From the NCBI GenBank assembly GCA_017307375.1, contig JAFKFH010000004.1, positions 372,001 to 436,000 on the forward strand: a stretch of DNA of 64,000 nt, given 5' to 3'. The position numbers were made by a program, and so were the translations under genes. This DNA comes from Alphaproteobacteria bacterium (lineage in GTDB: Bacteria; Pseudomonadota; Alphaproteobacteria; Ferrovibrionales; Ferrovibrionaceae). The notes under the pieces were generated by a model. That model was not told where the DNA came from, did not search any database, and was given only the letters and a program-made list of their open reading frames with translations. Each line of letters opens with the position of its first letter. Position 1 is the first letter of the stretch. Positions 1-64,000 of this stretch are shown here, one piece after another.

Positions 1-2
1 CC

Positions 3-353
3 TGGGTCTGGACGCTCGCCGGCCCGGGCCACCCGAAGACGATCGAGCAGTCGAACCGCATCGCGCGCGAGCGGCTCGACCAGGAGCGCCAGAAGGAGCA
101 GGCGCGCGTCAACGGCAAGAAGTGGCACGAGCCGCGCCGCGAGCCGGAGGAAGAGCGCCGCCGCAACTGCGCCTATTTCGCCGAGCGCGTCGTGGCCTGG
201 TCGCCCTGCCGCATCAACGGCGCGGACTATCCGTTCTCGACCGAGAACTGCATCGCCATCCTCGCCGATCCCCGCAAGCCGAAGATCTTCAACCAACTGG
301 CGACCTATTTCGCCGGTGACGAGGCTTTTACCGCGCGCTCCGCGACGAACTGA
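3..353 (+). CDS. Phage tail assembly chaperone-like protein (5' end cut by the window)
   Basis: The frame is open from the window edge to a TGA at 351-353 and gives 116 residues. The sequence is charged and resembles the G-type chaperone or pre-tape-measure proteins encoded just before the tape measure gene in siphoviruses. Motifs include WTLAGPGHPKT near the start and WSPCRINGADYPFS in the middle. The next ORF overlaps it in the -1 frame, the usual arrangement of a G/GT pair in which ribosomal frameshifting makes a longer fusion. The family call rests on position and general resemblance. Confidence 0.6.
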   Translation, partial: WVWTLAGPGHPKTIEQSNRIARERLDQERQKEQARVNGKKWHEPRREPEEERRRNCAYFAERVVAWSPCRINGADYPFSTENCIAILADPRKPKIFNQLATYFAGDEAFTARSATN

Positions 354-709
354 TCGTAGCGGCCGAGCACCGCTTCGCGCTGGGGCGCAGAAACAAGGAT
401 GGCCACACCGAGCGGCAGCACCTCGAAGGGTTGCTCGCTCGGGCCAAGACCGAGGCCCGCCGCGAGGAACTCGAGGCCAGGCTGCTCGGTCCCGCCGTGC
501 CGCCTGCCGGCCTCTATCTCTGGGGCTGGTTCAACGAGTTGAGTGATGCGCGCGGGGCCGGCGGTCTCGGCCCCGCGCCGATTTCCTACCCCGATATCCT
601 CGCCTGGTCCCGCCTCACAGGACGCCGCCCGGCGCCCTGGGAGATCGGCGTGATCAAGGCGTTGGACCTCGTCTACCTCACCTGCACCCAGGCGCCGGCC
701 GATGACTGA
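320..709 (+). CDS. Tail assembly T-like protein, probably made by -1 frameshift from the preceding gene
   Basis: This frame opens after a TGA at 317-319 and has no ATG or GTG. The nearest formal start is a TTG at 431, which would discard about 37 residues of plausible coding sequence. The C-terminal part, with GLYLWGWFNEL and PWEIGVIKALD, looks like the T domain of phage tail assembly proteins. The overlap with the upstream gene (320-353) contains a TTTT run at 326-329 where a -1 slip could occur, although no canonical X XXY YYZ heptamer is present. It ends 42 nt before the tape measure gene. I prefer a G-GT-type fusion over independent translation. Confidence 0.55.
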   Translation, partial: RGFYRALRDELIVAAEHRFALGRRNKDGHTERQHLEGLLARAKTEARREELEARLLGPAVPPAGLYLWGWFNELSDARGAGGLGPAPISYPDILAWSRLTGRRPAPWEIGVIKALDLVYLTCTQAPADD

Positions 710-750
710 TCGGCCGGCGTCGCTCCCCTGACAACCGACCGGAGGCACCG

Positions 751-3700
751 ATGGCCACATCCGCTGTCACCGACATCTACACGGTTGTCCTCGAGGTCGA
801 CGCCCGCTCGGGCGCCGCCGTGCTGAAGCAGACCGAAGCGGCGATGGGCAACACGGCGGGCGCCGCCGAGAAGCTCGTGCAGCGGGTCAAGGACCTGACC
901 GCCACGATGGAAGGCAGCAGCGCTGCCGACCGGACCAAGCTGCGCACGATCGAGGGGGTCGACGGCGCGATCACCCGTCTGATTACCAAGACCATGACGC
1001 CCTACGAGCGCTCGTTGCGCGATGTCGAGCGGGCCGAGCAATTGGCAGCCCAGGCCCGCAAGCTCGGCAGCGCCCAGGCCGACGCCGCGGCCGCGGCGGT
1101 CGAGCGTCTGCGGATGCGGACCGACGCCCTCAGCGGCGCGGCGAACGACAATGCCGAGACGATGCGCAAGGCCAGCACCACCATCGCCGGCATGGAGGGG
1201 GCCGCCGCATCGCTTACCGGCCGGCTCGGCGCGCTCGGTACCGCACTGTCGGGCCTGGGCCCGCTGGGCATTGCCCTCGGTGCGACCCTGGCCGCCGCCG
1301 GCGCGGCCGCCGGGCTGATGGTCTCGGCCGGCGAAAAGATCAACGCGTTGGACGGCAAGCTGCGGATCGCCACCGGGTCGGCCCAGGGCGCGGCAGTCGC
1401 GTTCGACGCGATCTACGCGTCGGCGCGGCAGATCGGCCTGCCGATCGAGGCCGGCATCGATCTCTTCGGTCGCATGACGCTCGCGGCCAAGGACCTCGGC
1501 GCGACGCGCTCCGAAGTTCTCAAGCTCACCGATACCATCCAGAAGTTCGCAGTCGCGGGCGGCTCCTCGGCCCAGGAGGCGGCCTCCGGTGCCCAGCAGC
1601 TCGGCCAGGCCCTGGCCTCGGGCGTGCTGCAGGGCGACGAGTTGCGGTCGATCCTCGAGAACATGCCGCTGCTCGCCCGCGCCCTGGCCGATGGTCTCAA
1701 CACCTCGGTGGGCCGGCTCCGCGACATGGGCGCGGCGGGCGAACTGACCTCGCAGCGGGTGTTTCAGGCGATCGTCTCGCAGTCGGCGCAGGCCGACAAG
1801 ATGTTCGGCCAGTTGGGCGACAGCGTCGAACGCGCCCAGGCCCGCATGGGCAACGCCTGGGACGTGCTGCTCGCCCGGCTGAACAAGATCTTCGGGGCCT
1901 CGGAGGCGCTGGCGCGGGTCTACAACAACCTTGCCAAGGGCATGGAGGCGATCACCCCGACGGCAGATACAGACCGGCTGGGCAGGCTGCTGCAGGAGCG
2001 GGACAACCTGCTGTCCCGCCAGGCCAACCGGCGCGGCGACCTCGCCGGCATCCCCGAGGATATCGCGAAGTATCAGCCTACCTTCTCGAATGCGGATACC
2101 GTCCGGGGGGAGGTCGAAGAACGCAAGCGGCTGAAGCAGCTGAACGAGGAAATCTTCGCGCTGGAGATGCAGCGCGAGGCCGACCTCCGGGGCATCCAGG
2201 CCGAGGCGGCGCAGGCCCGCCAGGATGCCTTCAAGCGCCAGTTCGACGCGATGCAGCTGATCGGCCGCAGCCTCGACGAACTCGTAGGCCAGTACCGGCT
2301 GGAAGCCGAGCAGCTGAACCTGTCCGACTATGCGCTGCGCAAGATCGCCGCAACCGAGAAGGGTCGGCTCGACTATCTCAAGGAGAACGGCATCACCACG
2401 CCGGCGGCGCTCGCCGCGTTGCAGATCACCGATCCCGGCCGCGCCGTGGCGCTGACTGCCGGCGCGGAACAGGCCGGGGCAGAGGCCGGCAAGCTGTCGG
2501 ACGCGCAGCGTCGCAAGGATCTCGACGACTACAATCGTTCCCTCGCCGAGGAAATGCGCCTGCTCGCGGCCGCGCCGGCGGCCCGCTACAAGGTCCAGGC
2601 TGCGATCGAGGCCGAGGCGCTGGTCCGGAAGGGCCTGATCAGCAGCGCCGAGCAGGCGGGATACCAGAGCCAGATCGAGGCGAAGCTGCTGGGCCAGGCC
2701 GCCGATGCCGCCAATCAGCAATCGCTCGCCACCCGCGATGCGATCAAGGGCAATCTCGACCTGGTTGCCGCCTGGGCGCAGGGGGCGGGTGCCGCCGAGG
2801 TTGCCGCCGCCAGGATGCAGGCCCACGCGCAGGCGGCCGGCAAGGCCGGCATGAACGAGGCTCGCCTCGCCGTCGAGATCCGCAACAGCAACGCGGCCGC
2901 TGCCGCGGCCGACTTGGCGAAGCGCAATGCCGATCTGGCTGAACAGAACGCCTATCTGGCCAAGCTCGTCGACGCGGAGAAGCACGGCGCCGAGGCCATT
3001 GCCGAGGTCGAACTCGTCGAGCGCAAGCGACTGGCGACGCGGGAGGCCCGGGCCAAGCTGGATGCCGCCACAGATCCCAAGGTGCGTGACGCCCTGGAGC
3101 AGGAGATCAAGGCCACCGAGAAGCTCATCGACAGCAATGCGCGCCTCCAGGCCAGCCGGCAGGCTGCGGCGATGCAGCGCCAGCAGCAGCAGGATCTGAG
3201 CGTGGCGCTCGCCGAGCGCGAGATCGCGATCGAGGTCGACCCGACGAGGCGCGCGGCGATGGAGCAGGCGCTGGCGCTGAAGCAGGCGGAATTGCAGATC
3301 CGCCAGCAGCTGGTTGGTGCCTCGGAGGAGGAAATCCAGAACAGCCTGCGCCTGGCCGAGGCCATCATCAGGACGCAGGCCGAAACCAGGCGCGTCCAGG
3401 AGATCCAGGCCAAGGGCCGCGAATTGTTCGACGACCTCGCGAACATGGTCCAACAGGCCGGGGAGAAGGGCGGCAAGGGTTTCGCCGAAAGTCTGGTGAC
3501 CTGGACCAGGGCCGCGCTCAAGACGTTGGCCAAGGAGATGGTGCTCCGGCCCATCATCCAGCCGATCATGACGCAGTTCGTCGGAGCCCTTCCCCAACTG
3601 TTCGGTATCTCCAGTGGTGGTTCCACCGCAGCCGCCGCCGGAGGCCTGGGCTCGGTCCTGTCTCCGATCAGTGATATCCTCGGCATGGCCAAGAACTTCG

Positions 3701-6700
3701 TCGGGGACACCTTCAGCGGCGTCTCCTCGTGGATCAACGGCATCGGCTCGTCGCTTGGTTTTGCTTCGACCTACGCCACGCCGATGGCGGCCAGCGCGGC
3801 GCTCGGCGTCGCCGGCATTCCTGGAGGCGTCTCCGGGACGATGATGGGCACGGCGACCAATGTCGGCGGCGTGTTCGGATCCACCACGCTCTCCGGCCTC
3901 CTGGGGGGCGTCGGTGCCGGCTTTGGCGTCGGGAGCCTGCTGAACGGGCTGCTCGGCGGCTCGCAGGTCGGCGGCATGATCGGCTCCGGCGTCGGATCAC
4001 TCGGCGGCGCGCTTGCCGGAACGTTCTTGTTCCCCGGTGTCGGCACGTTGCTCGGCGGCATTCTCGGAGGCGGCGCGGGCGGCGTCATCGGCGGCCTGTT
4101 CGGCAAGGACAAGCAGACGCCCCGCGGCTATGCCGGCGGCGAGATCGGCAGCAACAATCGGTTCTCGGCAAGCGGCGTGCATCAGGCAGGCCTGGACGGT
4201 TACGACAATTCCGCCGATCGCCAGCAGATGGCCCAGTTCGCCCAGACCATGAACGCGACGATGGATCGTTACCGGCTGAACTTTTCGACCGGGCGGGATG
4301 CGATCAACGCCAACGGCGCAACCAATGGCCTGCTGACCATCGGCACCATGTACGGCGGCGCCAAGGACGCTGCCGATCTCTTCATGCGCTGGTTCACTAC
4401 GCCGAAGGGCAAGGCGGCAGGTGCAGGCACGACGACCGAGGCCGACTGGATGCGGGCCTCCGGCTATACCCGCAACTCTACCTATGACCGCGACACAGGC
4501 TGGACCAGCGACCTCCGCGATGCCGCGGGCAACCAAGTCACCCAGGAGGCCTGGAACAGCGATTACGAGAAATGGCGCAGCACGCAGACGACCGGTGGCG
4601 CCACCGGATCGTTGTTCAAGAGCGACGATGCCTATGTCCAGAAGGCGCTGGACCGGATGGCCAACGGTGACGCCAAGGTCACCGGCGCCGAGGACGTCCA
4701 GAAGTTCCTGGATCTCGCTGGCGGCTTCAAGGATGCTGCCGATCGCGCCGCGGCGGGCCTCAACACCCTGAAGCGCCAGACCCTCGAATGGGATATTGCG
4801 GCGCGCGACGCCGGTCGCGCCCTGGCCCAGCAGGTAAAAGACTATCTCGACGCCGCCCGCAGCCTCTATGGCGAGGGCTCCACCGAGATCAATCAGGCCG
4901 CCACCGCGCAGCGCCAGAACATCTACGCGCTGATGAACCTGGACCCGGCCGGCAATGCGATCGATCCCAACGCGCCGAGCGACATGCTGACCGGTCGCAA
5001 TGCCGACCTGGCCCAGGCCAAAGCCCAGATCGCGCAGTACAAAGATGCCCTGATCGCGACCGGCCTCACGGCCGAGCAGGCGGCGACGGTGGTCGAGCGC
5101 GGCATGGCGGCGACATCAGCCGCGATCAACGCTCGCTGGGACGAGATCGATCGTCGGTCGAATGCCGCGCTCAACCAGCGGCAGGGCAATGCCGCCATCA
5201 TCGCGTATGGCGCAAAGAGCGGCTACACGGCCGACCAGCTTGCAATCGACGCCCAGGCCGAGCAGCAGCGCCAGGAACTGTACGACGCGAAGGCGGCCGG
5301 CAAGAGCCCGGCTGAAATCGCCCGTATGGAGACTGCCCAGGCAACCGAGCGCGCGGCCCTGGCCGAGCAGCAGCTTGAGCAGGCCCGCCGCGCCACCGAA
5401 TCCATGACCGATCGCCAGAACGCCGCCCTGGTCACGCTCGGCCGCGCCAGCGAGGCGGACGCGCAGCGGTCGAGCATGCAAGCCCGGCACCGACAGGAGC
5501 TATGGGACGCCGAGCACCAAGGGCGCGACAAGGACTCGATCAAGATGCTGCTGCACACTCAGCAGCTTGAGGATGAGGCGCTGGCCTATCAGCAGGCGGT
5601 GCAGGCCGCACAGCAGGCAGCCCAGGCAGCGGGGGCGTTCAACGCGTCCCTGACGTCCGTCGCCGTCGCCCGTGCCCAGTCGCCGTTCGCTGCCGCAGAG
5701 AAGGCCCTGGACAAGGCCAAGGAAAACTTGGCCGACGCGCAGAACGGCGTCTCGGAGATCATCAACAAAATGGTGTCGGGCTGGACCCAGGCGGCGGATA
5801 GCCTGAAATCGGCGCGCGATCAGATCATGGTCGGCGACCTGTCGCCGCGCGACCTCGCCCAGCGGATGGAGGTTGCGCGCGGGCTCTACGAGACATCCAA
5901 GGCCAATGCCCTCACCGACCCTGAGGAGGCTCAGAAACTCGGCCAGCTCGGTCAGCAGTATCTTCAAGCGGCAAAGGCATACTTCGGGCCGAACGTCGAG
6001 TACGCCCGAATATTCGACGAGGTGACCGGAACGCTCGCGAGCACCGAGACGGCGGCCCAGCAACAGGCCCGTATCGCGCAGAACCAGCTGGACAAGTTGC
6101 GCGAAATCTCGGGCAAAGCCACCTCGATTGACGAAGCAATGGCGAAGCTTGTAGCAGCCCAGGCCGCGAAGGACGCCGCGGAGACGGGTAAAACCACCGC
6201 CGAGGCAGGAATGAACACAGGCCTCCTCGGGCAGTTCAATACGTTGGCCGGTCAGTATTCTGCCTACATGGCAACGGAGACGCCGAATGTCGGGGCAAAG
6301 CTCGCCAGCGAAAATGCGGAGGCTGCATTCGGCGGCGCCCGGGACGCGATCCTGAATGCGATCACCGATTGGAAGATCCTGAACCAGATCGGCGAGCGCT
6401 ATTACAATCACGTCGTCGGCGGGGTGGCCGATGTTATCCGCGTAAAGGTGCTGCAACTCGGTGGTACCCCGTCCTTCGAGACGGGTGGCTACCATTGGGG
6501 CGGCCTCCGCCTCGTCGGCGAGCGCGGACCGGAGCTCGAGGTTACCGGGCCGGCGCGCTACTGGTCGGCGGCGGAGACCCGCGCCCTGCTTGCTCCCAAC
6601 GCCGGCGGCCTGGATTACGCCGGCATGCCTTCTTGGGCCACGTCCGACGTTCGAAGTGTCATTGCCGGGGGCGGTCGCTTCGATCTGCCGGCGATGCCGC

Positions 6701-6912
6701 GAACCGCCGCCAATGATCGCGAGGCGACAGCCGAACTCATCGCCGAGCTTAAGGCGCTGAGGAAGGAGGTGGCTGAGCTGAAGGGCGCGGCTGAGGCGGG
6801 CAACCGGATCGCAGTGGGCGCGGCCGAGGCTAACATCGAGGGGCTTGCGGTGACGGCCCGTGAGCAGCGGCAGACGGCGACCGCGGTCAAGCGGGCGAGC
6901 GTTTATCGCTGA
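751..6912 (+). CDS. Phage tail tape measure protein
   Basis: The product has 2053 residues. It sets tail length and is later ejected during DNA entry. Residues about 195-385 match the tape-measure N-terminal domain. Long Ala/Gln/Glu-rich helical stretches with coiled-coil character follow. A Gly-rich hydrophobic segment lies at about 1043-1117, and near residue 1908 there is the GGYHWGGLRLVGERGPE motif typical of tape-measure C termini. At the roughly 0.15 nm per residue known for siphophages, a tail near 300 nm would be expected. The GC-rich codon bias leaves long open frames on the opposite strand; I regard those as shadows. Confidence 0.95.
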   Translation: MATSAVTDIYTVVLEVDARSGAAVLKQTEAAMGNTAGAAEKLVQRVKDLTATMEGSSAADRTKLRTIEGVDGAITRLITKTMTPYERSLRDVERAEQLAAQARKLGSAQADAAAAAVERLRMRTDALSGAANDNAETMRKASTTIAGMEGAAASLTGRLGALGTALSGLGPLGIALGATLAAAGAAAGLMVSAGEKINALDGKLRIATGSAQGAAVAFDAIYASARQIGLPIEAGIDLFGRMTLAAKDLGATRSEVLKLTDTIQKFAVAGGSSAQEAASGAQQLGQALASGVLQGDELRSILENMPLLARALADGLNTSVGRLRDMGAAGELTSQRVFQAIVSQSAQADKMFGQLGDSVERAQARMGNAWDVLLARLNKIFGASEALARVYNNLAKGMEAITPTADTDRLGRLLQERDNLLSRQANRRGDLAGIPEDIAKYQPTFSNADTVRGEVEERKRLKQLNEEIFALEMQREADLRGIQAEAAQARQDAFKRQFDAMQLIGRSLDELVGQYRLEAEQLNLSDYALRKIAATEKGRLDYLKENGITTPAALAALQITDPGRAVALTAGAEQAGAEAGKLSDAQRRKDLDDYNRSLAEEMRLLAAAPAARYKVQAAIEAEALVRKGLISSAEQAGYQSQIEAKLLGQAADAANQQSLATRDAIKGNLDLVAAWAQGAGAAEVAAARMQAHAQAAGKAGMNEARLAVEIRNSNAAAAAADLAKRNADLAEQNAYLAKLVDAEKHGAEAIAEVELVERKRLATREARAKLDAATDPKVRDALEQEIKATEKLIDSNARLQASRQAAAMQRQQQQDLSVALAEREIAIEVDPTRRAAMEQALALKQAELQIRQQLVGASEEEIQNSLRLAEAIIRTQAETRRVQEIQAKGRELFDDLANMVQQAGEKGGKGFAESLVTWTRAALKTLAKEMVLRPIIQPIMTQFVGALPQLFGISSGGSTAAAAGGLGSVLSPISDILGMAKNFVGDTFSGVSSWINGIGSSLGFASTYATPMAASAALGVAGIPGGVSGTMMGTATNVGGVFGSTTLSGLLGGVGAGFGVGSLLNGLLGGSQVGGMIGSGVGSLGGALAGTFLFPGVGTLLGGILGGGAGGVIGGLFGKDKQTPRGYAGGEIGSNNRFSASGVHQAGLDGYDNSADRQQMAQFAQTMNATMDRYRLNFSTGRDAINANGATNGLLTIGTMYGGAKDAADLFMRWFTTPKGKAAGAGTTTEADWMRASGYTRNSTYDRDTGWTSDLRDAAGNQVTQEAWNSDYEKWRSTQTTGGATGSLFKSDDAYVQKALDRMANGDAKVTGAEDVQKFLDLAGGFKDAADRAAAGLNTLKRQTLEWDIAARDAGRALAQQVKDYLDAARSLYGEGSTEINQAATAQRQNIYALMNLDPAGNAIDPNAPSDMLTGRNADLAQAKAQIAQYKDALIATGLTAEQAATVVERGMAATSAAINARWDEIDRRSNAALNQRQGNAAIIAYGAKSGYTADQLAIDAQAEQQRQELYDAKAAGKSPAEIARMETAQATERAALAEQQLEQARRATESMTDRQNAALVTLGRASEADAQRSSMQARHRQELWDAEHQGRDKDSIKMLLHTQQLEDEALAYQQAVQAAQQAAQAAGAFNASLTSVAVARAQSPFAAAEKALDKAKENLADAQNGVSEIINKMVSGWTQAADSLKSARDQIMVGDLSPRDLAQRMEVARGLYETSKANALTDPEEAQKLGQLGQQYLQAAKAYFGPNVEYARIFDEVTGTLASTETAAQQQARIAQNQLDKLREISGKATSIDEAMAKLVAAQAAKDAAETGKTTAEAGMNTGLLGQFNTLAGQYSAYMATETPNVGAKLASENAEAAFGGARDAILNAITDWKILNQIGERYYNHVVGGVADVIRVKVLQLGGTPSFETGGYHWGGLRLVGERGPELEVTGPARYWSAAETRALLAPNAGGLDYAGMPSWATSDVRSVIAGGGRFDLPAMPRTAANDREATAELIAELKALRKEVAELKGAAEAGNRIAVGAAEANIEGLAVTAREQRQTATAVKRASVYR

Positions 6913-6915
6913 CGT

Positions 6916-7290
6916 TCACCTCGACAGCTTGGAACCAGGTTGGATGAGGAACTGGGTCCACGAATTATTCGCGGGCGTCATGTAAAACATCATGTTAGCG
7001 GACGTGGCGCAGGCCGTGTTGAAGGCGGCTACCGATCCCGCCCTTGTCGCGCCGAACCAACGTCCCTCGGCTGTCGACAGCATCGTTACCGTTTCCTTTA
7101 TCAGGTCATCGTAATACGTGATGCAGCCGACCGGAGTGTAGCTCACCCAGCCGTCTCCGGTCGCCCGCGCCTCGCGCGACGGTCCGGTATAGGGCGCCTG
7201 CATCACGACATCGGGCGGGATCGGCACACCCTCGGCCGCAGCCCCGGTCGCCACGATCGCCGCAATCGCTGCCACCATCATTGCCCGCAT
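6916..7290 (-). CDS. Small secreted protein, possible moron in the tail module
   Basis: This gene runs against the tail operon. I start it at the ATG at 7290 because GGAGG stands five bases upstream; earlier in-frame starts lack such a site. The 124-residue product opens with a Sec-type signal peptide (MRAMMVAAIAAIVATGAAA). The mature part contains two Cys, in CITYY and NTACATS, and no domain I recognise. An isolated, oppositely oriented gene with its own start signal inside a structural operon is the usual look of a moron expressed in the lysogen. Its function is unknown. Confidence 0.65.
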   Translation of the reverse strand: MRAMMVAAIAAIVATGAAAEGVPIPPDVVMQAPYTGPSREARATGDGWVSYTPVGCITYYDDLIKETVTMLSTAEGRWFGATRAGSVAAFNTACATSANMMFYMTPANNSWTQFLIQPGSKLSR

Positions 7291-7383
7291 AACTGCCTCC
7301 ATTTCGAGGGGCGTCAGACCAGCACGACATGGCACGGCGGTCAAGCTCTACAACTATAGGCTGTTAACACACGGGTTGCGCGC

Positions 7384-9024
7384 ATGGCCAGCATCTACCT
7401 TGTCGAGATCATCTACCTCGATCCGGTGACGGTTACAGCAGAGCCGATCTACGCGTGTACCGGCACCGGTTTCGCCGCTCCGGACGCGCCGATGTTCTAC
7501 GCCCCTTCGGTCATACAGGCGGCGGATCTGGATCGTACGATATGGTCCGACGATCGAGCATTCGGTACCGGGAAAATGTCGTTGGGCGACATCGTCCTGT
7601 CGGCTCTTCCGCTCAATCCGGGCGACCCACCGCCTTATGACGTCCTGCAGGCGCACGGCTGTTCGGTTTATGGGATCGACGCCAGGCTGCTTGTTGTCGA
7701 CGAGGACGGCGCCTATGCCGATGCTGCGGTGATCTATGCCGGTCCGTTGGAAACGTTCGAGTTTTCAGGCGACGGCACCCGCGTTACCTTTCGCTGGCGC
7801 GATGCTGTTGCGTCCCTTGTCGACAAAACCGCGCAGCTGACCCAGTACCTCGGAAACAACGCGCTGCCTTCCGGCGTCGAAGGTGTGACCGACCTGAAGG
7901 ACAAGTGGAAGCCAAGACCGTTCGGCTATGTCCAGAACGTCGCCGTGCCCTGCGTAAACACCAGTCTGCCGGTTTTCCAGTTTGCCGACAGCGCCGATGC
8001 TCTGCCTCCAACCTCCGACGCCCGCGTCCGCCTGATGATCAGGGGCGCGGTGATGACGCCCGGGGTTGCCCGGGCATCTCTTGCCGCATTGCTGGCAAAC
8101 TCGGCCTCGTCCGGCACTTGGGACTACTACATTGGCGCCGAGGGCGCCTTCGCGCGGCCCGCATTCGCCCAGGCCGACGATGGCGCGGTGACGATGGATA
8201 TCGTCGAAGGAGCCAATTCCGCCGCTCGCACCGCCGCCCAAATCTGGAAGCGGATGCTGGTGTCGTGGGGTGTCTTGTCGGGCGATATCTCGTCGGCCGA
8301 CATCACGGCCCTGGATGCCGCGTTCCCGGCCGAGGCCGGCCTGTGGTTGGGCGTCGAGGAGGTCAAGCGCCGCGACGCCGTCGACCAGATCACGACATCG
8401 GCCACAGCGATTACCTGGCGCAGCTCCGGCATCTGGCGCATTCGGCAGGTTACGGCCCCGAGCGGATCGCCCGTCGCGACGTTTAGGGATTTCGGGGGCG
8501 GCGGAGTCACTACGGCGACGGATATTCCTATCGTTAGCCTCGAAATCATCGCCCCGGACGCCGATAGCGGCGCCCCGACGCAGCAGGTCAAAATCGAGTA
8601 CGCTAAAAACTGGACTGTGCAGAACCGCGACCAGGTCTATGGCGCCACGGGGATGGATCTGGCGCGCATGGCGTTTCTCGAAAAAGAATGGCGCACTGCA
8701 TCGACCCCCGTCGACACAGCCGTAACCGATACCTACGGCAATGCTCGCAAGATCACGATCCAGTCGCTGATCTACGACGCGACGGCCGCAGCGAACCTCG
8801 CTGCCAGCATTCAGGCGTTGCTTGGGAAAACAGGGGCCGCGAAGCGGTCTTGGCTGCGCGTGACCTGCGCCCTGAACCATCCAGCCGTGCCGCTGATCCA
8901 GGAATTATCCTTGGTTCGCATCGTGTTCCCTCGTTACGGGCTCGACGCCGGCCGGCTCTTCCGCGCCTGCCGAATCGCCTACGACGCCGCAGCGAACGTA
9001 GCAACTTTCACCGTGTGGGGCTGA
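7384..9024 (+). CDS. Phage tail protein (tail tip or hub, family not recognised)
   Basis: The product has 546 residues and no signal peptide. It is beta-rich by eye and sits directly after the tape measure gene, separated only by the antisense moron. The next gene begins two bases after its stop, so it heads a tight operon. Siphovirus genes here normally build the distal tail and hub complex, so this is probably a tip component. I see no catalytic motif. The assignment is from position only. Confidence 0.65.
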   Translation: MASIYLVEIIYLDPVTVTAEPIYACTGTGFAAPDAPMFYAPSVIQAADLDRTIWSDDRAFGTGKMSLGDIVLSALPLNPGDPPPYDVLQAHGCSVYGIDARLLVVDEDGAYADAAVIYAGPLETFEFSGDGTRVTFRWRDAVASLVDKTAQLTQYLGNNALPSGVEGVTDLKDKWKPRPFGYVQNVAVPCVNTSLPVFQFADSADALPPTSDARVRLMIRGAVMTPGVARASLAALLANSASSGTWDYYIGAEGAFARPAFAQADDGAVTMDIVEGANSAARTAAQIWKRMLVSWGVLSGDISSADITALDAAFPAEAGLWLGVEEVKRRDAVDQITTSATAITWRSSGIWRIRQVTAPSGSPVATFRDFGGGGVTTATDIPIVSLEIIAPDADSGAPTQQVKIEYAKNWTVQNRDQVYGATGMDLARMAFLEKEWRTASTPVDTAVTDTYGNARKITIQSLIYDATAAANLAASIQALLGKTGAAKRSWLRVTCALNHPAVPLIQELSLVRIVFPRYGLDAGRLFRACRIAYDAAANVATFTVWG

Positions 9025-9025
9025 G

Positions 9026-10174
9026 ATGGGATTTGCGGACTCGGTCAATTGCGTCGTTGGATTTCCCCGATGGACCGATCGGATTACGTGGAGCGGCCCC
9101 GGCGTCGCGTCGTATCCTGCATCGAACGTTTCCGTCTATCCGCTGTCGCAGGTCTGGCGATCGACAGGGCTCGGCGCCGATGCCCTGATGGTAGTCGGCT
9201 CGTTCGATCGCGACCGCGGTGTCCGGCTCGTTGGCGTCTGCAACCACAACCTGACCCTGCAGGCGATGATGCGCGTCCGGCTCTACGAGCGTGCGCCGGT
9301 CGCGTGGACGGTCAACACCACGACGGACGTCATCACCGCCACCGGCCACGCGCTGGTCAACGGCAACAGCTGCATCGTCTACACCGGCTATGGCGGCAGC
9401 GATGCGCTGCCCACCAGCACGCCGCAAATCGTGCGCGGGACGGTTTATTACGTGGGGTCAGTCTCAGGGTCGACGTTCAAACTCTACACGACGCAGGCCA
9501 GTGCACTGGCTGGCACGGGCGCCATCGACTTCTCAACGACTGGCACCGGCACGCACCGCATCATCGGCCCGATCCTGTACGACAGCGATTTTATCGAGGT
9601 CTGGCCGCCAGTGTTCCCAGCCGCTGAGTACTCGGGCAGCCCGGAATGGGAAGAAAACAACTGGTGGGATGGCAAGTACACGACGGAACAGCTAGCCGAC
9701 ACCGCCTGGCACAGGCCCGTGTTGCTCGACCGGATCTATCTGGCTCGCGCGATGACCGTCGAGTTCCTAGACCCGGACAACCCCGCTGGCTACGTACAGG
9801 CGGGCGTTGTCGAGGTTGCGCAAGGGACGCAGCTGTCTGTCAACTTTTCCTATGGTGCCGAACTGGGTTTTCGCTTTCGCTCGGTCGAGGTCGAGGCATT
9901 CGGGGGAACGAAGTCATTCCTGAGGAAGAACAAGCCGCGCCGTTTCACGGCGCAGGTCGAAAACCTGCCAGATGGTGAGAGCCTAGCGCTGATCTACGAG
10001 TTACAGCGTCAGCTCGACGTCGACGTTCCATTCCTCTGGGTCGAGAACCCGGCAGAACCCCAGCAGTGGCTTCGGAAGTCGTTCCCCGTCCGGAACAGGC
10101 TCGATAGCACTGGGATCCGATACACCAGCTATGCGAGCAACACGATTTTGCTAAGCCTTGAGGAGGTCCTTTAG
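9026..10174 (+). CDS. Phage tail tip-associated protein, function unknown
   Basis: The 382-residue product is rich in Thr, Ser and Gly. Residues about 95-175 are repeat-like and beta-prone, resembling short receptor-binding or carbohydrate-binding modules. It starts two bases after the previous stop and its own stop shares a base with the next GTG start, so translation is probably coupled. Distal tail function is inferred from the context between a tip protein and a fibre protein. Confidence 0.6.
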   Translation: MGFADSVNCVVGFPRWTDRITWSGPGVASYPASNVSVYPLSQVWRSTGLGADALMVVGSFDRDRGVRLVGVCNHNLTLQAMMRVRLYERAPVAWTVNTTTDVITATGHALVNGNSCIVYTGYGGSDALPTSTPQIVRGTVYYVGSVSGSTFKLYTTQASALAGTGAIDFSTTGTGTHRIIGPILYDSDFIEVWPPVFPAAEYSGSPEWEENNWWDGKYTTEQLADTAWHRPVLLDRIYLARAMTVEFLDPDNPAGYVQAGVVEVAQGTQLSVNFSYGAELGFRFRSVEVEAFGGTKSFLRKNKPRRFTAQVENLPDGESLALIYELQRQLDVDVPFLWVENPAEPQQWLRKSFPVRNRLDSTGIRYTSYASNTILLSLEEVL

Positions 10175-11883
10175 TGGCTAACTCCGTCACTTTTCCGAAC
10201 GGGACCGTGGTCAACGACGGCCTGTACGACGCGGTCACCAACCCGCTTGGTCTGGCCAACGGCGGTAGTCGTGTCAACCTTGTCCCGGCGATGTCGGCAC
10301 AGGTCGACACCTATAACCGCACGGTGACCGCGCAGACCGCTGCCGCCGCTGCCGCCGCGTCGTCTCTGACCTACGCGCCGACGTCGTCGGCGACGCCGCT
10401 CACGATCGGCAGCGGCAGCAAGACGTTGACGATGGCCGCTGCCTTGCCGGTGCTTGCCGGCCAGTGGCTGCTGCTGAGCGATCAGGCGGCGCCAACCACC
10501 AACTACATGATCGGCCAGGTCCAGACCACGCCGAGCGGGACCTCGGTCACGATCGTCGTGCCCACCACCGCCTCGGCCGTCGGCGGCAGCGGCTCGAAAA
10601 GCGCATGGACCGTGCAGATCAGCTCGCCGCCGGGCGCAACCGGGGCAACGGGGGCGACTGGCGGCGTTACCTCGGTCGCCGGCCGAACCGGCGCCGTCAC
10701 CCTCGCGGTCGGCGACGTCTCCGGCGCCGCGCCGCTGGCATCGCCGGCCCTGACCGGCACGCCGACCGCGCCGACCGCGAACGCCGGCACCAACACGACG
10801 CAGCTGGCCACCACCCAGTTCGTGCAGGCGGCGATTTCGGGCGCGCTCACCGGCCGCAATCGCCTGGCCAACGGCGATTTCCGCGTCATGCAAATCAGCG
10901 GGTCTACGACGGTCAACAGTGCCACCCGGGTCTACCCGATTGACCGTTGGCAGGCGTTCGGCGTCGGGTCCGCGGGCACCTATACGCTGTCCCGCGGGGC
11001 GGGCGGAAGTGGATATTCCTATTTTTTCACTGCGACCGTGGGCACTGCCGCCGCCAGCCCGGGCGCGTCCGACAGTTATGCGATTCTGCAGCGGATCGAG
11101 GGGCCGAACGTCGCGGATTTGGGGTTCGGCGCGGCTACCCCGCAGTCGGTCACGCTGTCGTTTATCGCCCGGTCGAGCGTTACCGGCACCTTTTCGGGAT
11201 GCTTGCGAAACGGCGCGGCGAATAGGTCGTTCCCGTTCACCTACAGCATCCCCGCGGCCAACACGAACACGACGATCTCTGTCACGATACCGGGCGACGC
11301 GTCAGGTTCCTGGTCAATCACTCCCGGCGCGGTCGGTATGGATCTGATCTTCTGTCTCGGTTCCGGGTCGAACGGACTGGGCGCTGCGGGCACCTGGGCA
11401 GCGGCCAACTATTTCGGGGCAACGGGCAGCGTCAACCTCATGGCGACCGCCGGCGCGACCTGGTCGATCAGCAACGTGCAGATCGAGCGGGGTACCAGCG
11501 CCACCGTGTTCGAGGCTCGGCCATATGCGGCAGAGTTGGCGCTGTGCCAGCGCCACCTGCAGGTCTACGGCGAGGGGCAGTCATCGACCATCTATCTGTT
11601 CGGCATGTGCGAGTCGGCGACGACGGCCGTGTACGGGCTGCCGCTGCGCGTGCCAATGATGGCCGGGCCTACCGCAACTTTCTCGCCCACGGTCGGCGAC
11701 TTTTCGACATTCACCGCAGGTATCGGCCTCGGGACTTGCACCGGGATCACCACCACCTATGCGGACGGCGCCGCTGTCGCCGTAACGGCGACCAATGCAT
11801 CGGGCGGCATGACGCCGGGCTATGCCAGCCGGCTGGTTTCATCTTCATCCAGTTCCCGCATTATTTTGAGGGCCGAGCTATGA
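10174..11883 (+). CDS. Phage tail fibre or receptor-binding protein
   Basis: The 569-residue product starts at a GTG sharing one base with the preceding TAG. Residues about 152-164 contain collagen-like Gly-Ala-Thr triplets. Near residue 190 is the sequence SPALTGTPTAPTAN followed by TTQLATTQFV, a hallmark of tail fibre shaft repeats. The C-terminal half (GRNRLANGDFRVMQ onward) resembles fibre head domains of alphaproteobacterial phages. The stop overlaps the next ATG, as is usual for a fibre followed by its assembly chaperone. Host recognition is the inferred role. Confidence 0.85.
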   Translation: MANSVTFPNGTVVNDGLYDAVTNPLGLANGGSRVNLVPAMSAQVDTYNRTVTAQTAAAAAAASSLTYAPTSSATPLTIGSGSKTLTMAAALPVLAGQWLLLSDQAAPTTNYMIGQVQTTPSGTSVTIVVPTTASAVGGSGSKSAWTVQISSPPGATGATGATGGVTSVAGRTGAVTLAVGDVSGAAPLASPALTGTPTAPTANAGTNTTQLATTQFVQAAISGALTGRNRLANGDFRVMQISGSTTVNSATRVYPIDRWQAFGVGSAGTYTLSRGAGGSGYSYFFTATVGTAAASPGASDSYAILQRIEGPNVADLGFGAATPQSVTLSFIARSSVTGTFSGCLRNGAANRSFPFTYSIPAANTNTTISVTIPGDASGSWSITPGAVGMDLIFCLGSGSNGLGAAGTWAAANYFGATGSVNLMATAGATWSISNVQIERGTSATVFEARPYAAELALCQRHLQVYGEGQSSTIYLFGMCESATTAVYGLPLRVPMMAGPTATFSPTVGDFSTFTAGIGLGTCTGITTTYADGAAVAVTATNASGGMTPGYASRLVSSSSSSRIILRAEL

Positions 11884-12425
11884 CCCGATATGAGCTGACC
11901 CCGGGCGGCATGATCCGGCGCCTGGCCGATGGCGCGGTCATCCCGCGTGACGATCGCAACGGCGAGTACCGCGACTATCTGGACTATGTCTCGGCAGGCG
12001 GCGACGAGGCGCTGTTGCCGGCGCCGACGCTCGCCGAGGCTCGGGCGGCCAAGGTCGAGGCGATCAACGCGCAGCGCGATCTGGTGCTGGCGGCCGGGGC
12101 TCCCTATGGCCCGGCCCGGATCGCCGTGCATGACGGCGCGCGGGCCGACCTGTCGGGCATGGCGGCCTATGCGACCACGGTCCTGATCACGGCGGCGACG
12201 CCGGCGCCGATCGCTTGGCCTGACAGCTACGCGCTCGGGTGGATCGCGGTCGACAACAACCGCGTGCCGCTGCCGACCGCTGCCGATGGACTCGCCCTCG
12301 CGGCCGCGGTCGGCGCGTGGTACGGCGCGGTGGTGCAGCACGCGCGCAACCTGAAGGACGAGGCCCTGGCGGCCCCCGACGTCGCTGCGCTCGACGCGGT
12401 CGACCCGGCGGCGGGCTGGCCCTGA
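11880..12425 (+). CDS. Tail fibre assembly or chaperone-like protein (DUF4376-like)
   Basis: The ATG overlaps the fibre gene's TGA (ATGA), so I start here rather than at longer upstream frames. The 181-residue product has an N-terminal part with RYELTPGGMIRRLADGAVIP. It then has a helix-rich part with LAEARAAKVEAINAQRD, similar to the DUF4376 domain found at the C terminus of many phage fibre-associated proteins. Its position immediately after the fibre gene supports an accessory role in fibre folding. The exact function is not shown. Confidence 0.6.
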   Translation: MTRYELTPGGMIRRLADGAVIPRDDRNGEYRDYLDYVSAGGDEALLPAPTLAEARAAKVEAINAQRDLVLAAGAPYGPARIAVHDGARADLSGMAAYATTVLITAATPAPIAWPDSYALGWIAVDNNRVPLPTAADGLALAAAVGAWYGAVVQHARNLKDEALAAPDVAALDAVDPAAGWP

Positions 12426-12492
12426 TCGGCCGGGGCCTAAACGACACATGTCAGCGGGGCGCTGCGGCGCCCATTTTCATTCTGGGGGCGCC

Positions 12493-12780
12493 ATGCCGAT
12501 TTCCGCCGACCTGCAACTCGTGCTCACCATGCTCTTGCTGCCGCTGGTCGGCTGGCTCTGGCGCGAGGGCCACAGCCGGCTGAAGGCCGTCGAGGATCGC
12601 CAGCTGCTCGCCGAGCGTGAACTCGCTGCCTTTCGGCTTCTGGTCGCCCGCGAGTATGCATCGCTCCAGCATGTCCGCGAGGTCGAGAACCGTTTTCTCG
12701 ACGATCTCGGCGAGATCAAGGGCACGCTGAAGGAAATCCATCGCGCGCTGATCGCGCAGCGTACCGGTGCCGCGGAATGA
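12493..12780 (+). CDS. Small membrane protein with coiled coil, lysis-module neighbour
   Basis: I start at ATG 12493, which begins PISADLQLVLTM. An upstream ATG at 12448 is in frame, but between the two lies a GC-rich hairpin (12453-12476) that looks like a leader or attenuator. The 95-residue product has one N-terminal membrane segment followed by a charged helix of about 60 residues. This shape fits a membrane-anchored phage accessory protein or an atypical holin-type component. The stop overlaps the next ATG (ATGA). Confidence 0.6.
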   Translation: MPISADLQLVLTMLLLPLVGWLWREGHSRLKAVEDRQLLAERELAAFRLLVAREYASLQHVREVENRFLDDLGEIKGTLKEIHRALIAQRTGAAE

Positions 12781-13019
12781 GCCGCGACGACATCGATCAC
12801 CGCGAGCCGCGGCCAGCCGGGCCGTCGTCGACCCCGCCGTATTTCCGAGATCCGCCAGAAGGCCCGATCGAGCTGGTTGAGCCCAGGGCAGATGGCGGCC
12901 GGCCCGACGTCTATGCGATCGATGATCGGGTGGCCCACGTCCACATGGTGGACCTCTCCCTGGCATTGCTGCGCCGTCGCTCGCGGCCGGTAGAGATCCA
13001 GCGGCGCGAGCCGGCCTGA
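12777..13019 (+). CDS. Hypothetical phage protein
   Basis: The 80-residue product is translationally coupled to the preceding gene by an ATGA overlap. It is Pro- and Arg-rich and hydrophilic at the N terminus, with one short hydrophobic stretch (VHMVDLSLALL). No domain is recognised. A rho-independent terminator follows 31 bases after the stop. Confidence 0.5.
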   Translation: MSRDDIDHREPRPAGPSSTPPYFRDPPEGPIELVEPRADGGRPDVYAIDDRVAHVHMVDLSLALLRRRSRPVEIQRREPA

Positions 13020-13050
13020 CCTCGCGGCACCTTCGCGCCTTCGCAAATTC

Positions 13051-13072
13051 GGCCGCCCATGGCGGCCTTTTT
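13051..13072 (+). terminator. Rho-independent terminator before the endolysin gene
   Basis: A perfect 7-bp stem, GGCCGCC and GGCGGCC around a CAT loop, is followed by five T residues. It would end the transcript of the tail and small-protein genes. An ATG at 13059 lies inside this hairpin, which is why I start the endolysin at 13092. Confidence 0.8.
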
Positions 13073-13091
13073 CATGTCCGGAGATAACCCG

Positions 13092-13703
13092 ATGACCCCC
13101 GAAACCTTCGCCGCCGCTGCCGGCTGTTCCGCCGCGATCGCCGCATCCTTCGCCGGTCCCATGTCGGCCGCGATGGTCGAGTTCGGGATCTCGGCCCCGA
13201 CCGCCCAGGCGATGTTCATCGCCCAGTTCGGTCATGAGACCGCCGGCTACAGCCGCACCGTCGAGGGCCTGTCCTACAGCGCCGAGGGGCTGATGAAGAC
13301 CTGGCCCAAGCGCTTCCCAACGATCGATGCTGCCCGGCCCTACGAGCGCGCGCCGGAGCGGTTGGCCAACTACGTCTATGCCGGCCGGATGGGCAACGGA
13401 GACGAGGCCTCGGGCGATGGCTGGCGGTACCGCGGCCGCGGCGTCCCGATGCTCACCGGCCGGTCGAACTATGCGGCGGCCGGGCCCGCGCTCGGGGTTG
13501 ACCTGATCGGCCTGCCGGACCTGCTGCTGCAGCCATCGATCGGCGCGCGCTGCGCCGGCTGGTACTGGCGGACCCGCGGCTGCAACGCGCCGGCCGAGGC
13601 GGGGGACGTCGAGAAGGTCACCCGCCTGATCAACGGCGGCCTGATCGGCCTGGATGATCGCCGGGCGCGCTGGCTGCGCGCCAAGGCGGCGCTTCGGGCC
13701 TGA
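13092..13703 (+). CDS. Phage endolysin, glycoside hydrolase family 19-like
   Basis: The product (203 residues) should cleave host peptidoglycan glycan strands at lysis. The segment MFIAQFGHETAGYS carries the likely catalytic Glu of GH19 and chitinase-type lysins. GDGWRYRGRGVPMLTGRSNY is the typical substrate-cleft motif of phage members. The ATG at 13092 has GGAG about eight bases upstream. There is no signal peptide, so a holin-type protein would be needed for release. An M15-like peptidase follows two bases later. Confidence 0.9.
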   Translation: MTPETFAAAAGCSAAIAASFAGPMSAAMVEFGISAPTAQAMFIAQFGHETAGYSRTVEGLSYSAEGLMKTWPKRFPTIDAARPYERAPERLANYVYAGRMGNGDEASGDGWRYRGRGVPMLTGRSNYAAAGPALGVDLIGLPDLLLQPSIGARCAGWYWRTRGCNAPAEAGDVEKVTRLINGGLIGLDDRRARWLRAKAALRA

Positions 13704-13705
13704 CC

Positions 13706-14374
13706 ATGGTCGAGCGTTACGCCCATTGGCGCGACATCCCGGCCGAGGCCTGGCGCTGGCGCGATTTTCCGCCGGCGGAGATCGCTGACCGGCTGACCGG
13801 GGAGATCGTGGTCGACGAGGTGGCGCTCGATCGCCTGCAGGCGCTGCGCGATCACCTCGGCAAGCCGGTGATGGTCATCTCAGGGTACAGGTCGGCCGCC
13901 AACAACCGGCGGGCCGGGGGCGGCTCCGGCTCGGGCCACCTGACCGGTTCGGCCTTCTGCGTCGGCATGCTCAACCACGATCCCGCACAGTTCGAGGCTG
14001 CCGCCAGGGGCGCCGGCTTCACCGAGATCGGGCGCTATCCGGCTGAGGGCCTGATGCACATCGGCCTGGGTTCGGCACGCACCTTCGGTACGCCGTTCCC
14101 GCCCGGCGCCGGCACGTTCTCGGCCGAACCGGCCCCGGCAACGGCGGGGTTCTCGCCGGCCGGCATCACGGCTGTCGGCATCGGTGCTGGCCTCGGCCTG
14201 GCCGGGCAGGCGGCCGACGCCAGCGACCATGGCAAGCGCCTGGTCGGCAACCTTGCCGACATGTCTGGTCTGGCGCCGCACCACGTCACCTGGCTGTTCG
14301 TCGCCGGTTGCCTGCTGGGCGGGCTCGGGCTGATCGCGCGGCACTGGTTTACCCACCGCCGACCGAAGGACTGA
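13706..14374 (+). CDS. Peptidase M15-like protein with C-terminal membrane anchor
   Basis: The 222-residue product has an N-terminal domain of the M15_3 / VanY-like zinc peptidase fold, with SGYRSAANNRRAGGG followed by GSGHLTGSAFCVGM and a later GLMHIGL. In the family pattern SxHxxGxAxD the Asp is a zinc ligand; here that position is Cys. A Cys could still bind zinc, or the domain may only bind peptidoglycan. A C-terminal membrane segment (about residues 196-214) would tether it. It sits between the endolysin and the spanin pair, so a second lysis enzyme is the natural reading. Confidence 0.75.
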   Translation: MVERYAHWRDIPAEAWRWRDFPPAEIADRLTGEIVVDEVALDRLQALRDHLGKPVMVISGYRSAANNRRAGGGSGSGHLTGSAFCVGMLNHDPAQFEAAARGAGFTEIGRYPAEGLMHIGLGSARTFGTPFPPGAGTFSAEPAPATAGFSPAGITAVGIGAGLGLAGQAADASDHGKRLVGNLADMSGLAPHHVTWLFVAGCLLGGLGLIARHWFTHRRPKD

Positions 14375-14376
14375 TC

Positions 14377-14832
14377 ATGTTCGGGCTCTCCAATCTGCGC
14401 CTGGCGCTCTATGCCGGCGCGATCGCGCTGGTCCTGGCCGCGGCCGGGCTGGCGAAGTGGCGCATCGCCGGCCTGACGGTAGAGCGCGATGCGGCGCGCC
14501 AGGAGGTCGGCGCGCTGCGCCAGAGCCTCGCCACAGCGGTCGAAACCAATGCCGAAAACCTCGCGGCCGTCGATCGGCTGCGCGCCTGGTCGGCGGCGGC
14601 CGATGCCGCTGCCGCCGATGCCCAGGCCGCGCAGCGCGCCGCCGACGCCCGCTACAACGACCTGAAACGGAGCATCCGCCGTGCCGCTACCCCGTCCGAT
14701 CCGCCCGTTGCTCCTGCTCTCCGCGCTGCTCTCGACGGCCTGCGCCAGCGGCCCCCCGGCTCCGGCGGTGATCACCAGGATCCAGGTCGAGCGGCCGGCG
14801 ATCCCAGCCTCGATCCTGCAATGCGCCGCTGA
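14377..14832 (+). CDS. Rz-like inner membrane spanin subunit
   Basis: The 151-residue product starts two bases after the M15-like gene. It has one N-terminal membrane segment (residues about 8-24) and then a long periplasmic coiled coil rich in Ala, Glu and Arg. This is the architecture of an i-spanin, which links to an outer-membrane lipoprotein to fuse the membranes at lysis. The last third overlaps a lipoprotein gene in another frame, the classical Rz/Rz1 layout. The C-terminal tail after the coiled coil is Pro/Arg-rich, as often in overlapped spanins. Confidence 0.8.
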   Translation: MFGLSNLRLALYAGAIALVLAAAGLAKWRIAGLTVERDAARQEVGALRQSLATAVETNAENLAAVDRLRAWSAAADAAAADAQAAQRAADARYNDLKRSIRRAATPSDPPVAPALRAALDGLRQRPPGSGGDHQDPGRAAGDPSLDPAMRR

Positions 14833-14977
14833 GCCGCCGGTACCGGCTGGCGAGGTCACGCAGGCCGACGTCGCCGAGTTCCTGGTCGACCTCGCAGCAG
14901 CCGGCGACGACTGCCGGCGCCGCCTCGCCGCGGTGCGCCGCCTCGTACAGGGCGACGACGACCGTCATCATCCCTGA
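14681..14977 (+). CDS. Rz1-like outer membrane spanin lipoprotein
   Basis: The 98-residue product begins at a GTG inside the Rz-like gene in a different frame and extends 145 bases past it. It starts with a lipoprotein signal (LLLLSALLSTAC), with the lipobox Cys at residue 21, followed by a Pro-rich segment. These are the marks of an o-spanin. Two further Cys are present. Presence next to the i-spanin makes the assignment firm despite low sequence conservation in this family. Confidence 0.8.
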   Translation: MPLPRPIRPLLLLSALLSTACASGPPAPAVITRIQVERPAIPASILQCAAEPPVPAGEVTQADVAEFLVDLAAAGDDCRRRLAAVRRLVQGDDDRHHP

Positions 14978-14988
14978 AGCGGATCCGC

Positions 14989-15007
14989 GCCGGGCGGTTT
15001 CCCGGCA
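14989..15007 (+). repeat. Hairpin leader, copy 1 (upstream of the RyR gene)
   Basis: The sequence GCCGGGCGGTTTCCCGGCA forms a 6-bp GC stem with a 6-nt loop and lies 20 bases before the ATG at 15027. The identical 19-mer occurs again at 15411-15429 before the next gene. It has no T run, so it is more likely a 5' leader element or processing site than a terminator. Confidence 0.6.
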
Positions 15008-15026
15008 TCACCGACAAGGGATACCG

Positions 15027-15395
15027 ATGTCGAGAAACGCCCAAGTCATCGCCGAGGCGGCGATCGAGCTTGCCCGCATTTGCCATCAGGCGAACAAGGC
15101 CATTTGCGAGGCCTTCGGCGATTTCAGCCAGAAGAACTGGGAAGACGCCGAGCAGTGGCAGCGCGAGAGCGCCTATAATGGCGCCGTCTTCGCGCTTCAG
15201 AACCCCGATGCGCCGCCTTCTGCCCAACACGACGCTTGGATGGCCGACAAGGCCGCTGCCGGCTGGGTCTATGGATCAGTCAAAGACCCCGAGGCCAAGA
15301 CGCACCCCTGCATGGTCCCTTACGACCAGTTGCCGCCCGAGCAGCGGGTGAAGGACCACGTATTCAAGGCGCTGTGCAGCGCGCTCACCGCCTGA
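15027..15395 (+). CDS. RyR-domain phage protein
   Basis: The 122-residue product has a C-terminal half that follows the ryanodine-receptor (RyR, PF02026) repeat pattern. It reads HDAWMADKAAAGWVYG, then KTHPCMVPYDQLPPEQR and KDHVFKALCSAL. In this family the GW..G, HPc and YdeLp positions are conserved. Bacterial and phage RyR domains are thought to bind nucleotide-like ligands; that role is not shown here. The gene shares an identical hairpin leader with the Acb2-like gene downstream, so the two are probably expressed together. Confidence 0.8.
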   Translation: MSRNAQVIAEAAIELARICHQANKAICEAFGDFSQKNWEDAEQWQRESAYNGAVFALQNPDAPPSAQHDAWMADKAAAGWVYGSVKDPEAKTHPCMVPYDQLPPEQRVKDHVFKALCSALTA

Positions 15396-15410
15396 CCGCC
15401 TGATCGACCG

Positions 15411-15429
15411 TGCCGGGCGGTTTCCCGGC
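15411..15429 (+). repeat. Hairpin leader, copy 2 (upstream of the Acb2-like gene)
   Basis: This is an exact second copy of the 19-mer at 14989-15007. It sits 24 bases before the ATG at 15453, with a purine-rich ribosome site (GAGAGGAAA) between it and the start. Confidence 0.6.
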
Positions 15430-15452
15430 AATTCCCCGAGAGGAAACCCGAC

Positions 15453-15797
15453 ATGTCTCATGTATTTGCCGGTCAGCCCGACGCCCGCCAGGCTGGCGAT
15501 ATCAAGCCTTCGCGCTTCCGTCCGCAATATCGAGCGCTGTCCGCCGAGGCCAAGGCGCTGCACGACCAGATCAAGGAAAAGGCGGTCGAACTCGAGGCGC
15601 TGTTCGAACAGGCATACAAACTGGCAATGCCGCCTCTTCCCCTGTTCGTCGCCGGCAGCGACGACGGCGAGATGCAGGCGGTAGCGGGCATCAGCGCATC
15701 GCCCTTCGATCGGGACCCGCAGGAGAGTTACTTCACGGACGGCCTGAAGCATCTCGAACTGTCGGTGATGCTCACGATCAAGGGCCTGACCGCCTGA
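15453..15797 (+). CDS. Acb2/Tad1-like cyclic-nucleotide sponge (anti-CBASS or anti-Thoeris)
   Basis: The 114-residue product has the two-helix plan of the Acb2/Tad1 hairpin family. An N-terminal helix has FRPQYRALSAEAKALHDQIK and a C-terminal helix has LKHLELSVMLTIKGLTA, like the LExxvMWxvKxlT ending of family members. Known members oligomerise and sequester the cyclic nucleotides made by CBASS or cADPR-type signals from Thoeris. A loop of about 45 residues separates the helices here, longer than in small members. The gene lies in the late region beside a RyR-domain gene. The family call is from remembered motifs and needs a profile search. Confidence 0.65.
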   Translation: MSHVFAGQPDARQAGDIKPSRFRPQYRALSAEAKALHDQIKEKAVELEALFEQAYKLAMPPLPLFVAGSDDGEMQAVAGISASPFDRDPQESYFTDGLKHLELSVMLTIKGLTA

Positions 15798-15932
15798 ACG
15801 CATGGGCCCAAGCCTCGCGCATCAGGAATTCTGTCCGGCCTCCGTTGACCAAGATTGAAACCGCCTCTTAGGCTCGGACCGCTCCCTGAGAGTTCGTGAG
15901 TATCCTGGTTCCCCTGCATTCGAGGAGATGTC

Positions 15933-16274
15933 ATGGTCAAGAATGCCTTCTGCCTCTCATCCGTCGTCGCGGCGGCCGCGATCGCGCTTCTGATGGCGGC
16001 GTTCCCCGCGTCGGCGGCGCCCCTGCCGGACAACCCGATCGTCGCGGCGTCGACCGCTTCGGCGCCCGATCTGTTCGGCGCCCCGCTACCGGCGGGCGAT
16101 CAGTTGGTCGTGGTCCGCGCGATCGAGCCGATGACGGTCCTGTCGGGCGACGTCGGCCCGATGCGTGCCAGTCCGCCGGCCGCCCGTCTGGTCGTGCCGA
16201 ACGACGCGACTTCGGCCCCGGCCATCGTCGGCGGCACCAGCCGACCGGCGCTGTGGCCTCCGATCGCCACCTGA
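15933..16274 (+). CDS. Small secreted prophage protein, unknown function
   Basis: The 113-residue product has a signal peptide (about 28 residues, cleavage near ASAAP) and a Pro/Ala/Val-rich mature part with no Cys and no recognised domain. A possible promoter (TTGACC at 15845, TTAGGC at 15868) precedes it and a terminator follows, so it appears to be an independent transcription unit. This is moron-like. The function is unknown. Confidence 0.6.
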   Translation: MVKNAFCLSSVVAAAAIALLMAAFPASAAPLPDNPIVAASTASAPDLFGAPLPAGDQLVVVRAIEPMTVLSGDVGPMRASPPAARLVVPNDATSAPAIVGGTSRPALWPPIAT

Positions 16275-16292
16275 TCGGTTCACGCTCAATCC

Positions 16293-16322
16293 ACGGCGCC
16301 GGGGCAACTCGGCGCCGTTTGA
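16293..16322 (+). terminator. Rho-independent terminator
   Basis: ACGGCGCC and GGCGCCGT form a perfect 8-bp stem with a 10-nt loop, followed by TTGATTTT. It closes the small secreted-protein gene. Confidence 0.7.
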
Positions 16323-16462
16323 TTTTCCGGCTGCAGTTTGCCCTCGTCGCGCTTTGGCGGGGGTTCGGGGTGGACCAACACCCGGAACCGCGAGACAGGA
16401 CCTCGCCCGGCTTTCGCCGCCCCGCACCGTGCACACGGCGGGGCCATCCTGAGCAACTCAAC

Positions 16463-17281
16463 ATGCAAGAGTCGAGTCTTTCTTACCCTTACCGCGATGT
16501 TCGGCCGGTAACGCCGCCGGCGGCCTATATCGGCGGCAAGCGCAACTTGGCGGCCGAGATCGTCCGCCGCATCGAAGCCGTGCCGCACGAAAGCTATTGC
16601 GAGCCGTTCGTCGGCATGGGCGGGGTGTTCCTGAAGCGGCGCCTGGCGCCGCGGTCGGAGATCATCAACGATCTGTCGGGCGACGTCGTCACCCTATTCC
16701 GCATCCTCCAGCGGCACTACGGCGCATTCATGGACCACATGCGATTCGCGCTGGCCAGCCGGCAGGAGTTCGAGCGGCTGCTGGCGGTCGATCCGGCTAC
16801 GTTGACCGACCTGGAGCTGGCAGGGCGCTTCCTCTACCTGCAGCGGCTGACCTTCGGCGGCAAGGTCACCGGCCGCACCTTCGGCGTCTCGGCCGGGCTG
16901 CCCAGCCGCTTCAACCTCAACCGCCTCGGCGCGATCCTCGAGGAGATCCATGAGCGGCTGGCCGGGGTGATCATCGAGCGCCTGCCCTGGCAGGACTGCC
17001 TGGCCCGCTACGATACGCCGGGCACTCTGTTCTACCTCGACCCGCCCTATTGGGGCAGCGAGCACTATTACGGCCGCGATGCCTTCGAGCGGCGCGACTA
17101 CGAGGCGATGGCGGCGGCGCTGGGGACCCTGCAGGGCCGGTTCATGCTGAGCCTCAACGACACGCCCGGCGTGCGCGAGGTATTTGCCGCGTTCGCGATC
17201 GACAGCGTCGAAACCACCTGGTCGGCGGCGCGCGCTGCTGCCAGGCGCGTCCGCGAGGTGATCATCGGCCCGCGCTGCTGA
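16463..17281 (+). CDS. D12-class DNA adenine-N6 methyltransferase (Dam-like)
   Basis: The 272-residue product should transfer a methyl group from SAM to adenine N6 in DNA. Motif I is CEPFVGMGG with the N-terminal YIGGKRNLA. The catalytic motif IV is YLDPPYWG (DPPY). I start at ATG 16463 because upstream codons in this frame run through the terminator and the secreted-protein gene. A lone phage methylase of this type usually protects phage DNA from restriction or controls packaging or expression. No restriction endonuclease is adjacent. Confidence 0.9.
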   Translation: MQESSLSYPYRDVRPVTPPAAYIGGKRNLAAEIVRRIEAVPHESYCEPFVGMGGVFLKRRLAPRSEIINDLSGDVVTLFRILQRHYGAFMDHMRFALASRQEFERLLAVDPATLTDLELAGRFLYLQRLTFGGKVTGRTFGVSAGLPSRFNLNRLGAILEEIHERLAGVIIERLPWQDCLARYDTPGTLFYLDPPYWGSEHYYGRDAFERRDYEAMAAALGTLQGRFMLSLNDTPGVREVFAAFAIDSVETTWSAARAAARRVREVIIGPRC

Positions 17282-17369
17282 TCACCGCGACCACTCCGCC
17301 GGCCGTTCTGGCTGGTAGCTGCCGGATCAGGCCCCCGCGCCGGCAGGGCGACGGCATGGCCTGCACACT

Positions 17370-17406
17370 GCCCCGCTGCCCGAGAGGGTGGCGGGGCCTT
17401 TTTTTG
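17370..17406 (+). terminator. Strong rho-independent terminator after the methylase gene
   Basis: GCCCCGC and GCGGGGC pair, with further pairing of CCC and GGG inside the loop. A run of seven T residues follows. It marks the end of the rightward late transcript and insulates the opposite-strand transporter. Confidence 0.85.
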
Positions 17407-17429
17407 TGCCCGGCCCGAGCCGATCTACA

Positions 17430-18323
17430 TCAGCGCGTCCCGGGTGGCCCGGTCCGGATGACGTACCAGGCGCTGCCGACGATCAGGGCGGCCCCGACCA
17501 GATCGAATCGGCTGGGCACGTCGCCGAACAGCAGGTAGCCGACGGCCGCCGCGATCGGGATGCCGGTGAAGTCCAGCGGGGCGATATAGGCGACCGGCCC
17601 AAGTCGGAAGGCGGCCACTGCCGCGTACTGCGCCAGGGCGGCCGCGATGCCGAGCGCCACCAGCGCGCCCCAGCTCGAGGCCGGCGGCGTTACCCAGCCC
17701 GTCACGGCCGTGACGGGCGCCAGCAGCACCGCCGCGCCGATGCCATAGATGCAGACGATTAGGGCGGGCGAGTTGGAGACGGACAGGCGGCGGACGGCGG
17801 TCTGGGACAGGGCGGTGCTGATCGCCGCGCCCAGTGCCGCCAGGACGCCCAGCAGCTGCCCTCCGACCGTCAGGGCCGGCCAGACGGTCACGGCGGCGCC
17901 GACCAGCCCCACGACGGCCGCGGTGGCCAACCGTCCCGACAGCGGCTCGCCCAGCAGGATACGGGCGCAGACCGGCATCAGCAGCACGCGGGTCAGCAGC
18001 AGCAGCTGGGCGACCGCGATCGGCAGCGCGGTGACGGCGAACATGAAGGCAATCAGGGCCAGGACGCCGCTCACAACGCGGACCGCGTGCCAGCCCGGGT
18101 CGCGCGCGCGGCGCCAATCGACCGCATCGAGGCGAAACACCGCCGCTACGACGATCGCGGCGGCCAGGGCACGAAACAGGCTGACCTCGGCCGGTGGCAG
18201 CCTCACCCCGGCTAGCTTCGCCGCGGCCGATGACGCCGCGAACGCCGCGCCGGACACGATCGCCCAGGCCGCGGCCTGCAGCAGCACTCTGTTGGTTGCC
18301 AAAATCGCCTCCCCAGTTCCCAC
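17430..18323 (-). CDS. EamA-family (DMT superfamily) transporter
   Basis: The 297-residue product has about ten membrane segments in two five-helix EamA repeats. The first half includes SLFRALAAAIVVAAVF and the second PLDFTGIPIAAAVGYLLFGD, the usual repeat endings. Members export metabolites or amino acids, but substrates cannot be read from sequence. It is a metabolic type of gene inside a prophage, on the opposite strand and behind a strong terminator. It is therefore best seen as cargo or a passenger rather than a phage function. Start ATG 18323; a longer frame exists upstream but would add a non-membrane tail. Confidence 0.85.
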   Translation of the reverse strand: MGTGEAILATNRVLLQAAAWAIVSGAAFAASSAAAKLAGVRLPPAEVSLFRALAAAIVVAAVFRLDAVDWRRARDPGWHAVRVVSGVLALIAFMFAVTALPIAVAQLLLLTRVLLMPVCARILLGEPLSGRLATAAVVGLVGAAVTVWPALTVGGQLLGVLAALGAAISTALSQTAVRRLSVSNSPALIVCIYGIGAAVLLAPVTAVTGWVTPPASSWGALVALGIAAALAQYAAVAAFRLGPVAYIAPLDFTGIPIAAAVGYLLFGDVPSRFDLVGAALIVGSAWYVIRTGPPGTR

Positions 18324-18447
18324 GGCCGAGCCTAGCAGCCGGGTTGCCGGGTTTCGACACGCATTATGCGTCAGGGGCAGATCCGTCGTCCTCGGGCGGC
18401 GGCGAGATCCCCAATCGCGCGGCCAGCCGCTCCTCCGCGACGCCCAG

Positions 18448-18654
18448 TTATCCGGGCAACGACCACGCCGACAGCGTGCCCCGGTCGATCTCGATCATCG
18501 GTCCGATCCGATAGATCTCGCCATCATCCCGCGCCAGGTCCTCGCCGATCAGCGACCACGTCCCGCAGTCGGTGTAGCGCGCCACCTCGGGCGGCTGCTC
18601 GGGGCTGACCTGGACGACATAGTCGCCGGGTGGGCGGGCGAGGGCGGGCGTCAT
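18448..18654 (-). CDS. Small hypothetical phage protein
   Basis: The 68-residue product is coupled to the upstream gene by an ATGA overlap (18654-18651), which fixes the start. It is acidic, with no membrane segment and no recognised domain. It belongs to the two-gene leftward unit starting at 19091. Confidence 0.6.
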   Translation of the reverse strand: MTPALARPPGDYVVQVSPEQPPEVARYTDCGTWSLIGEDLARDDGEIYRIGPMIEIDRGTLSAWSLPG

Positions 18655-19091
18655 GCCGGCCTCCATCCCAGATCCAGCCAGGTCGGTATCCATGCGGGGT
18701 TGACGTAGGCGCGGCCGTTGGCGCGGCGCGCCCGCATGATATGGAGCACGCCGCTCTCGCAATTGTCGTCATATGCGTCCTTCATGACGCCGTTGCCCTG
18801 TTGATCGAGGACCGGGAGGTAGTCGATGTCGGTCCCCTCGATCTCATGCTGCAGCCGTTCGGCGAGGCACCGGAATGCGTGCTTGCGCGTCATCAACCAG
18901 GGGACGTCATCGCGGACCTCGATCGGCGCCCAGGTCCATCTATAGAATTTGAAACGCGCCGCAGCATCGATCTCCGATTCCGATCGGACACGCTCGAAAG
19001 CGTCGGCCACGCCGGCGCGCTGGTCGTCGTCGTAGTCGGCGAAACGAACGATAGGCATCGGCGTCACCAGGAACCCATTGCGGCGATACAT
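18651..19091 (-). CDS. Hypothetical phage protein
   Basis: The 146-residue product starts at an ATG with GAGG about six bases upstream. It is acidic and aromatic-rich (FKFYRWTWAPIEVRDDVPW), soluble, and not of a family I know. It diverges from the 19187 gene across a 95-bp intergenic region holding a promoter and palindrome. It forms an operon with the 68-residue gene. Confidence 0.6.
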   Translation of the reverse strand: MYRRNGFLVTPMPIVRFADYDDDQRAGVADAFERVRSESEIDAAARFKFYRWTWAPIEVRDDVPWLMTRKHAFRCLAERLQHEIEGTDIDYLPVLDQQGNGVMKDAYDDNCESGVLHIMRARRANGRAYVNPAWIPTWLDLGWRPA

Positions 19092-19118
19092 TATCTACCT
19101 CGTCGAGGCTGTTTTCTG

Positions 19119-19155
19119 TTGCAATCACTCTATCATGTCCCTACAAATAGGGCAT
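19119..19155 (+). promoter_or_regulatory. Promoter with overlapping palindromic operator for the helicase/Ibr cassette
   Basis: TTGCAA (19119-19124) and TACAAA (19142-19147) are spaced by 17 bases, a good sigma-70 promoter. The palindrome CCCTA-CAAA-TAGGG lies on the -10 element, and flanking ATG and CAT triplets extend it with one bulged base. A repressor bound there would block this promoter. Direction is toward the GTG at 19187. Confidence 0.5.
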
Positions 19156-19186
19156 CATAAATTTGCACACAGGAGGGTCTATCCCC

Positions 19187-20461
19187 GTGGCAAAAACACC
19201 GATCAAGTGCGCCGAGTGCGATGGCACCGTCATTGTCATCGGCCGCAACCGCCGGGAGGCCGATAGGATGGCCATCAGGCGGCGGGACGAGGGCGCAGTT
19301 TGTGCCGCCTGCTACGAGGCTCGCCGTCGCGATGCCCTCGCGGCAGCCACAGCCAAATCCGCCGAGCAAGGCCTGCCGGCGCTCAACGGCTCGCCGAAAC
19401 AGGCGGCCTGGGCGGAGCGGATCCGCCGGACAGTATTCGATCTCATCGACATGGTGATGCCCGCCATCGACCAGATCGGCGATCGTCAGACGATCGAGAA
19501 CGCCGATGGCAACGACCTCACCGCCCGCCGAGAAGCGATCGCCGCCGTATTCGCGGCGATACCGGAAGCTCAGCGCTGGCAGGCCCGCACGGCCGCGCTG
19601 GAACTGCTGCGCGAGGTCGGCTCGTCCGCCCGCGCGCATGGCGTCGTCGCGGCGTTGCGGCGCCGGGAGGATGCATCCTGGTGGATCGACCGGCGCGAGC
19701 ACGGCCTCGCCGCGCTCGCCGGCGAGTTGCAGGCCGAAGTCCTCGCCGCTGAGGCGCCGCCCGATGACGATCTCGTCCAGCTGCAGGCCGAGGCGCGCGA
19801 GGAAGCGTTGCTGCGGCCGTCCGCCGCGCCCGCAAACCCCGTGCCGGTCGAGATCTCCTACATCGTCGGCCACATCCGTATCGCCACGCCAGGCAGGCAC
19901 GATGTCTTGCGCCAGTTGCTGCGCGACCAGGGCTACCAATGGTACCAGGGCGATCAGGCTTGGCTGCGCCCGGTTGCGTCGACCGTGTCATCCGACCGGC
20001 TCGCGGAAATCGCCCATCGGATCCTCGCGATCGGCTTCATGGTGGCGCTCTACGATCCTGCGGCGCGGCAGATGGCGATCGCCGGCAATTTCGCGCCGGA
20101 GCGCCGCCGCTGGGTCAGGCGCGTGACGACCGGCTACCGCGCCGGCTGGTTCAGCCTGTCCTGGTCGCGCGGCGACGACCTCTATTCGGCGGCGCGGCGC
20201 CTGCGCGGGGCAATCTATCGCAGACCCAACGTGTTGGTCCCGGCCCGGTCGTTCGATCAGATCGAGGATTTCGCTGCGCGCTACGATTTCGCGCTGTCCG
20301 ATGGCGCGCGGCTCACGATCGAGCATTTCCGGTCGCTGCAAGCCGCCGGGGTCGTGATCGAGGATCCAAAGGTGCCGGAGCCCGTCGTGGCGGTGCGCGG
20401 GCGCGAAGATCTCAAGGCCGGTCAGTTCGGCGTCGACGATGATCTTCTCGACCACGACTGA
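19187..20461 (+). CDS. Phage protein with N-terminal zinc ribbon, precedes the helicase
   Basis: I start at GTG 19187, ten bases after AGGAGG. The 424-residue product has a CAEC...CAAC zinc ribbon in its first 45 residues. A segment LNGSPKQAAWAERIRRTV follows, a pattern I know from phage proteins of unknown function. The C-terminal half (from about residue 220) is a separate domain with several Trp and Tyr. The end overlaps the helicase start by 23 bases, implying coupled translation and joint function. Confidence 0.65.
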   Translation: MAKTPIKCAECDGTVIVIGRNRREADRMAIRRRDEGAVCAACYEARRRDALAAATAKSAEQGLPALNGSPKQAAWAERIRRTVFDLIDMVMPAIDQIGDRQTIENADGNDLTARREAIAAVFAAIPEAQRWQARTAALELLREVGSSARAHGVVAALRRREDASWWIDRREHGLAALAGELQAEVLAAEAPPDDDLVQLQAEAREEALLRPSAAPANPVPVEISYIVGHIRIATPGRHDVLRQLLRDQGYQWYQGDQAWLRPVASTVSSDRLAEIAHRILAIGFMVALYDPAARQMAIAGNFAPERRRWVRRVTTGYRAGWFSLSWSRGDDLYSAARRLRGAIYRRPNVLVPARSFDQIEDFAARYDFALSDGARLTIEHFRSLQAAGVVIEDPKVPEPVVAVRGREDLKAGQFGVDDDLLDHD

Positions 20462-21896
20462 CCTGCTGCCCCACCAGCCGCCGGCAGTGGCCAAGCTGCT
20501 GCCGGCGCGGGTCGGCGGATTGTTCATGGACATGGGCACCGGAAAGAGCCGCGTGCTGCTCGAGCTCGCCCGGCTCCGGGGCCACAAATGGGACCGGCTC
20601 TACTGGTTCGCGCCTTGCTCGCTGAAGGAGACGGTGCGCCAGCAGATCGCGATCCATACCGACATTCCGCCCGATCAGGTCGCGGTCTGGGACGATCATG
20701 TCCACTCGGACCGGCGACCGACCCAGCCCGTCCAGATCATCGGGATCGAGACGATGTCGTCGAGCGATCGTGCCGTCACGGCATTCGCGGGCATGGTGAC
20801 CGATCAGACCTTCGTCGCCGTCGACGAATCTGCTTACATCAAGGGGCCGATGGCTCGGCGGACGCAGCGGATCACGGCGATGAGCGAGCGGGCCCGGTAC
20901 CGCGCCGTCCTGAACGGAACCCCGCTTACCCAGGGCGCGGTGGACCTGTATTCGCAAATGCGGTTCCTGAGCCCAAAGATCCTCGGCTATCGCTCGTTCT
21001 GGTCGTTCGCGGCCAACCACCTGGAATACGAGGTGCGGCGGGACGGTTTCGGGCGCCGTGTCCGCACCGGCCGGATCATCCGCAGCCACAATGTCGAGTG
21101 GCTGGCCGCCAAGATCGCGCCCTATGTCTACCAGGTGCGGAAGGACGAATGCCTGGACCTGCCCGAAAAACTCTATGCCGACCGGTTCTGCACGATGACA
21201 GGCCAGCAGCGCGACCTGTACGAGCGCGCCAAGGTCGAACTGCTGCTCGACCTCGCTCGGCACGACTGGGAGCGGCTGCAGATCCTGCGGCTGTTTTCGG
21301 TCCTGCAAACGATCACCTGCGGCTTCTGGCGCCGGCTGCGCGAGGATGGGACCCGTGAGCTGATCACCGTGCCGCATAACCGGCTGTCGCTGCTTGCCGG
21401 CGTGCTGGACGAGATCCCGCGCGAAGACAAGGTGATCATCTGGTCGCGGTACCATCATTCGACCGACGAGATCGTCCGGATGTTGGCCGAGCGGGACGGG
21501 GAGGGCAGCGCCGTGCGCTATGACGGCAGCCTCGGCGATCGGGCCCGCCAGCAACACCTCGCCCGCTGGCGGCAGCCGGGCGGCCCGCGGCACCTCGTCG
21601 CGACCATGGGTGTCGGCGGGCGCGGCCTGACGCTCAACGAGGCAGCCTACAGCGTGTTTTACGCCGACAGTTTCCGCTACGAGGACAGGATCCAGTCCGA
21701 GGACCGGAACCACCGTATCGGCCAGACCAGGCGGCCGGTCTACGTTACGCTGCGCTGCGGCAACTCGATCGACGATCGGATCGCCGCTTCACGCGTCAGG
21801 AAGGCCAGTACCCTGGCCGAGTTTCAGCATATGGTCGACCGCTACCGCAGCCAGGGCCTGCGCGACCGGCTCCACGAGATGGTGATGATGCTATGA
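20439..21896 (+). CDS. SNF2-family DEAD/DEAH-type helicase
   Basis: The 485-residue product is a superfamily 2 ATPase of SNF2 type. Walker A is MGTGKS (residues 32-37). The DEAH-like box is DESAYIK near residue 128, with NGTPLTQG as motif III. In the C-terminal lobe MGVGGRGLTLNEA and QSEDRNHRIGQ (about 418-429) are motifs V and VI. Phage SNF2 proteins translocate on duplex DNA in replication or recombination. It overlaps both neighbours by short stretches, so it is part of a single cassette with the IbrA-like and IbrB-like genes. Confidence 0.9.
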   Translation: MIFSTTTDLLPHQPPAVAKLLPARVGGLFMDMGTGKSRVLLELARLRGHKWDRLYWFAPCSLKETVRQQIAIHTDIPPDQVAVWDDHVHSDRRPTQPVQIIGIETMSSSDRAVTAFAGMVTDQTFVAVDESAYIKGPMARRTQRITAMSERARYRAVLNGTPLTQGAVDLYSQMRFLSPKILGYRSFWSFAANHLEYEVRRDGFGRRVRTGRIIRSHNVEWLAAKIAPYVYQVRKDECLDLPEKLYADRFCTMTGQQRDLYERAKVELLLDLARHDWERLQILRLFSVLQTITCGFWRRLREDGTRELITVPHNRLSLLAGVLDEIPREDKVIIWSRYHHSTDEIVRMLAERDGEGSAVRYDGSLGDRARQQHLARWRQPGGPRHLVATMGVGGRGLTLNEAAYSVFYADSFRYEDRIQSEDRNHRIGQTRRPVYVTLRCGNSIDDRIAASRVRKASTLAEFQHMVDRYRSQGLRDRLHEMVMML

Positions 21897-23179
21897 TCCA
21901 TATGGATATCTCGGTGCTCGAGGCTACGTGGCGCCGGCTCGACACGATCTTCGCCGAGTTCGAAAACATCTACGTCTCGTTCAGCGGCGGCAAGGACAGC
22001 GGATTGCTGCTCAACCTGTGCCTGAAATACATGGCCGAGCGTGGGATCACAAAAAAACTCGGCGTCTTCCACCTTGACTACGAGGCGCAATACACGGCCA
22101 CCACCGATTATGTCGATCGGGTCTATCGTGATCTGGCTGAACGGATCGAGCCCTACCGATGCTGCGTTCCCTTCAAGGTGACGACCTGCACCTCGATGCA
22201 CCAGTCATACTGGCGGCCATGGGCCGAAGAGGACCGTGCGCTGTGGGTGCGGCCGTTGCCCGATTCTCGGTGGGGCGCCGAGCATTTCGATTTCTTCCAT
22301 CCGGACATGTGGGACTATGAATTCCAGGCTCGGTTTTCGCTCTGGTATCACGCCCGGCAGCCTGGCGGCCGGACCTGCTGTCTCGTCGGCATCCGGGCGC
22401 AGGAGAGCCTGAACCGCTGGCGGACCATCGTTTCGGACCGCAACGTCAACAAGTACCTGGGCATCCCCTGGACGACCAGGATGGGGGACGATGTCTACAA
22501 CGCCTATCCGATCTACGACTGGCAGACCGAGGACGTGTGGACGGCCAACGGTCGGTTCGGATTCGACTACAACGACCTTTACAACCTCATGTACCACGCC
22601 GGCGTGCCGCTCGGCGCCATGCGCGTGGCGTCGCCATTCCTGCTGGCCGGGCAGGAGAGCCTGAAGCTCTATCGGGCGATCGATCCGGATGTCTGGGGCC
22701 GCCTGGTCAGCCGGGTCAACGGCGTCAACTTCGCCTCCATCTACGGCGGGACCAAGGCGATGGGCTGGAAAAATATCACCAAGCCCGCCGGGTTCACCTG
22801 GCGGGAGTACATGGACTTCTTGCTGTCGACATTGCCGGAGGTCACGGCTGCCAGCTACCGGGCCAAGTTGGCGACCAGTATCAGGTTCTGGCGAGAGCGC
22901 GGGGGCGTTTTGTCCGAGGAGGCTGTCGCCGATCTCCGGTCTGCCGGTGCTGAAATCGACATCGGTGATGAAAGCAGCTACCGGACCGACAAGTTGCCGG
23001 TGCGCATGGAATACATCGACGAGATCGACAGCGATGCTTTCAGCCTGATCCCGTCATACAAGCGGATGTGCATCTGCATCCTGAAAAACGACCATCTCTG
23101 CAAGGGGATGGGGTTCTCGGCGACGAAGGAAGAGGCGGCGCGGCGCCAGGCCGCGATCGAGAAATACATGGCGCTGTAG
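21893..23179 (+). CDS. IbrA-like PAPS-reductase-family protein (DUF3440 type)
   Basis: The 428-residue product has the PP-loop SFSGGKDSG (about 30-38) of the PAPS reductase / adenine-nucleotide alpha-hydrolase superfamily. Next come FHLDYEAQY and a Cys pair in RTCCLVGIRAQES. The C-terminal CICILKNDHLCKGMGF belongs to the DUF3440 extension. IbrA and a ParB-like partner, IbrB, are known from an E. coli prophage, where they affect Eib surface protein expression; their chemistry is not established. The IbrB-like gene is two genes downstream. The start overlaps the helicase stop (ATGA). Confidence 0.85.
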   Translation: MIHMDISVLEATWRRLDTIFAEFENIYVSFSGGKDSGLLLNLCLKYMAERGITKKLGVFHLDYEAQYTATTDYVDRVYRDLAERIEPYRCCVPFKVTTCTSMHQSYWRPWAEEDRALWVRPLPDSRWGAEHFDFFHPDMWDYEFQARFSLWYHARQPGGRTCCLVGIRAQESLNRWRTIVSDRNVNKYLGIPWTTRMGDDVYNAYPIYDWQTEDVWTANGRFGFDYNDLYNLMYHAGVPLGAMRVASPFLLAGQESLKLYRAIDPDVWGRLVSRVNGVNFASIYGGTKAMGWKNITKPAGFTWREYMDFLLSTLPEVTAASYRAKLATSIRFWRERGGVLSEEAVADLRSAGAEIDIGDESSYRTDKLPVRMEYIDEIDSDAFSLIPSYKRMCICILKNDHLCKGMGFSATKEEAARRQAAIEKYMAL

Positions 23180-23188
23180 GAGGGGCCG

Positions 23189-23614
23189 ATGATCGCCACA
23201 TTCATCCAGGGCACGCGCGATGCCGACCTCCGGATCTTCGGCAGCCTCGGCGGCATGACGACGTCGCGGGCGCTGCATCAGGCGCTCGGCGCGCCGATCA
23301 CCAGCGCCGCCGGCGACGTCTGGCACCTGGCGCTCGACGACCACGAGGTGGCGACGGGATTTGCCTGCAGCCGGCTGGCCCGGACGGTGCCTACCGTGCA
23401 TGTCCGCTATCTCACCAGCCTCGCATCGTCCAGGGAGGCCGCCGAACTGCTGCGCGCGGTGCTGGACTGGGCCGGCGACAAGGCACAGGAAATCTACACG
23501 TTCGATCGGCCCGAGGCTGTCGTCTGGCGGCGGCAGGGTTTCAAGATGGGCACCGCCCGCCGCGGCGGTTTCGTTCGGTGGGAGCGGCAATTGGGGACGA
23601 AAAATGCAGGATGA
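23189..23614 (+). CDS. GNAT-like phage protein between the Ibr pair
   Basis: The 141-residue product has the length and pattern of a compact GNAT fold. HVRYLTSLASSREAAELLRA is in the position of strand 4 and the acyl-CoA loop, and VVWRRQGFKMG is in the typical C-terminal position. The acetyl-CoA pyrophosphate loop is not canonical. It overlaps the IbrB-like gene by 11 bases. IbrA-GNAT-IbrB order suggests the three act together; the acceptor is unknown. Confidence 0.6.
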   Translation: MIATFIQGTRDADLRIFGSLGGMTTSRALHQALGAPITSAAGDVWHLALDDHEVATGFACSRLARTVPTVHVRYLTSLASSREAAELLRAVLDWAGDKAQEIYTFDRPEAVVWRRQGFKMGTARRGGFVRWERQLGTKNAG

Positions 23615-24326
23615 CATCTGGACCGGCCGGCTCGAGGGCGGCGACATGCTGCAGCAAGCGGCGGTCGCCAAAGTGCGCGAGCTCGCCCGGGCGCTGGCGG
23701 CCGAAATCGACCGGCTGCCCTTCGAGCAGCAGGTCGCTGCGCTGAACGCGGCGCGCATCGAACTGCATCGGGTAAGCCCATTCCGGAACGAGCCGGTCGA
23801 CCTGGTCGTGTGGGTGCCGGTCGAGAGCGTCACCGCGAACGACTACAACCCGAACAAGGTCGCGCCGCCGGAAATGAAACTGCTCGAGCGATCGATCGTC
23901 GAGGATGGCTATACGCAGCCGGTGGTCACCCATCTCGGCGAGGGCAGGACCGAGGTCGTCGACGGCTTCCACCGATCCCGGGTGGCGCGCGAAAGCCGGA
24001 AGGTACGCGAGCGCGTCCGTGGCCATCTGCCGGTCGTCGGGATCCTGCCGTCCCAGGCCGGACGATCGAATCGGATGGCGGCGACGATCCGGCATAACCG
24101 GGCGCGCGGGACGCACTCGATCGACCTCATGAAATCGATCGTCGGCGAGCTGGTCCAGGCCGGTATGTCGGACACGTGGATCATGAAGCATATCGGGATG
24201 GACGCCGACGAACTGCTGCGCCTGAAGCAGATCACCGGCATCGCCGCACTGTTCGCCGACAAGGACTTCTCCCGCGCCTGGGCCCGGGACGAGGCCGACG
24301 CGGCCAGCTACCAGGAAGGGACATGA
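23604..24326 (+). CDS. IbrB-like ParB-superfamily protein
   Basis: I start at ATG 23604, which overlaps the end of the GNAT-like gene. The 240-residue product has a ParB/sulfiredoxin-type domain. NDYNPNKVAPPEMKLLERSI precedes GYTQPVVTHL, and VVDGFHRSRVARES (about residue 116) is the nucleotide-binding ParB box (GxxR.). The C-terminal part has a helix-turn-helix-like stretch (GMSDTWIMKHIGMDADELLRL). The stop overlaps the next ATG. Pairing with a PAPS-reductase-family gene supports the IbrB assignment. Confidence 0.8.
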   Translation: MQDDIWTGRLEGGDMLQQAAVAKVRELARALAAEIDRLPFEQQVAALNAARIELHRVSPFRNEPVDLVVWVPVESVTANDYNPNKVAPPEMKLLERSIVEDGYTQPVVTHLGEGRTEVVDGFHRSRVARESRKVRERVRGHLPVVGILPSQAGRSNRMAATIRHNRARGTHSIDLMKSIVGELVQAGMSDTWIMKHIGMDADELLRLKQITGIAALFADKDFSRAWARDEADAASYQEGT

Positions 24327-24820
24327 CCGACCGTCGTCGGGAACTGCTGGCGCGGGTCGGCCGCCTCGCCCAGGGCGAGGCCTGGCAGCGCGCGATGGCG
24401 GTCGAGCTCGGCCGGTTCCATCCGGCCGGGCCGCGCGATCGTATCGACGAGCGGCTGGTCCGGCGCTGGGTGGCGGGGCATCGGCCGATCCCCGACTGGG
24501 TCGGCCCCGCCCTGCAGCAGATCTGCCGGGAGATAGCGGCGCGCGGCGCCGAGCCCATGCCCGGGGAGGCCGTCGCGTTGCTGCAGCATGTCGGCCGGCT
24601 GGTCCATGGCGGCGAATGGCAGCGCGCGCTGTCGATCGATCTCGGCCGATATCACCCGGATGGGGTCCGGCCCCGGTTCGACGAGCGCCAGGTGCGCCGC
24701 TGGGTGGCGGGCGATCAGCGGATACCCGATTGGGCCGGCGCCGCGCTCAGGCAGATCGCCGCCGATTGGGGGATAGGCCAGCAGGCATCCTCGCTGCTGG
24801 CCGAGCTCGAGGTCTGGTAG
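24323..24820 (+). CDS. Protein with a duplicated RWV-motif (HTH-like) domain
   Basis: The 165-residue product consists of two similar halves. Each has an LxxVGRL start, WQRA, a DLGR/ELGR-HP-G segment, DERxVRRWVAG and IPDW. The VRRWVAG...IP pattern is that of small phage helix-turn-helix domains in which Trp-Arg-Trp residues contact DNA. A related single copy occurs in the protein at 26074-26697. It is coupled to the IbrB-like gene by an ATGA overlap. The role, probably DNA binding, is inferred. Confidence 0.6.
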   Translation: MTDRRRELLARVGRLAQGEAWQRAMAVELGRFHPAGPRDRIDERLVRRWVAGHRPIPDWVGPALQQICREIAARGAEPMPGEAVALLQHVGRLVHGGEWQRALSIDLGRYHPDGVRPRFDERQVRRWVAGDQRIPDWAGAALRQIAADWGIGQQASSLLAELEVW

Positions 24821-24841
24821 GGCCGCCGTGGACCCGGGCGG

Positions 24842-25423
24842 TCACGTCGCTGGCGGCAGGATGCCGGCCACCTCGATCAGGTTCGCGGCCTTGACCATGT
24901 CGCGAGAATGCGGCCAGCGCCGATAGGCCGCATCGACCTCCGCCTGCCGGGCGGCCTCCGAATACGCGGGCAGGGCGCTGGCCTGTCCATCCAGGGCCCG
25001 CCACAACTCGGCGCACAAGGCCGCGCTCACCGAGACGACCCGCAGCGACTTGATGCCGGCGGTCGCGGCGTCGACCAGGGTGAGCTGCATCAGGGCGGCA
25101 CCCTCCGGCCGTGGCGGCTGCGGCAGCCGGCCGTGTGACAGCCCCAGGCTGTAGGGCGCATCGGACCACGGTGCGAAGCCGTCCAGCTCGTAGAGCAGGA
25201 ACGCCACGTGCTGCCCGGCCGGCAGGACCCCGAGCCGCAGGCGCCCACGCGCCCAGGCGCGAATCTCCTTTGGCGTCGGATCGCCTATGACGCCGAGGAG
25301 ATAGAGGCCGTCGGCACCGATCCCGAAGGTGACGCCCTCCGGCTGGCCGGGCCGGACCAGCGGATGGCGCTTGCCGACCTCGAGGGCGGTCCAGCTATTC
25401 GACATCATCGCTGCGCCGCTCAC
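24842..25423 (-). CDS. Hypothetical prophage protein, last gene of the leftward operon
   Basis: The 193-residue product begins at a GTG overlapping the upstream stop; an internal ATG at 25405 is the alternative. It is soluble, with a mixed alpha/beta appearance (GVTFGIGADGLYLLGVIGD) and an Ala-rich C terminus. I do not recognise the family. It converges on the duplicated RWV-motif gene. Confidence 0.55.
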   Translation of the reverse strand: MSGAAMMSNSWTALEVGKRHPLVRPGQPEGVTFGIGADGLYLLGVIGDPTPKEIRAWARGRLRLGVLPAGQHVAFLLYELDGFAPWSDAPYSLGLSHGRLPQPPRPEGAALMQLTLVDAATAGIKSLRVVSVSAALCAELWRALDGQASALPAYSEAARQAEVDAAYRRWPHSRDMVKAANLIEVAGILPPAT

Positions 25424-26022
25424 CAGGGCCTGTAGAGAAATTCATTCTCCCTGCGCCTTTCCTGCTCCTCGCGCTTGACCGCTTCGTCAGCGATGTGCCA
25501 GCGACGATAGTAATAGCTCACCAAATGCGCGGCCTTGACCCTGTAGTGGACCCGCTCGCCGACGGGGTACGCGTCCTCGACAGTTCCGCGTCGGACCATC
25601 CGATCGAAAGCTTCGGTCACCACGGCGCGGAAACGGTTATTTGCGGCTGGCGAAGCATCCCGTGCGTACCCGACGGGACGATTGTTTTCGTCGCGCAGCG
25701 GCGGCAAGCCTGCTGCAGCGGCGATTTCGTCATCACTGTGTTCGGGGCGGGCCAGGTAGAACCCTGTCGGGCTGCCGCTATGTGTATAATAACCCCAGGC
25801 ATTTTCCTTGATCCAGCTGATGACGCCGTTGATATCGGCACCGTGCCACAGCGGTTTCCGGTTTCGTCCGGAACCGGATTTTGGCGAGCGCCGCTGAGCG
25901 CTGGCTGCCGGCGGGTTTTTGGCGATGGCAAGCATCGCTTCCGCGGCCCGACTGTCCGCTTCAGCCGAGGCCTTGGCAGACGACATGCCATCCGGAGAAT
26001 TACTGGGTACGTCCGCGATCAT
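25420..26022 (-). CDS. Hypothetical prophage protein, possibly DNA-binding
   Basis: I choose ATG 26022 because GGAG lies about six bases upstream; a longer version from 26067 lacks such a site. The 200-residue product has a disordered basic N-terminal quarter (SAQRRSPKSGSGRNRKP). The second half resembles a winged-helix region (FRAVVTEAFDRMVRRGTVE). The very C terminus is charged. No family is recognised. Confidence 0.55.
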   Translation of the reverse strand: MIADVPSNSPDGMSSAKASAEADSRAAEAMLAIAKNPPAASAQRRSPKSGSGRNRKPLWHGADINGVISWIKENAWGYYTHSGSPTGFYLARPEHSDDEIAAAAGLPPLRDENNRPVGYARDASPAANNRFRAVVTEAFDRMVRRGTVEDAYPVGERVHYRVKAAHLVSYYYRRWHIADEAVKREEQERRRENEFLYRPW

Positions 26023-26073
26023 CACGATCTCCAATATGGTTTGCTGGGGAGAATGCCAAGCGACCAACTCGCG

Positions 26074-26697
26074 TCATGCGCCGTACCACATCGTCTTCGG
26101 CCGTCCTGACCCCTGCGCATTTAGCCAGCGCTGACCAATCAGAATGATGGCCAGATGCGTTTCGGTCTCGCCCTCACGCGGCAGGCCTGTCGGCCGCACG
26201 AGGCGGACTACCTTGACGCTCGAAACGGCCAGATCGGGCGCTCCCGCCACGGCGGACCTCGCCCATGCCGCCTCCTCGGCCGTCGCGTCGACCTCCTCGT
26301 CCACGCCCAGTTTCGGCGGGTTGAGGCCCTGAGGATAGGGCACGATCAGTTCGATTCCGTATTGCCTATCTGCCTCCTTGGCTTGGCGGCGCGATAGCCT
26401 GATCGTCGGCGCCGCGATTGCGCCGGGTGACACCCCGCGTTGGAGCAGCAGCCATCGCTCAAGCTGGTTGGCGCGGGCCGAGATCTCGGCTGCCCGCCGG
26501 CGGAGCAAGGCGATGGTGTCATCGAATACGCCGTGGTCGGCAAGCAGCGTCGTCCGCCCGGTCATCCAGCGGCGGAGTGTGTCGTCATCGATATCGAGAT
26601 CACGCGCAAAGCGCAGCCTCCACTGCTCGTCCCCGTGCAATGTTCTCGCCGCGCTGGCGAGCATGTCGGCGGGTGTAGGGTTCTCCATCTTCACCAT
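26074..26697 (-). CDS. Prophage protein with N-terminal RWM/HTH-like domain
   Basis: The 207-residue product has residues about 10-70 resembling each half of the duplicated protein at 24323-24820. It reads LHGDEQWRLRFARDLDIDD, then LRRWMTGRTTLL and a helical tail. The rest is unrelated and acidic and contains an EEAAWARSAV stretch. A DNA-binding early regulator is possible. It overlaps the upstream gene's stop by seven bases, so it is in the operon from 27525. Confidence 0.55.
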   Translation of the reverse strand: MVKMENPTPADMLASAARTLHGDEQWRLRFARDLDIDDDTLRRWMTGRTTLLADHGVFDDTIALLRRRAAEISARANQLERWLLLQRGVSPGAIAAPTIRLSRRQAKEADRQYGIELIVPYPQGLNPPKLGVDEEVDATAEEAAWARSAVAGAPDLAVSSVKVVRLVRPTGLPREGETETHLAIILIGQRWLNAQGSGRPKTMWYGA

Positions 26698-27296
26698 CTG
26701 GTCACCTTGAATGGACGATCGTCGATGCCGGGCATTGCTTCTTTTAGCCTAGCGTGTTGCCAAGCGATTTCAGCCTCGTGGGCTGCGATGTCGAAAGGTA
26801 TTTCTGCCCAGCGCGCCCGTTTCGGCTTTCGGGCATATGATGCGGCCTTGGCCGCAATGAATGCGCATTTAAATGCGACATCGCTCATGCGAGCGCGATC
26901 ACTCCAGTTCCCGGTCGGAGGAACGACCGCCGACGCGACGGCTGCACTAGTCATAGCGCGAAACCATTGAGAGAAACTGTATTTTTCTTTCCTCGCAACT
27001 TCCGAGAAGTTCGAGGCTCTGGCTTGTATATTATCAAGCCTCTTTGGGCATGGCCCTACTTTACGAAAGAGGCTATGCGCCTCAGTGAAGAACTCAGAAA
27101 ACGCGGTTGTCGACGGTCTCTCTACCGATGCAAGAGCATCGTAGAGATAAACATGCCGCTCAACGCAACTGAGGGCCCAGTCTTGCAGCATGAAGTATGC
27201 GCGGCGCTCCATGAGCGCGTTTGTCATTGAATCAATTTCATCCTGCTGCAAAAAACGAACTTGCAGTCCATCAGCAGTCAACTTCGGTGTTTCCAT
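26691..27296 (-). CDS. Hypothetical early prophage protein
   Basis: I start at ATG 27296, which has GGGAG nine bases upstream and lies right at the end of the preceding gene. The 201-residue product is helical and Ala-rich and has several Trp and Cys, including CVERHVYLYDAL. It has no recognised domain. Its local base composition is less GC-rich than the late genes, notably at 26950-27290, which suggests a different recent history. Confidence 0.55.
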   Translation of the reverse strand: METPKLTADGLQVRFLQQDEIDSMTNALMERRAYFMLQDWALSCVERHVYLYDALASVERPSTTAFSEFFTEAHSLFRKVGPCPKRLDNIQARASNFSEVARKEKYSFSQWFRAMTSAAVASAVVPPTGNWSDRARMSDVAFKCAFIAAKAASYARKPKRARWAEIPFDIAAHEAEIAWQHARLKEAMPGIDDRPFKVTRW

Positions 27297-27297
27297 T

Positions 27298-27525
27298 TTA
27301 ATTCTCCCAGGTCGGAAGCCCGGCAACCAGCCGGTCAAGGCCATCAAGCGTTTCAATCAGCCGCCGCGATCCGATGACATGGCGGATTGGCGAGAAAAAC
27401 TGATAGCCAGCGGCAGCCCGGCGGGCCGACACGCGCTGAAACTTCTGCTCGGCCGCCTCCGCGGTGCGGGCGGCTACGAGAACACGGACACGAGTGCCAT
27501 CATAGGGTTCGGTCACGAGGTACAT
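27298..27525 (-). CDS. Small first gene of the leftward early operon
   Basis: The 75-residue product starts at ATG 27525 with GGGAGAG eight bases upstream. It is basic (pattern VLVAARTAEAAEQKFQRVSA) and ends near the next start. Its promoter, with a built-in palindrome, lies 50-80 bases upstream. The function is unknown; a small phage regulator or inhibitor would fit the position. Confidence 0.55.
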   Translation of the reverse strand: MYLVTEPYDGTRVRVLVAARTAEAAEQKFQRVSARRAAAGYQFFSPIRHVIGSRRLIETLDGLDRLVAGLPTWEN

Positions 27526-27575
27526 CGGGTCTCTCCCGCATGCCGACCGGGACAATTCCCGCGTCGTCGATTGCG

Positions 27576-27605
27576 AATGTACGGGCAAAATGCCCGTATC
27601 GTCAA
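27576..27605 (-). promoter_or_regulatory. Early leftward promoter with a perfect 19-bp operator in the spacer
   Basis: Read on the minus strand, TTGACG (27605-27600) and TACATT (27581-27576) are 18 bases apart. The spacer is filled by the perfect palindrome TACGGGCA-AAA-TGCCCGTA (27580-27598 on the plus strand), which overlaps the -10. This is the layout of a repressor-controlled phage promoter and would drive the five-gene operon ending at 24842. Confidence 0.6.
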
Positions 27606-27708
27606 GGCTGTTTTTAGTGCGCTGATCGCAATTTTCTGTTTGCCTGCGGCTGACGTGTGCTATCGTCGTCTTCGGCCGGGCGCCTCATTGAAGCGTACCG
27701 TTTTGCGG

Positions 27709-27727
27709 TGCCTGTTGAACAGGTACG
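27709..27727. promoter_or_regulatory. Second near-perfect palindrome, possible operator
   Basis: GTGCCTGTT-G-AACAGGTAC has nine-base arms with one mismatch around a central G. It lies in the 219-bp gap between two leftward genes. It differs in sequence from the 27580 operator, so if real it would bind another protein. Confidence 0.35.
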
Positions 27728-27744
27728 CACCCTCGCCCGGCCGC

Positions 27745-28275
27745 CTATCGCTCATCGATATCGCTCGTAGCCGGCAGCCGGCTCCACTCGACCTCGGCCG
27801 CAATCGCCCGTAGCTCGCCGCATCCGCCGCAGGCCGTCATGTACGTGTCCCGCAGGCCGGTGCTTGCGCCGTCGAGCGGGTGCGCCACCAGGTCCGCCGG
27901 CAGCAGCGCCCAGCGATCGCCGCAGGTACGGCAGGCGTAGTGGACGCGGTCGCCCTCAATCAGGTCGGATGCCCTTGCCGCGAAAATGAATGGTATCGGC
28001 CGGTCGCCGTGCTCCCGTTGGTCAGGCTTGGGCCGAAGCGGCCGGAGGGAGACGGTCGCCGGCTGGCCACAGACCGTGCACCGTGCCGCGACCCGGGCGC
28101 GCGGCCAGTCCTCGCCGCGGCGGGCGATCAGGGCGGCCAGGTCGAGCACGGCAGTACGGCCACAGGGCCGGCAGGTCGCAACCAGCTCGTGGTCGCGAGC
28201 CCGTATCAACCCGATCGTATCGAGGCAGTAGCGGTTGCGGGCTCGCAGGGGCAAGGGTTGCGGGTCTGGGATCAT
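27745..28275 (-). CDS. Prophage protein with four CxxC zinc knuckles
   Basis: I start at ATG 28275; the in-frame extension upstream would need a TTG. The 176-residue product has four pairs, CRPCG, CTVCG, CRTCG and CGGCG, arranged as two zinc-ribbon units. It is otherwise hydrophilic. Such proteins are common in alphaproteobacterial phages and may bind nucleic acid. It diverges from the 28355 gene; the gap has TTGCAC (28285) and CAATAT (28308) 17 bases apart, a possible rightward promoter. Confidence 0.6.
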   Translation of the reverse strand: MIPDPQPLPLRARNRYCLDTIGLIRARDHELVATCRPCGRTAVLDLAALIARRGEDWPRARVAARCTVCGQPATVSLRPLRPKPDQREHGDRPIPFIFAARASDLIEGDRVHYACRTCGDRWALLPADLVAHPLDGASTGLRDTYMTACGGCGELRAIAAEVEWSRLPATSDIDER

Positions 28276-28354
28276 GGACCGATCTTGCACCGACCGCAAA
28301 AAGAGAACAATATAAGAACATTCGCCGGGTCACGACCCATCTGAGGAGACTGTC

Positions 28355-28702
28355 ATGGCCGAAGCTGAAGAACGCATTGAGCAGGGACAGCCGCAAGATC
28401 GCCCGGCGCCCGCCCGGGGCGCGCTGTACCTCGGGCACCACTGGCGGATCCAGAAAGGCCAGGCGCCTACCTGGGTCGTTGCGTTTCGTTGCGACGATCG
28501 GCCGGACTGGTACTGCGCCAAGATGGACGCCAGGGACGAGGCCGACGCGATCGAGCTGACCCTGTCGAGGATCGTCTCGGCGCGTGATCCGCGGGTCGTC
28601 CCGGGCCAGTTCGAGCTTCGTCCGCTTGCCGCTCCGGACAAGCTGCCGAGACTGGTGCGGGTGGAGCCCGATCACGAGGCCGAGGGCGAAAAAGCGGCTT
28701 GA
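28355..28702 (+). CDS. Hypothetical prophage protein next to attR
   Basis: The 115-residue product is acidic at both ends with a central aromatic patch (LYLGHHWRIQKGQAPTWVVAF). It has no recognised domain. It is the last phage gene before the attachment site, a common place for moron-type genes. The start ATG has GGAG about seven bases upstream. Confidence 0.55.
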   Translation: MAEAEERIEQGQPQDRPAPARGALYLGHHWRIQKGQAPTWVVAFRCDDRPDWYCAKMDARDEADAIELTLSRIVSARDPRVVPGQFELRPLAAPDKLPRLVRVEPDHEAEGEKAA

Positions 28703-28841
28703 CAGATGCGCGTCAACATGGGCGACTGATTGGGCGGAGCCGCGCGGGCCATTCCGACAAGGCGGTTAAGTCATTGAATTGATTTGACAATATTGGCCGG
28801 CCTTTTGTGGGAATTGCCGCAGAAATCCGCCAAATACGCCA

Positions 28842-28888
28842 GACTTTTAATCAGGGGGTCCTGGGTTCGAGTCCCAGCGCGCTCACCA
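28842..28888 (+). other. attR: 3' half of a tRNA-Lys(UUU) gene
   Basis: The segment begins in an anticodon loop (CTTTTAA, anticodon TTT). It continues through a perfect T arm (CTGGG-TTCGAGT-CCCAG), an acceptor 3' strand CGCGCTC, a discriminator A and an encoded CCA at 28886-28888. The matching 5' acceptor strand (GAGCGCG) and D arm are absent upstream, so this is not a working tRNA gene. This is what remains at the distal side when a phage integrates into the 3' half of a tRNA gene. The complete tRNA-Lys should lie at the left end of the prophage. Confidence 0.8.
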
Positions 28889-28939
28889 CCTTTCAGGTGG
28901 TTCACAAGACCATCGCAGGACGACAATCCTAAAATTTCG

Positions 28940-29836
28940 CTAGACGCGCCCGGAAAACCGGTCGTAGGCGGTGATCCGCACGGTGGCGGGATCGAGGCTG
29001 TCGCGGCCGTAGACCTCGGTCCGCAGGAAGGCCAGCTCCTCGTCGCGCCGCTCCTCCGGCACGTCGATGAACCAGGCGCGCGGCCGGCCGTTGGCCTCGC
29101 CGTTCCAGCGGTAGCGGCGTGCCTTCAGCTTGTCCTTCAGCGCGAACGGCGCGGCCTCGGCCCAGATGCGCCAGATCGGCCGCCGCGCGCTTTCCAGCAG
29201 CCGGGCCAGCGCGGGCATGCCGGAAACCGGCAGCGGCCGGGCCAGCAGCTCGATGGCGGCCAGGCAATCGTCGGCGGCGCGATGGCCGTCGAAGAAGAAG
29301 CCCTGGCGGGCGGCGAGATAGCCGAGCTTGGTGCCCTCGAAGCCTTCCTCGGCCCACGGCACCTGCGCCATCGAGCAGGCCCAGGGCTTGGTCGAGAACA
29401 CCGGGTCCAGCCGTTCGGCGAACGGCCGGTCGAAGGCGGCGTTATGGGCGATCACCAGCACGGCCCCGGCGGCCATCCGCCTGACGGCCTCGAGATCGAC
29501 GGTCCTGCCCGCCACCATCTCGGCGGTGATGCCGGTCAGCGCGGTGATCTCGGCCGAGATCGGCACGCCCGGTTCGCGCAGCGCGGCATAGGCCTCGCCG
29601 ATCTCGAAGATGCGGCCGTCATGCGAGAAGGTGAACGGCACCATCGCGATCTCGATGATCTCGTCGCGGGCGGGATCGAGGCCGGTGGTTTCGAGGTCGA
29701 GGAAGATCGCCCGGCGTGTCGGCGTGCCGTCGGGCGGGGTCACGACGCGGCGCGGCTGCAGCCGGCGCAGCACGCGGTAGTCGTCCGAGGCCTCGAGCTG
29801 GCGCGCGAGGGTTTCGAGGGGGCTGGTTCGGGTCAT
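28940..29836 (-). CDS. DEDDh 3'-5' exonuclease (DnaQ / RNase T superfamily)
   Basis: The 298-residue product has the DEDDh motifs. Exo I is FLDLETTGL, Exo II is IAHNAAFD, and Exo III is GHRAADD with the general-base His. It resembles stand-alone DnaQ-like exonucleases rather than the Pol III epsilon subunit: the N terminus is extended by about 40 residues and a C-terminal domain of about 80 residues follows. Substrate, DNA or RNA, cannot be told. It is the first host-type gene after attR. Confidence 0.9.
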   Translation of the reverse strand: MTRTSPLETLARQLEASDDYRVLRRLQPRRVVTPPDGTPTRRAIFLDLETTGLDPARDEIIEIAMVPFTFSHDGRIFEIGEAYAALREPGVPISAEITALTGITAEMVAGRTVDLEAVRRMAAGAVLVIAHNAAFDRPFAERLDPVFSTKPWACSMAQVPWAEEGFEGTKLGYLAARQGFFFDGHRAADDCLAAIELLARPLPVSGMPALARLLESARRPIWRIWAEAAPFALKDKLKARRYRWNGEANGRPRAWFIDVPEERRDEELAFLRTEVYGRDSLDPATVRITAYDRFSGRV

Positions 29837-29952
29837 CGCCGCGGCTGGTGAACGAATCGGCCGCCGTTCGTGGCGGCCACCGATCTTACCGCGGGTGGCG
29901 CGCCGCCGGGCGGTGGTTTAGTGCCGCCCTCTCGGCAACGTGGCGCACCGCC

Positions 29953-30897
29953 TCAGCCGGGCTCGTCAAGGACGGGAAAGTGGAAGCGGGCGGCGGCGCC
30001 TTGCGGCCGGCGCGGCACCTCCGGCGGCGCGGGCAGGGGTGACGCGGCGTCGGCCACCAGGTCGGCGAGCGACACCCGCGCCACGATCTCCGCCAGGCGG
30101 CGCTTCAGTTCGGCCTCGTGCGCCGCGAGTGCCGCCGGGCCGCGGTAATGCGGAACGTCCTGCCGGAACAACGGGTCCTTGCGGGCTTCGTCGAGGCAGC
30201 GCTGGATCAGGAACAGCCCTCTCGCCGGCCTGATGCCGATGGTGAGGTGGACGGAAACGTCGCCTTCGACCGCCGTGCGATGCCACTCGCCCCGCGGCAC
30301 GACCATGACGTCGCCGGGCCGCAGGAGATCGTCGCGCACCGGCGCCGCCGGGGCAGGGGGGCCGCCCCGGCCGGGCCGGTCGATCGCGACCGGAAATGCT
30401 TCCCGGCGGTCGTAGAACCACCAGCGCTTGGCCCCGTGAATCTGCGCCACGATGATGTCGTGATCGTCGAAATGGGCTGCCAGCGCACTGCCGCGACGGA
30501 ACGACAGGTAGGTGTTGGCCGATACGCGTGCCTCGAAATGCGCCTGCAGGGCCGCCGTCAGGCGGCGGATGGCGGGGACCAACTCGTCGATGCGATCGAT
30601 CAGGATCGTCGCCCCCTGGCGCAGCAGGCCGTGCAGCGACGAAGCGTCCGGGCCGGCGCCCGGCCGGGCAGCGGACCACAGCCAGTCGGGCAGCCGCATG
30701 CCATCCCGCATCACGGCCATCCGGTCCGGTTGCAGGCAATCGCCGTCGAACAGGCTGTTGATGGTGTCCCAGGGGAACAGGCCGGCCAGCTTGTCCGGCT
30801 GCGGCGCGCGCACGACGACGATCTCGCCGTTGCGATAGCGGCCGGTGAAATCTTCCGGCGCCATCGGGAAGGCCAGCTCGCGCAGATTGCAGACCAT
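29953..30897 (-). CDS. JmjC/cupin-type Fe(II)/2-oxoglutarate oxygenase-like protein
   Basis: The 314-residue product resembles the cupin-4/JmjC ribosomal-oxygenase-like family. HFDDHDIIVAQIHGAKRW contains the HxD facial-triad motif. The second His lies in PRGEWHRTAVEGDVSVHLTIG near residue 207. Family members hydroxylate protein side chains. Divergent from kinase 1 and next to the RiPP genes, it could hydroxylate the peptide or one of the enzymes' targets; that link is inference. The N-terminal start at 30897 has a short spacing to a GGAGG-like site. Confidence 0.75.
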   Translation of the reverse strand: MVCNLRELAFPMAPEDFTGRYRNGEIVVVRAPQPDKLAGLFPWDTINSLFDGDCLQPDRMAVMRDGMRLPDWLWSAARPGAGPDASSLHGLLRQGATILIDRIDELVPAIRRLTAALQAHFEARVSANTYLSFRRGSALAAHFDDHDIIVAQIHGAKRWWFYDRREAFPVAIDRPGRGGPPAPAAPVRDDLLRPGDVMVVPRGEWHRTAVEGDVSVHLTIGIRPARGLFLIQRCLDEARKDPLFRQDVPHYRGPAALAAHEAELKRRLAEIVARVSLADLVADAASPLPAPPEVPRRPQGAAARFHFPVLDEPG

Positions 30898-31049
30898 TCA
30901 CGATACCTCCCGCCGGTCGGGCGCGATCATGATTGCCGGTGCGGCGCTGGTCAATCGGGCTGCGGCCAGCCGGGATAGTGCCGTAGCGGCGATGTTGATA
31001 GCATGGCCGCCCTGCCCCCGTTCGTGCGACGTCTCTCGGATTCCCCCTC

Positions 31050-32090
31050 GTGATCAGCGATGCCAAGCCACACAAGTCCTTCGCCGATACCGGCCACGTA
31101 CCGTCGGGCAGCGGCGCCGCGCGGCATGGCGAGCGATCCGGTACCGATGGGGATCGGGCCTTGTGCGGGTGGCGGGTGGCGAGCGCGGTGCCGTTGTCGG
31201 GCCTGCCGCAATGGCGCGGCGACGATCGCGCGGCCGATATTGTCGTCACCGTCGGCCCGGTGCCCGACCGCCTGCCGGATCTGATCCTCGACCAGCCGCC
31301 CGTGCAGATCTCGGCCGACGGGGCTTGCCGGTTCGCCGTGCCGGACGTCGCGGCGTATCTGATCGACCCTGCCGGCCGCCGCGTCGCGATCGATCCGGTC
31401 GCCGGCGCGTCGACCGAGGACATCCGGATCTTCCTGCTGGGCACCGTGCTGGGGATCCTGTGCGCGCGCCGGGGGATCCTGCCGCTGCATGCGGCCTGCG
31501 TGCAGGTCGGCGACGGCGCCGTGGCACTGGCCGGGGCGTCCGGCATGGGCAAGTCCACCTTGGCCGCCGCCTTTATCCAGCGGGGATACCGGATCCTGTC
31601 CGATGACGTCACGGCGGTCGAGGTCGCCGGCGATCACCGGGTGCTGGTCCGGCCATCGCTGCCGCGGCTCAAGCTCTGCCCCGACGCGATGGACCGCTTG
31701 ATGATGCCCGCCGACGCTGCCGAGCGTGCGTTGCGGGACGCCGGCAAGTTCATCATACCGGTCGACGACCACTTCCATCCCGCGCCGCTGCCGTTGACCG
31801 CCGTCGTCCATCTGCGGCCGGCACCGGACGGTATGCCGAGCACGCTCCATCGCCTGTCGGGAATCCAGGGGCTGGCGGCGATCGCCGACGATGTCTATCG
31901 GCCGATCCTGACGCGATGGCTGGACCAGGCGGACCGGTTGGCCCGCGTCTCCTTCGCCATGGCGGGTGCGCCCGGCGGGTGCTGGCAGTTGTCGTACCGT
32001 CACGATCCGGATGGTCCGGAGGCCGCGGTCGATCGGATACTCGATGCGCTCGCCGCGCCCGTCCGGGCCTCGTCAGGCAACCCGCGCTGA
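31050..32090 (+). CDS. HPr-kinase-like RiPP kinase 1
   Basis: The 346-residue product has Walker A GASGMGKST, the preceding LPLHAACV and the following ILSDDVTAV, as in HPr kinase/phosphorylase and its lasso-peptide relatives. It aligns with kinase 2 from SGTDG onward (both then have a conserved CG in LCGWRVAS / LCGLHLAS). The first 30 or so residues from GTG 31050 may therefore not be translated, although no other good start is visible. The paeninodin-locus kinase phosphorylates the precursor's C-terminal Ser; both precursor candidates here end in Ser. It converges with sulfotransferase 1, overlapping by 18 bases. Confidence 0.85.
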   Translation: MISDAKPHKSFADTGHVPSGSGAARHGERSGTDGDRALCGWRVASAVPLSGLPQWRGDDRAADIVVTVGPVPDRLPDLILDQPPVQISADGACRFAVPDVAAYLIDPAGRRVAIDPVAGASTEDIRIFLLGTVLGILCARRGILPLHAACVQVGDGAVALAGASGMGKSTLAAAFIQRGYRILSDDVTAVEVAGDHRVLVRPSLPRLKLCPDAMDRLMMPADAAERALRDAGKFIIPVDDHFHPAPLPLTAVVHLRPAPDGMPSTLHRLSGIQGLAAIADDVYRPILTRWLDQADRLARVSFAMAGAPGGCWQLSYRHDPDGPEAAVDRILDALAAPVRASSGNPR

Positions 32091-32951
32091 GCCTGGCCCG
32101 TCCCCGTTCGCCCACTCCGTCCCGATCGGGCAGCTGATCCCGTTGGCTACCGCCCATGCGGCGATATCGGTCCACGGGTCCAGGCTGTCCGACAGCATCC
32201 GATAGACCTGCTTGGCCGGGGCCTTGTCGTACCATTCCCGGCAGTCATCCGGCATGTCGGACAGTCTGACCCGGTAGAGGTCGGCCTCGATGTTCCCGAT
32301 CGCGCGCCTCTCCCGCTCCGCATCCGGCGTCAGCCCGGCGAAGCGGCCGACCTGCCGGACGAAGCCTGCCGGATCGTCGATGTGTAGCGCATAGGGGAAC
32401 AGGGCCGTGCCGGCCTTCAGGTCGCGCACGTGACAGGTCAGAATATTCGCCAAGGCGACATAGTCGCGCGTGTAATTGTAGAGAAACGCGGTCGTCTCGA
32501 TGAAAAATTGCCGCGATTCTTCCATTGCCGGATTGAAGCAGCGCAACGACACCGCGCTTTCCAACGGACAGCGGATCGGAATGAGGAGGCGCGCGCCGCC
32601 CGCCGCCAGGGCCTGCCATTGGGGGAGGCGCGCGGGTCGCATCATGTTGGCCAGGCCGATCTTGACCGCGCAACCGTCGACCGGGCCGGTACGCGCAACC
32701 TGCTCCACCGTCAGTCCCTGCGCCAGGATGTCGGCGTCTTCGAAATACCCCTTCGGGTTTGCCGCGACCCCGAGGTCGTCCCGATGGAAGCGTCCGACCC
32801 AGGGTGCCCCGAGTATCGCCAGCGTCTGCATCAGCAGCGACGATCCGGTCCGTGGGTGCGCCAGGACGACAAGCGGGCTCTGCACCCTGGCCGCGTCAGA
32901 CGGCGGTGGCATGGCGGAAAACATCGAGCCGGCAAAATCCCTCTCGGACAA
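32073..32951 (-). CDS. Sulfotransferase-family protein 1
   Basis: The 292-residue product has the PAPS 5'-phosphosulfate loop in LAHPRTGSSLLMQTL (about residues 32-46). Its 3'-phosphate site is less clear (IRCPLESAVSL). It resembles the sulfotransferase-3 type more than the classical PF00685 member encoded at 36709. Its position inside the RiPP island and the presence of a second sulfotransferase suggest sulfation of a peptide hydroxyl, or an ancillary surface-glycan role. No precursor is directly attached to it. Upstream, 32952-33193 holds nothing I can assign. Confidence 0.75.
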   Translation of the reverse strand: MSERDFAGSMFSAMPPPSDAARVQSPLVVLAHPRTGSSLLMQTLAILGAPWVGRFHRDDLGVAANPKGYFEDADILAQGLTVEQVARTGPVDGCAVKIGLANMMRPARLPQWQALAAGGARLLIPIRCPLESAVSLRCFNPAMEESRQFFIETTAFLYNYTRDYVALANILTCHVRDLKAGTALFPYALHIDDPAGFVRQVGRFAGLTPDAERERRAIGNIEADLYRVRLSDMPDDCREWYDKAPAKQVYRMLSDSLDPWTDIAAWAVANGISCPIGTEWANGDGPGSARVA

Positions 32952-33193
32952 ACCTCGGCTTCATAGCGTACTTCCCGCCCCGGACGCCGGCAACCTGGCC
33001 AGCCGGCGCGACGCCATGATGCCGCAAATACCGCTCGTGTCGACCGAGCGCATGATGCGCCGATGTGTCGAAATTCTTTCGAATACACTTACGTATCCGC
33101 GGATTATTGTCGGAGCTGGTGGACAGGTTGTGCTTCCTTGATTGGCGTGGCATGGTGCGTCTCACTCCCACGTCAACTGCTTTACATGCGCCG

Positions 33194-33358
33194 ATGACCC
33201 CCAGCAATATCGCGAATACGAAGACCGCGCCGGAGCGCCCAACGCGTCCGCTCTGGCGCAAGCCGGTCTACGCCGCCCACAGCATCAATCAATTTACCCA
33301 GACCCGGACATGCGGCACCGGATCCGACAGTTTTCCCGGATGGTGCGCGGCCAGTTGA
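33194..33358 (+). CDS. Candidate lasso-type precursor peptide 2
   Basis: The ORF of 54 codons lies 92 bases before cyclase 1. The leader has WRKPVY, matching the YxxPxL recognition motif used by PqqD/RRE proteins. A Thr 11 residues after the Pro is in the penultimate leader position, as in precursor 1. The predicted core is TRTCGTGSDSFPGWCAAS, with Asp at position 9, two Cys and a C-terminal Ser. Length and ending match precursor 1, and codon third positions are mostly G/C. Doubts are a weak ribosome site, an upstream in-frame ATG at 33152 and the unusual Thr1. A rival frame (33142-33441) is less codon-biased. Confidence 0.5.
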   Translation: MTPSNIANTKTAPERPTRPLWRKPVYAAHSINQFTQTRTCGTGSDSFPGWCAAS

Positions 33359-33450
33359 GCAGCCGGGCCGCGCAACCGGCGTCGTCAGCGCGTCGTTTTG
33401 TCCCGCGCTCGGGTTTGGGTTCGCCCCTAAAGTCAGCGTAACGGTGAGGC

Positions 33451-35349
33451 TTGGGAAAGTCAGGTCGCCCGGGAACTGGTGAACCCGACCAGACCGCCTT
33501 TGTCGGGCTGCTGTGTCGGCAGCCATCCGATCGGCTTCTGCGCCGCATCTCGACCCATCCGGGCCGGCGCGTCGAGTGCGGGCCGGTTCATCTGGCCGGG
33601 CCGGGCCGCCGGATCAGAGGCGAAACCGGAATCCAGGCCTTTGCCCTGGCCGGTCGCCTGGTGAACGACCACGAACTGGCGGGCGACCAGTCAACCGGTG
33701 CTTCGCCGGCCGATGCCGCGGCCGTGGCGATGGGCCAGGTCCAGCGCCGCGGGCTGGACGCGCTTAGCGGATTTCGCGGGCATTTCGCGCTGGCGCATTG
33801 GGATCAACGGGCCGGTCGCCTGTGGCTGGCCAGCGATCACCTCGGCCGCCGTACCGTCTTTTATGCGCGCGTCGAAGACGGGTGGGCGTTCGCGTCAGAC
33901 CTGCGCAGCCTGCTGGCGCTGCCGGGCGTGTCGTCCGAATTGAACGACGGCTTTCTGGCTGCCGCCCTGTCCGACGTGCCGCCGGAACCTGACGAGACCT
34001 GGTATGCGGCCATCCGGCGGGTACCGGCGGCCAGCGTCGTCGAGCTTCATCCGGACGGGCGAGAGGTTCCGCGCGGGTATTGGCGGCCGGACGAGGGATC
34101 TCGCCTCGCCTTTCGGAAGGACGACGACTATGTCGAGCAGGCCCGCGCGCTGCTCGACCGCGCCGTGGCGCGGGGCATGCACGGCAACGAAACCGTCGTA
34201 TGCCAGCTGAGCGGCGGATTCGACTCCGGCGGCGTTGCGGCTACCGCGGCGCGGCTGGCGATGCCACGGCGGATCCATGCCTTGACCGTGGCGCCCCCCG
34301 AAGGCATGCCTCTGTTCGAGCATCCGTCGTTTTTCGGCGATGAACGCCCGTTGGCGCGGTCCGTCGCGGCGATGCACGCGAACATGGCCTGGGAAGCGGT
34401 ATCATCGGCCGACCTCCATCCGCTGGATGAAAGTCCGACACGGCTTTTCCTGGCCGGCGCCGCGCCGGCCCGGGGTGTTCTCAATGTCGGCTGGTACGGC
34501 CCCTTGTTCGATCGCGCCCGCAGCCTCGGCGCCCGGTCGATGCTCACCGGCGGCATGGGCAACATGACGCTGTCCTGGGATGGATTATGCGGCCTGGCGT
34601 CGATGGCGCGGCGGGGGGATTGGTGGCGATTGCTGCGCGAGGCGCGGGCGCTGGCGAGGCGCAGCGGCGTTTCCGTCGCCGCGGTGCTGCGGCGGCATGC
34701 CATCATGCCGCTGCTGCCGCCCCGTCTGCAGGCGCGGTGGGCAGCCTTGCGCCATGGCGTGAAGTCCGACGGTGAAGAGTTCAGCGCGGTTCATCCGGAA
34801 TTTGCCCGCAAGCATCTCATCCCCGAACGGCGGCTGGCGCTGGGGATGGACTACCCCGGCGATACCGCGGCGATGCGGCGCCGCTGGCTTTTCTACATCC
34901 AGTCGAACCCATGGACGGCGGACTGGACCGACGGGCTGCTCGGCATCGACACCTATGCCCCCTTGTCGGACGTCGACTTGCTGGAATTCTCCTTCGCCGT
35001 GCCCGAGGAACAGTATTTCCGTGACGGGCAGACCCGCTGGCTGGCGCGGCGGGTGCTGGCGGACCGCTTGCCGCCGGCGGTGCTGAACGAAACCCGGCAC
35101 GGCTTCCAATGCGCCGAATTCCTGCACCGTCTGACCCTGCAGCGCGCGCAGATGGGCGAGACCCTCGCCCTGCTGGAACGCTCGCCGCTGGCTTCCCGCA
35201 TGCTGGATCTCGATCGCCTGAAGCGACTGATCGCCAGCGAGTGGCCGACGGACGCGGCCAGTACCGGGTTCGGCGAATACGGTGGCGTGCTCCACCGCGG
35301 CTTGCACTACGGACAGTTTCTCCGCTGGGCGGAAGGCGGCAACCAGTAA
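33451..35349 (+). CDS. Asparagine-synthetase-like lasso cyclase 1
   Basis: The 632-residue product has an N-terminal Ntn-type domain without the Cys2 needed for glutamine hydrolysis, then an ATP-pyrophosphatase domain with CQLSGGFDSGGVAATAARLA (SGGxDS). Lasso cyclases (C proteins) activate the core Asp or Glu side chain with ATP and close the macrolactam. The first in-frame codon after an upstream TAA is TTG at 33451; the true start is uncertain, but the segment TAFVGLL aligns with the MSAFAGVV start of cyclase 2. A candidate precursor ends 92 bases upstream. PqqD 1 follows after 128 bases. Confidence 0.85.
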   Translation: MGKSGRPGTGEPDQTAFVGLLCRQPSDRLLRRISTHPGRRVECGPVHLAGPGRRIRGETGIQAFALAGRLVNDHELAGDQSTGASPADAAAVAMGQVQRRGLDALSGFRGHFALAHWDQRAGRLWLASDHLGRRTVFYARVEDGWAFASDLRSLLALPGVSSELNDGFLAAALSDVPPEPDETWYAAIRRVPAASVVELHPDGREVPRGYWRPDEGSRLAFRKDDDYVEQARALLDRAVARGMHGNETVVCQLSGGFDSGGVAATAARLAMPRRIHALTVAPPEGMPLFEHPSFFGDERPLARSVAAMHANMAWEAVSSADLHPLDESPTRLFLAGAAPARGVLNVGWYGPLFDRARSLGARSMLTGGMGNMTLSWDGLCGLASMARRGDWWRLLREARALARRSGVSVAAVLRRHAIMPLLPPRLQARWAALRHGVKSDGEEFSAVHPEFARKHLIPERRLALGMDYPGDTAAMRRRWLFYIQSNPWTADWTDGLLGIDTYAPLSDVDLLEFSFAVPEEQYFRDGQTRWLARRVLADRLPPAVLNETRHGFQCAEFLHRLTLQRAQMGETLALLERSPLASRMLDLDRLKRLIASEWPTDAASTGFGEYGGVLHRGLHYGQFLRWAEGGNQ

Positions 35350-35477
35350 ACCGCAAGTCGATGCGGGCCGGTTCGCGGTGGCAGGACGATCGCCGCTTCA
35401 GACCGACCGGCTGCATTACTTGACACCTTGGATGGCATCGGGCAGAGGTTCCGCCTCATCAATGACCGATCCGCATC

Positions 35478-35774
35478 ATGGCAGACGCCGATATTCCTCC
35501 ACTTCTTCCTGCTATGCTCGTATGCCGCCGGGAAACTCTGCTGACCGCCGATTTGGCCGACCGGATGCTGATGATGGACCCGGACAACGGACTCTATTTC
35601 GAACTCGATACCATCGGCACCGACATCTGGCGACGGCTGGCAACCCCGGTACCGGTGGCGCATCTGGTCGCGGACCTGACCCGTGACTACGACGCACCGC
35701 GCGCAGAAGTTGAACGGGATGTGCTCGCTCTCCTGCACGACATGGTGGCGTACGGGCTGGTGACTGCTTGCTGA
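35478..35774 (+). CDS. PqqD-family RiPP recognition element 1 (lasso B1-type)
   Basis: The 98-residue product has the PqqD winged-helix pattern: MLMMDPDNGLYFELDTIGTDIWRRL, shown here in part as DPDNGLYFELD and GTDIWRRL, then VAHLVADLTRDYD and ALLHDMVAYGLV. PqqD/B1 proteins hold the precursor leader and present it to the enzymes. Its stop overlaps the start of kinase 2. It is a discrete protein, which in lasso systems normally implies a separate B2 protease; none follows. Confidence 0.85.
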   Translation: MADADIPPLLPAMLVCRRETLLTADLADRMLMMDPDNGLYFELDTIGTDIWRRLATPVPVAHLVADLTRDYDAPRAEVERDVLALLHDMVAYGLVTAC

Positions 35775-36712
35775 GCCCATCACCGGGGACGGATGGATAC
35801 CAGCACAACCTGTGCGGATTGCATCTGGCATCCGACATGCCCCTGCCCGAACTGCCCCCCTGGCGGGGAGCGGAAGGTGGAACGCCGGAAATTGAGGTGC
35901 GGCTGGGCAATGTGCCAGACCAACTGCCCGACATCATCCATCGAGGACCGATTCTCCAGATTGGCGGCGACGGCTCCTGTCGCTACAACATGGCGGGGGT
36001 CGCCTGCTTCCTGATCGAAGGGGGACGGCGCATCACCGTCAGGCCCCACATGGCGGCGGACGCCCCGGACGTCCGCCTGTTCCTGCTAGGCAGCGTCTTC
36101 GGTCTGCTCTGCCATCAGCGCGGATGGCTGCCCCTTCACGCCTGTTGCGTGGAGATTGGCGGGCGCGCCATCGCCTTTGCCGGGCCGTCCGGCATCGGAA
36201 AGTCGACCCTCGCTGCCAGCTTCGTTCGCCAGGGTTACCGGCTACTGGCCGATGACGTGACCGTCATCGATGCCCATGCGCCGGGGGGACCCTTAGTCAT
36301 CCCCGCCATCGGACGCATCAAGCTATGGAGGGACACGCTGGACGCGCTGAAGATTTCGGCAGACGGGCTGGAACCCTGCCGAAACCGGATGGAGAAGTTC
36401 CAAGTTCCGGTGGGCGGACGGTTCCAGCTCACCAGACTGCCGCTCACGGCCATCCATCTTCTCGACCGGGTCAGCGATGAGCGGCAGGCCGAACTGTTGC
36501 CCCTGGTCGGACTGCAGGCCGTGGAAACCCTGCTGGGTGCCGTCTATCGGCGCCAGGCCGGCGAACGGATGGGTAAGCGGCCGCAGATGCTTCGGGCCAT
36601 CCACCGTCTGCTGACGGTGCCCATCCTGGCGCTGCGTTATGCCCAAGGGCTGAGCCATCTGCAGCAGACGGTCTACCGGATGGCTGCCCGTTATGAAGGT
36701 CGCGGGGAATGA
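35768..36712 (+). CDS. HPr-kinase-like RiPP kinase 2
   Basis: The 314-residue product starts at a TTG overlapping the PqqD 1 stop. It contains GPSGIGKST (Walker A), LPLHACCVEI and LLADDVTVID in the same order as kinase 1. The expected reaction is ATP-dependent phosphorylation of the precursor's C-terminal Ser, as known for paeninodin-type kinases. Its stop overlaps the sulfotransferase 2 start by four bases, so PqqD 1, kinase 2 and sulfotransferase 2 form a coupled unit. Confidence 0.85.
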   Translation: MLSPSPGTDGYQHNLCGLHLASDMPLPELPPWRGAEGGTPEIEVRLGNVPDQLPDIIHRGPILQIGGDGSCRYNMAGVACFLIEGGRRITVRPHMAADAPDVRLFLLGSVFGLLCHQRGWLPLHACCVEIGGRAIAFAGPSGIGKSTLAASFVRQGYRLLADDVTVIDAHAPGGPLVIPAIGRIKLWRDTLDALKISADGLEPCRNRMEKFQVPVGGRFQLTRLPLTAIHLLDRVSDERQAELLPLVGLQAVETLLGAVYRRQAGERMGKRPQMLRAIHRLLTVPILALRYAQGLSHLQQTVYRMAARYEGRGE

Positions 36713-37533
36713 CCGGATTCTGCTGGCTGGCCTCATACCCCAAATCGGGCAACACTTGGCTGCGCCTGGCATTGCAGAGCCTGATCAATGGCGGGAAGGA
36801 GGTCGATTTCCGGTCGCGTGAGACCTTCGCCGCCATCGCAGCGAGCCGGGCAGACCTCGAAGACGTGCTCGATGCCCCGGTCGACGAGATGACGGATGAC
36901 GAGGCCGAAGCGCTGCGGCCCCGCTTGTATGAAACCCAGGCGCGGGCAGCCGCGGCCCCACTGTTCCGCAAGGTGCACGATGCCTGTATGACGACGTACG
37001 CCGGGGAACCCCTGTTTCCGCCGGCACTGACCCTGAAGACGGTCTATATCGTGCGCGACCCGCGCGATGTTGCCGTCTCGCTGGCCCATCACACCGGGAG
37101 GGATCTGGACCAGACGATTGCTTTCATGGGCGATCCCGCGGCGACCTTCGGCTTGGCGGGCAAACGACAGTTGCGCCAAGTATTGTCGACCTGGAGCTTC
37201 CATGTCGAAAGCTGGTTGCGGGACGGGCCTGAATTGCTGCTGCTGCGCTACGAGCATATGCTGGCAGCCCCTGAAGAAGTGCTGGGGCGGGTGGCGTTGC
37301 ATCTGCGTCTGGACGCATCCCCAATGGACGTCCGCCGTGCTGCGGCGGCCACGCGTTTTGACCGGCTGCGCGCGGCTGAGGACAGATATGGTTTCCGCGA
37401 AAGCCCGGCTGCCGGGGTCCGATTCTTCAGGCGGGGCATTGCCGGAGGCTGGCGGGACAGCCTGACTCCGGCCCAGGTGGCGCGGATCGTGGCAAACCAT
37501 GGCCCGGTCATGGCTCGCCTGGGCTACGCCTGA
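36709..37533 (+). CDS. PAPS-dependent sulfotransferase 2 (PF00685 type)
   Basis: The 274-residue product has the 5'-phosphosulfate loop WLASYPKSGNTWLRLAL near the N terminus. The 3'-phosphate motif is VYIVRDPRDVAVSLAHH near residue 110, and the C-terminal FFRRGIAGGWRDSLTPAQ is typical of the family. It would transfer sulfate to a hydroxyl group. Coupling to the kinase gene by an ATGA overlap makes a role on the RiPP likely. The terminal Ser, core Thr residues or a hydroxylated residue are possible acceptors. Confidence 0.85.
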   Translation: MTGFCWLASYPKSGNTWLRLALQSLINGGKEVDFRSRETFAAIAASRADLEDVLDAPVDEMTDDEAEALRPRLYETQARAAAAPLFRKVHDACMTTYAGEPLFPPALTLKTVYIVRDPRDVAVSLAHHTGRDLDQTIAFMGDPAATFGLAGKRQLRQVLSTWSFHVESWLRDGPELLLLRYEHMLAAPEEVLGRVALHLRLDASPMDVRRAAAATRFDRLRAAEDRYGFRESPAAGVRFFRRGIAGGWRDSLTPAQVARIVANHGPVMARLGYA

Positions 37534-37558
37534 CGGCTAAATCCCCGGCCATCGTGGC

Positions 37559-39490
37559 CTATCGGTTGCCGCCTTCCGTCCAGTCCAGGAACTGCCCGAC
37601 ATGCAGCACGCGCAGCAACTGGACGCGGAAGGGTGCGCTGTTGCCGGCCAGGGTTTCAGGGTCCGCGGGCCATTGCCGGCTCAGTTCCCTGATCAGCGGC
37701 ACATTCAGGATCCGGGTGGCCAGGGGCGATCGCTCCAGCCGTTCCACCTGAGCCTCCAGCACATCGCGGTTCGGGTTCAGGCGCGCATGCCAGTCGGTAT
37801 TTTGCGCGCCACGCCGATAGTTCGAGATGATCTCCGGCGACAGCCGGTCGGCAAAAGCACGCCGCGACAGGCGGCGCCAAATACCTTTCGACAGGAACTG
37901 CTCGTCGGGCAACGACAGGCAGAATTCGAAGACCCGGCGGTCGGAAAACGGATCGGAAGGGGTGACGCCGTTCATCGTCCTTTGGACCACAACCCCATCG
38001 GTTTGCATACGCGACCGGAACAGCACATAGCGCAGGACGGAAGCGATTGTATCCGATGAAATAAGGGTCTGCCGCAATGCCCCCTCTCGTTCAAACCGTC
38101 CTTCCAAACCCGCGCTGCGCAGGAAGTCAGGGTTCAATAACGTCGGAGGAAAACTCGCGGCCCATCGCCGGCGACGCACAGGTAGCCAGCTCGGCAGGGC
38201 CTGCGAGACCTGCCCGCGCGCCAGTCCGCGCCAGACGGAGGGCGTCATCGTGTGCCGCAGAGCCAGGATTTCATGGGCCAGGGCTGTCCAGGCCCGGTCC
38301 CGACGAAGGGCGTCAAGCCGGGCAAACCCGTCCGCACTGAAGGTGTAATTGCCGAAATCACCTTGCAGCAGGGTGGTCGCGCCTAGTTCGGCGGCCCGCT
38401 CATAGACCGGCACAAACCATGCTACGTTGGATGGCGAGCGCACAGCAACACCAGTCGCCAGGAATTGGCCGCGCGGGTCCAGCTCCGCCGGCCGGGTGGC
38501 CCGTGATGATAGATATTCCAGCTGCAGATTGGGATGCCGCGCGGCCAGGGTCGCCACAAAGGGACGTTCGCTGGCATATTCATGCGGCATGACGGGAACC
38601 GGCACCCCATCCATCGGCACGGCACATAATCCATGCACGGTGGCAGGGGCGCGTTGCTGGGCGGCCGTCGTTGCCACGGCGCTGGAATCCAATCCCCCGC
38701 TGACCATGGCGACCACCGGTCCCGCGATGCGCAGGCGGCAGGCCACCGCCTGATCGAAAACGTCGCGGGCGGCATCCACGTAATCTGCGTCGCGCGCCAG
38801 GCGCAGCGTCGGGCGCGGCCCCGGTTCCCAGAACCGGTTGCGGGTCACGGCATCTGGGGTCACGATGATGCGTTCGGCCGGGCCGACCCAGGAAATTGCC
38901 TTGTACAGGCTGCGGCCGCTTTCGTCGGGCGTGGTCAGCAGGATGTCGGCGATGGCAACTTCGTCCAGATCGCGCGGGATTTCAGGCAGCGCCAGCAGGG
39001 GCCGGTAATCGGTAGAAAAGGCGACGAAGCCGTCGCCCCGGCTGAACAGCAGGGATCGATTGCGGGCGCTGTCGCGCGCCAGCATCAGCCGCTTGTCGCG
39101 CTGGTTCCAGACGGCCCAGGCGAAATCCCCCAGAAGACGGGGAACCGCATCCTCTCCCCAGCGCTCATAGGCAGCGCGGGCGATGTCCCCATCGGGGACC
39201 GGACGGGACACCGGGCTGGTCAGCCCCAGTGTACTCAGCAGCTCTCCGCGGTTGTCCAGCCTGCCATCGAACATCGATACGACCACACCGTCGGCACCAA
39301 CGGCCGGTTGGCGTTCATGACGGTCTTCAGGGGCGAGAATGCGCTGTCGGAATGCGAAAATGCCGACGCCGACCCGGCGCAGCGTCAGCGCCCCCAGGCC
39401 CTTGCCGTCCAGACTGTTGCTGAAACGGGCATCGACGCCTTGTGGAGGGCTGCCGCCACCAAGCGCGACGACACCCGCGAATGCACTCAT
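37559..39490 (-). CDS. Asparagine-synthetase-like lasso cyclase 2
   Basis: The 643-residue product starts MSAFAGVVALGG, so the glutaminase Cys2 is missing. The synthetase domain has AMVSGGLDSSAVATTAAQQ (SGGxDS). The length and the missing Cys2 fit lasso C proteins. Precursor 1 ends 49 bases upstream on the same strand. It converges with sulfotransferase 2, the two stops being 25 bases apart. The near-identical C-terminal endings of the two cyclases (FLRWAEGGNQ and FLDWTEGGNR) show that they are paralogues. Confidence 0.88.
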   Translation of the reverse strand: MSAFAGVVALGGGSPPQGVDARFSNSLDGKGLGALTLRRVGVGIFAFRQRILAPEDRHERQPAVGADGVVVSMFDGRLDNRGELLSTLGLTSPVSRPVPDGDIARAAYERWGEDAVPRLLGDFAWAVWNQRDKRLMLARDSARNRSLLFSRGDGFVAFSTDYRPLLALPEIPRDLDEVAIADILLTTPDESGRSLYKAISWVGPAERIIVTPDAVTRNRFWEPGPRPTLRLARDADYVDAARDVFDQAVACRLRIAGPVVAMVSGGLDSSAVATTAAQQRAPATVHGLCAVPMDGVPVPVMPHEYASERPFVATLAARHPNLQLEYLSSRATRPAELDPRGQFLATGVAVRSPSNVAWFVPVYERAAELGATTLLQGDFGNYTFSADGFARLDALRRDRAWTALAHEILALRHTMTPSVWRGLARGQVSQALPSWLPVRRRRWAASFPPTLLNPDFLRSAGLEGRFEREGALRQTLISSDTIASVLRYVLFRSRMQTDGVVVQRTMNGVTPSDPFSDRRVFEFCLSLPDEQFLSKGIWRRLSRRAFADRLSPEIISNYRRGAQNTDWHARLNPNRDVLEAQVERLERSPLATRILNVPLIRELSRQWPADPETLAGNSAPFRVQLLRVLHVGQFLDWTEGGNR

Positions 39491-39539
39491 GAACCAACGT
39501 CAATCAAGCACGGACAACTCGGGAAGGACATCCCGTGGT

Positions 39540-39704
39540 TCAGGAAGCCAGCAGATTATTGGCACCATCGTCCTGGGTGGCGGCGGCGGCAAGGGTGATC
39601 ACTCCGATCGGCGCAACCGTCAAACGGGGCGCAACCCAGGGCTTGCGGGCCGGCTCTACCAAATCGACTTCCATATCGTTTTGACCGGAATCCTGTCCCG
39701 CCAT
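39540..39704 (-). CDS. Lasso-type precursor peptide 1
   Basis: The 54-residue peptide starts at ATG 39704 with GGGAGAG six bases upstream; a longer frame from 39749 has no such site. The leader contains KPWVAPRL, the YxxPxL-type motif, then a Gly and a Thr at residue 37, 11 after the Pro. If Thr is the penultimate leader residue the core is AAAATQDDGANNLLAS, with Ala1, Asp7 and Asp8 available for a 7- or 8-member macrolactam ring and a C-terminal Ser. The gene is directly upstream of cyclase 2. Core boundaries are predicted, not shown. Confidence 0.75.
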   Translation of the reverse strand: MAGQDSGQNDMEVDLVEPARKPWVAPRLTVAPIGVITLAAAATQDDGANNLLAS

Positions 39705-39773
39705 GGCCGACTCTCCCAAAACTAGCAATTCATCTCTACAATCAAACAAACTTTACAGCGCTATCCGTTGCAA

Positions 39774-39890
39774 AAGACAGTGGATTTTAAGGCGAAGGTG
39801 GCGCTTGAGGTGGTTTGGCGCCACTTAGCGATGGCGCAGCTCGCATTGAAGCCCAGTCTTAGCGAGGCAATGATCAGCGCTTCGCGCTAG
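39774..39890 (+). pseudogene. Remnant of an IS3-family orfA
   Basis: A frame of about 39 codons starts near a TTG and reads QKTVDFKAKVALE, which matches the N terminus of IS3-type OrfA proteins (FKAKVALE is a signature). It continues MAQLA and EAMIS in the positions of the OrfA helix-turn-helix and then stops. No orfB or terminal repeat is recognisable. It lies in the 323-bp gap between PqqD 2 and precursor 1; the rest of that gap holds nothing I can assign. An alternative reading as B2-protease debris on the other strand is weak. Confidence 0.5.
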
Positions 39891-40027
39891 GTCAATCGTG
39901 CCGGAACCGACGGCCCGCCGTCGATACAGCCATGTCGCACATTGATTTCCTGGACTTATTCTCTGCCGAGTCGCCGCCGGCTGCGGGCCGGTATTGGTGC
40001 GCCGCCTGTCGTGCGCCTGACTGTGCT

Positions 40028-40333
40028 CTACGGCGAAGTCGGCACGACTGTTTCGATCAGGCCGTTGTCGGACAGAAACGCCAGGAATTCCAGCACGTCG
40101 TCCTGGATCTGCGCCGGATCGCCCTCGTACTTGGCCGCCAGATCCTTGACCAGGTCGTAAACCTGAACGTCTCCGACTATCCGTTCCCAAATATCCGCTG
40201 AAATGGAATCGAAGTCAAAATAGTTGCCACTAGCAATATTCATCAAAATAAGTTCGTTGTTCAGCGGCGTCTGCAATGTCTCGCTTCGCCGCCGAATATG
40301 AGAAGACGATGTGATTTGAGTTGATTTAATCAT
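40028..40333 (-). CDS. PqqD-family RiPP recognition element 2 (lasso B1-type)
   Basis: The 101-residue product has the PqqD pattern: LILMNIASGNYFDFDSISADIWERI (key parts SGNYFDFD and ADIWERI), VYDLVKDLAAKYEG and EFLAFLSDNGLI. It is clearly less GC-rich than its neighbours, which suggests recent acquisition. It is upstream of precursor 1 and cyclase 2 on the same strand, with an insertion remnant between. In related loci a B2 protease gene would follow a B1 gene at once. Confidence 0.85.
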   Translation of the reverse strand: MIKSTQITSSSHIRRRSETLQTPLNNELILMNIASGNYFDFDSISADIWERIVGDVQVYDLVKDLAAKYEGDPAQIQDDVLEFLAFLSDNGLIETVVPTSP

Positions 40334-40470
40334 TAGGAATGGTCGTGGTGTCGTAGAAACTCATTTGATTCTAAACCAATTCGACGATGTCGCGCAACGC
40401 CCCGACGGCTGTGCAAGCCCGCCTGACCGGCGGGCCTGGACAGCCGCTGCAAAACGACCGTTGCTGCCTT

Positions 40471-42138
40471 TCAGGGCACGTAGAGTTGATGCTTGTACCA
40501 GCTCCAGGCCTGATTGCCATAGGCTGGCGACTGGACGTAGGAAACCGGCGAGCTGGGCTGGTAGGATCCGGACAGCGAGCCGATCGCGAGGTTGCCGGCC
40601 AGCATCGCGTCGGCCGCGGTCAGGTCGAGGCGCGGCAGGCGGTAGCGGCCGTCCAGCACCAGCGGCTTGCCGCTGCGGGCCAGCGCCGTCTCGTAGTCGA
40701 AGGTGCGGTGGCCAGGATAGGCGGCATGCAGCACCGCCAGTGCGCCCGCGACCATCGGCGTGGCCATCGAGGTGCCGGAGAACCGCGCGTACCGGCCGCC
40801 GGGGATCGCCGACAGCACCAGGTCGCCGGGGGCGGCGACGAAGACCAGCGGGAAGGCGGCGAGATTGGTGCCGGCATTGTCGGAGAAGACGTCGGCCGGC
40901 GTCGTCGCCGCGACCGCGATCGCCGGGCTGAGACAGGCGGGGAAGGCAAGCTCGCCGCGATAGTCGTCGTTGCCGGCGGCGATCGCGGTGGTGACGTTGA
41001 GGTCGCGCAGGCGGTTGAGCACGACCAGCAGAATTTCGGCCCCGTCGTCCTCGGTGTCGCCGGCCAGATCCGCGTCGCAGAACCGTCCGATCCGGCCACC
41101 GCCGAGGCTCATGTTTGCCGCCGCGATCCGTCCCGGATTGGCCTGGGCCAGGCTTGCCACCTGGTCGAGGCCGGCGAGGAAGTCGATCGTGTCCGACCCG
41201 ATCGACCATGCCTGCGCCTTGGCGTCCCAACCGCGATGGAAGACCTGGATGGCGATGACGTCGGCCTGGGGGGCGACGCCGTAGACCCCGGCGACCGGGT
41301 CGTTGCCGGTGGCGATGCCGGCGACATGGGTGCCGTGCACGCAGGATGGGACGAGATCGGTCTCGGGGCAGTTCGAGGCGGTGCCGGGGCCGATCGCCGC
41401 GCTGGCCCGCCCGGGGCAGAGCGAAAAATTCAGCCGGGCGGGATCATGACCCGAAAAGCAGGCCTCGATCACCGTCTTGCCGGCAAAGGCCGGGTGCGCG
41501 GTATCGACGCCGGTGTCGAGGACGGCGACGAACTGGCCGGCGCCGACATGGCCCGCGGACCAGACTGCGGGGGCGCCGATGACGCGCAGGTTGTCCGGCT
41601 GGGCCAGCCGGCTGGTGGCGGTCGGGGCGGGCGGCCGCGCCGCCTGGGGCTGCGTGGATGCCCTGCCGGCCGGCGCGGGGGCGGTCAGCGAGGCGACGGG
41701 CAGGCCGGCGGCCCGTATCGGGTCGATCGGCCGGGGGGCCAGGGCCAGTTCGCCGCGCGACGGCGCGTCCGCCGGGCCGAAACGGCGATTGGGCGCGATC
41801 GAGACGACCAGCGGATGGGCCTGCAGCGCAGCAAGCCCGTCGCGGGTCGCCTGCACCGCCAGCACGGGCACGGCGGCATAGCGGGTATCGACCAGGATAC
41901 CGGCGCCGACCGCGTCGATCACCGCCTGCTGGCGGTCGTGGATCGCCTGGCGCAGGGCGGTGTCCCCGGACGCGGGATCGATATCCGGCGGCACCAGACC
42001 GACGATCAGCGTCACGCGGTCGTGGCTGGCCAAGCCCGCGGTGATGGCGGGCGATACCGGCACCGGATCCGCCAATGTCGGTCCGGCGGCGGTCAAGCCG
42101 GCCGCGAGGCCGAGCAACAACATGCGGAAACGCTTCAA
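40471..42138 (-). CDS. Secreted subtilisin-like serine protease (S8) 1
   Basis: The 555-residue product has a signal peptide, an I9-like propeptide region (residues about 30-130) and an S8 catalytic domain. The triad is Asp in AVLDTGVDTAHPAF (about 207), His in HGTHVAGIATGNDPVAG (about 268) and Ser in GTSMATPMVAGALAVLHAAY (about 453). It ends in WSWYKHQLYVP. It is a close tandem paralogue of the next gene. A 7-bp hairpin (40419-40437) lies beyond its stop. As an exported enzyme it is unlikely to replace a cytoplasmic leader peptidase. Confidence 0.9.
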   Translation of the reverse strand: MKRFRMLLLGLAAGLTAAGPTLADPVPVSPAITAGLASHDRVTLIVGLVPPDIDPASGDTALRQAIHDRQQAVIDAVGAGILVDTRYAAVPVLAVQATRDGLAALQAHPLVVSIAPNRRFGPADAPSRGELALAPRPIDPIRAAGLPVASLTAPAPAGRASTQPQAARPPAPTATSRLAQPDNLRVIGAPAVWSAGHVGAGQFVAVLDTGVDTAHPAFAGKTVIEACFSGHDPARLNFSLCPGRASAAIGPGTASNCPETDLVPSCVHGTHVAGIATGNDPVAGVYGVAPQADVIAIQVFHRGWDAKAQAWSIGSDTIDFLAGLDQVASLAQANPGRIAAANMSLGGGRIGRFCDADLAGDTEDDGAEILLVVLNRLRDLNVTTAIAAGNDDYRGELAFPACLSPAIAVAATTPADVFSDNAGTNLAAFPLVFVAAPGDLVLSAIPGGRYARFSGTSMATPMVAGALAVLHAAYPGHRTFDYETALARSGKPLVLDGRYRLPRLDLTAADAMLAGNLAIGSLSGSYQPSSPVSYVQSPAYGNQAWSWYKHQLYVP

Positions 42139-42283
42139 GATCCGATCCTCCGGCCTTCAGGTTGCGAGACGCGGCGCCACCTTAGGGCCGCTGCGGCGGC
42201 AAAACCTTGCACCGCGTCTCATATTCTTGGCCTGACGTACCAAAGGTCGGGCCGGGGCGGCGGACGCCCCGGCAGGCTCGCGG

Positions 42284-43954
42284 TCAGGGCACGTAGAGCT
42301 GCTGCTTGTACCAGTTCCAGGCCTCGTTGCCGCGCGCCGGGTACTGCACATAGGAGACGGGCGCTGCCGGCTGGTAGGGGCCGGAAAGCGAGCTGCCGCC
42401 GACATTCCCGGCCAGGATGGCATCGCTGACCGGCAGGTCGAGGCGCGGCAGGCGGAACTGGCCGTCCAGCACCAGCGCCTTCCCGCCGCGGACCAGCGCG
42501 GTCTCGTAGTCGAACGCCTGATAGCCCGGATAGGCGGCATGCAGCACCGCCAGCGCACCGGCGACCATCGGCGTCGCCATCGAGGTGCCCGAGAAGCGGG
42601 CATAGCCGCCACCCGGTATCGCCGACAGGATCAGGTCGCCCGGGGCGGCGACGAAGACCAGCGGGAAGGCAGCGAGATTGGTATCGGCATTGACCGAATA
42701 GGTATCGCCAGCGTTGGTGGCAGCCACCGAGACGGCCGGGGTGACGCAGGCCGGCGAGCCGACCGCGCCGCGGAAACCTTCGTTGCCGGCGGCGATGGCC
42801 GTGGTGACGCTGGCATCGCGCAGGGCATTGACCGCCATCGCCACCGCCACCGCGCCGGGATCCTGGGCCGCCTGGCCGGCGGTATCGCAGAAGGTCGGTT
42901 GCGGCGTGTCGCCACCCAGGCTCATGTTCACCGCGGCGATGCGGCCGGGAGTCTGCTGTGCCAGGTCGGCGACGAAGTCGAGCGCCGCGACATAGTCGAG
43001 GGTGACGGCACCGATGGCCCAATTGCCGATGCGCGGATTCCAGTAGCGGCTGAAGACCTGGACGGCGATGACGTCGGCCTGCGGGGCCACGCCGTAGACG
43101 GCGGCGACCGGGTCGTTGCCGGTCGCGATGCCGGCGACATGGGTGCCATGGACACAGGATTCGACCAGGTTCGTATCCGGGCAGGCCGAGGCGGCGCCCG
43201 GGCCGACCGCGTAGAGCGCCCGGCCCGGGCACAGCGAGAACATCAGGTCGGCCGGGCTCTGCGACGAAAAGCAGGCCTCGACGATCGTCTTGCCGGTGAA
43301 GGCCGGATGCGAGGCTTCGATCCCACTGTCCAGCACGGCGACGAACTGTCCGGCGCCGACATGGCCGACGCTCCAGACCGCGGGGGCGCCGATCACGCGC
43401 AGATTGTCCGGCTGGGCCAGCCTGGTGGCCGCGGTCGGGGCCGGCGGCCGGGCGCTCGGGGGCGGCGGCGTGGCGCGGCTGTCGGCCTGCGGGCCGGCAA
43501 GCGTGCGGCCGGCCAGGCCGCTGGCCCGGCCCGGATCGACCTGGCGCGGGGCCAGGGCCAGTTCACTGGCCGCGCGGTTCGCCTGCGTGCCGACGACGCG
43601 GTTCGGCGCGATCGCCGCCACCAGCGGGTGGACCTGCAGCGCGGCAAGGCCGGCCGCCGTCACCTGGACACCCAGCGCCGGGATCGTCGCATAGCGCGTA
43701 TCGACGATCAGGTCGGGGCCGATGGCAACGATCACCGCCTGCTGGCGCTCGCGGATGGCCTGGCGCATGGCCGCATGGCCGGCGCCGGCATCGATCGTCG
43801 GCGGCACCAGGCTGACGATCAAGGTCACGCGCTCATAGGTCGAGAAGGCCGCGGTCACCTCGGGGGCGACGGGAACCTGCGCCACCGCAGGGGCGGCCAG
43901 GGCCAGCCCGGCGGCGAGGCCGAGCCAGATGCCGATGCGCTTCAATTCATGCAC
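42284..43954 (-). CDS. Secreted subtilisin-like serine protease (S8) 2
   Basis: The 556-residue product has the same plan as its neighbour: signal peptide (MHELKRIGIWLGLAAGLALA), I9-like propeptide and S8 domain. Asp is in AVLDSGIEASHPAF (about 207), His in HGTHVAGIATGNDPVAA (about 269) and Ser in GTSMATPMVAGALA (about 457). It ends WNWYKQQLYVP. An 8-bp GC hairpin (CCGGGGCG and CGCCCCGG, near 42252-42272) follows the stop. The pair looks like a recent duplication. Confidence 0.9.
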   Translation of the reverse strand: MHELKRIGIWLGLAAGLALAAPAVAQVPVAPEVTAAFSTYERVTLIVSLVPPTIDAGAGHAAMRQAIRERQQAVIVAIGPDLIVDTRYATIPALGVQVTAAGLAALQVHPLVAAIAPNRVVGTQANRAASELALAPRQVDPGRASGLAGRTLAGPQADSRATPPPPSARPPAPTAATRLAQPDNLRVIGAPAVWSVGHVGAGQFVAVLDSGIEASHPAFTGKTIVEACFSSQSPADLMFSLCPGRALYAVGPGAASACPDTNLVESCVHGTHVAGIATGNDPVAAVYGVAPQADVIAVQVFSRYWNPRIGNWAIGAVTLDYVAALDFVADLAQQTPGRIAAVNMSLGGDTPQPTFCDTAGQAAQDPGAVAVAMAVNALRDASVTTAIAAGNEGFRGAVGSPACVTPAVSVAATNAGDTYSVNADTNLAAFPLVFVAAPGDLILSAIPGGGYARFSGTSMATPMVAGALAVLHAAYPGYQAFDYETALVRGGKALVLDGQFRLPRLDLPVSDAILAGNVGGSSLSGPYQPAAPVSYVQYPARGNEAWNWYKQQLYVP

Positions 43955-44056
43955 TCCGAATCATCGATCATTGCGAACGCGTCGAGAATACGCCGATTTT
44001 CGCGACGATGTGCGTGGTCCAGATGGCGGAGTCCTGCAGTTTCGCCGCAAGGACGA

Positions 44057-44260
44057 TCAGGAAGCTTCGCCGGGCACGAAGATGCAGACGGCCTGCCGCT
44101 TCGCCATTCCGTCGACCGGATCGCGCCCTCCGGCGCCCGCTCGCAATCGGCGGGGCCGCAGCAATGGGCATAGCCCGCCGCATTGGCGATGTCGGTGACA
44201 TAGCGGGGGGCGTGCTGGATCCAGGCGGCATCGCCGTGGGCCAGGGCGAGGGCCGGGCGG
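44057..44260 (-). pseudogene. Decayed gene of a HCCGP-motif secreted protein family
   Basis: One frame reads WIQHAPRYV and then YAHCCGPADCERAPEGAIR, the conserved core of a small alphaproteobacterial secreted family. The family's typical C-terminal ending appears at once in another frame as AKRQAVCIFVPGEAS followed by TGA at 44057-44059. The middle of the domain, about 40 residues, and the signal peptide are missing. I therefore call a remnant. The rest of 43955-44287 shows no gene. Confidence 0.5.
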
Positions 44261-44287
44261 CGCGCGCCAGGTTGCCGGCTTTTCGGC

Positions 44288-44312
44288 GGAACCTCGCCGG
44301 TCAAGCCGCGTT
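44288..44312 (+). promoter_or_regulatory. EcfG-type promoter of dps
   Basis: GGAAC (44288-44292), 16 bases, then CGTT (44309-44312) is an exact match to the alphaproteobacterial general-stress sigma factor consensus. It lies 40 bases before the dps ATG. Confidence 0.8.
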
Positions 44313-44351
44313 CTCGACTGCAACCCATCCATATCCAGGTAGGAGCCGCGT

Positions 44352-44858
44352 ATGAGCAACCTGAAGGCCAAGCCCGCCGTCGAATCCGTCCCCGTCAACA
44401 TCGGCATCGAGGGCAAGGACCGCAAGCATCTGGCGGCGCTGCTCGAAGCGGCGCTGGCCAATACCTATGTGCTCTACGCCAAGATCCAGGGTGTGCACTG
44501 GAACGTGTCGGGGCCGAATTTCTACGGCATCCACAAGATGACCGAGGAACAATACGGCGACCTGGCCGAGAGCATCGACGAACTGGCCGAGCGGATCCGC
44601 GCCATCGGCTATCTCGCCCCCACCCAGCTCGCGTCCTATCTGAAACAGTCGCAGATCCAGGAGGCGGCCGAACTCGGCGATGCCCGCGCGATGCTGGAGA
44701 CGCTGGCCCAGGATCACCAGACCGTCGCCAAGAACCTCCGCGCCGCGGTGAAGGAAGCCGACGAGGTGGACGACGTGTTTACCGCCGACATGCTGACCGC
44801 GCGCATCGGCAAGCACGAGAAATTCGCCTGGATGCTGCGTGCCTCGGCCGCACGCTGA
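44352..44858 (+). CDS. dps: Dps ferritin-like DNA-protection protein
   Basis: The 168-residue product has the Dps signature: LYAKIQGVHWNVSGPNFYGI, with the ferroxidase His and Trp, followed by HKMTEEQYGDLAESIDEL. Dps dodecamers oxidise and store iron and bind DNA under stress or starvation. An exact EcfG promoter precedes it and the EcfG gene follows, so control by the general stress response is likely. Confidence 0.95.
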   Translation: MSNLKAKPAVESVPVNIGIEGKDRKHLAALLEAALANTYVLYAKIQGVHWNVSGPNFYGIHKMTEEQYGDLAESIDELAERIRAIGYLAPTQLASYLKQSQIQEAAELGDARAMLETLAQDHQTVAKNLRAAVKEADEVDDVFTADMLTARIGKHEKFAWMLRASAAR

Positions 44859-45049
44859 GACATGTTCCGGGACGGGCGTCCCGAAAAGGTCACGCGCGCT
44901 CGCCGCATCGACGCCTATATACCAACGTGAAGCAACGTCACGAATAGGCGAGGTGCAGCGATGACACCGGTTCGCCCGTCCGCGGGAACTTCATGGGCGC
45001 CCCCCGGGGTGCCCGTCCTGTCGCGGTCCAACTCGCCGCTGGAGGTCCG

Positions 45050-45613
45050 ATGACTGCCGATCCGAATGCCGGCCTGCGCGAGCAGGTCCTGGCGCTGATG
45101 CCGCTTTTGCGCGCCTTCGGCCGATCGCTGACCAACAATCGCAACGACGCCGACGACCTGGTGCAGGACACGCTGCTCAAGGCGCTGACCAACTTCGACA
45201 AGTTCACCGAGGGCACGAACCTGCGTGCCTGGCTGTTCACGATCATGCGCAATACGTTCTATTCCGGCATGCGCAAAGGCCGGAACGAAGTCGCCGACAG
45301 CGATGGCACCCTGGTGGCCGCCCTGTCGGTGCAGGCCCCGCAGGAAGGGGTCGTCGCGATCAAGGAACTGGCGGTGGCGCTGCAGCAGCTGGCCGCCGAC
45401 CAGCGCGAAGCCCTGATTCTCGTCGGCGCGATGGGGCTGTCCTACGAAGAGGCCGCAGATATCTGCGGCTGTGCGATCGGCACGATCAAGAGCCGGGTGA
45501 ACCGGGCGCGATCGAAGCTGGTCAAGACGCTGCAATACGGCGAGGTGGACGTGGTTGACGAGACACCGGACACCGCCGCCGAGCGGGCTGCGCAGGGCCT
45601 GCGGCCCGTCTGA
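45050..45613 (+). CDS. ecfG: EcfG-family ECF sigma factor (general stress response)
   Basis: I start at ATG 45050 because GGAGG stands four bases upstream. The 187-residue product has a region 2 (FGRSLTNNRNDADDLVQDTL; NLRAWLFTIMRNTFYS) and a region 4 with LSYEEAADICGCAIGTIKSR. The sequence fits the EcfG branch that NepR holds and PhyR releases. A NepR-like gene converges on it. No phyR or HWE kinase for this system is present in the window. I see no EcfG-type promoter directly upstream. Confidence 0.9.
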   Translation: MTADPNAGLREQVLALMPLLRAFGRSLTNNRNDADDLVQDTLLKALTNFDKFTEGTNLRAWLFTIMRNTFYSGMRKGRNEVADSDGTLVAALSVQAPQEGVVAIKELAVALQQLAADQREALILVGAMGLSYEEAADICGCAIGTIKSRVNRARSKLVKTLQYGEVDVVDETPDTAAERAAQGLRPV

Positions 45614-45636
45614 CGCAATCGCTGCAAGGAATCGAA

Positions 45637-45671
45637 CCGGCGCCGGTTACTCCGGCGCCGGCTTCTTTTTC
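45637..45671. terminator. Terminator between ecfG and nepR
   Basis: Two copies of CCGGCGCCGG (each self-complementary) flank a TTACT loop and pair to a 10-bp stem, followed by CTTCTTTTTC on the plus strand. It overlaps the last codons of nepR and ends the ecfG transcript. Confidence 0.75.
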
Positions 45672-45910
45672 GTTTCGCCGGCGTGTTCCGCGCCGCCGCC
45701 TGCGGCCGGCGCCTTGCCGATCCGGTCGACCAGGGCCATCAGCGCGTCGGGGACGTCCTCGCGCGCGACGTCGTCATAAAGCAGGCGCAACTGACGCTTC
45801 AGCCGCTCGCGGCGCTGGCGATCCTCGGCGACCTGCTTCTTGTCCTGAGAGCTCATGGCGGATGTGTTTGCGCCTTTCACGCCGGGAACGTGGAAATCCA
45901 GCTTACGCAT
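45647..45910 (-). CDS. nepR: NepR-like anti-sigma factor
   Basis: The 87-residue product has the NepR core, RLKRQLRLLYDDVAREDVPD followed by ALMALVDRIG. This matches the family's L..LYddv..EpVPd..l.Ll.kl pattern. NepR binds EcfG until phosphorylated PhyR titrates it. The N-terminal 37 residues and C-terminal tail are disordered. Instead of the frequent nepR-ecfG operon the two genes converge here. An internal ATG at 45856 is possible, but the first ATG has the better ribosome site. Confidence 0.8.
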   Translation of the reverse strand: MRKLDFHVPGVKGANTSAMSSQDKKQVAEDRQRRERLKRQLRLLYDDVAREDVPDALMALVDRIGKAPAAGGGAEHAGETKKKPAPE

Positions 45911-45949
45911 GGGCCCTCATCGGCGGCGAACAGTGAACAATGGCAACGG

Positions 45950-46246
45950 TCATCGCGTCCGCCCGCCGCGCCCCGCCGCATAGGGTTCGCGGGTGCGCCG
46001 CCCGGCCTGGCCGTAGGTATGCTGGCCGAATTCGCCGCGATCGTCCGGGTACCCGTCCTTCGCGTCCGGTGCCGGCCCCGTCGGATCGGCCAGGTGTTCG
46101 CCGGTGGGCTGCGCCTTGCCGTGGCGCGGGTCTTCGGGCATGCCCTGTCGTTCCCAGTTCTGCGCCGGATCTTCGCGCCGCCGGGTGGTCTGCGCCTCGG
46201 CGTCCTGCCGGCCGCGCCGGCGGATCGATGCGGGATGGCCAGTCAT
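45950..46246 (-). CDS. Small hydrophilic stress-type protein
   Basis: The 98-residue product is rich in Arg, Gly, Pro, Asp and Gln and appears disordered. GAGGAGG lies about seven bases before the ATG, and an exact EcfG promoter ends 44 bases upstream. Such small disordered proteins are common members of alphaproteobacterial stress regulons. No fold or family is recognised. Confidence 0.65.
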   Translation of the reverse strand: MTGHPASIRRRGRQDAEAQTTRRREDPAQNWERQGMPEDPRHGKAQPTGEHLADPTGPAPDAKDGYPDDRGEFGQHTYGQAGRRTREPYAAGRGGRTR

Positions 46247-46289
46247 GGCTGCGCCTCCTCAGGTCAATGAACACAAGTCTGCAGCCGTC

Positions 46290-46315
46290 AACGCCGCGAT
46301 CGCGCCGGGCGTTCC
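46290..46315 (-). promoter_or_regulatory. EcfG-type promoter (leftward)
   Basis: On the minus strand GGAAC (46315-46311), 17 bases, CGTT (46293-46290) is an exact consensus match directed at the gene starting at 46246. Confidence 0.75.
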
Positions 46316-46375
46316 CGCCAGGGCAGGGTTGCGCGGCCGGCGTGGCTCAAACGACACGCCGGCACATGGCCAGGG

Positions 46376-46400
46376 GGAACCCCGGGGGGGAGGGGGCGTT
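46376..46400 (+). promoter_or_regulatory. EcfG-type promoter (rightward)
   Basis: GGAAC (46376-46380), 16 bases, CGTT (46397-46400) is exact and lies 45 bases before the ATG at 46445. It is divergent from the promoter at 46290-46315. Confidence 0.75.
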
Positions 46401-46444
46401 GGGTTGACGTGGTCAGTACAGGCCACCTGTAAAAGGAGATCGTG

Positions 46445-46630
46445 ATGAACCCCAATCAGCCGAACCAGGGCAATCCGAATCAGCCGAACCAGCCGAATCA
46501 ACCCAACAAGTCCGACCAGCAGCAGCAGGGCGGCCAGCGCCCCGGCCAGCAGGGCGAGCAGCGGACCGACGAGCAGCGCAAGCAGCAGCCGGGCCAGCAG
46601 CAGAACCCGCAGGGCAACCAGCGCAAGTAG
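46445..46630 (+). CDS. Gln/Asn/Pro-rich disordered small protein
   Basis: The 61-residue product is built of NQPNQP-type repeats followed by QQQQGGQRPGQQG and similar Gln-rich stretches. It has no hydrophobic core and should be fully disordered. AGGAG stands about six bases before the ATG (a GTG precedes it in frame). With its exact EcfG promoter it looks like a stress-induced hydrophilin-like protein; that role is inference. Confidence 0.7.
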   Translation: MNPNQPNQGNPNQPNQPNQPNKSDQQQQGGQRPGQQGEQRTDEQRKQQPGQQQNPQGNQRK

Positions 46631-46662
46631 TCACGCGCAGCCTGATTTCCGGACATGAAGAA

Positions 46663-46690
46663 AGGCCGGCGGCCATGCCGCCGGCCTCAC
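46663..46690. terminator. Bidirectional terminator
   Basis: AGGCCGGCGGC and GCCGCCGGCCT form a perfect 11-bp stem around CAT. On the minus strand it is followed by TTCTTC and on the plus strand by CACCTTTTG. It separates the convergent genes ending at 46630 and 46707. Confidence 0.7.
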
Positions 46691-46706
46691 CTTTTGCGGC
46701 CTCGCG

Positions 46707-46862
46707 TCAGATCCGGCCGGTCGCCAGCATGACCACGAGGACCACGAGCAGGACGGTGACGATACCCGAGGGACCATAGCCCCAGCCGCGGCTGTAGGGC
46801 CAGGCGGGCAGCGCGCCGAGCAGGATCAGGACGAGGACGATCAGCAGGATGGTCGAGAGCAT
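46707..46862 (-). CDS. DUF3309 small membrane protein
   Basis: The 51-residue product reads MLSTILLIVLVLILLGALPA, then WPYSRGWGYGPSG and a second hydrophobic helix. This is the full DUF3309 pattern, with two membrane segments and a conserved WPYSxGWGYGPSG loop. The function of the family is unknown; it is often stress-linked. GGAG lies about eight bases before the ATG. Confidence 0.9.
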   Translation of the reverse strand: MLSTILLIVLVLILLGALPAWPYSRGWGYGPSGIVTVLLVVLVVMLATGRI

Positions 46863-46892
46863 GGCTTGGTCTCCTGGTTGGGGCGGGGCGGA

Positions 46893-47171
46893 TCAACCGC
46901 CGGTCTTGGTCGGGGTGGGGCAGGTCTCGTCACGGCCGAGCTGGTCCAGCGCGGCCTGGATCTTCTTCAGCCGTTCGCTGGTATCACCCTGCCGTTCCGG
47001 GCCGGGCATGTTCTCCTCGGTCGCAACCATCATGAGCTTAAGATCATATTCCCATTCCTGCAGGGTCTTGATCTTCTGCTCGCGGGTCAGATCCTTGGCC
47101 GCCAGGACGTCGGCTGGCGACGGGTAGGCAAGCCTGGCTTTTTCCTGTACGCGGTCGAGCGATGCCGACAT
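46893..47171 (-). CDS. Small helical protein of the stress neighbourhood
   Basis: I start at ATG 47171, which has GGAG about seven bases upstream; a longer frame to 47222 lacks one. The 92-residue product is charged and helical (ADVLAAKDLTREQKIKTLQE, then WEYDLKLMMVATEENM). It resembles small alphaproteobacterial proteins of unknown function in which a DLTREEKIxxLxxWExD segment recurs. A one-mismatch EcfG promoter precedes it. Confidence 0.7.
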   Translation of the reverse strand: MSASLDRVQEKARLAYPSPADVLAAKDLTREQKIKTLQEWEYDLKLMMVATEENMPGPERQGDTSERLKKIQAALDQLGRDETCPTPTKTGG

Positions 47172-47217
47172 GGGTATTCTCCTTGGGCGGTTGCCTGGTA
47201 GCGCGGGCTGTTGCGGG

Positions 47218-47243
47218 AACACGCCTCGGGGCGTTGCGGTTCC
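47218..47243 (-). promoter_or_regulatory. EcfG-like promoter with one mismatch (leftward)
   Basis: On the minus strand GGAAC (47243-47239), 17 bases, then TGTT (47221-47218). Only the first base of the -10 differs from CGTT. It is directed at the gene starting at 47171. Confidence 0.45.
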
Positions 47244-47250
47244 CGGTTCA

Positions 47251-47275
47251 GGAACAACGCGCCATCATCGGGGTT
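47251..47275 (+). promoter_or_regulatory. EcfG-like promoter with one mismatch (rightward)
   Basis: GGAAC (47251-47255), 16 bases, GGTT (47272-47275), just nine bases before the AsmA ATG. That short distance makes it doubtful as the main promoter unless a downstream start is used. Confidence 0.3.
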
Positions 47276-47283
47276 TTTCGCTC

Positions 47284-49299
47284 ATGACGAGAAAACGCGC
47301 ATGGCTTCTGGCGGGAGCAGGTGGCCTCGCCGCCGCGATCGCCGCCCTTGTCGTGGCCTTCGACTGGGACTGGTTGCGCGGACCGCTGACCCGCGCCGCG
47401 GGCGATCGCCTGGCACGCAGCGCGTCGGTCGGACATCTTGCGGCGGAATGGAAGCTGCGGCCGCGCGTCACGCTGCAGGATGTGCATGTCGGCAACGCCG
47501 ACTGGAGCGCGCGGGGCGAGATGTTCTCGGCGGAGAGCGTCGAGGTGGTGCTGGACCTGCCCGAACTGCTGCGCGGCCGGCTGGTCATTCCCGAACTCAG
47601 GCTGGTCAGGCCCGAGATCACGCTGGAGCGCCGCGCCGACGGTTCGAACAACTGGTCGTTCGGTGCCGCGGCCGTCGCCGAGGCGGCCGCGCCCGATGAC
47701 CGCCACGAGATGCCGCTGATCGGCAGGATCGCCTTCGAGAACGGCAGGATCGCCTATCACGACGAGATTGCCCGGCTGGACCTTGAAGGGGAGATCGCCA
47801 GCGCCGGCGGCAGTGGTGGCGAAGGAGAGGGCGAGGTGCGCTTCGGTGGGCATGGCAGCCTGAACGGCGAAGCGTTCCGCCTGCGGCTTCGCGGCGGTTC
47901 GCTGCTGATGCTGCGGGAAACCAAGGCGCCCTATCCGCTGACCATCGATGTCGAGGCGGTAGGCTCGCGCGGGCGGATCGAGGGCACACTGGCCGATCCG
48001 ATCAAGTTCGAAGGCCTCGATCTCGATTTGCGCCTGCAGGGACCGGACCTGGCCAAGCTGGCGCCGATCACCGGCGTTCCGCTGCCGCTAACGCCGCCCT
48101 ACGACCTCAAGGGCCGCCTGCAGCGCAACGGCGGCACCTGGATCATCGAGAGGATGACGGGGGCGATGGGCCACAGCGACATCGGCGGGCAGATCACCAT
48201 CGAGACCGATCGGCCGCGTCTGTTCATCGCCGCGGATCTGCGATCGAAGAAGGTCGATTACCGCGACGTCGGCACGCTGATCGGCATTCCGCCCGATGCC
48301 GGCAACGCGCCGCCGGCGGTCGCCGGCGCCGCTCCACCGGCGGCGCGGCAACGCGGGACTGGTGCGCGCGAGCCCCGGCGGGTCCTGCCCGACGTACCGC
48401 TCGATGCCGATCTCGTCCGCAAGGTCGACGCGCGGGTCAGGTTCAAGGGCGAAGATGTCGAAGCGCCGAACGTCCCCCTCTCGGGGGTCGATCTCGATCT
48501 CGTTCTGGAAAATGGCGTACTCGAGCTGGCGCCGCTCGCCGTCGGCATCGCCGGTGGCCGGGCGACGTCGACGATCACGATCGATGCGCGCAAGCCCGAT
48601 GTCTTCACCACGGCGGATGTGCGCCTGGCGAATTTCCAGCTCGAGCGGTTTCTCGACGATGCCGGCCTCGACGGCACCGGCGCCGGCCGGATCGACGGGC
48701 GGATCCGGCTTGCGGGGCCGGGCAACAGCGTCCGCCGCTATCTCGGCCATGCCGACGGTTCCGCCCAGCTGATGATGAACCGCGGGACCTTCTCCAACCT
48801 GGGGATGGAACTGATCGGTCTCGATATCGCCGAATCGCTGGGTTTCCTGGCCGAGGGTGACCGCACCATTCCGATCCGTTGCTTCGTCACCGATTTCGAA
48901 GTGCGGAAGGGCGTGATGCGGCCGAAGGTCTTCGTCTTCGATACGACCGATACGACGGTTACCGCGGACGGGACGATCGGGCTCGGGCGCGAGACGCTCG
49001 ACCTGAAGTTCCTGGCCCACCCGAAGGATCCGAGCCCGCTGAGCGTCCGCACGCCCGTGACGGTCGGCGGCCATCTGGCCTCACCGCAGATCGGGGTCGA
49101 CCCGGCGCCGCTGGCAGCCCGCGGGGCGGCGGCCGTGGCGCTCGGTACGCTGCTTTCCCCGTTCGCGGCGATCCTGGCCTTCATCGAGCCGGGTTTGCAG
49201 GAGGACGTCGATTGCGCGAGGCTCCAAGCCGAGGCCAGCAACGACGCGAAGGCCGGTCCGGCGGCGAACCCGACCACCCGGACCGGTCAGGCCAAATAG
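47284..49299 (+). CDS. AsmA-family outer-envelope protein
   Basis: The 671-residue product starts MTRKRAWLLAGAGG, with one N-terminal membrane anchor. A repeating beta-strand body of the AsmA/TamB/Vps13-like type follows, with RVTLQDVHVGNADWS, ADGSNNWSF, and the C-terminal FDTTDTTVTADGTIGL and ETLDLKFLAHPKD characteristic of AsmA C-terminal domains. AsmA proteins are implicated in lipid traffic across the periplasm. Residues about 335-365 are a low-complexity Ala/Pro linker. Confidence 0.9.
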   Translation: MTRKRAWLLAGAGGLAAAIAALVVAFDWDWLRGPLTRAAGDRLARSASVGHLAAEWKLRPRVTLQDVHVGNADWSARGEMFSAESVEVVLDLPELLRGRLVIPELRLVRPEITLERRADGSNNWSFGAAAVAEAAAPDDRHEMPLIGRIAFENGRIAYHDEIARLDLEGEIASAGGSGGEGEGEVRFGGHGSLNGEAFRLRLRGGSLLMLRETKAPYPLTIDVEAVGSRGRIEGTLADPIKFEGLDLDLRLQGPDLAKLAPITGVPLPLTPPYDLKGRLQRNGGTWIIERMTGAMGHSDIGGQITIETDRPRLFIAADLRSKKVDYRDVGTLIGIPPDAGNAPPAVAGAAPPAARQRGTGAREPRRVLPDVPLDADLVRKVDARVRFKGEDVEAPNVPLSGVDLDLVLENGVLELAPLAVGIAGGRATSTITIDARKPDVFTTADVRLANFQLERFLDDAGLDGTGAGRIDGRIRLAGPGNSVRRYLGHADGSAQLMMNRGTFSNLGMELIGLDIAESLGFLAEGDRTIPIRCFVTDFEVRKGVMRPKVFVFDTTDTTVTADGTIGLGRETLDLKFLAHPKDPSPLSVRTPVTVGGHLASPQIGVDPAPLAARGAAAVALGTLLSPFAAILAFIEPGLQEDVDCARLQAEASNDAKAGPAANPTTRTGQAK

Positions 49300-49302
49300 C
49301 GG

Positions 49303-49334
49303 CAAAAAAAAGCCCCCGCGCGAGGGCGGGGGCC
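49303..49334 (-). terminator. Rho-independent terminator of the PRC-barrel gene
   Basis: GCCCCCGC and GCGGGGGC form an 8-bp stem with a 6-nt loop. Read on the minus strand it is followed by eight T residues. It lies just after the AsmA stop and also separates the convergent genes. Confidence 0.85.
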
Positions 49335-49355
49335 GGTGTCCGAAACTCCGATGGT

Positions 49356-50318
49356 TCAGTTGATGGTGCCGAGCGAGCCGAAGACCTGCGGCACCACTTC
49401 GGCGCGGTAGCGCGGCGCCTGCTGCCACTGGGCGAGCGGCGCGGACAGGACGACGCGGCCCGACGCCGCCGAGGCGCTGGCCGCCGGGATGGCGATGTCG
49501 TTGCCCGCCCCGAAGCTGGGGCCTGACACCAGCACGTAGCGCACCTCGCCGTTCGACGGCGCGGCGGCGACGGCCGAGACCACGCCGACCGACTGTCCCA
49601 GCGAGTCGTAGACCGGCTGGCCGACGACGCTGCCACGCCGGGCCAGCTGCAGCGGTTCGACCCCGACCGGCACCGTGGTGGTGGTCACCGTGCTCGCCAT
49701 CACCGGCACCGGCGGCAGCGGCGTGGTCTGGCCGACGACCGGGGCGTAGAGCGAGGTCGACGGGACGATCACGACCTGGGTCAGCGTGGTCGCCGGATAG
49801 TTGCGGTCAAGCTCGGACGACGCGAACTTCGGCATGTTCGCCAGCGTCTCCTTGGAGGCGTCGACGCGGATCTGCATCGGCGAGATCTGCAGCGCCGAGA
49901 ACGGGATCACCACCTTGTCGGAGAAATGATTCATCGACGTCACGGCATAGCGCGCATTGCCGGTCGCCGGCTCGACCAGCAGCTTTTCGATCGTCAGCAC
50001 GTTGGTGCCGCTGGAATCGGCGATGTTGCGGCCGATCAGGTCCGAGTTGGTGACGCTGGCCAGGCCGAGCGGCGGGGTGAGCGGCTGGTTGCCCCAGGTG
50101 CCGCCGGCCATGTCGAGCTTGGCGTTGGCCTGGAACGGCACCGCGTCGGTGCGGACGATGCCCGGTGTCGTGGTGACGATGCCGGTCGTCGGCACGACGA
50201 CCCCGGTGGTCTGGGTGGTGTAGGTCGTGGTCGTCGTCGTGCTCTGGGCGGCCGCCACGCCGGCGGTGCCGGCCAGGGCCGTGGTGACGAGAAGGGCGGT
50301 GGCGATAGAGCGGCGCAT
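49356..50318 (-). CDS. Exported protein with PRC-barrel-like domains
   Basis: The 320-residue product has a signal peptide (cleavage near VAAAQ) and a Thr-rich linker. Two PRC-barrel-like segments follow, SDLIGRNIADSSGTNVLTIE and VVGQPVYDSLGQSVGVVSAV, each with the expected strand pattern and a following R/Y-V segment. PRC-barrel exported proteins of this kind are frequent in alphaproteobacteria; the role is undefined. An exact EcfG promoter stands 90 bases upstream. Confidence 0.8.
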   Translation of the reverse strand: MRRSIATALLVTTALAGTAGVAAAQSTTTTTTYTTQTTGVVVPTTGIVTTTPGIVRTDAVPFQANAKLDMAGGTWGNQPLTPPLGLASVTNSDLIGRNIADSSGTNVLTIEKLLVEPATGNARYAVTSMNHFSDKVVIPFSALQISPMQIRVDASKETLANMPKFASSELDRNYPATTLTQVVIVPSTSLYAPVVGQTTPLPPVPVMASTVTTTTVPVGVEPLQLARRGSVVGQPVYDSLGQSVGVVSAVAAAPSNGEVRYVLVSGPSFGAGNDIAIPAASASAASGRVVLSAPLAQWQQAPRYRAEVVPQVFGSLGTIN

Positions 50319-50407
50319 GGTTTTCTCCTTCGCGCGAGGGTCCTGAACGGCGGCCGCCGTGACGAACTGGAGCGGCCTGATGGCACAGGTTTCGAGTGCG
50401 CGAAACT

Positions 50408-50433
50408 AACGCCGCCCTGGCGGCTTTTGTTCC
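50408..50433 (-). promoter_or_regulatory. EcfG-type promoter of the PRC-barrel gene
   Basis: On the minus strand GGAAC (50433-50429), 17 bases, CGTT (50411-50408) is an exact consensus match. The spacer contains a GCCGCC-GGCGGC hairpin that could also act as a weak end signal for the upstream LysR gene. Confidence 0.7.
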
Positions 50434-50437
50434 TGAC

Positions 50438-51340
50438 CTAGGGTTGGAGGGTCTGCAGCATCTGGGCGCGCAGCCAGCGATTGGCCGGATCCGCGTCGAC
50501 GGTCTCGTGCCAGTAGAGAAACAGGTTCATCCCCGGGTTCTCGACCGGCAGCGGCAGGACCTGATTGCCGAAATGCTGGTTCAGCACCCGGGCGTACCGC
50601 TCGGGCATCGTCAGAATCAGATCGCTTTCCGCCACCACCCGGCAGGCGGCAAAATAATGCTGGCAGCGCAGCCGCGTCCGCCGCTTGAGCCCGCGGCGCG
50701 CCAGCTCGACATCCTCGATGCCCGGTCCGCGCCGGCGCGAGGTGACATGGACGTGGTCCTGGTCGAGATAGGTCGCGAGATCGAGGGTTTCGCCGACCTC
50801 CGGATGGTCGCGGCGGGCCATCACGACCAGCCGGTCGGCATCGATCTGCTGCCGGCGCACCGCGTCGGATACCGGCAGCAGGATGTCCATCGCGACATCG
50901 ATGGTGCCGGCGGCCAGCCCGGGTTCGAGCGCGCGGCGCTCGAAGCGATGCGACGACAGGTCGATGCCGGGCGCGCGGGCCAGGCGCGCCACCAGCGGGG
51001 GCAGCACGGTCGCTTCCAGGATGTCGCGCATGCCGATGACGAAATGGCGCACCGTCGTCGCCGGATCGAAATGGCTGGTTTCATGCAGCGTTGCCTCCAG
51101 GCTGCGCAGTGCCCGCCGTACCGGTTCGACGATGTTGCGGGCGACCGTGGTCGGGACGAGGCGCTGGCCCTGCCGCTGGAACAGCGGATCGCCGAACATG
51201 TCGCGCAGCCGGGCCAGTGCATGGCTGATGGCCGGCTGGGTCAGGTTCAGCTTCTCGGCCGCCCGCGTCACGCCGCCCTCGGAATAGATCGCGTCGAACA
51301 CGGCAAACAGATTCAGGTCGATCCGCGATACATGAACCAT
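50438..51340 (-). CDS. LysR-family transcriptional regulator (NodD-like group)
   Basis: The 300-residue product has an N-terminal winged helix-turn-helix (DLNLFAVFDAIYSEGGVTRA, LTQPAISHALARLRD) and the periplasmic-binding-like effector domain. RVDLNLF-type starts and the YxxNQFG-type late motif are typical of the NodD/PcpR-like group. It diverges from an acyl-CoA dehydrogenase gene across 88 bases containing a palindromic box, which suggests control of that gene and autorepression. The effector is unknown. Confidence 0.92.
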   Translation of the reverse strand: MVHVSRIDLNLFAVFDAIYSEGGVTRAAEKLNLTQPAISHALARLRDMFGDPLFQRQGQRLVPTTVARNIVEPVRRALRSLEATLHETSHFDPATTVRHFVIGMRDILEATVLPPLVARLARAPGIDLSSHRFERRALEPGLAAGTIDVAMDILLPVSDAVRRQQIDADRLVVMARRDHPEVGETLDLATYLDQDHVHVTSRRRGPGIEDVELARRGLKRRTRLRCQHYFAACRVVAESDLILTMPERYARVLNQHFGNQVLPLPVENPGMNLFLYWHETVDADPANRWLRAQMLQTLQP

Positions 51341-51354
51341 GTTTATATATCTCG

Positions 51355-51374
51355 ATCAAAATCATTCATTTGAT
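51355..51374. promoter_or_regulatory. Putative LysR-type operator
   Basis: ATCAAA-N8-TTTGAT is a perfect interrupted palindrome with the T-N11-A form expected for LysR regulators. It is centred in the divergent LysR / acyl-CoA dehydrogenase promoter region, in AT-rich sequence unlike its surroundings. Confidence 0.55.
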
Positions 51375-51428
51375 TGATGGATAGGCTGTTTCTACCCTTC
51401 GGACAACCCAGTACCGGAGGAGACGGAG

Positions 51429-52634
<1,206 letters not shown>

Positions 52635-52689
52635 ATGACAGACAAAACATTACACGAGGTGACGCACCTTTAACCGGTTCCGGGCTAGT

Positions 52690-52769
52690 GTCCTTACCAG
52701 TTCAGGCGTGTTTCCTCCCCTGATACAAACTCGAAGCCGCCGGCCGAAAGGCCCGGCGGCTTTTTCTTT
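52690..52769 (+). ncRNA. Candidate sRNA with a CCUCC loop and a terminator
   Basis: A small stem TCAGG / CCTGA (52702-52706 and 52719-52723) exposes a 12-nt loop ending in TTTCCTCC, complementary to ribosome-binding sites. A strong terminator follows (GCCGCCGG and CCGGCGGC, 52736-52760, then five T). This stem-loop plus terminator layout is known from alphaproteobacterial sRNAs with anti-Shine-Dalgarno loops. No convincing promoter is seen, so it may only be the 3' end of the acyl-CoA dehydrogenase mRNA. Confidence 0.35.
52734..52769 (+). terminator. Rho-independent terminator after acyl-CoA dehydrogenase
   Basis: GCCGCCGG pairs with CCGGCGGC, with an inner GGCC/GGCC-like extension around GAAA, followed by TTTTTCTTT. 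Confidence 0.85.
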
Positions 52770-52870
52770 GCCTCCCCGGTCCGATCGACTTCGGTGTGGC
52801 GTGCCGTTTTGCCGCAGTGCACAATTCCCGCCGGCCGCTAGGTTGTCGCCAAACCTTGTGAGAGGCACGC

Positions 52871-53803
52871 ATGAACGAAACTGCATCGGCGATCTTCGAA
52901 GCGATGGTGGCCGAAGCGGCGGCCGCCGCACCGCTGCCCTGCGCCGTCGTCCACCCGTGCGACCGGGACAGCCTGGCGGGGGCGGTGGCCGCGGCCGATG
53001 CCGGGCTGATCCGCCCGGTGCTGGTCGGTCCGCCCGCCAAGATCCGTGCCACGGCCGAGGCTGCAGGCGTCGACATCGCCGCCTTCGACCTGGTGGCCAC
53101 CGAACACAGCCACGAGGCGGCCGAGCGTGCCGTGGCGCTGGCCCGCTCCGGTGCGGTCGCGGCGCTGATGAAGGGCAGCCTGCATACCGACGAACTGATG
53201 GCCGCGGTCGTCGCCAAGGAGGGGGGCTTGCGCACCGCGCGGCGCACCAGCCACGTCTTCGTCATGGACGTCCCCGCCTACGAGCGCCTGCTGTTCATCA
53301 CCGATGCCGCGATCAACATCTATCCGACGCTGGCCGAGAAGGCCGACATTCTGCAGAACGCGATCGACGTGGCCCGCGCCCTCGGCGTGATCAGGCCGAA
53401 GGTCGCGATCCTGTCGGCGGTCGAGACCGTCAACCCGAAGCTGCCGACGACGATCGATGCCGCCGCCCTGTGCAAGATGGCCGATCGCGGCCAGATCACC
53501 GGCGCGCTGGTCGACGGCCCGCTGGCGTTCGACAATGCGATCAGCCCCGAGGCGGCCCAGGCCAAGGGCATCGCCTCGCCGGTGGCCGGCCAGGCCGACA
53601 TCCTGCTGGTGCCCGATCTCGAGGCCGGCAACATGCTGGCCAAGCAGCTGTCCTATTTTGCCGGTGCCCGCTCGGCCGGCATCGTGATGGGGGCCCGGGT
53701 GCCGATCATGCTGACCAGCCGTGCCGACCATGCCGCGACCCGGCTGGCTTCCGCCGCGGTAGCGGTCAAGGTCGCGCGCGCCCGCGCCGCCATCGTCTCG
53801 TAA
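52871..53803 (+). CDS. Phosphate acetyl/butyryltransferase
   Basis: The 310-residue product belongs to the PTA_PTB family. Segments LMKGSLHTDELMAAVV, RRTSHVFVMDVP and ITDAAINIYPTLAEKADIL are typical of the short form. The C-terminal QADILLVPDLEAGNMLAKQL is the family signature. It forms acyl phosphate from acyl-CoA. The acetate kinase two genes on would complete acetate or butyrate formation with ATP gain. Confidence 0.9.
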   Translation: MNETASAIFEAMVAEAAAAAPLPCAVVHPCDRDSLAGAVAAADAGLIRPVLVGPPAKIRATAEAAGVDIAAFDLVATEHSHEAAERAVALARSGAVAALMKGSLHTDELMAAVVAKEGGLRTARRTSHVFVMDVPAYERLLFITDAAINIYPTLAEKADILQNAIDVARALGVIRPKVAILSAVETVNPKLPTTIDAAALCKMADRGQITGALVDGPLAFDNAISPEAAQAKGIASPVAGQADILLVPDLEAGNMLAKQLSYFAGARSAGIVMGARVPIMLTSRADHAATRLASAAVAVKVARARAAIVS

Positions 53804-53818
53804 TCGGAGGAGGCCAGC

Positions 53819-54607
53819 ATGGCCGATCTGTCGCTGCCGCCGGGCGCTGCGCTCGCCGGCAAGAAGGGCCTGATCGTCGGCATCGCCAACGAGAATTCGA
53901 TCGCCTATGGCTGTGCCCGCGCCTGCCGGGCGCTGGGGGCCGATCTGGCGCTGACCTATCTGAACCAGAAGGCGCATGGCTTCGTGGCGCCGCTGGCCGA
54001 GGCGCTGGGGGCCGCGATGCTCGAACCGCTCGACGTGCGCGACATGGCGCAGCAGGCGGCGCTGTTCGAGCGAATCGCGCGCGAGTGGGGGCGGCTCGAC
54101 TTCCTGATCCACTCGATCGCCTTCGCCCCGAAGGAGGACCTGCATGGCCGGCTGGTCGATTCGTCGGCGGAAGGCTTCGGCGCGGCGATGGATATCTCGT
54201 GCCATTCCTTTATCCGGCTGGCCCGCGCCGCCGAGCCCCTGATGACCGAGGGCGGGGCACTGATCACCATGACCTATCACGGCGCCCGCAAGGTCATCCC
54301 CAACTACAATCTGATGGGGCCGGTCAAGGCTGCGCTGGAAGCTTCGGTCCGCTACCTGTCGCATGAACTGGGGCCGAAGGGCATCCGCGTTCATGCCGTC
54401 TCGCCGGGGCCGCTCAAGACGCGCGCGGCATCGGGCCTGAAGGGTTTCGACCGCCTGCTCGACGAGGCGGTGCTGCGCGCCCCGTCGCACAGCCTGGTCG
54501 ACATCGACGATGTCGGCGCGGCAACCGCCTATCTGTGTACGCCGTTCGCACGTCTGCTGACCGGCAACGTCGTCTATGTCGATGGCGGCTTCAACGTGAT
54601 GGGGTGA
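53819..54607 (+). CDS. fabI: Enoyl-ACP reductase FabI
   Basis: The 262-residue product is an SDR of FabI type. The start has GLIVGIANENSIAYGCARA, the nucleotide site; FLIHSIAFAPK is the middle motif; and the catalytic Tyr-x6-Lys is in NYNLMGPVKAALEASVRYL. It would reduce enoyl-ACP with NADH. It lies between the phosphotransacetylase and acetate kinase genes, 15 bases after the former, an arrangement seen in other alphaproteobacteria as a second, low-oxygen type fabI. It may be a paralogue of the housekeeping enzyme. Confidence 0.93.
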   Translation: MADLSLPPGAALAGKKGLIVGIANENSIAYGCARACRALGADLALTYLNQKAHGFVAPLAEALGAAMLEPLDVRDMAQQAALFERIAREWGRLDFLIHSIAFAPKEDLHGRLVDSSAEGFGAAMDISCHSFIRLARAAEPLMTEGGALITMTYHGARKVIPNYNLMGPVKAALEASVRYLSHELGPKGIRVHAVSPGPLKTRAASGLKGFDRLLDEAVLRAPSHSLVDIDDVGAATAYLCTPFARLLTGNVVYVDGGFNVMG

Positions 54608-54612
54608 GCGTC

Positions 54613-55716
54613 ATGCAGCCGATCCTGGTCCTGAACGCCGGTTCTTCCAGCCTGAAATACGCGCTCTACGACGGTGACCGTCACCTCGAGGGCGGCGTGG
54701 TCCAGCGCATCGCGCCGGGTGGCCATGCCAAGGCGATGACCGAAGTGCTCGACTGGGCCGCCGCGCATCTCGGCGGCGTGCGGCCGGCGGCGATCGGCCA
54801 CCGCATCGTCCATGGCGGCGACCGTTTCGTCGAGCCCGCCGTGGTCACGCCGGAGATGCTGGCGGCGCTGGAGGCCTACGTGCCGCTGGCACCGCTGCAC
54901 GAACCCCACAACCTGGCAGGCGTCCGCGCGGCGCGCGAGATGGCGCCGGGCGTGCTGCAGGTCGCCTGTTTCGACACGGCCTTCCACGCCGGCCAGCCGC
55001 GGCTGGCAACGCTGTTCGGCCTGCCCCGGCGGCTCGAGGCCGAGGGGGTGCGGCGCTACGGCTTTCACGGCCTGTCCTACGAGCATATCGCCGGGGTGCT
55101 GAAGGCCGAGGAACCGGATCTCGCCGCGGGCCGGGTCATCGTCTGCCATCTCGGTGCCGGGGCCAGCCTCTGCGCCATCGCCGGCGGCCGCAGCGTCGCC
55201 TCGACCATGGGCTTCTCGGCCCTCGAAGGCCTGGTGATGGCGACACGCTGCGGCAGCCTCGATCCGGGGGTCGTCCTGCATCTGCTGGAGCAGCGCGGGA
55301 TGACGCCGGCCCAGGTCCGCGACATGCTCTACAAGGATTCCGGCCTGCTCGGCGTGTCGGGCCTGTCCGGCGACATGCGCGACCTGACGGCGAGCGACCG
55401 GCCGGAAGCGGCCGAGGCCGTCGCCCTGTTCTGCTATCGCATCGCCCGCGAGATCGGTTCGCTGGTCGCGGCGCTCGGCGGGCTTGACGGCCTCGTCTTC
55501 ACCGCCGGCATCGGCGAGCATTCGCCCCCGGTGCGCGCGGCGGTCGTCGAACGCTGCGCCTGGCTCGGCGCGCGGCTCGACGCCGAGGCCAATGGCGCCA
55601 ATGCCCGACGCATCGACGGCGCGCAATCCCGCGTTGCGATCCGTGTCATCCCGACCGACGAGGAGGGGGTGATCGCGCGCCATTCCCTGCAACTCCTGGC
55701 GGCCCGACCAAAGTAG
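54613..55716 (+). CDS. ackA: Acetate kinase
   Basis: The 367-residue product has the acetokinase signatures VLNAGSSSLKYALYD and RRYGFHGLSYEHIA. VCHLGAGASLCAI and FTAGIGEHSPPVR belong to the ASKHA nucleotide fold. The start at ATG 54613 is six bases after the fabI stop. At 367 residues it is slightly shorter than the common 390-400. It would convert acetyl phosphate and ADP to acetate and ATP. Confidence 0.93.
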   Translation: MQPILVLNAGSSSLKYALYDGDRHLEGGVVQRIAPGGHAKAMTEVLDWAAAHLGGVRPAAIGHRIVHGGDRFVEPAVVTPEMLAALEAYVPLAPLHEPHNLAGVRAAREMAPGVLQVACFDTAFHAGQPRLATLFGLPRRLEAEGVRRYGFHGLSYEHIAGVLKAEEPDLAAGRVIVCHLGAGASLCAIAGGRSVASTMGFSALEGLVMATRCGSLDPGVVLHLLEQRGMTPAQVRDMLYKDSGLLGVSGLSGDMRDLTASDRPEAAEAVALFCYRIAREIGSLVAALGGLDGLVFTAGIGEHSPPVRAAVVERCAWLGARLDAEANGANARRIDGAQSRVAIRVIPTDEEGVIARHSLQLLAARPK

Positions 55717-55843
55717 GGAACCTTTGCCTCGCCATAGGCGCTATGCGACTGGCGCGACTGTCCTTTCCGGATCGTTCGCGCCGGCGGCGCGGCGGGTTTT
55801 CCCGTCGTCCGACGCGGATCGCAGCTGGGAATGAGAAAGGGCG

Positions 55844-57334
55844 ATGGCGATAGACAAGTCGAGGGACGCCGCCACCGGCGTCAGCGGGCTCGATGAAATC
55901 CTCGATGGCGGCTTTGCCCGTGATCGCGTCTTCCTGCTGGAGGGCAGCCCGGGAACCGGCAAGACGACGACGGCGCTGCAATTTCTGCTGACCGGCGCTG
56001 CGGCCGGCGAACGCTGCCTCTACATCACGCTGTCCGAAACCGAGGCGGAACTGGGCGATTCTGCCCTCGCGCATGGCTGGGATCTCGGCGGCATCGACAT
56101 CTTCGAACTGATTCCGCCGGAACGGCTGCTCGACGAGCGGCAGCAGCAGAGCCTGCTCTATTCCTCGGACCTCGAACTGGGCGAGACGACCCGGATGATC
56201 TTCGAGGCGGTCGAGCGGATCGGACCCGACCGCATCGTCATCGACAGTCTTTCGGAGATCCGGCTGCTGGCGCAGAGTTCGCTGCGCTATCGTCGGCAGG
56301 TGCTCGCCTTGAAGCACTATTTCGCCCGGCACGGGGCAACCGTGCTGATGCTGGACGACCTGACGTCGGAGACGACCGACAAGACGGTGCACAGCGTGGC
56401 CCATGGCGTCGTGCGGCTGGAGGAGATGCTGCCGAACTACGGCAGCGAACGGCGCCGGGTCCGGGTGTTGAAATATCGGGGCCGGCCGTTCCGCGGCGGC
56501 TATCACGATTTCAGCATCAAGACCGGCGGACTGCGGATCTATCCGCGGCTGGTCGCTTCCGAGCATCGCACGGTCTTCGACCGCAGCCCGGCGCCGAGCG
56601 GCATCCGGGGGCTGGACGCCCTGCTGGGCGGCGGGGTCGAGCGCGGGACCAGCACCCTGGTCCTCGGCCCGACCGGCACCGGCAAATCCCTGCTGACGCT
56701 GCAATTCGCGCTGGCGGCGATCCGGCGCGGCGAGCGCGTCGGCCTGTTCATCTTCGACGAGGAGGTCGGGTTGCTTACCGCGCGCGCCCGCGGTTTCGGC
56801 ATCGATCTCGATGCGCTGCGGGCGGAGGGCGCGCTGGTGATCCAGCAGGTCGATGCCGCCGAACAGTCGCCGGGCGAATTCGCCGCCCGCGTCCGCGCCT
56901 GCATCGCCGAGACCGGTGCCGGAACGGTGATCATCGACAGCCTGAACGGCTATCAGGCGGCGATGCCGGAGGAGCAATTCCTGGTCCTCCACATTCACGA
57001 ACTGCTGCAGTTCCTCAATCGCCAGGGCGTCACCACCTTCCTGACCATCGCCCAGCACGGGCTGGTCGGCGACATGAAGACGCCGGTCGACATCACCTAT
57101 CTCGCCGACACCGTCATCCTGCTGCGCTATTTCGAGGCACGCGGGCGCGTGCGTCGCGCGGTATCGGTGATCAAGAAGCGGGCCGGGGCCCACGAAACCA
57201 CGATCCGGGAACTTGCCGTGACGTCGGGCGGCCTCGACGTCGGACCGCCGCTCGACAATTTCCAGGGGGTCCTGCGCGGCATCCCGGTCCTGGTGGACGA
57301 CATGCCGCCGACAGGCGGGGCGGCGGCCCGGTGA
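55844..57334 (+). CDS. KaiC-like double-domain ATPase
   Basis: The 496-residue product has two RecA-like KaiC domains. Walker A of the first is GSPGTGKTTTALQFLL (about residue 34) and of the second GPTGTGKSLLTLQFAL (about residue 282). The catalytic Glu pair is present in the second domain (IFDEEVGLL) but the matching place in the first reads LSETEAEL. KaiA and KaiB are absent, so this is probably a stress or signalling KaiC homologue rather than a clock. Its stop overlaps the histidine kinase start (GTGA), so the two are made together. Confidence 0.88.
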   Translation: MAIDKSRDAATGVSGLDEILDGGFARDRVFLLEGSPGTGKTTTALQFLLTGAAAGERCLYITLSETEAELGDSALAHGWDLGGIDIFELIPPERLLDERQQQSLLYSSDLELGETTRMIFEAVERIGPDRIVIDSLSEIRLLAQSSLRYRRQVLALKHYFARHGATVLMLDDLTSETTDKTVHSVAHGVVRLEEMLPNYGSERRRVRVLKYRGRPFRGGYHDFSIKTGGLRIYPRLVASEHRTVFDRSPAPSGIRGLDALLGGGVERGTSTLVLGPTGTGKSLLTLQFALAAIRRGERVGLFIFDEEVGLLTARARGFGIDLDALRAEGALVIQQVDAAEQSPGEFAARVRACIAETGAGTVIIDSLNGYQAAMPEEQFLVLHIHELLQFLNRQGVTTFLTIAQHGLVGDMKTPVDITYLADTVILLRYFEARGRVRRAVSVIKKRAGAHETTIRELAVTSGGLDVGPPLDNFQGVLRGIPVLVDDMPPTGGAAAR

Positions 57335-59373
57335 CCGGCGGCGAGGGAGGGCCGGAACGCGCCCTGGTCCTTGCCCCGGCAGGACGCGATGCGGCGATCG
57401 CCTCGCAGATCCTGGGCGAGGCGGGGCTGGCGGTTTCGGTCTGCCCGGATCTGCCGGGGCTGTGCGGCGGGGTCGCGAGCGGTGCGGCCATGGCCCTGAT
57501 CGTCGAAGAAGCGCTGCTCGATGCCGATCTTGCCAGCCTGGCCGGTCTGGTCGCCGGGCAGCCGGCCTGGTCCGACTTTCCCTTCATCGTGCTGTCGCTG
57601 CGTGGCGCGGGGCTCGAGCGCAACCCGGGCGCCCGGCGGCTGATGGGCGTGCTGGGCAACGTCACCTTTCTCGAACGGCCATTCCACCCGACGACGCTGG
57701 TCAGCGTGGTGCAGACCGCCCTGCGCAGTCGCCGTCGCCAGTACGAGGCGCGTCGGCGCATCGAGGAGATCCGGGCCGCCGAGGCGCAGTTCTCGATCAT
57801 GGTCGAGACGATCCCGCAGCTTGCCTGGATGGCCGAGCCCGGGGGCCGCGTGTTCTGGTACAACCAGCGCTGGTACGACTATACCGGCTCGAGCCCGGAG
57901 GAGATGGCGGAGCAGGGCTGGCAGGCGGTCCACGACCCGGCGGTGCTGCCGGCCTTCATGACGCGCTGGCAGGCTTCGCTGAAGTCCGGCGAACCGTTCG
58001 AGATGACCTTGGCCCTGCGCGCGGCATCGGGCGAGTTTCGTCCGTTCCTGACCCGCGCCGCGCCGATCCGCGACGAAGCGGGCCGGGTCCTGCGCTGGTT
58101 CGGCACCAATACCGACGTCACCGCGCAGCAGAATCTGGAAATGCTGCTGGAGCGGCGCGTTGCCGAGCGCACGGTCGAGCTGGAGCAGGCGAACCGCCAG
58201 CTCGCCGCGCAGATCGTCGAGCGGGAGAAGATCCAGTCGGCCCTGCGGCAGGCCCAGCGGCTGGAGGCGGTCGGCCAGCTGACCTCGGGTGTCGCCCATG
58301 ACTTCAACAATCTGCTCACCGTCGTGCTCGGCAATGCCCGCCGCCTGCAGAAGGGCGCGTCGGACCACGAGCAGCGTCGCCGCCTCGACATGATCGTCCA
58401 GGCGGCCGAGCGCGGCGCCAAGCTGACCGCCCAACTGCTGGCCTTCTCGCGCCGGCAGAAGCTCGAGCCGAAGCCGGTCGACCTGAACGAGACGGTCTCC
58501 GGCATGCACGACCTGCTGCAGTCGACGATGGGCGGCAGCATCCGCATCCAGGTGCAGCTGTACCCGGGGCTGTGGCCGGCGATGGTCGACCCGACGCAGA
58601 TCGAGCTGGTCGTCCTGAATCTCGCCATCAACGCGCGCGACGCGATGGAGGTCGGGGGGACGCTGACCGTCGAGACGGCCAATGTGGTGCTGGGGCCGCC
58701 GCTGCGGCCCGAGCAGCCGACGGCGGGCGACTACGTGATGGTCGCCGTCTCCGATACCGGCTCGGGCATGAGCGACGAGGTGCTGGCCAAGGCGTTCGAG
58801 CCGTTCTTCACCACCAAGTCGGTCGGCAAGGGCTCCGGCCTCGGCCTCAGCCAGGTCTATGGCCTGGCCAAGCAGTCCGGGGGCGGGGTCCGTATCGCGA
58901 CCCGGCCCGGCCACGGGACATCGGTCAAGGTCTACCTGCCGCGCGCCCGGGCGATCGTGCAGGCCGAGCCGGGCCGGCGCCGGCAGCCGGTCGACCGCCA
59001 GCCCAAGGGCGCGATCGTCCTGCTGGTCGACGATGACGGCGCGGTTCGCGAGGTCACCGCGGCCATGCTGCGGGATCTCGGTTATGGCGTGTTCGAGGCG
59101 GGCAGCGGCGGAGCCGCGCTCGATCTGCTCGAACGCAATGCGCATGTCGCCCTCGTCCTGCTCGACTTTGCCATGCCCGGGATGAACGGCGCCGAACTGG
59201 CGCGCGAAATACGGACCCGGCGGCCGGGCCTGCCGGTGCTGTTCGCCACGGGCTACGCCGATGCCTCGGGCCTGGCCGGCATCCACCAGGACCAGATCAT
59301 CCGCAAGCCGTTTCCGGAGTGGGAACTGGCGGACAAGCTGTCACGCCATCTCGCCGGCGACGCGACGGCGTGA
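57331..59373 (+). CDS. Hybrid histidine kinase with pseudo-receiver, PAS, HisKA, HATPase and receiver domains
   Basis: The 680-residue product begins with a receiver-like domain (about 5-130) that lacks a clear phosphoacceptor Asp. A PAS domain follows (about 150-275, with WYNQRWYDYTG). The HisKA His is in GVAHDFNNLLT, the ATPase has NLAINARDAM and GSGLGLSQVYGLAKQ, and a C-terminal receiver has the Asp in LLDFAMPGMNG. The missing Asp suggests that the N-terminal domain is a protein-binding pseudo-receiver. No membrane segment is visible, so sensing is cytoplasmic. Coupling to the KaiC-like gene suggests a shared pathway. Confidence 0.9.
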   Translation: MTGGEGGPERALVLAPAGRDAAIASQILGEAGLAVSVCPDLPGLCGGVASGAAMALIVEEALLDADLASLAGLVAGQPAWSDFPFIVLSLRGAGLERNPGARRLMGVLGNVTFLERPFHPTTLVSVVQTALRSRRRQYEARRRIEEIRAAEAQFSIMVETIPQLAWMAEPGGRVFWYNQRWYDYTGSSPEEMAEQGWQAVHDPAVLPAFMTRWQASLKSGEPFEMTLALRAASGEFRPFLTRAAPIRDEAGRVLRWFGTNTDVTAQQNLEMLLERRVAERTVELEQANRQLAAQIVEREKIQSALRQAQRLEAVGQLTSGVAHDFNNLLTVVLGNARRLQKGASDHEQRRRLDMIVQAAERGAKLTAQLLAFSRRQKLEPKPVDLNETVSGMHDLLQSTMGGSIRIQVQLYPGLWPAMVDPTQIELVVLNLAINARDAMEVGGTLTVETANVVLGPPLRPEQPTAGDYVMVAVSDTGSGMSDEVLAKAFEPFFTTKSVGKGSGLGLSQVYGLAKQSGGGVRIATRPGHGTSVKVYLPRARAIVQAEPGRRRQPVDRQPKGAIVLLVDDDGAVREVTAAMLRDLGYGVFEAGSGGAALDLLERNAHVALVLLDFAMPGMNGAELAREIRTRRPGLPVLFATGYADASGLAGIHQDQIIRKPFPEWELADKLSRHLAGDATA

Positions 59374-59460
59374 CCGTCCAGGCGATAATTGTACGTCGGA
59401 CCTGTCTTTCGCGATCTTGACCGATCCGTAAGGCGCCTCTATTGGTTACCGCGCCGACGG

Positions 59461-59793
59461 ATGGTTTCCGAATTAAGAGATATCGCACGAAAAATGAGGC
59501 CTTTAACCGCAACGGTCGACCAGAAGCGTGATCGCGCCGAGAAAACGTTGCGCCGGCTGCGCGAAATCCTGGAAGCCGGGCTCGAGGACGGGGTCAACCA
59601 GACCTATGCCCGCGGCTTCCTGCGGCGTCTCGACCACATCGAGCCCAAGATCGAATCCGCCAACATGGAACAGATCGATATCCTGATCCGGGATATCTCG
59701 CATGTGATCGACGGCTGGTCGATCCGGCGATCGGAGACGACGACGCCGCTGGCGATGCGCGGGCTGACCAAGAAGCTCTACGGCGAATTCTGA
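59461..59793 (+). CDS. Small helical protein of unknown function
   Basis: The 110-residue product from ATG 59461 is charged and helical (KRDRAEKTLRRLREILEAG, then MEQIDILIRDISHVIDGW). A TTG at 59389 would extend it by 24 residues; I see no better ribosome site there. No family is recognised. It is a single gene between the histidine kinase and the glycosyltransferase. Confidence 0.6.
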   Translation: MVSELRDIARKMRPLTATVDQKRDRAEKTLRRLREILEAGLEDGVNQTYARGFLRRLDHIEPKIESANMEQIDILIRDISHVIDGWSIRRSETTTPLAMRGLTKKLYGEF

Positions 59794-59857
59794 CGGTTTG
59801 CGAAGCGCCCTGCCTTCAGGCTAGTTTCGACTGGCCGACACGGGGGACGGGGTTCTG

Positions 59858-62197
59858 ATGGCGACGCTGGCCGAGGTTCTGACGCGCGCGCTGGCGTTGC
59901 ATCAGGCGGGCGACCTGGCGGGCGCCGAGCGCCTCTACGATCTGATTCTCTCGCAGTTGCCCGACGAACCGGACACGCTCCACCTGTCGGGCGTGCTGGC
60001 CTTCCAGACCGGCAGGGCGGCCCTCGGCGCCGAGCGCATCGAGGCGGCACTGCGTCACGCCCCGGCCCTGACCGAGGCGCACAACAATCTCGGCGCAGTA
60101 CTGGCCAGCCTGGGCGATCGCGGCGCGGCGGCGGCAGCGAGCCGCCGGGCAGTTGCCCTGCAGCCGGATCACCGCGACGCCCTGTTCCGGCTGGCCGAAC
60201 TGACCGGCGATGCCATCGGCTTCCGACGCTGCCTGCGGCTCGACCCCCGCCATCGACCGACCCGGCTTGCGCTTGCCGCGGTCGATCCGGCGATGGCCCT
60301 GCCGCTGCTGCATGGCCTTGCCGCCTTCGAACCGGACGGGGCGCTGGCCTGGGCCAACCTGGCCCGCCTGGCGGGCGACCGGGCCGCGCTCTTCCGGCGC
60401 GCGCTGATACTCGATCCCGCCCAGCCCGACCTGCACGAGGCGCTGGCGCGGTTGGGCGCGGGCGGTGCCGCGCGGCGGCGCGCCCTGGCGCTGGCCCCGG
60501 CCTTCGGCACGGCGCTGGTCAACCATGCCGCGCTGCTGACCGGCACGTCGCGCGGCCGCTGGGCGGAGCGGGCGGTGCGGGCCGCGCCGGGCGATCCCGC
60601 CGCCTGGGTCAATTGCGGCAGCGCGCGCGGCGCCGGGGGGGCGGGCGCGTTGCGGCGGGCTGCCGCGCTCGATCCGGCACGGACCAATGCGTGGCTGGGG
60701 CTGGCCCAGATCGCTGCCGAGGATAGCCGGGTCGAAGACGCGGCGCGCGCCTACGATCGCGTGCTGGCCCTGTGCCCTGACGACATCGCCGCGCTGACCG
60801 GGCGGTTCAACATGGCAAGCCTGGCCGCCGACCTGGAGCGCGCCGCGCGACTGGCCGCGGCGATCCGGTCGGCGCTGGCCCCGGACGCGATCACCGACTG
60901 GCGGCTGGCCGGCCAGCTGATCTATCTCGGCCCCTATATCGGCCTGGATCCGGCCCGCCTGCGGGCGCTCGGACGGCAGTGCGGGGCACTGTTGTCGGCC
61001 GAGGCGGGACCGGCATCGGTGCCGCCCGCGCCGCGGCGGCCTTTGCCGCCGGTGCGTGTCGGGCTGGTTTCGCCCGACCTGGGCAACCGGCCGATGGGGC
61101 AGGTGCTGCGCGGCGTGCTGCAGGCGCATGACCCGGCTGCCCTGGAAATCCGGGGCTATGCGCTGGTCGACCGCGCCGGCGACCCCGGGACCCACTACCG
61201 CGACCTCGTCGGCGGCATGGCCGGCTATCGCGATCTCGCGGGATTGAGCGACGATGAAGCCCGCGCGCGGATCGCGGCCGACCAACTCGATGTCCTGGTC
61301 GACCTGACCGGCTTCATGCAGCATGCGCGCCCGGCGCTGTTCGCCGGCCGGCCGGCGCCGGTCCAGCTCTACTGGATCGGCCACCATGGCGGCGGCCTCA
61401 GCCTTTCGTTCTTCGACTATCTGCTGGCCGACGACGTCGTGCTGCCGCCGGGGGCCGAGGCGATCTACGCCGAGGCGGCGGTGCGGCTGCCGGTGAGCTA
61501 TCATCCGGCGGATCGGCCCGCCCTGCCGGATATCGCGCTCGCCCGGCGCGATTTCGGCCTGCCCGACGAGGCGATCGTGTTCTGCGCCTTCAACAATCCG
61601 CAGAAGATCGACGGCGAATGCCTCGATGCCTGGGCCGAGATCCTGCGCGCGGTGCCGGGCAGCGTCCTGTGGCTGTCGAACCCGCATCGCCTGCCCGCCA
61701 CGGCGGTCAATTTGCGTGCGGCGGCGGCGCGGCGCGGGGTGGCGCCGGACCGGCTGGTCTTCGCCGGCTTCGTGGCGGACAAGGCGGTCCATTTCCTGCG
61801 GCACCGCCTGGCGGACCTGTTCCTCGACGCGTTCCGCGCGACGGCCTCGACCACGGCGCTCGATGCGCTGTGGGCCGGGCTGCCGGTGCTGACGCGGGCG
61901 GGGCAGGGGGTCGGGCAGCGCATCGCCACCAGCATGGTCACGGCCCTCGGCATGCCGGAAATGAGCCGCCCCGACAGCGCCGATTTCGTCGCCACCGCGA
62001 TCGCGCTGGCTAATGATCGGGCCGAGCTTGAGCGGCGGCGGGTCCGGCTTGCCGCGTTGCGCGACGGTGCGCCGCTGTTCGATCCGGGGCGCAGTGCCCG
62101 CCATCTGGCCGCCGCCTTCGCCGAGATGGCGCGGCGGTCCCGCGCCGGGCTCGCCCCGGCGCCGTTCCGGATCGGCGAGGACGGGTCAGTCGGTTAG
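59858..62197 (+). CDS. TPR protein with C-terminal OGT/SPINDLY-type glycosyltransferase
   Basis: The 779-residue product has tetratricopeptide repeats in residues about 1-370 (RALALHQAGDLAGAERLYDL; AHNNLGAVLASLGDRGAAAA). The glycosyltransferase family 41 catalytic half follows, with VRVGLVSPDLGNRPMGQVL, VQLYWIGHHGG, FCAFNNPQKIDGECLDAWAE, RLVFAGFVADKAVHFLRH and FRATASTTALDALWAGLPVL. Bacterial members glycosylate proteins such as flagellins or adhesins; no target is nearby. The repeats are degenerate in the middle, where the Ala-rich segments lose the TPR spacing. Confidence 0.9.
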   Translation: MATLAEVLTRALALHQAGDLAGAERLYDLILSQLPDEPDTLHLSGVLAFQTGRAALGAERIEAALRHAPALTEAHNNLGAVLASLGDRGAAAAASRRAVALQPDHRDALFRLAELTGDAIGFRRCLRLDPRHRPTRLALAAVDPAMALPLLHGLAAFEPDGALAWANLARLAGDRAALFRRALILDPAQPDLHEALARLGAGGAARRRALALAPAFGTALVNHAALLTGTSRGRWAERAVRAAPGDPAAWVNCGSARGAGGAGALRRAAALDPARTNAWLGLAQIAAEDSRVEDAARAYDRVLALCPDDIAALTGRFNMASLAADLERAARLAAAIRSALAPDAITDWRLAGQLIYLGPYIGLDPARLRALGRQCGALLSAEAGPASVPPAPRRPLPPVRVGLVSPDLGNRPMGQVLRGVLQAHDPAALEIRGYALVDRAGDPGTHYRDLVGGMAGYRDLAGLSDDEARARIAADQLDVLVDLTGFMQHARPALFAGRPAPVQLYWIGHHGGGLSLSFFDYLLADDVVLPPGAEAIYAEAAVRLPVSYHPADRPALPDIALARRDFGLPDEAIVFCAFNNPQKIDGECLDAWAEILRAVPGSVLWLSNPHRLPATAVNLRAAAARRGVAPDRLVFAGFVADKAVHFLRHRLADLFLDAFRATASTTALDALWAGLPVLTRAGQGVGQRIATSMVTALGMPEMSRPDSADFVATAIALANDRAELERRRVRLAALRDGAPLFDPGRSARHLAAAFAEMARRSRAGLAPAPFRIGEDGSVG

Positions 62198-62626
62198 CGG
62201 CTGCAGCGCGGTCGTCTTGCCGTCTGCGCGGGTTACCAGCCCGCCGACGAACCGGCCGCTGCCATAGGCATCCATCCGGCCGATGACGCGGATCCGGTCG
62301 CCGACCCGGACCGCGGACTTGGCGGCCCAGCCGTGCCCGGCGTCGACGACGACCGAGGCGTGGCCGTCGGACAGGACGAAGTCGCCGGTATTGGCGGCGA
62401 CCACCGTCCCCATGATCATCACGAAGCTGGATTGCGGGATTTCGCCGATCGGGGTCGGTACGGCGAGGCGGGCAGCCGCCTGGGCGGCCGGATCGGGCGC
62501 AGCCGCCGGGGCGGGAGTGGCCGCGGCCGGCGGTGTCGTGGCGGCCGGGGTCTTGGCCGCCTGCTGGCCCTGGGCGGGCAGGGCCAGGACCATGGCCAGC
62601 AGCAGAGTTGTCGATCGGACGAGCAT
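62186..62626 (-). CDS. Secreted OB-fold-like protein
   Basis: The 146-residue product has a signal peptide (about 20 residues), an Ala/Pro-rich linker and a C-terminal domain with the strand pattern of small exported OB-fold proteins (VMIMGTVVAANTGDFVLSD, then VRVGDRIRVIGRMD). It converges on the glycosyltransferase gene, overlapping by 12 bases. No catalytic residues are visible. The function is unknown. Confidence 0.7.
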   Translation of the reverse strand: MLVRSTTLLLAMVLALPAQGQQAAKTPAATTPPAAATPAPAAAPDPAAQAAARLAVPTPIGEIPQSSFVMIMGTVVAANTGDFVLSDGHASVVVDAGHGWAAKSAVRVGDRIRVIGRMDAYGSGRFVGGLVTRADGKTTALQPLTD

Positions 62627-62864
62627 GGTCAGAAAATCACCCTGCTGGCCGCCCTGGGCAAGGGGAAACGCGCTTCCCGGCGACCCTAATTGCCCTGTAG
62701 CGTGCGGGCCGCGGGCATGTCATTCTACCCGGCGTCGGTACGGGAGCCGGCCATTTCGCGATTCGCTCATGAATTCGCCGGCTTGACCTGTATCGTGGTG
62801 GCGACCGATGCTGAGCGAACAACGCTCGGCGCGACGCGATGTATCAGCAGGGCGTGATCCGACC

Positions 62865-63992
62865 ATGACGGAGACGATGCAACTCAGCAAGGCCGACGTC
62901 GAGCGTCTGATGCGCGATCCGTCACCGGATGCGCGCGTCGATGCCGCCTCCAAGGTCGCCAGCGCCTTCGCCGACGCGCATCTTACTGACAGCGAGCGTC
63001 AGCTTGCCCGCGAAATCATTGCCGCCTTCGCCCATGACGCCGTCGTCCGCGTCCGCCAGGCCCTGTCCGAGAACCTGAAGGACAGCCCGGATATCCCCCA
63101 CGAACTGGCGCTGAAGCTGGCCAAGGACGTCGCCGAGGTGGCGGCACCGATGCTGGCCTCGTCGTCGGTGCTGTCCGAAGCCGATCTGATCGAGATCGTC
63201 ACGGCCGGGTCGTCGGCGCATCAGACCGCCATCGCCTCGCGCCGCGAGGTTCCTGCGACGCTTGCCGGCGTGCTGGTCGAGAAGGGCTCCGAGGATGCCG
63301 TCTCGACGCTGATGAAGAACGACGGCGCCCAGGTCGACGAAGGCCAGATGGAAAAGGCCCTGACCCGGTTCGAGGGCAGCCAGAAGGTCGCCGACAACCT
63401 GGCGCTGCGCGCCAAGCTGCCGATCACGATCACCGAGCGTCTGGTGGCCGTGGTTTCCGACAAGATCCGCGAACATCTGGTTACCCATCACGAAATGCCG
63501 CCCGATCTCGCCGCCGATCTGCTGCTGCAGAGCCGGGAAAAGGCACTGGTCGGCCTGCTGGCCGAGAACGAGACGGTCGACGTCGAGGCGCTGGTGCGCG
63601 ACCTCAAGGCCAATGGCCGGCTGACCCCGACGCTGATCCTGCGGGCGCTCTGTACCGGCGATATCGATTTCTTCGAGCATGCGATGGCGGTGCTGGCCGG
63701 CATTCCCGTCCAGAATGCTCACCGGCTGATCAACGACCCGGGTCGGATCGGCCTGAAGACGCTCTATGACCGCTGCAGCCTGCCGCCGCAACTGTTCGAC
63801 ATGGTGCGGATCGCCATCGATGTGGTGCGCGAGACCCAGTACAATGGCCTGCCCGGCGATCGCCGCCGCTTTGTCGAGAGCGTGATCGAGCGCACGCTGA
63901 CCGCGTTTGACACGATCATGGAAGGCGACGATATCGACTGGCTGATCCGCAAGCTGTCCGGTTCGGCCTCGGCGCGCTCGCAGGCGGCCTGA
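62865..63992 (+). CDS. DUF2336 protein
   Basis: The 375-residue product is all-helical with HEAT-like repeats (RVRQALSENLKDSPDIPHEL; ALKLAKDVAEVAAPMLASSS) and the long C-terminal helices of DUF2336, a family almost limited to alphaproteobacteria. The in-frame ATG at 62808 would add 19 residues with no clear ribosome site; I prefer 62865. The function of the family is not established. Confidence 0.85.
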   Translation: MTETMQLSKADVERLMRDPSPDARVDAASKVASAFADAHLTDSERQLAREIIAAFAHDAVVRVRQALSENLKDSPDIPHELALKLAKDVAEVAAPMLASSSVLSEADLIEIVTAGSSAHQTAIASRREVPATLAGVLVEKGSEDAVSTLMKNDGAQVDEGQMEKALTRFEGSQKVADNLALRAKLPITITERLVAVVSDKIREHLVTHHEMPPDLAADLLLQSREKALVGLLAENETVDVEALVRDLKANGRLTPTLILRALCTGDIDFFEHAMAVLAGIPVQNAHRLINDPGRIGLKTLYDRCSLPPQLFDMVRIAIDVVRETQYNGLPGDRRRFVESVIERTLTAFDTIMEGDDIDWLIRKLSGSASARSQAA

Positions 63993-64000
63993 CCCGCCGG

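Follow-up and report, generated by a model that had tools for sequence, protein, structure and literature searches.

Lasso peptide pathways are usually described as self-contained, each with its own B2, the transglutaminase-like leader peptidase that is a defining lasso enzyme. The locus considered here raises the question of how many such pathways it holds, and of how their leader peptides could be removed when no B2 is encoded beside them. Within 29.95-40.33 kb of the window (the whole 64-kb stretch of DNA analysed), we find a pair each of lasso-type cyclases (both without Cys2), PqqD-type RREs and HPrK-like kinases, together with two sulfotransferases unrelated to each other, a single JmjC oxygenase and two precursor genes (Table 1). 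This is the complete set that an earlier note had read from the interval, with the cyclases given as Asn-synthetase-like proteins. We propose that these genes make up two independent, nested lasso pathways and that the single orphan B2 of the genome processes their precursors in trans, an explanation that we judge to be likely.

Table 1. Genes of the island, with their positions in the window and the basis for each assignment.
Feature	Position	Strand	Basis
JmjC_2/cupin Fe(II)/2-oxoglutarate oxygenase, putative peptide hydroxylase	29953-30897	-	Pfam PF08007 E=1.3e-17
K2, HPrK-like lasso peptide kinase, outer module	31050-32090	+	PF07475, above cut-off
S2, divergent PAPS sulfotransferase-like protein	32073-32951	-	weak PF13469; fold search
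A1, lasso precursor	33152-33358	+	precursor rule
C1, lasso macrolactam synthetase	33451-35349	+	NF033535 E=8e-46, below curated cut-off
B1_1, PqqD-type RRE, inner module	35478-35774	+	PF05402 E=1.5e-16; NF033536 E=5e-14
K1, HPrK-like lasso peptide kinase, inner module	35768-36712	+	PF07475, above cut-off
S1, PAPS sulfotransferase (Sulfotransfer_1)	36709-37533	+	PF00685 E=1.4e-22
C2, lasso macrolactam synthetase	37559-39490	-	NF033535 E=6e-75, below curated cut-off
A2, lasso precursor	39543-39704	-	precursor rule
B1_2, PqqD-type RRE	40028-40333	-	PF05402 E=1e-16; NF033536 E=2.5e-15

Arrangement of the two clusters

The earlier description of an island with every enzyme in duplicate holds for the cyclases, PqqD proteins and kinases, which are paired, but not for the JmjC protein, which is single, nor for S1 and S2, whose lack of any detectable similarity rules them out as duplicates. 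Identities within the pairs (34% for C1 and C2, 45% for K1 and K2, 35% for B1_1 and B1_2) indicate that these proteins are old paralogues, and low identity together with separate tree placement rules out a recent tandem duplication. Sequence comparison thus indicates that the island consists of two different clusters rather than duplicates.

In the cyclase tree, C1 groups with its counterparts from loci L071, L023 and L024 (100/100; 54-55% identity to the L071 and L023 cyclases) and C2 with those of Elstera and Azospirillum (100/100; 62% and 58% identity, respectively). The kinase tree places K2 with L071, L023 and L024 (94/95) and K1 with Elstera and Azospirillum (97/90), and B1_1 lies nearest to the Azospirillum and Elstera B1 proteins in a B1 tree of low support. 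The inner gene order, B1_1-K1-S1→ ←C2-A2, is that of the Elstera locus (L002; B1-K-S→ ←C-A), and the order K-(S)-A-C→ ←B1 is that of L023, L024, L071 and L022. This layout is consistent with an Elstera-type cluster (B1_1-K1-S1-C2-A2) placed within an outer K2-A1-C1-...-B1_2 cluster. No long flanking repeats were found around the inner cluster, except for the ends of C1 and C2, which resemble each other.

The earlier note had instead divided the modules by strand, which would put A1-C1-B1_1-K1-S1 on the plus strand and A2-C2-B1_2 on the minus strand. Strand and adjacency do agree in this division, and the B1 tree is little supported; the cyclase and kinase trees, however, put K1 with relatives of the C2 type and K2 with those of the C1 type, and Elstera shows exactly the arrangement A-C→ ←S-K-B1. 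Because the phylogeny nests the clusters, the strand-based assignment is probably wrong, and we regard it as unlikely. Within the nested arrangement, B1_2 probably belongs to the outer module, to which it is assigned by elimination. The protein matches lasso PqqD chaperones in the PDB (best E=1.4e-8), but its position in the B1 tree is not fixed and its composition is odd (50% GC, versus 68% for the window), so its pairing rests on position.

The loci of Elstera litoralis and Azospirillum sp. TSO22-1 (L003) share the A-C cyclase lineage of C2 and the convergent order of kinase and RRE, with S also present in Elstera, but they are single clusters that have no second cyclase, S2 or JmjC gene, and the Azospirillum locus contains a B2. 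The loci L071 (genome G113), L023 and L024 share a C1-type cyclase, a K2-type kinase and a precursor core of the form ITNCGSGxD...C; unlike the island, they have no nested cluster, a Sulfotransfer_1 gene separates their kinase from the precursor, and L071 has a local B2.

Precursors, cyclases and kinases

In both precursors the leader has a WxxP motif and Thr at -2, the core has an acidic residue at position 8 or 9, and the C-terminal residue is Ser. The predicted A1 core, TRTCGTGSDSFPGWCAAS, has 18 residues, including two Cys, and a predicted Thr1-Asp9 ring; a Cys4-Cys15 disulfide is possible. For A2, the predicted core AAAATQDDGANNLLAS has 16 residues, no Cys and a predicted Ala1-Asp8 ring. 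The calculated [M+H]+ is 1783.716 for A1 with lactam and disulfide, and 1484.698 for A2 with the lactam. A combined precursor rule ([Y/W]xxP leader, Thr at -2, Asp/Glu at 7-9) selects only A1 and A2 in the window. Across all loci it selects 20 of the 230 ORFs that immediately precede a cyclase versus 14 of 11,679 elsewhere (p=2e-26), for a rule that was put together after the sequences had been seen, from leader, Thr-2 and ring-acid elements that are literature rules.

Matching ORFs stand upstream of the cyclase in relatives as well: ITNCGSGSDGVICNADS and similar cores precede the C1-type cyclases of L071, L023 and L024, and the precursor upstream of the Elstera cyclase is 50% identical to A2 over 38 residues. 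The two precursor-like ORFs of the earlier note are borne out in this way, and the lack of a conserved precursor in homologous loci, which it had offered as a refutation, is not what we see. Its suggestion of two related peptides stands as to their number, but the peptides are not close, given an 18-residue two-Cys core, a 16-residue Cys-free core and cyclases of 34% identity.

Nor are the cyclases true glutamine-dependent synthetases, since both are missing the N-terminal Cys2 nucleophile. C2 begins MSAFAG, so that Ser stands where Cys2 would be; no in-frame MC start exists for C1, whose start codon (TTG at 33451) is uncertain and whose N-terminus aligns poorly. The NF033535 scores of C1 and C2 fall below the curated cut-off, as do those from all 18 genomes searched. 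H-K-DD residues are present in both kinases, and these residues, the RRE and cyclase profiles, the precursor rule and the C-terminal Ser together support well the earlier assignment to a lasso-type, paeninodin-like locus. Paeninodin-type clusters (with the HPrK-like kinases PadeK/ThcoK, and SyanK in Sphingobium) likewise combine a PqqD RRE, a cyclase and an H-K-DD HPrK-like kinase with a precursor that ends in Ser and has a [Y/W]xxP leader motif (PMC9266682, PMC8498205, PMC13381572). The island differs from them in having no local B2, two nested clusters, added sulfotransferases and JmjC, and a two-Cys A1 core.

The leader peptidase and rival readings

The absence of B2 from the locus was overlooked in the first reading. 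A search of the window at maximum sensitivity, without heuristics and with a profile derived from the B2s of related loci, revealed nothing credible (best E=0.067, at 25.5 kb), ruling out a hidden copy there. The genome encodes three lasso cyclases, three PqqD proteins, three lasso-type HPrK kinases (plus one other) and one B2 (PF13471), a 3:3:3:1 count. This B2 retains the conserved Cys and His and lies on another contig (C16, around 786663-787267), with no cyclase, PqqD or precursor nearby. The assembly comprises 41 contigs, and a B2 could therefore have been missed, though completeness is 100%. A third lasso locus (L022), about 170 kb from the island, carries a lasso-type ABC exporter; no match to such exporters was found in the window, and none was identified in the island.

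Orphan B2 genes also occur in genomes G052, G180, G277, G007, G009 and G059, and those of G007 and G009 adjoin an ABC exporter that shares about 41% identity with lasso-locus exporters. One observation weighs against a B2 acting in trans: Elstera, an inner-type relative, yielded no B2 at all, in a draft genome where the end of a contig falls at the locus. In the B2 tree the orphans do not cluster together, which rules out a single orphan lineage; unclustering must therefore have occurred more than once, or B2 was repeatedly lost and kept.

These observations bear on three other readings. The island might be a decaying remnant, in which one or both clusters, having lost B2, have ceased to produce a peptide: there is no B2 in the locus, and C1 has the poorly defined start noted above. 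Every catalytic gene is open with its motif residues present, however, A1 and A2 keep all rule elements, and in about half of the related loci B2 is likewise absent from the locus but retained in the genome, so that we consider decay quite unlikely. Another protease might instead remove the leader, such as either of two S8 subtilases encoded in tandem (40471-43954) that directly adjoin B1_2, with the orphan B2 unrelated to the island; Bacillota lasso-like RiPPs do use a different leader peptidase (PMC13381572). Both subtilases nevertheless start with an apparent signal peptide and would therefore act outside the cytosol, and the protease of related loci, where present, is B2. Neither subtilase occurs in the related lasso loci searched, which rules them out as cluster members and leaves this reading very unlikely. 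Finally, the product could be a phosphorylated but linear RiPP, or a peptide with a different amide linkage. Linear polyphosphorylated peptides of Bacillota share an RRE and HPrK-like kinase with lasso loci and are encoded alongside lasso genes (PMC13381572), and neither core here has Gly at position 1. Yet those clusters have no cyclase and use an SpI-type peptidase, whereas each module here has a cyclase; Thr at -2 and the acid at 8/9 are conserved across relatives; and metanodin has Asn at position 1 (PMC12670498), so Gly is not required. We give a non-lasso product very little credence.

From sequence, we therefore favor two nested pathways that share an unlinked peptidase. An outer cluster of K2, A1, C1 and probably B1_2, accompanied by S2 and JmjC, would have been interrupted by an Elstera/Azospirillum-type cluster. 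In each pathway, the PqqD RRE would bind the WxxP leader, the kinase would phosphorylate the linear precursor at its C-terminal Ser, and a leader peptidase would cleave two residues past the conserved Thr; the ATP-dependent cyclase would link residue 1 to Asp9 (A1) or Asp8 (A2) and thread the tail. As the only B2 gene lies far from the island, its product is probably shared by three lasso pathways, most likely processing A1, A2 and the precursor of the third locus. Lanthipeptides with unclustered proteases, which belong to another RiPP class and use another protease family, likewise have their maturation protease gene outside the cluster (PMC8960859). The recurrence of orphan B2 genes, in some cases next to an exporter, would imply that delivery guided by the RRE allows a single protease to work for several pathways. 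If B2 is shared, this matters for how RREs separate one pathway from another, and genome miners should keep clusters that have no B2.

Sulfotransferases and the JmjC oxygenase

The start of S1 overlaps the end of K1 (ATGA), and S1 is 60% identical to Elstera S. S2 has a weak Pfam match (PF13469, E=0.018), but its best fold-search matches in the PDB are PAPS sulfotransferases (E down to 5.5e-5, from a modest model of pLDDT 60), and a 32% identical relative lies within a lasso locus (G395/L101). The JmjC protein contains the HxD...H residues and has a 34% identical relative within another lasso locus (L077); among the 18 genomes searched, no relative was found in the order beyond this genome. 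S1, which appears translationally coupled to K1, and S2 would be expected to sulfate the peptide, and the JmjC protein to hydroxylate it.

The earlier view that no described lasso locus holds this full set is partly weakened, since the pairing of kinase and Sulfotransfer_1 recurs in many alphaproteobacterial lasso loci and is by this comparison not unique to the island, and a putative sulfotransferase gene has been reported in Firmicutes lasso clusters (PMC8498205). In the literature searched, mostly outside subscription journals, we found no description of a sulfated lasso peptide or of a lasso B2 acting in trans. That one orphan B2, recruited by three RREs, matures three lasso peptides in one cell, at least one of them bearing both phosphate and sulfate, is a fuller claim that we consider somewhat less likely than not. 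Phosphate (+79.966) and sulfate (+79.957) differ in mass by only 9.5 mDa, a gap that takes high resolution to separate, and masses called phosphorylated from kinase-sulfotransferase loci could therefore be misassigned.

Cyclases and precursors

The island holds eleven credible genes, in the order JmjC (a JmjC_2/cupin oxygenase, -), K2 (an HPrK-like kinase, +), S2 (a divergent sulfotransferase-like protein, -), precursor A1 (+), cyclase C1 (+), B1_1 (a PqqD-type RRE, +), kinase K1 (+), S1 (a Sulfotransfer_1 protein, +), cyclase C2 (-), precursor A2 (-) and the RRE B1_2 (-). In profile searches, the NCBI lasso cyclase model NF033535 matches both C1 (E=8e-46) and C2 (E=6e-75), albeit under its curated cut-off of 525 bits, so that routine annotation would label them asparagine synthase; in each of the 18 genomes tested, the cyclases likewise score below this cut-off. 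The earlier note had described Asn-synthetase-like proteins without Cys2, and this description holds: the C2 N-terminus is MSAFAG, and C1, whose start codon is uncertain, has no in-frame MC start. At the sequence level, both modules are strongly supported as lasso clusters.

The precursors end in leader ...LWRKPVYAAHSINQFTQ and core TRTCGTGSDSFPGWCAAS (A1), and leader ...RKPWVAPRLTVAPIGVITL and core AAAATQDDGANNLLAS (A2). Both contain [Y/W]xxPx[LVIAFY], cited as an RRE motif (PMC13381572), and Thr at -2, discussed as a recognition residue (PMC10368454); an acidic residue lies at core position 9 (A1) or 8 (A2), and the final residue of both is Ser, which the kinase targets in paeninodin-type loci (PMC9266682). 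The combined precursor rule, whose individual elements come from the literature, picks out only these two ORFs in the window. Across all loci it selects 20 of the 230 ORFs that lie immediately upstream of a cyclase versus 14 of 11,679 others, an enrichment whose p-value (2e-26) is overstated because the combined rule was set after some sequences had been seen; the majority of the 14 are small ORFs likewise within lasso loci. Homologous loci do have a conserved precursor ORF: A1-like cores ITNCGSGSDGVICNADS, ITNCGSGDDTVICQSS and ITNCGSGTDGVICQSS lie upstream of C1-type cyclases in L071, L023 and L024. These cores support the 9-residue ring and Cys4-to-tail disulfide that we infer for the predicted A1 product.

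Arrangement of the two clusters

In the cyclase tree, C2 groups with Elstera (L002) and Azospirillum (L003), and C1 with L071, L023 and L024 (support 100/100 for each); the kinase tree joins K1 to the Elstera and Azospirillum kinases (97/90) and K2 to those of L071, L023 and L024 (94/95). The pairing of K1 with C2 and of K2 with C1 is good; for the RREs, the B1 tree is weakly supported and B1_2 has an unusual base composition (GC 0.50). The Elstera order, A-C -> <- S-K-B1, exactly matches A2-C2 versus S1-K1-B1_1. L023 and L024 have the order K-S-A-C -> <- B1, as do L071, which adds B2, and L022, the third lasso locus of the same genome. Without 35.4-39.75 kb, the map becomes K2-A1-C1 -> <- B1_2. 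From the trees, the gene orders of the two lineages and this residual map, we interpret the locus as two clusters, an inner one (A2-C2 plus B1_1-K1-S1) nested in an outer one (K2-A1-C1, probably with B1_2).

Tailoring enzymes and leader peptidase

Peptide phosphorylation is expected from the kinase family, and sulfation and hydroxylation by the putative tailoring enzymes are plausible. The K1 and S1 reading frames overlap (ATGA), and a kinase and Sulfotransfer_1 pair recurs in L002, L022-L025, L027, L071, L072, L074, L075, L077, L082, L086-L088, L090 and L099, which makes it a conserved sub-type of lasso locus. In Firmicutes lasso clusters, a putative sulfotransferase had already been described (PMC8498205). 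S2 has a weak Pfam match (E=0.018), and in a fold search its predicted fold (model pLDDT 60) matches PAPS sulfotransferases, Teg12 best; the sole relative found among 385 genomes sits in lasso locus L101, which has two PqqD as well as two kinases. For JmjC, a 34% relative lies within lasso locus L077, close to another precursor-like ORF, and 2OG-Fe(II) oxygenases are present in other lasso loci. In lasso loci L028, L029, L030, L078, L080 and L083, the cyclase has beside it a sulfotransferase-like protein of a third, separate type (weak PF13469 match).

The island is a variant of paeninodin-type lasso clusters in which the feature tested, a clustered B2 (the transglutaminase-like leader peptidase, PF13471), was not found by profile searches of the window. 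The genome, with three lasso-type cyclases, three PqqD and four HPrK, three of them lasso-type, has a single PF13471 copy, on contig C16, distant from all cyclase, PqqD and precursor genes. This orphan retains the family Cys and His, and its nearest relative in the B2 tree lies in a lasso locus of genome G334. Further orphans, with neither cyclase nor PqqD in the stretch examined, occur in G052, G180 and G277 (one genus), G007 and G009 (one genus within Ferrovibrionaceae) and G059; G007 and G009 also have a clustered B2, and their orphan adjoins an ABC exporter with ~41% identity to lasso-locus exporters. Thirteen loci with cyclase and PqqD have no B2 within the stretch examined. The lone orphan, the gene counts of the genome, and the recurrence of orphan B2 and B2-less loci suggest that a single shared B2 likely acts in trans. 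Elstera is an exception, no B2 being found in this draft genome, where the lasso locus lies at a contig edge.

Neighbouring genes

Three tandem phage-tail-collar (PF07484) proteins and a GNAT acetyltransferase, a set absent from the window, adjoin lasso clusters in L003, L022, L023, L024, L075, L082, L086, L087 and L099. A collar relative occurs in 10 of 14 genomes with this lasso cyclase versus 8 of 371 others (p=2e-12).

Positions of features in the window and in compared loci
Sequence	Position	Feature
Window	1-28000	Phage-like genes
Window	706-6909	Tail tape measure
Window	13658-14371	Peptidase/endolysin
Window	20358-21893	Phage helicase-like
Window	29953-40333	Lasso island
Window	40471-42138, 42284-43954	Tandem S8 subtilases, 66% identity, apparent signal peptide on each
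Window	55853-57331	KaiC-like ATPase, double-domain
Window	59831-62194	TPR and GT41 (O-GlcNAc transferase type) protein
L002 (Elstera)	11649-13438	Kinase and sulfotransferase frames, apparently frameshifted in draft sequence
L022 (same genome)	C38:579883	Third lasso-type cyclase
L074	G334:C3:1-20000	Larger lasso island: cyclases, kinase-sulfotransferase pairs and PqqD, three of each; two to three B2
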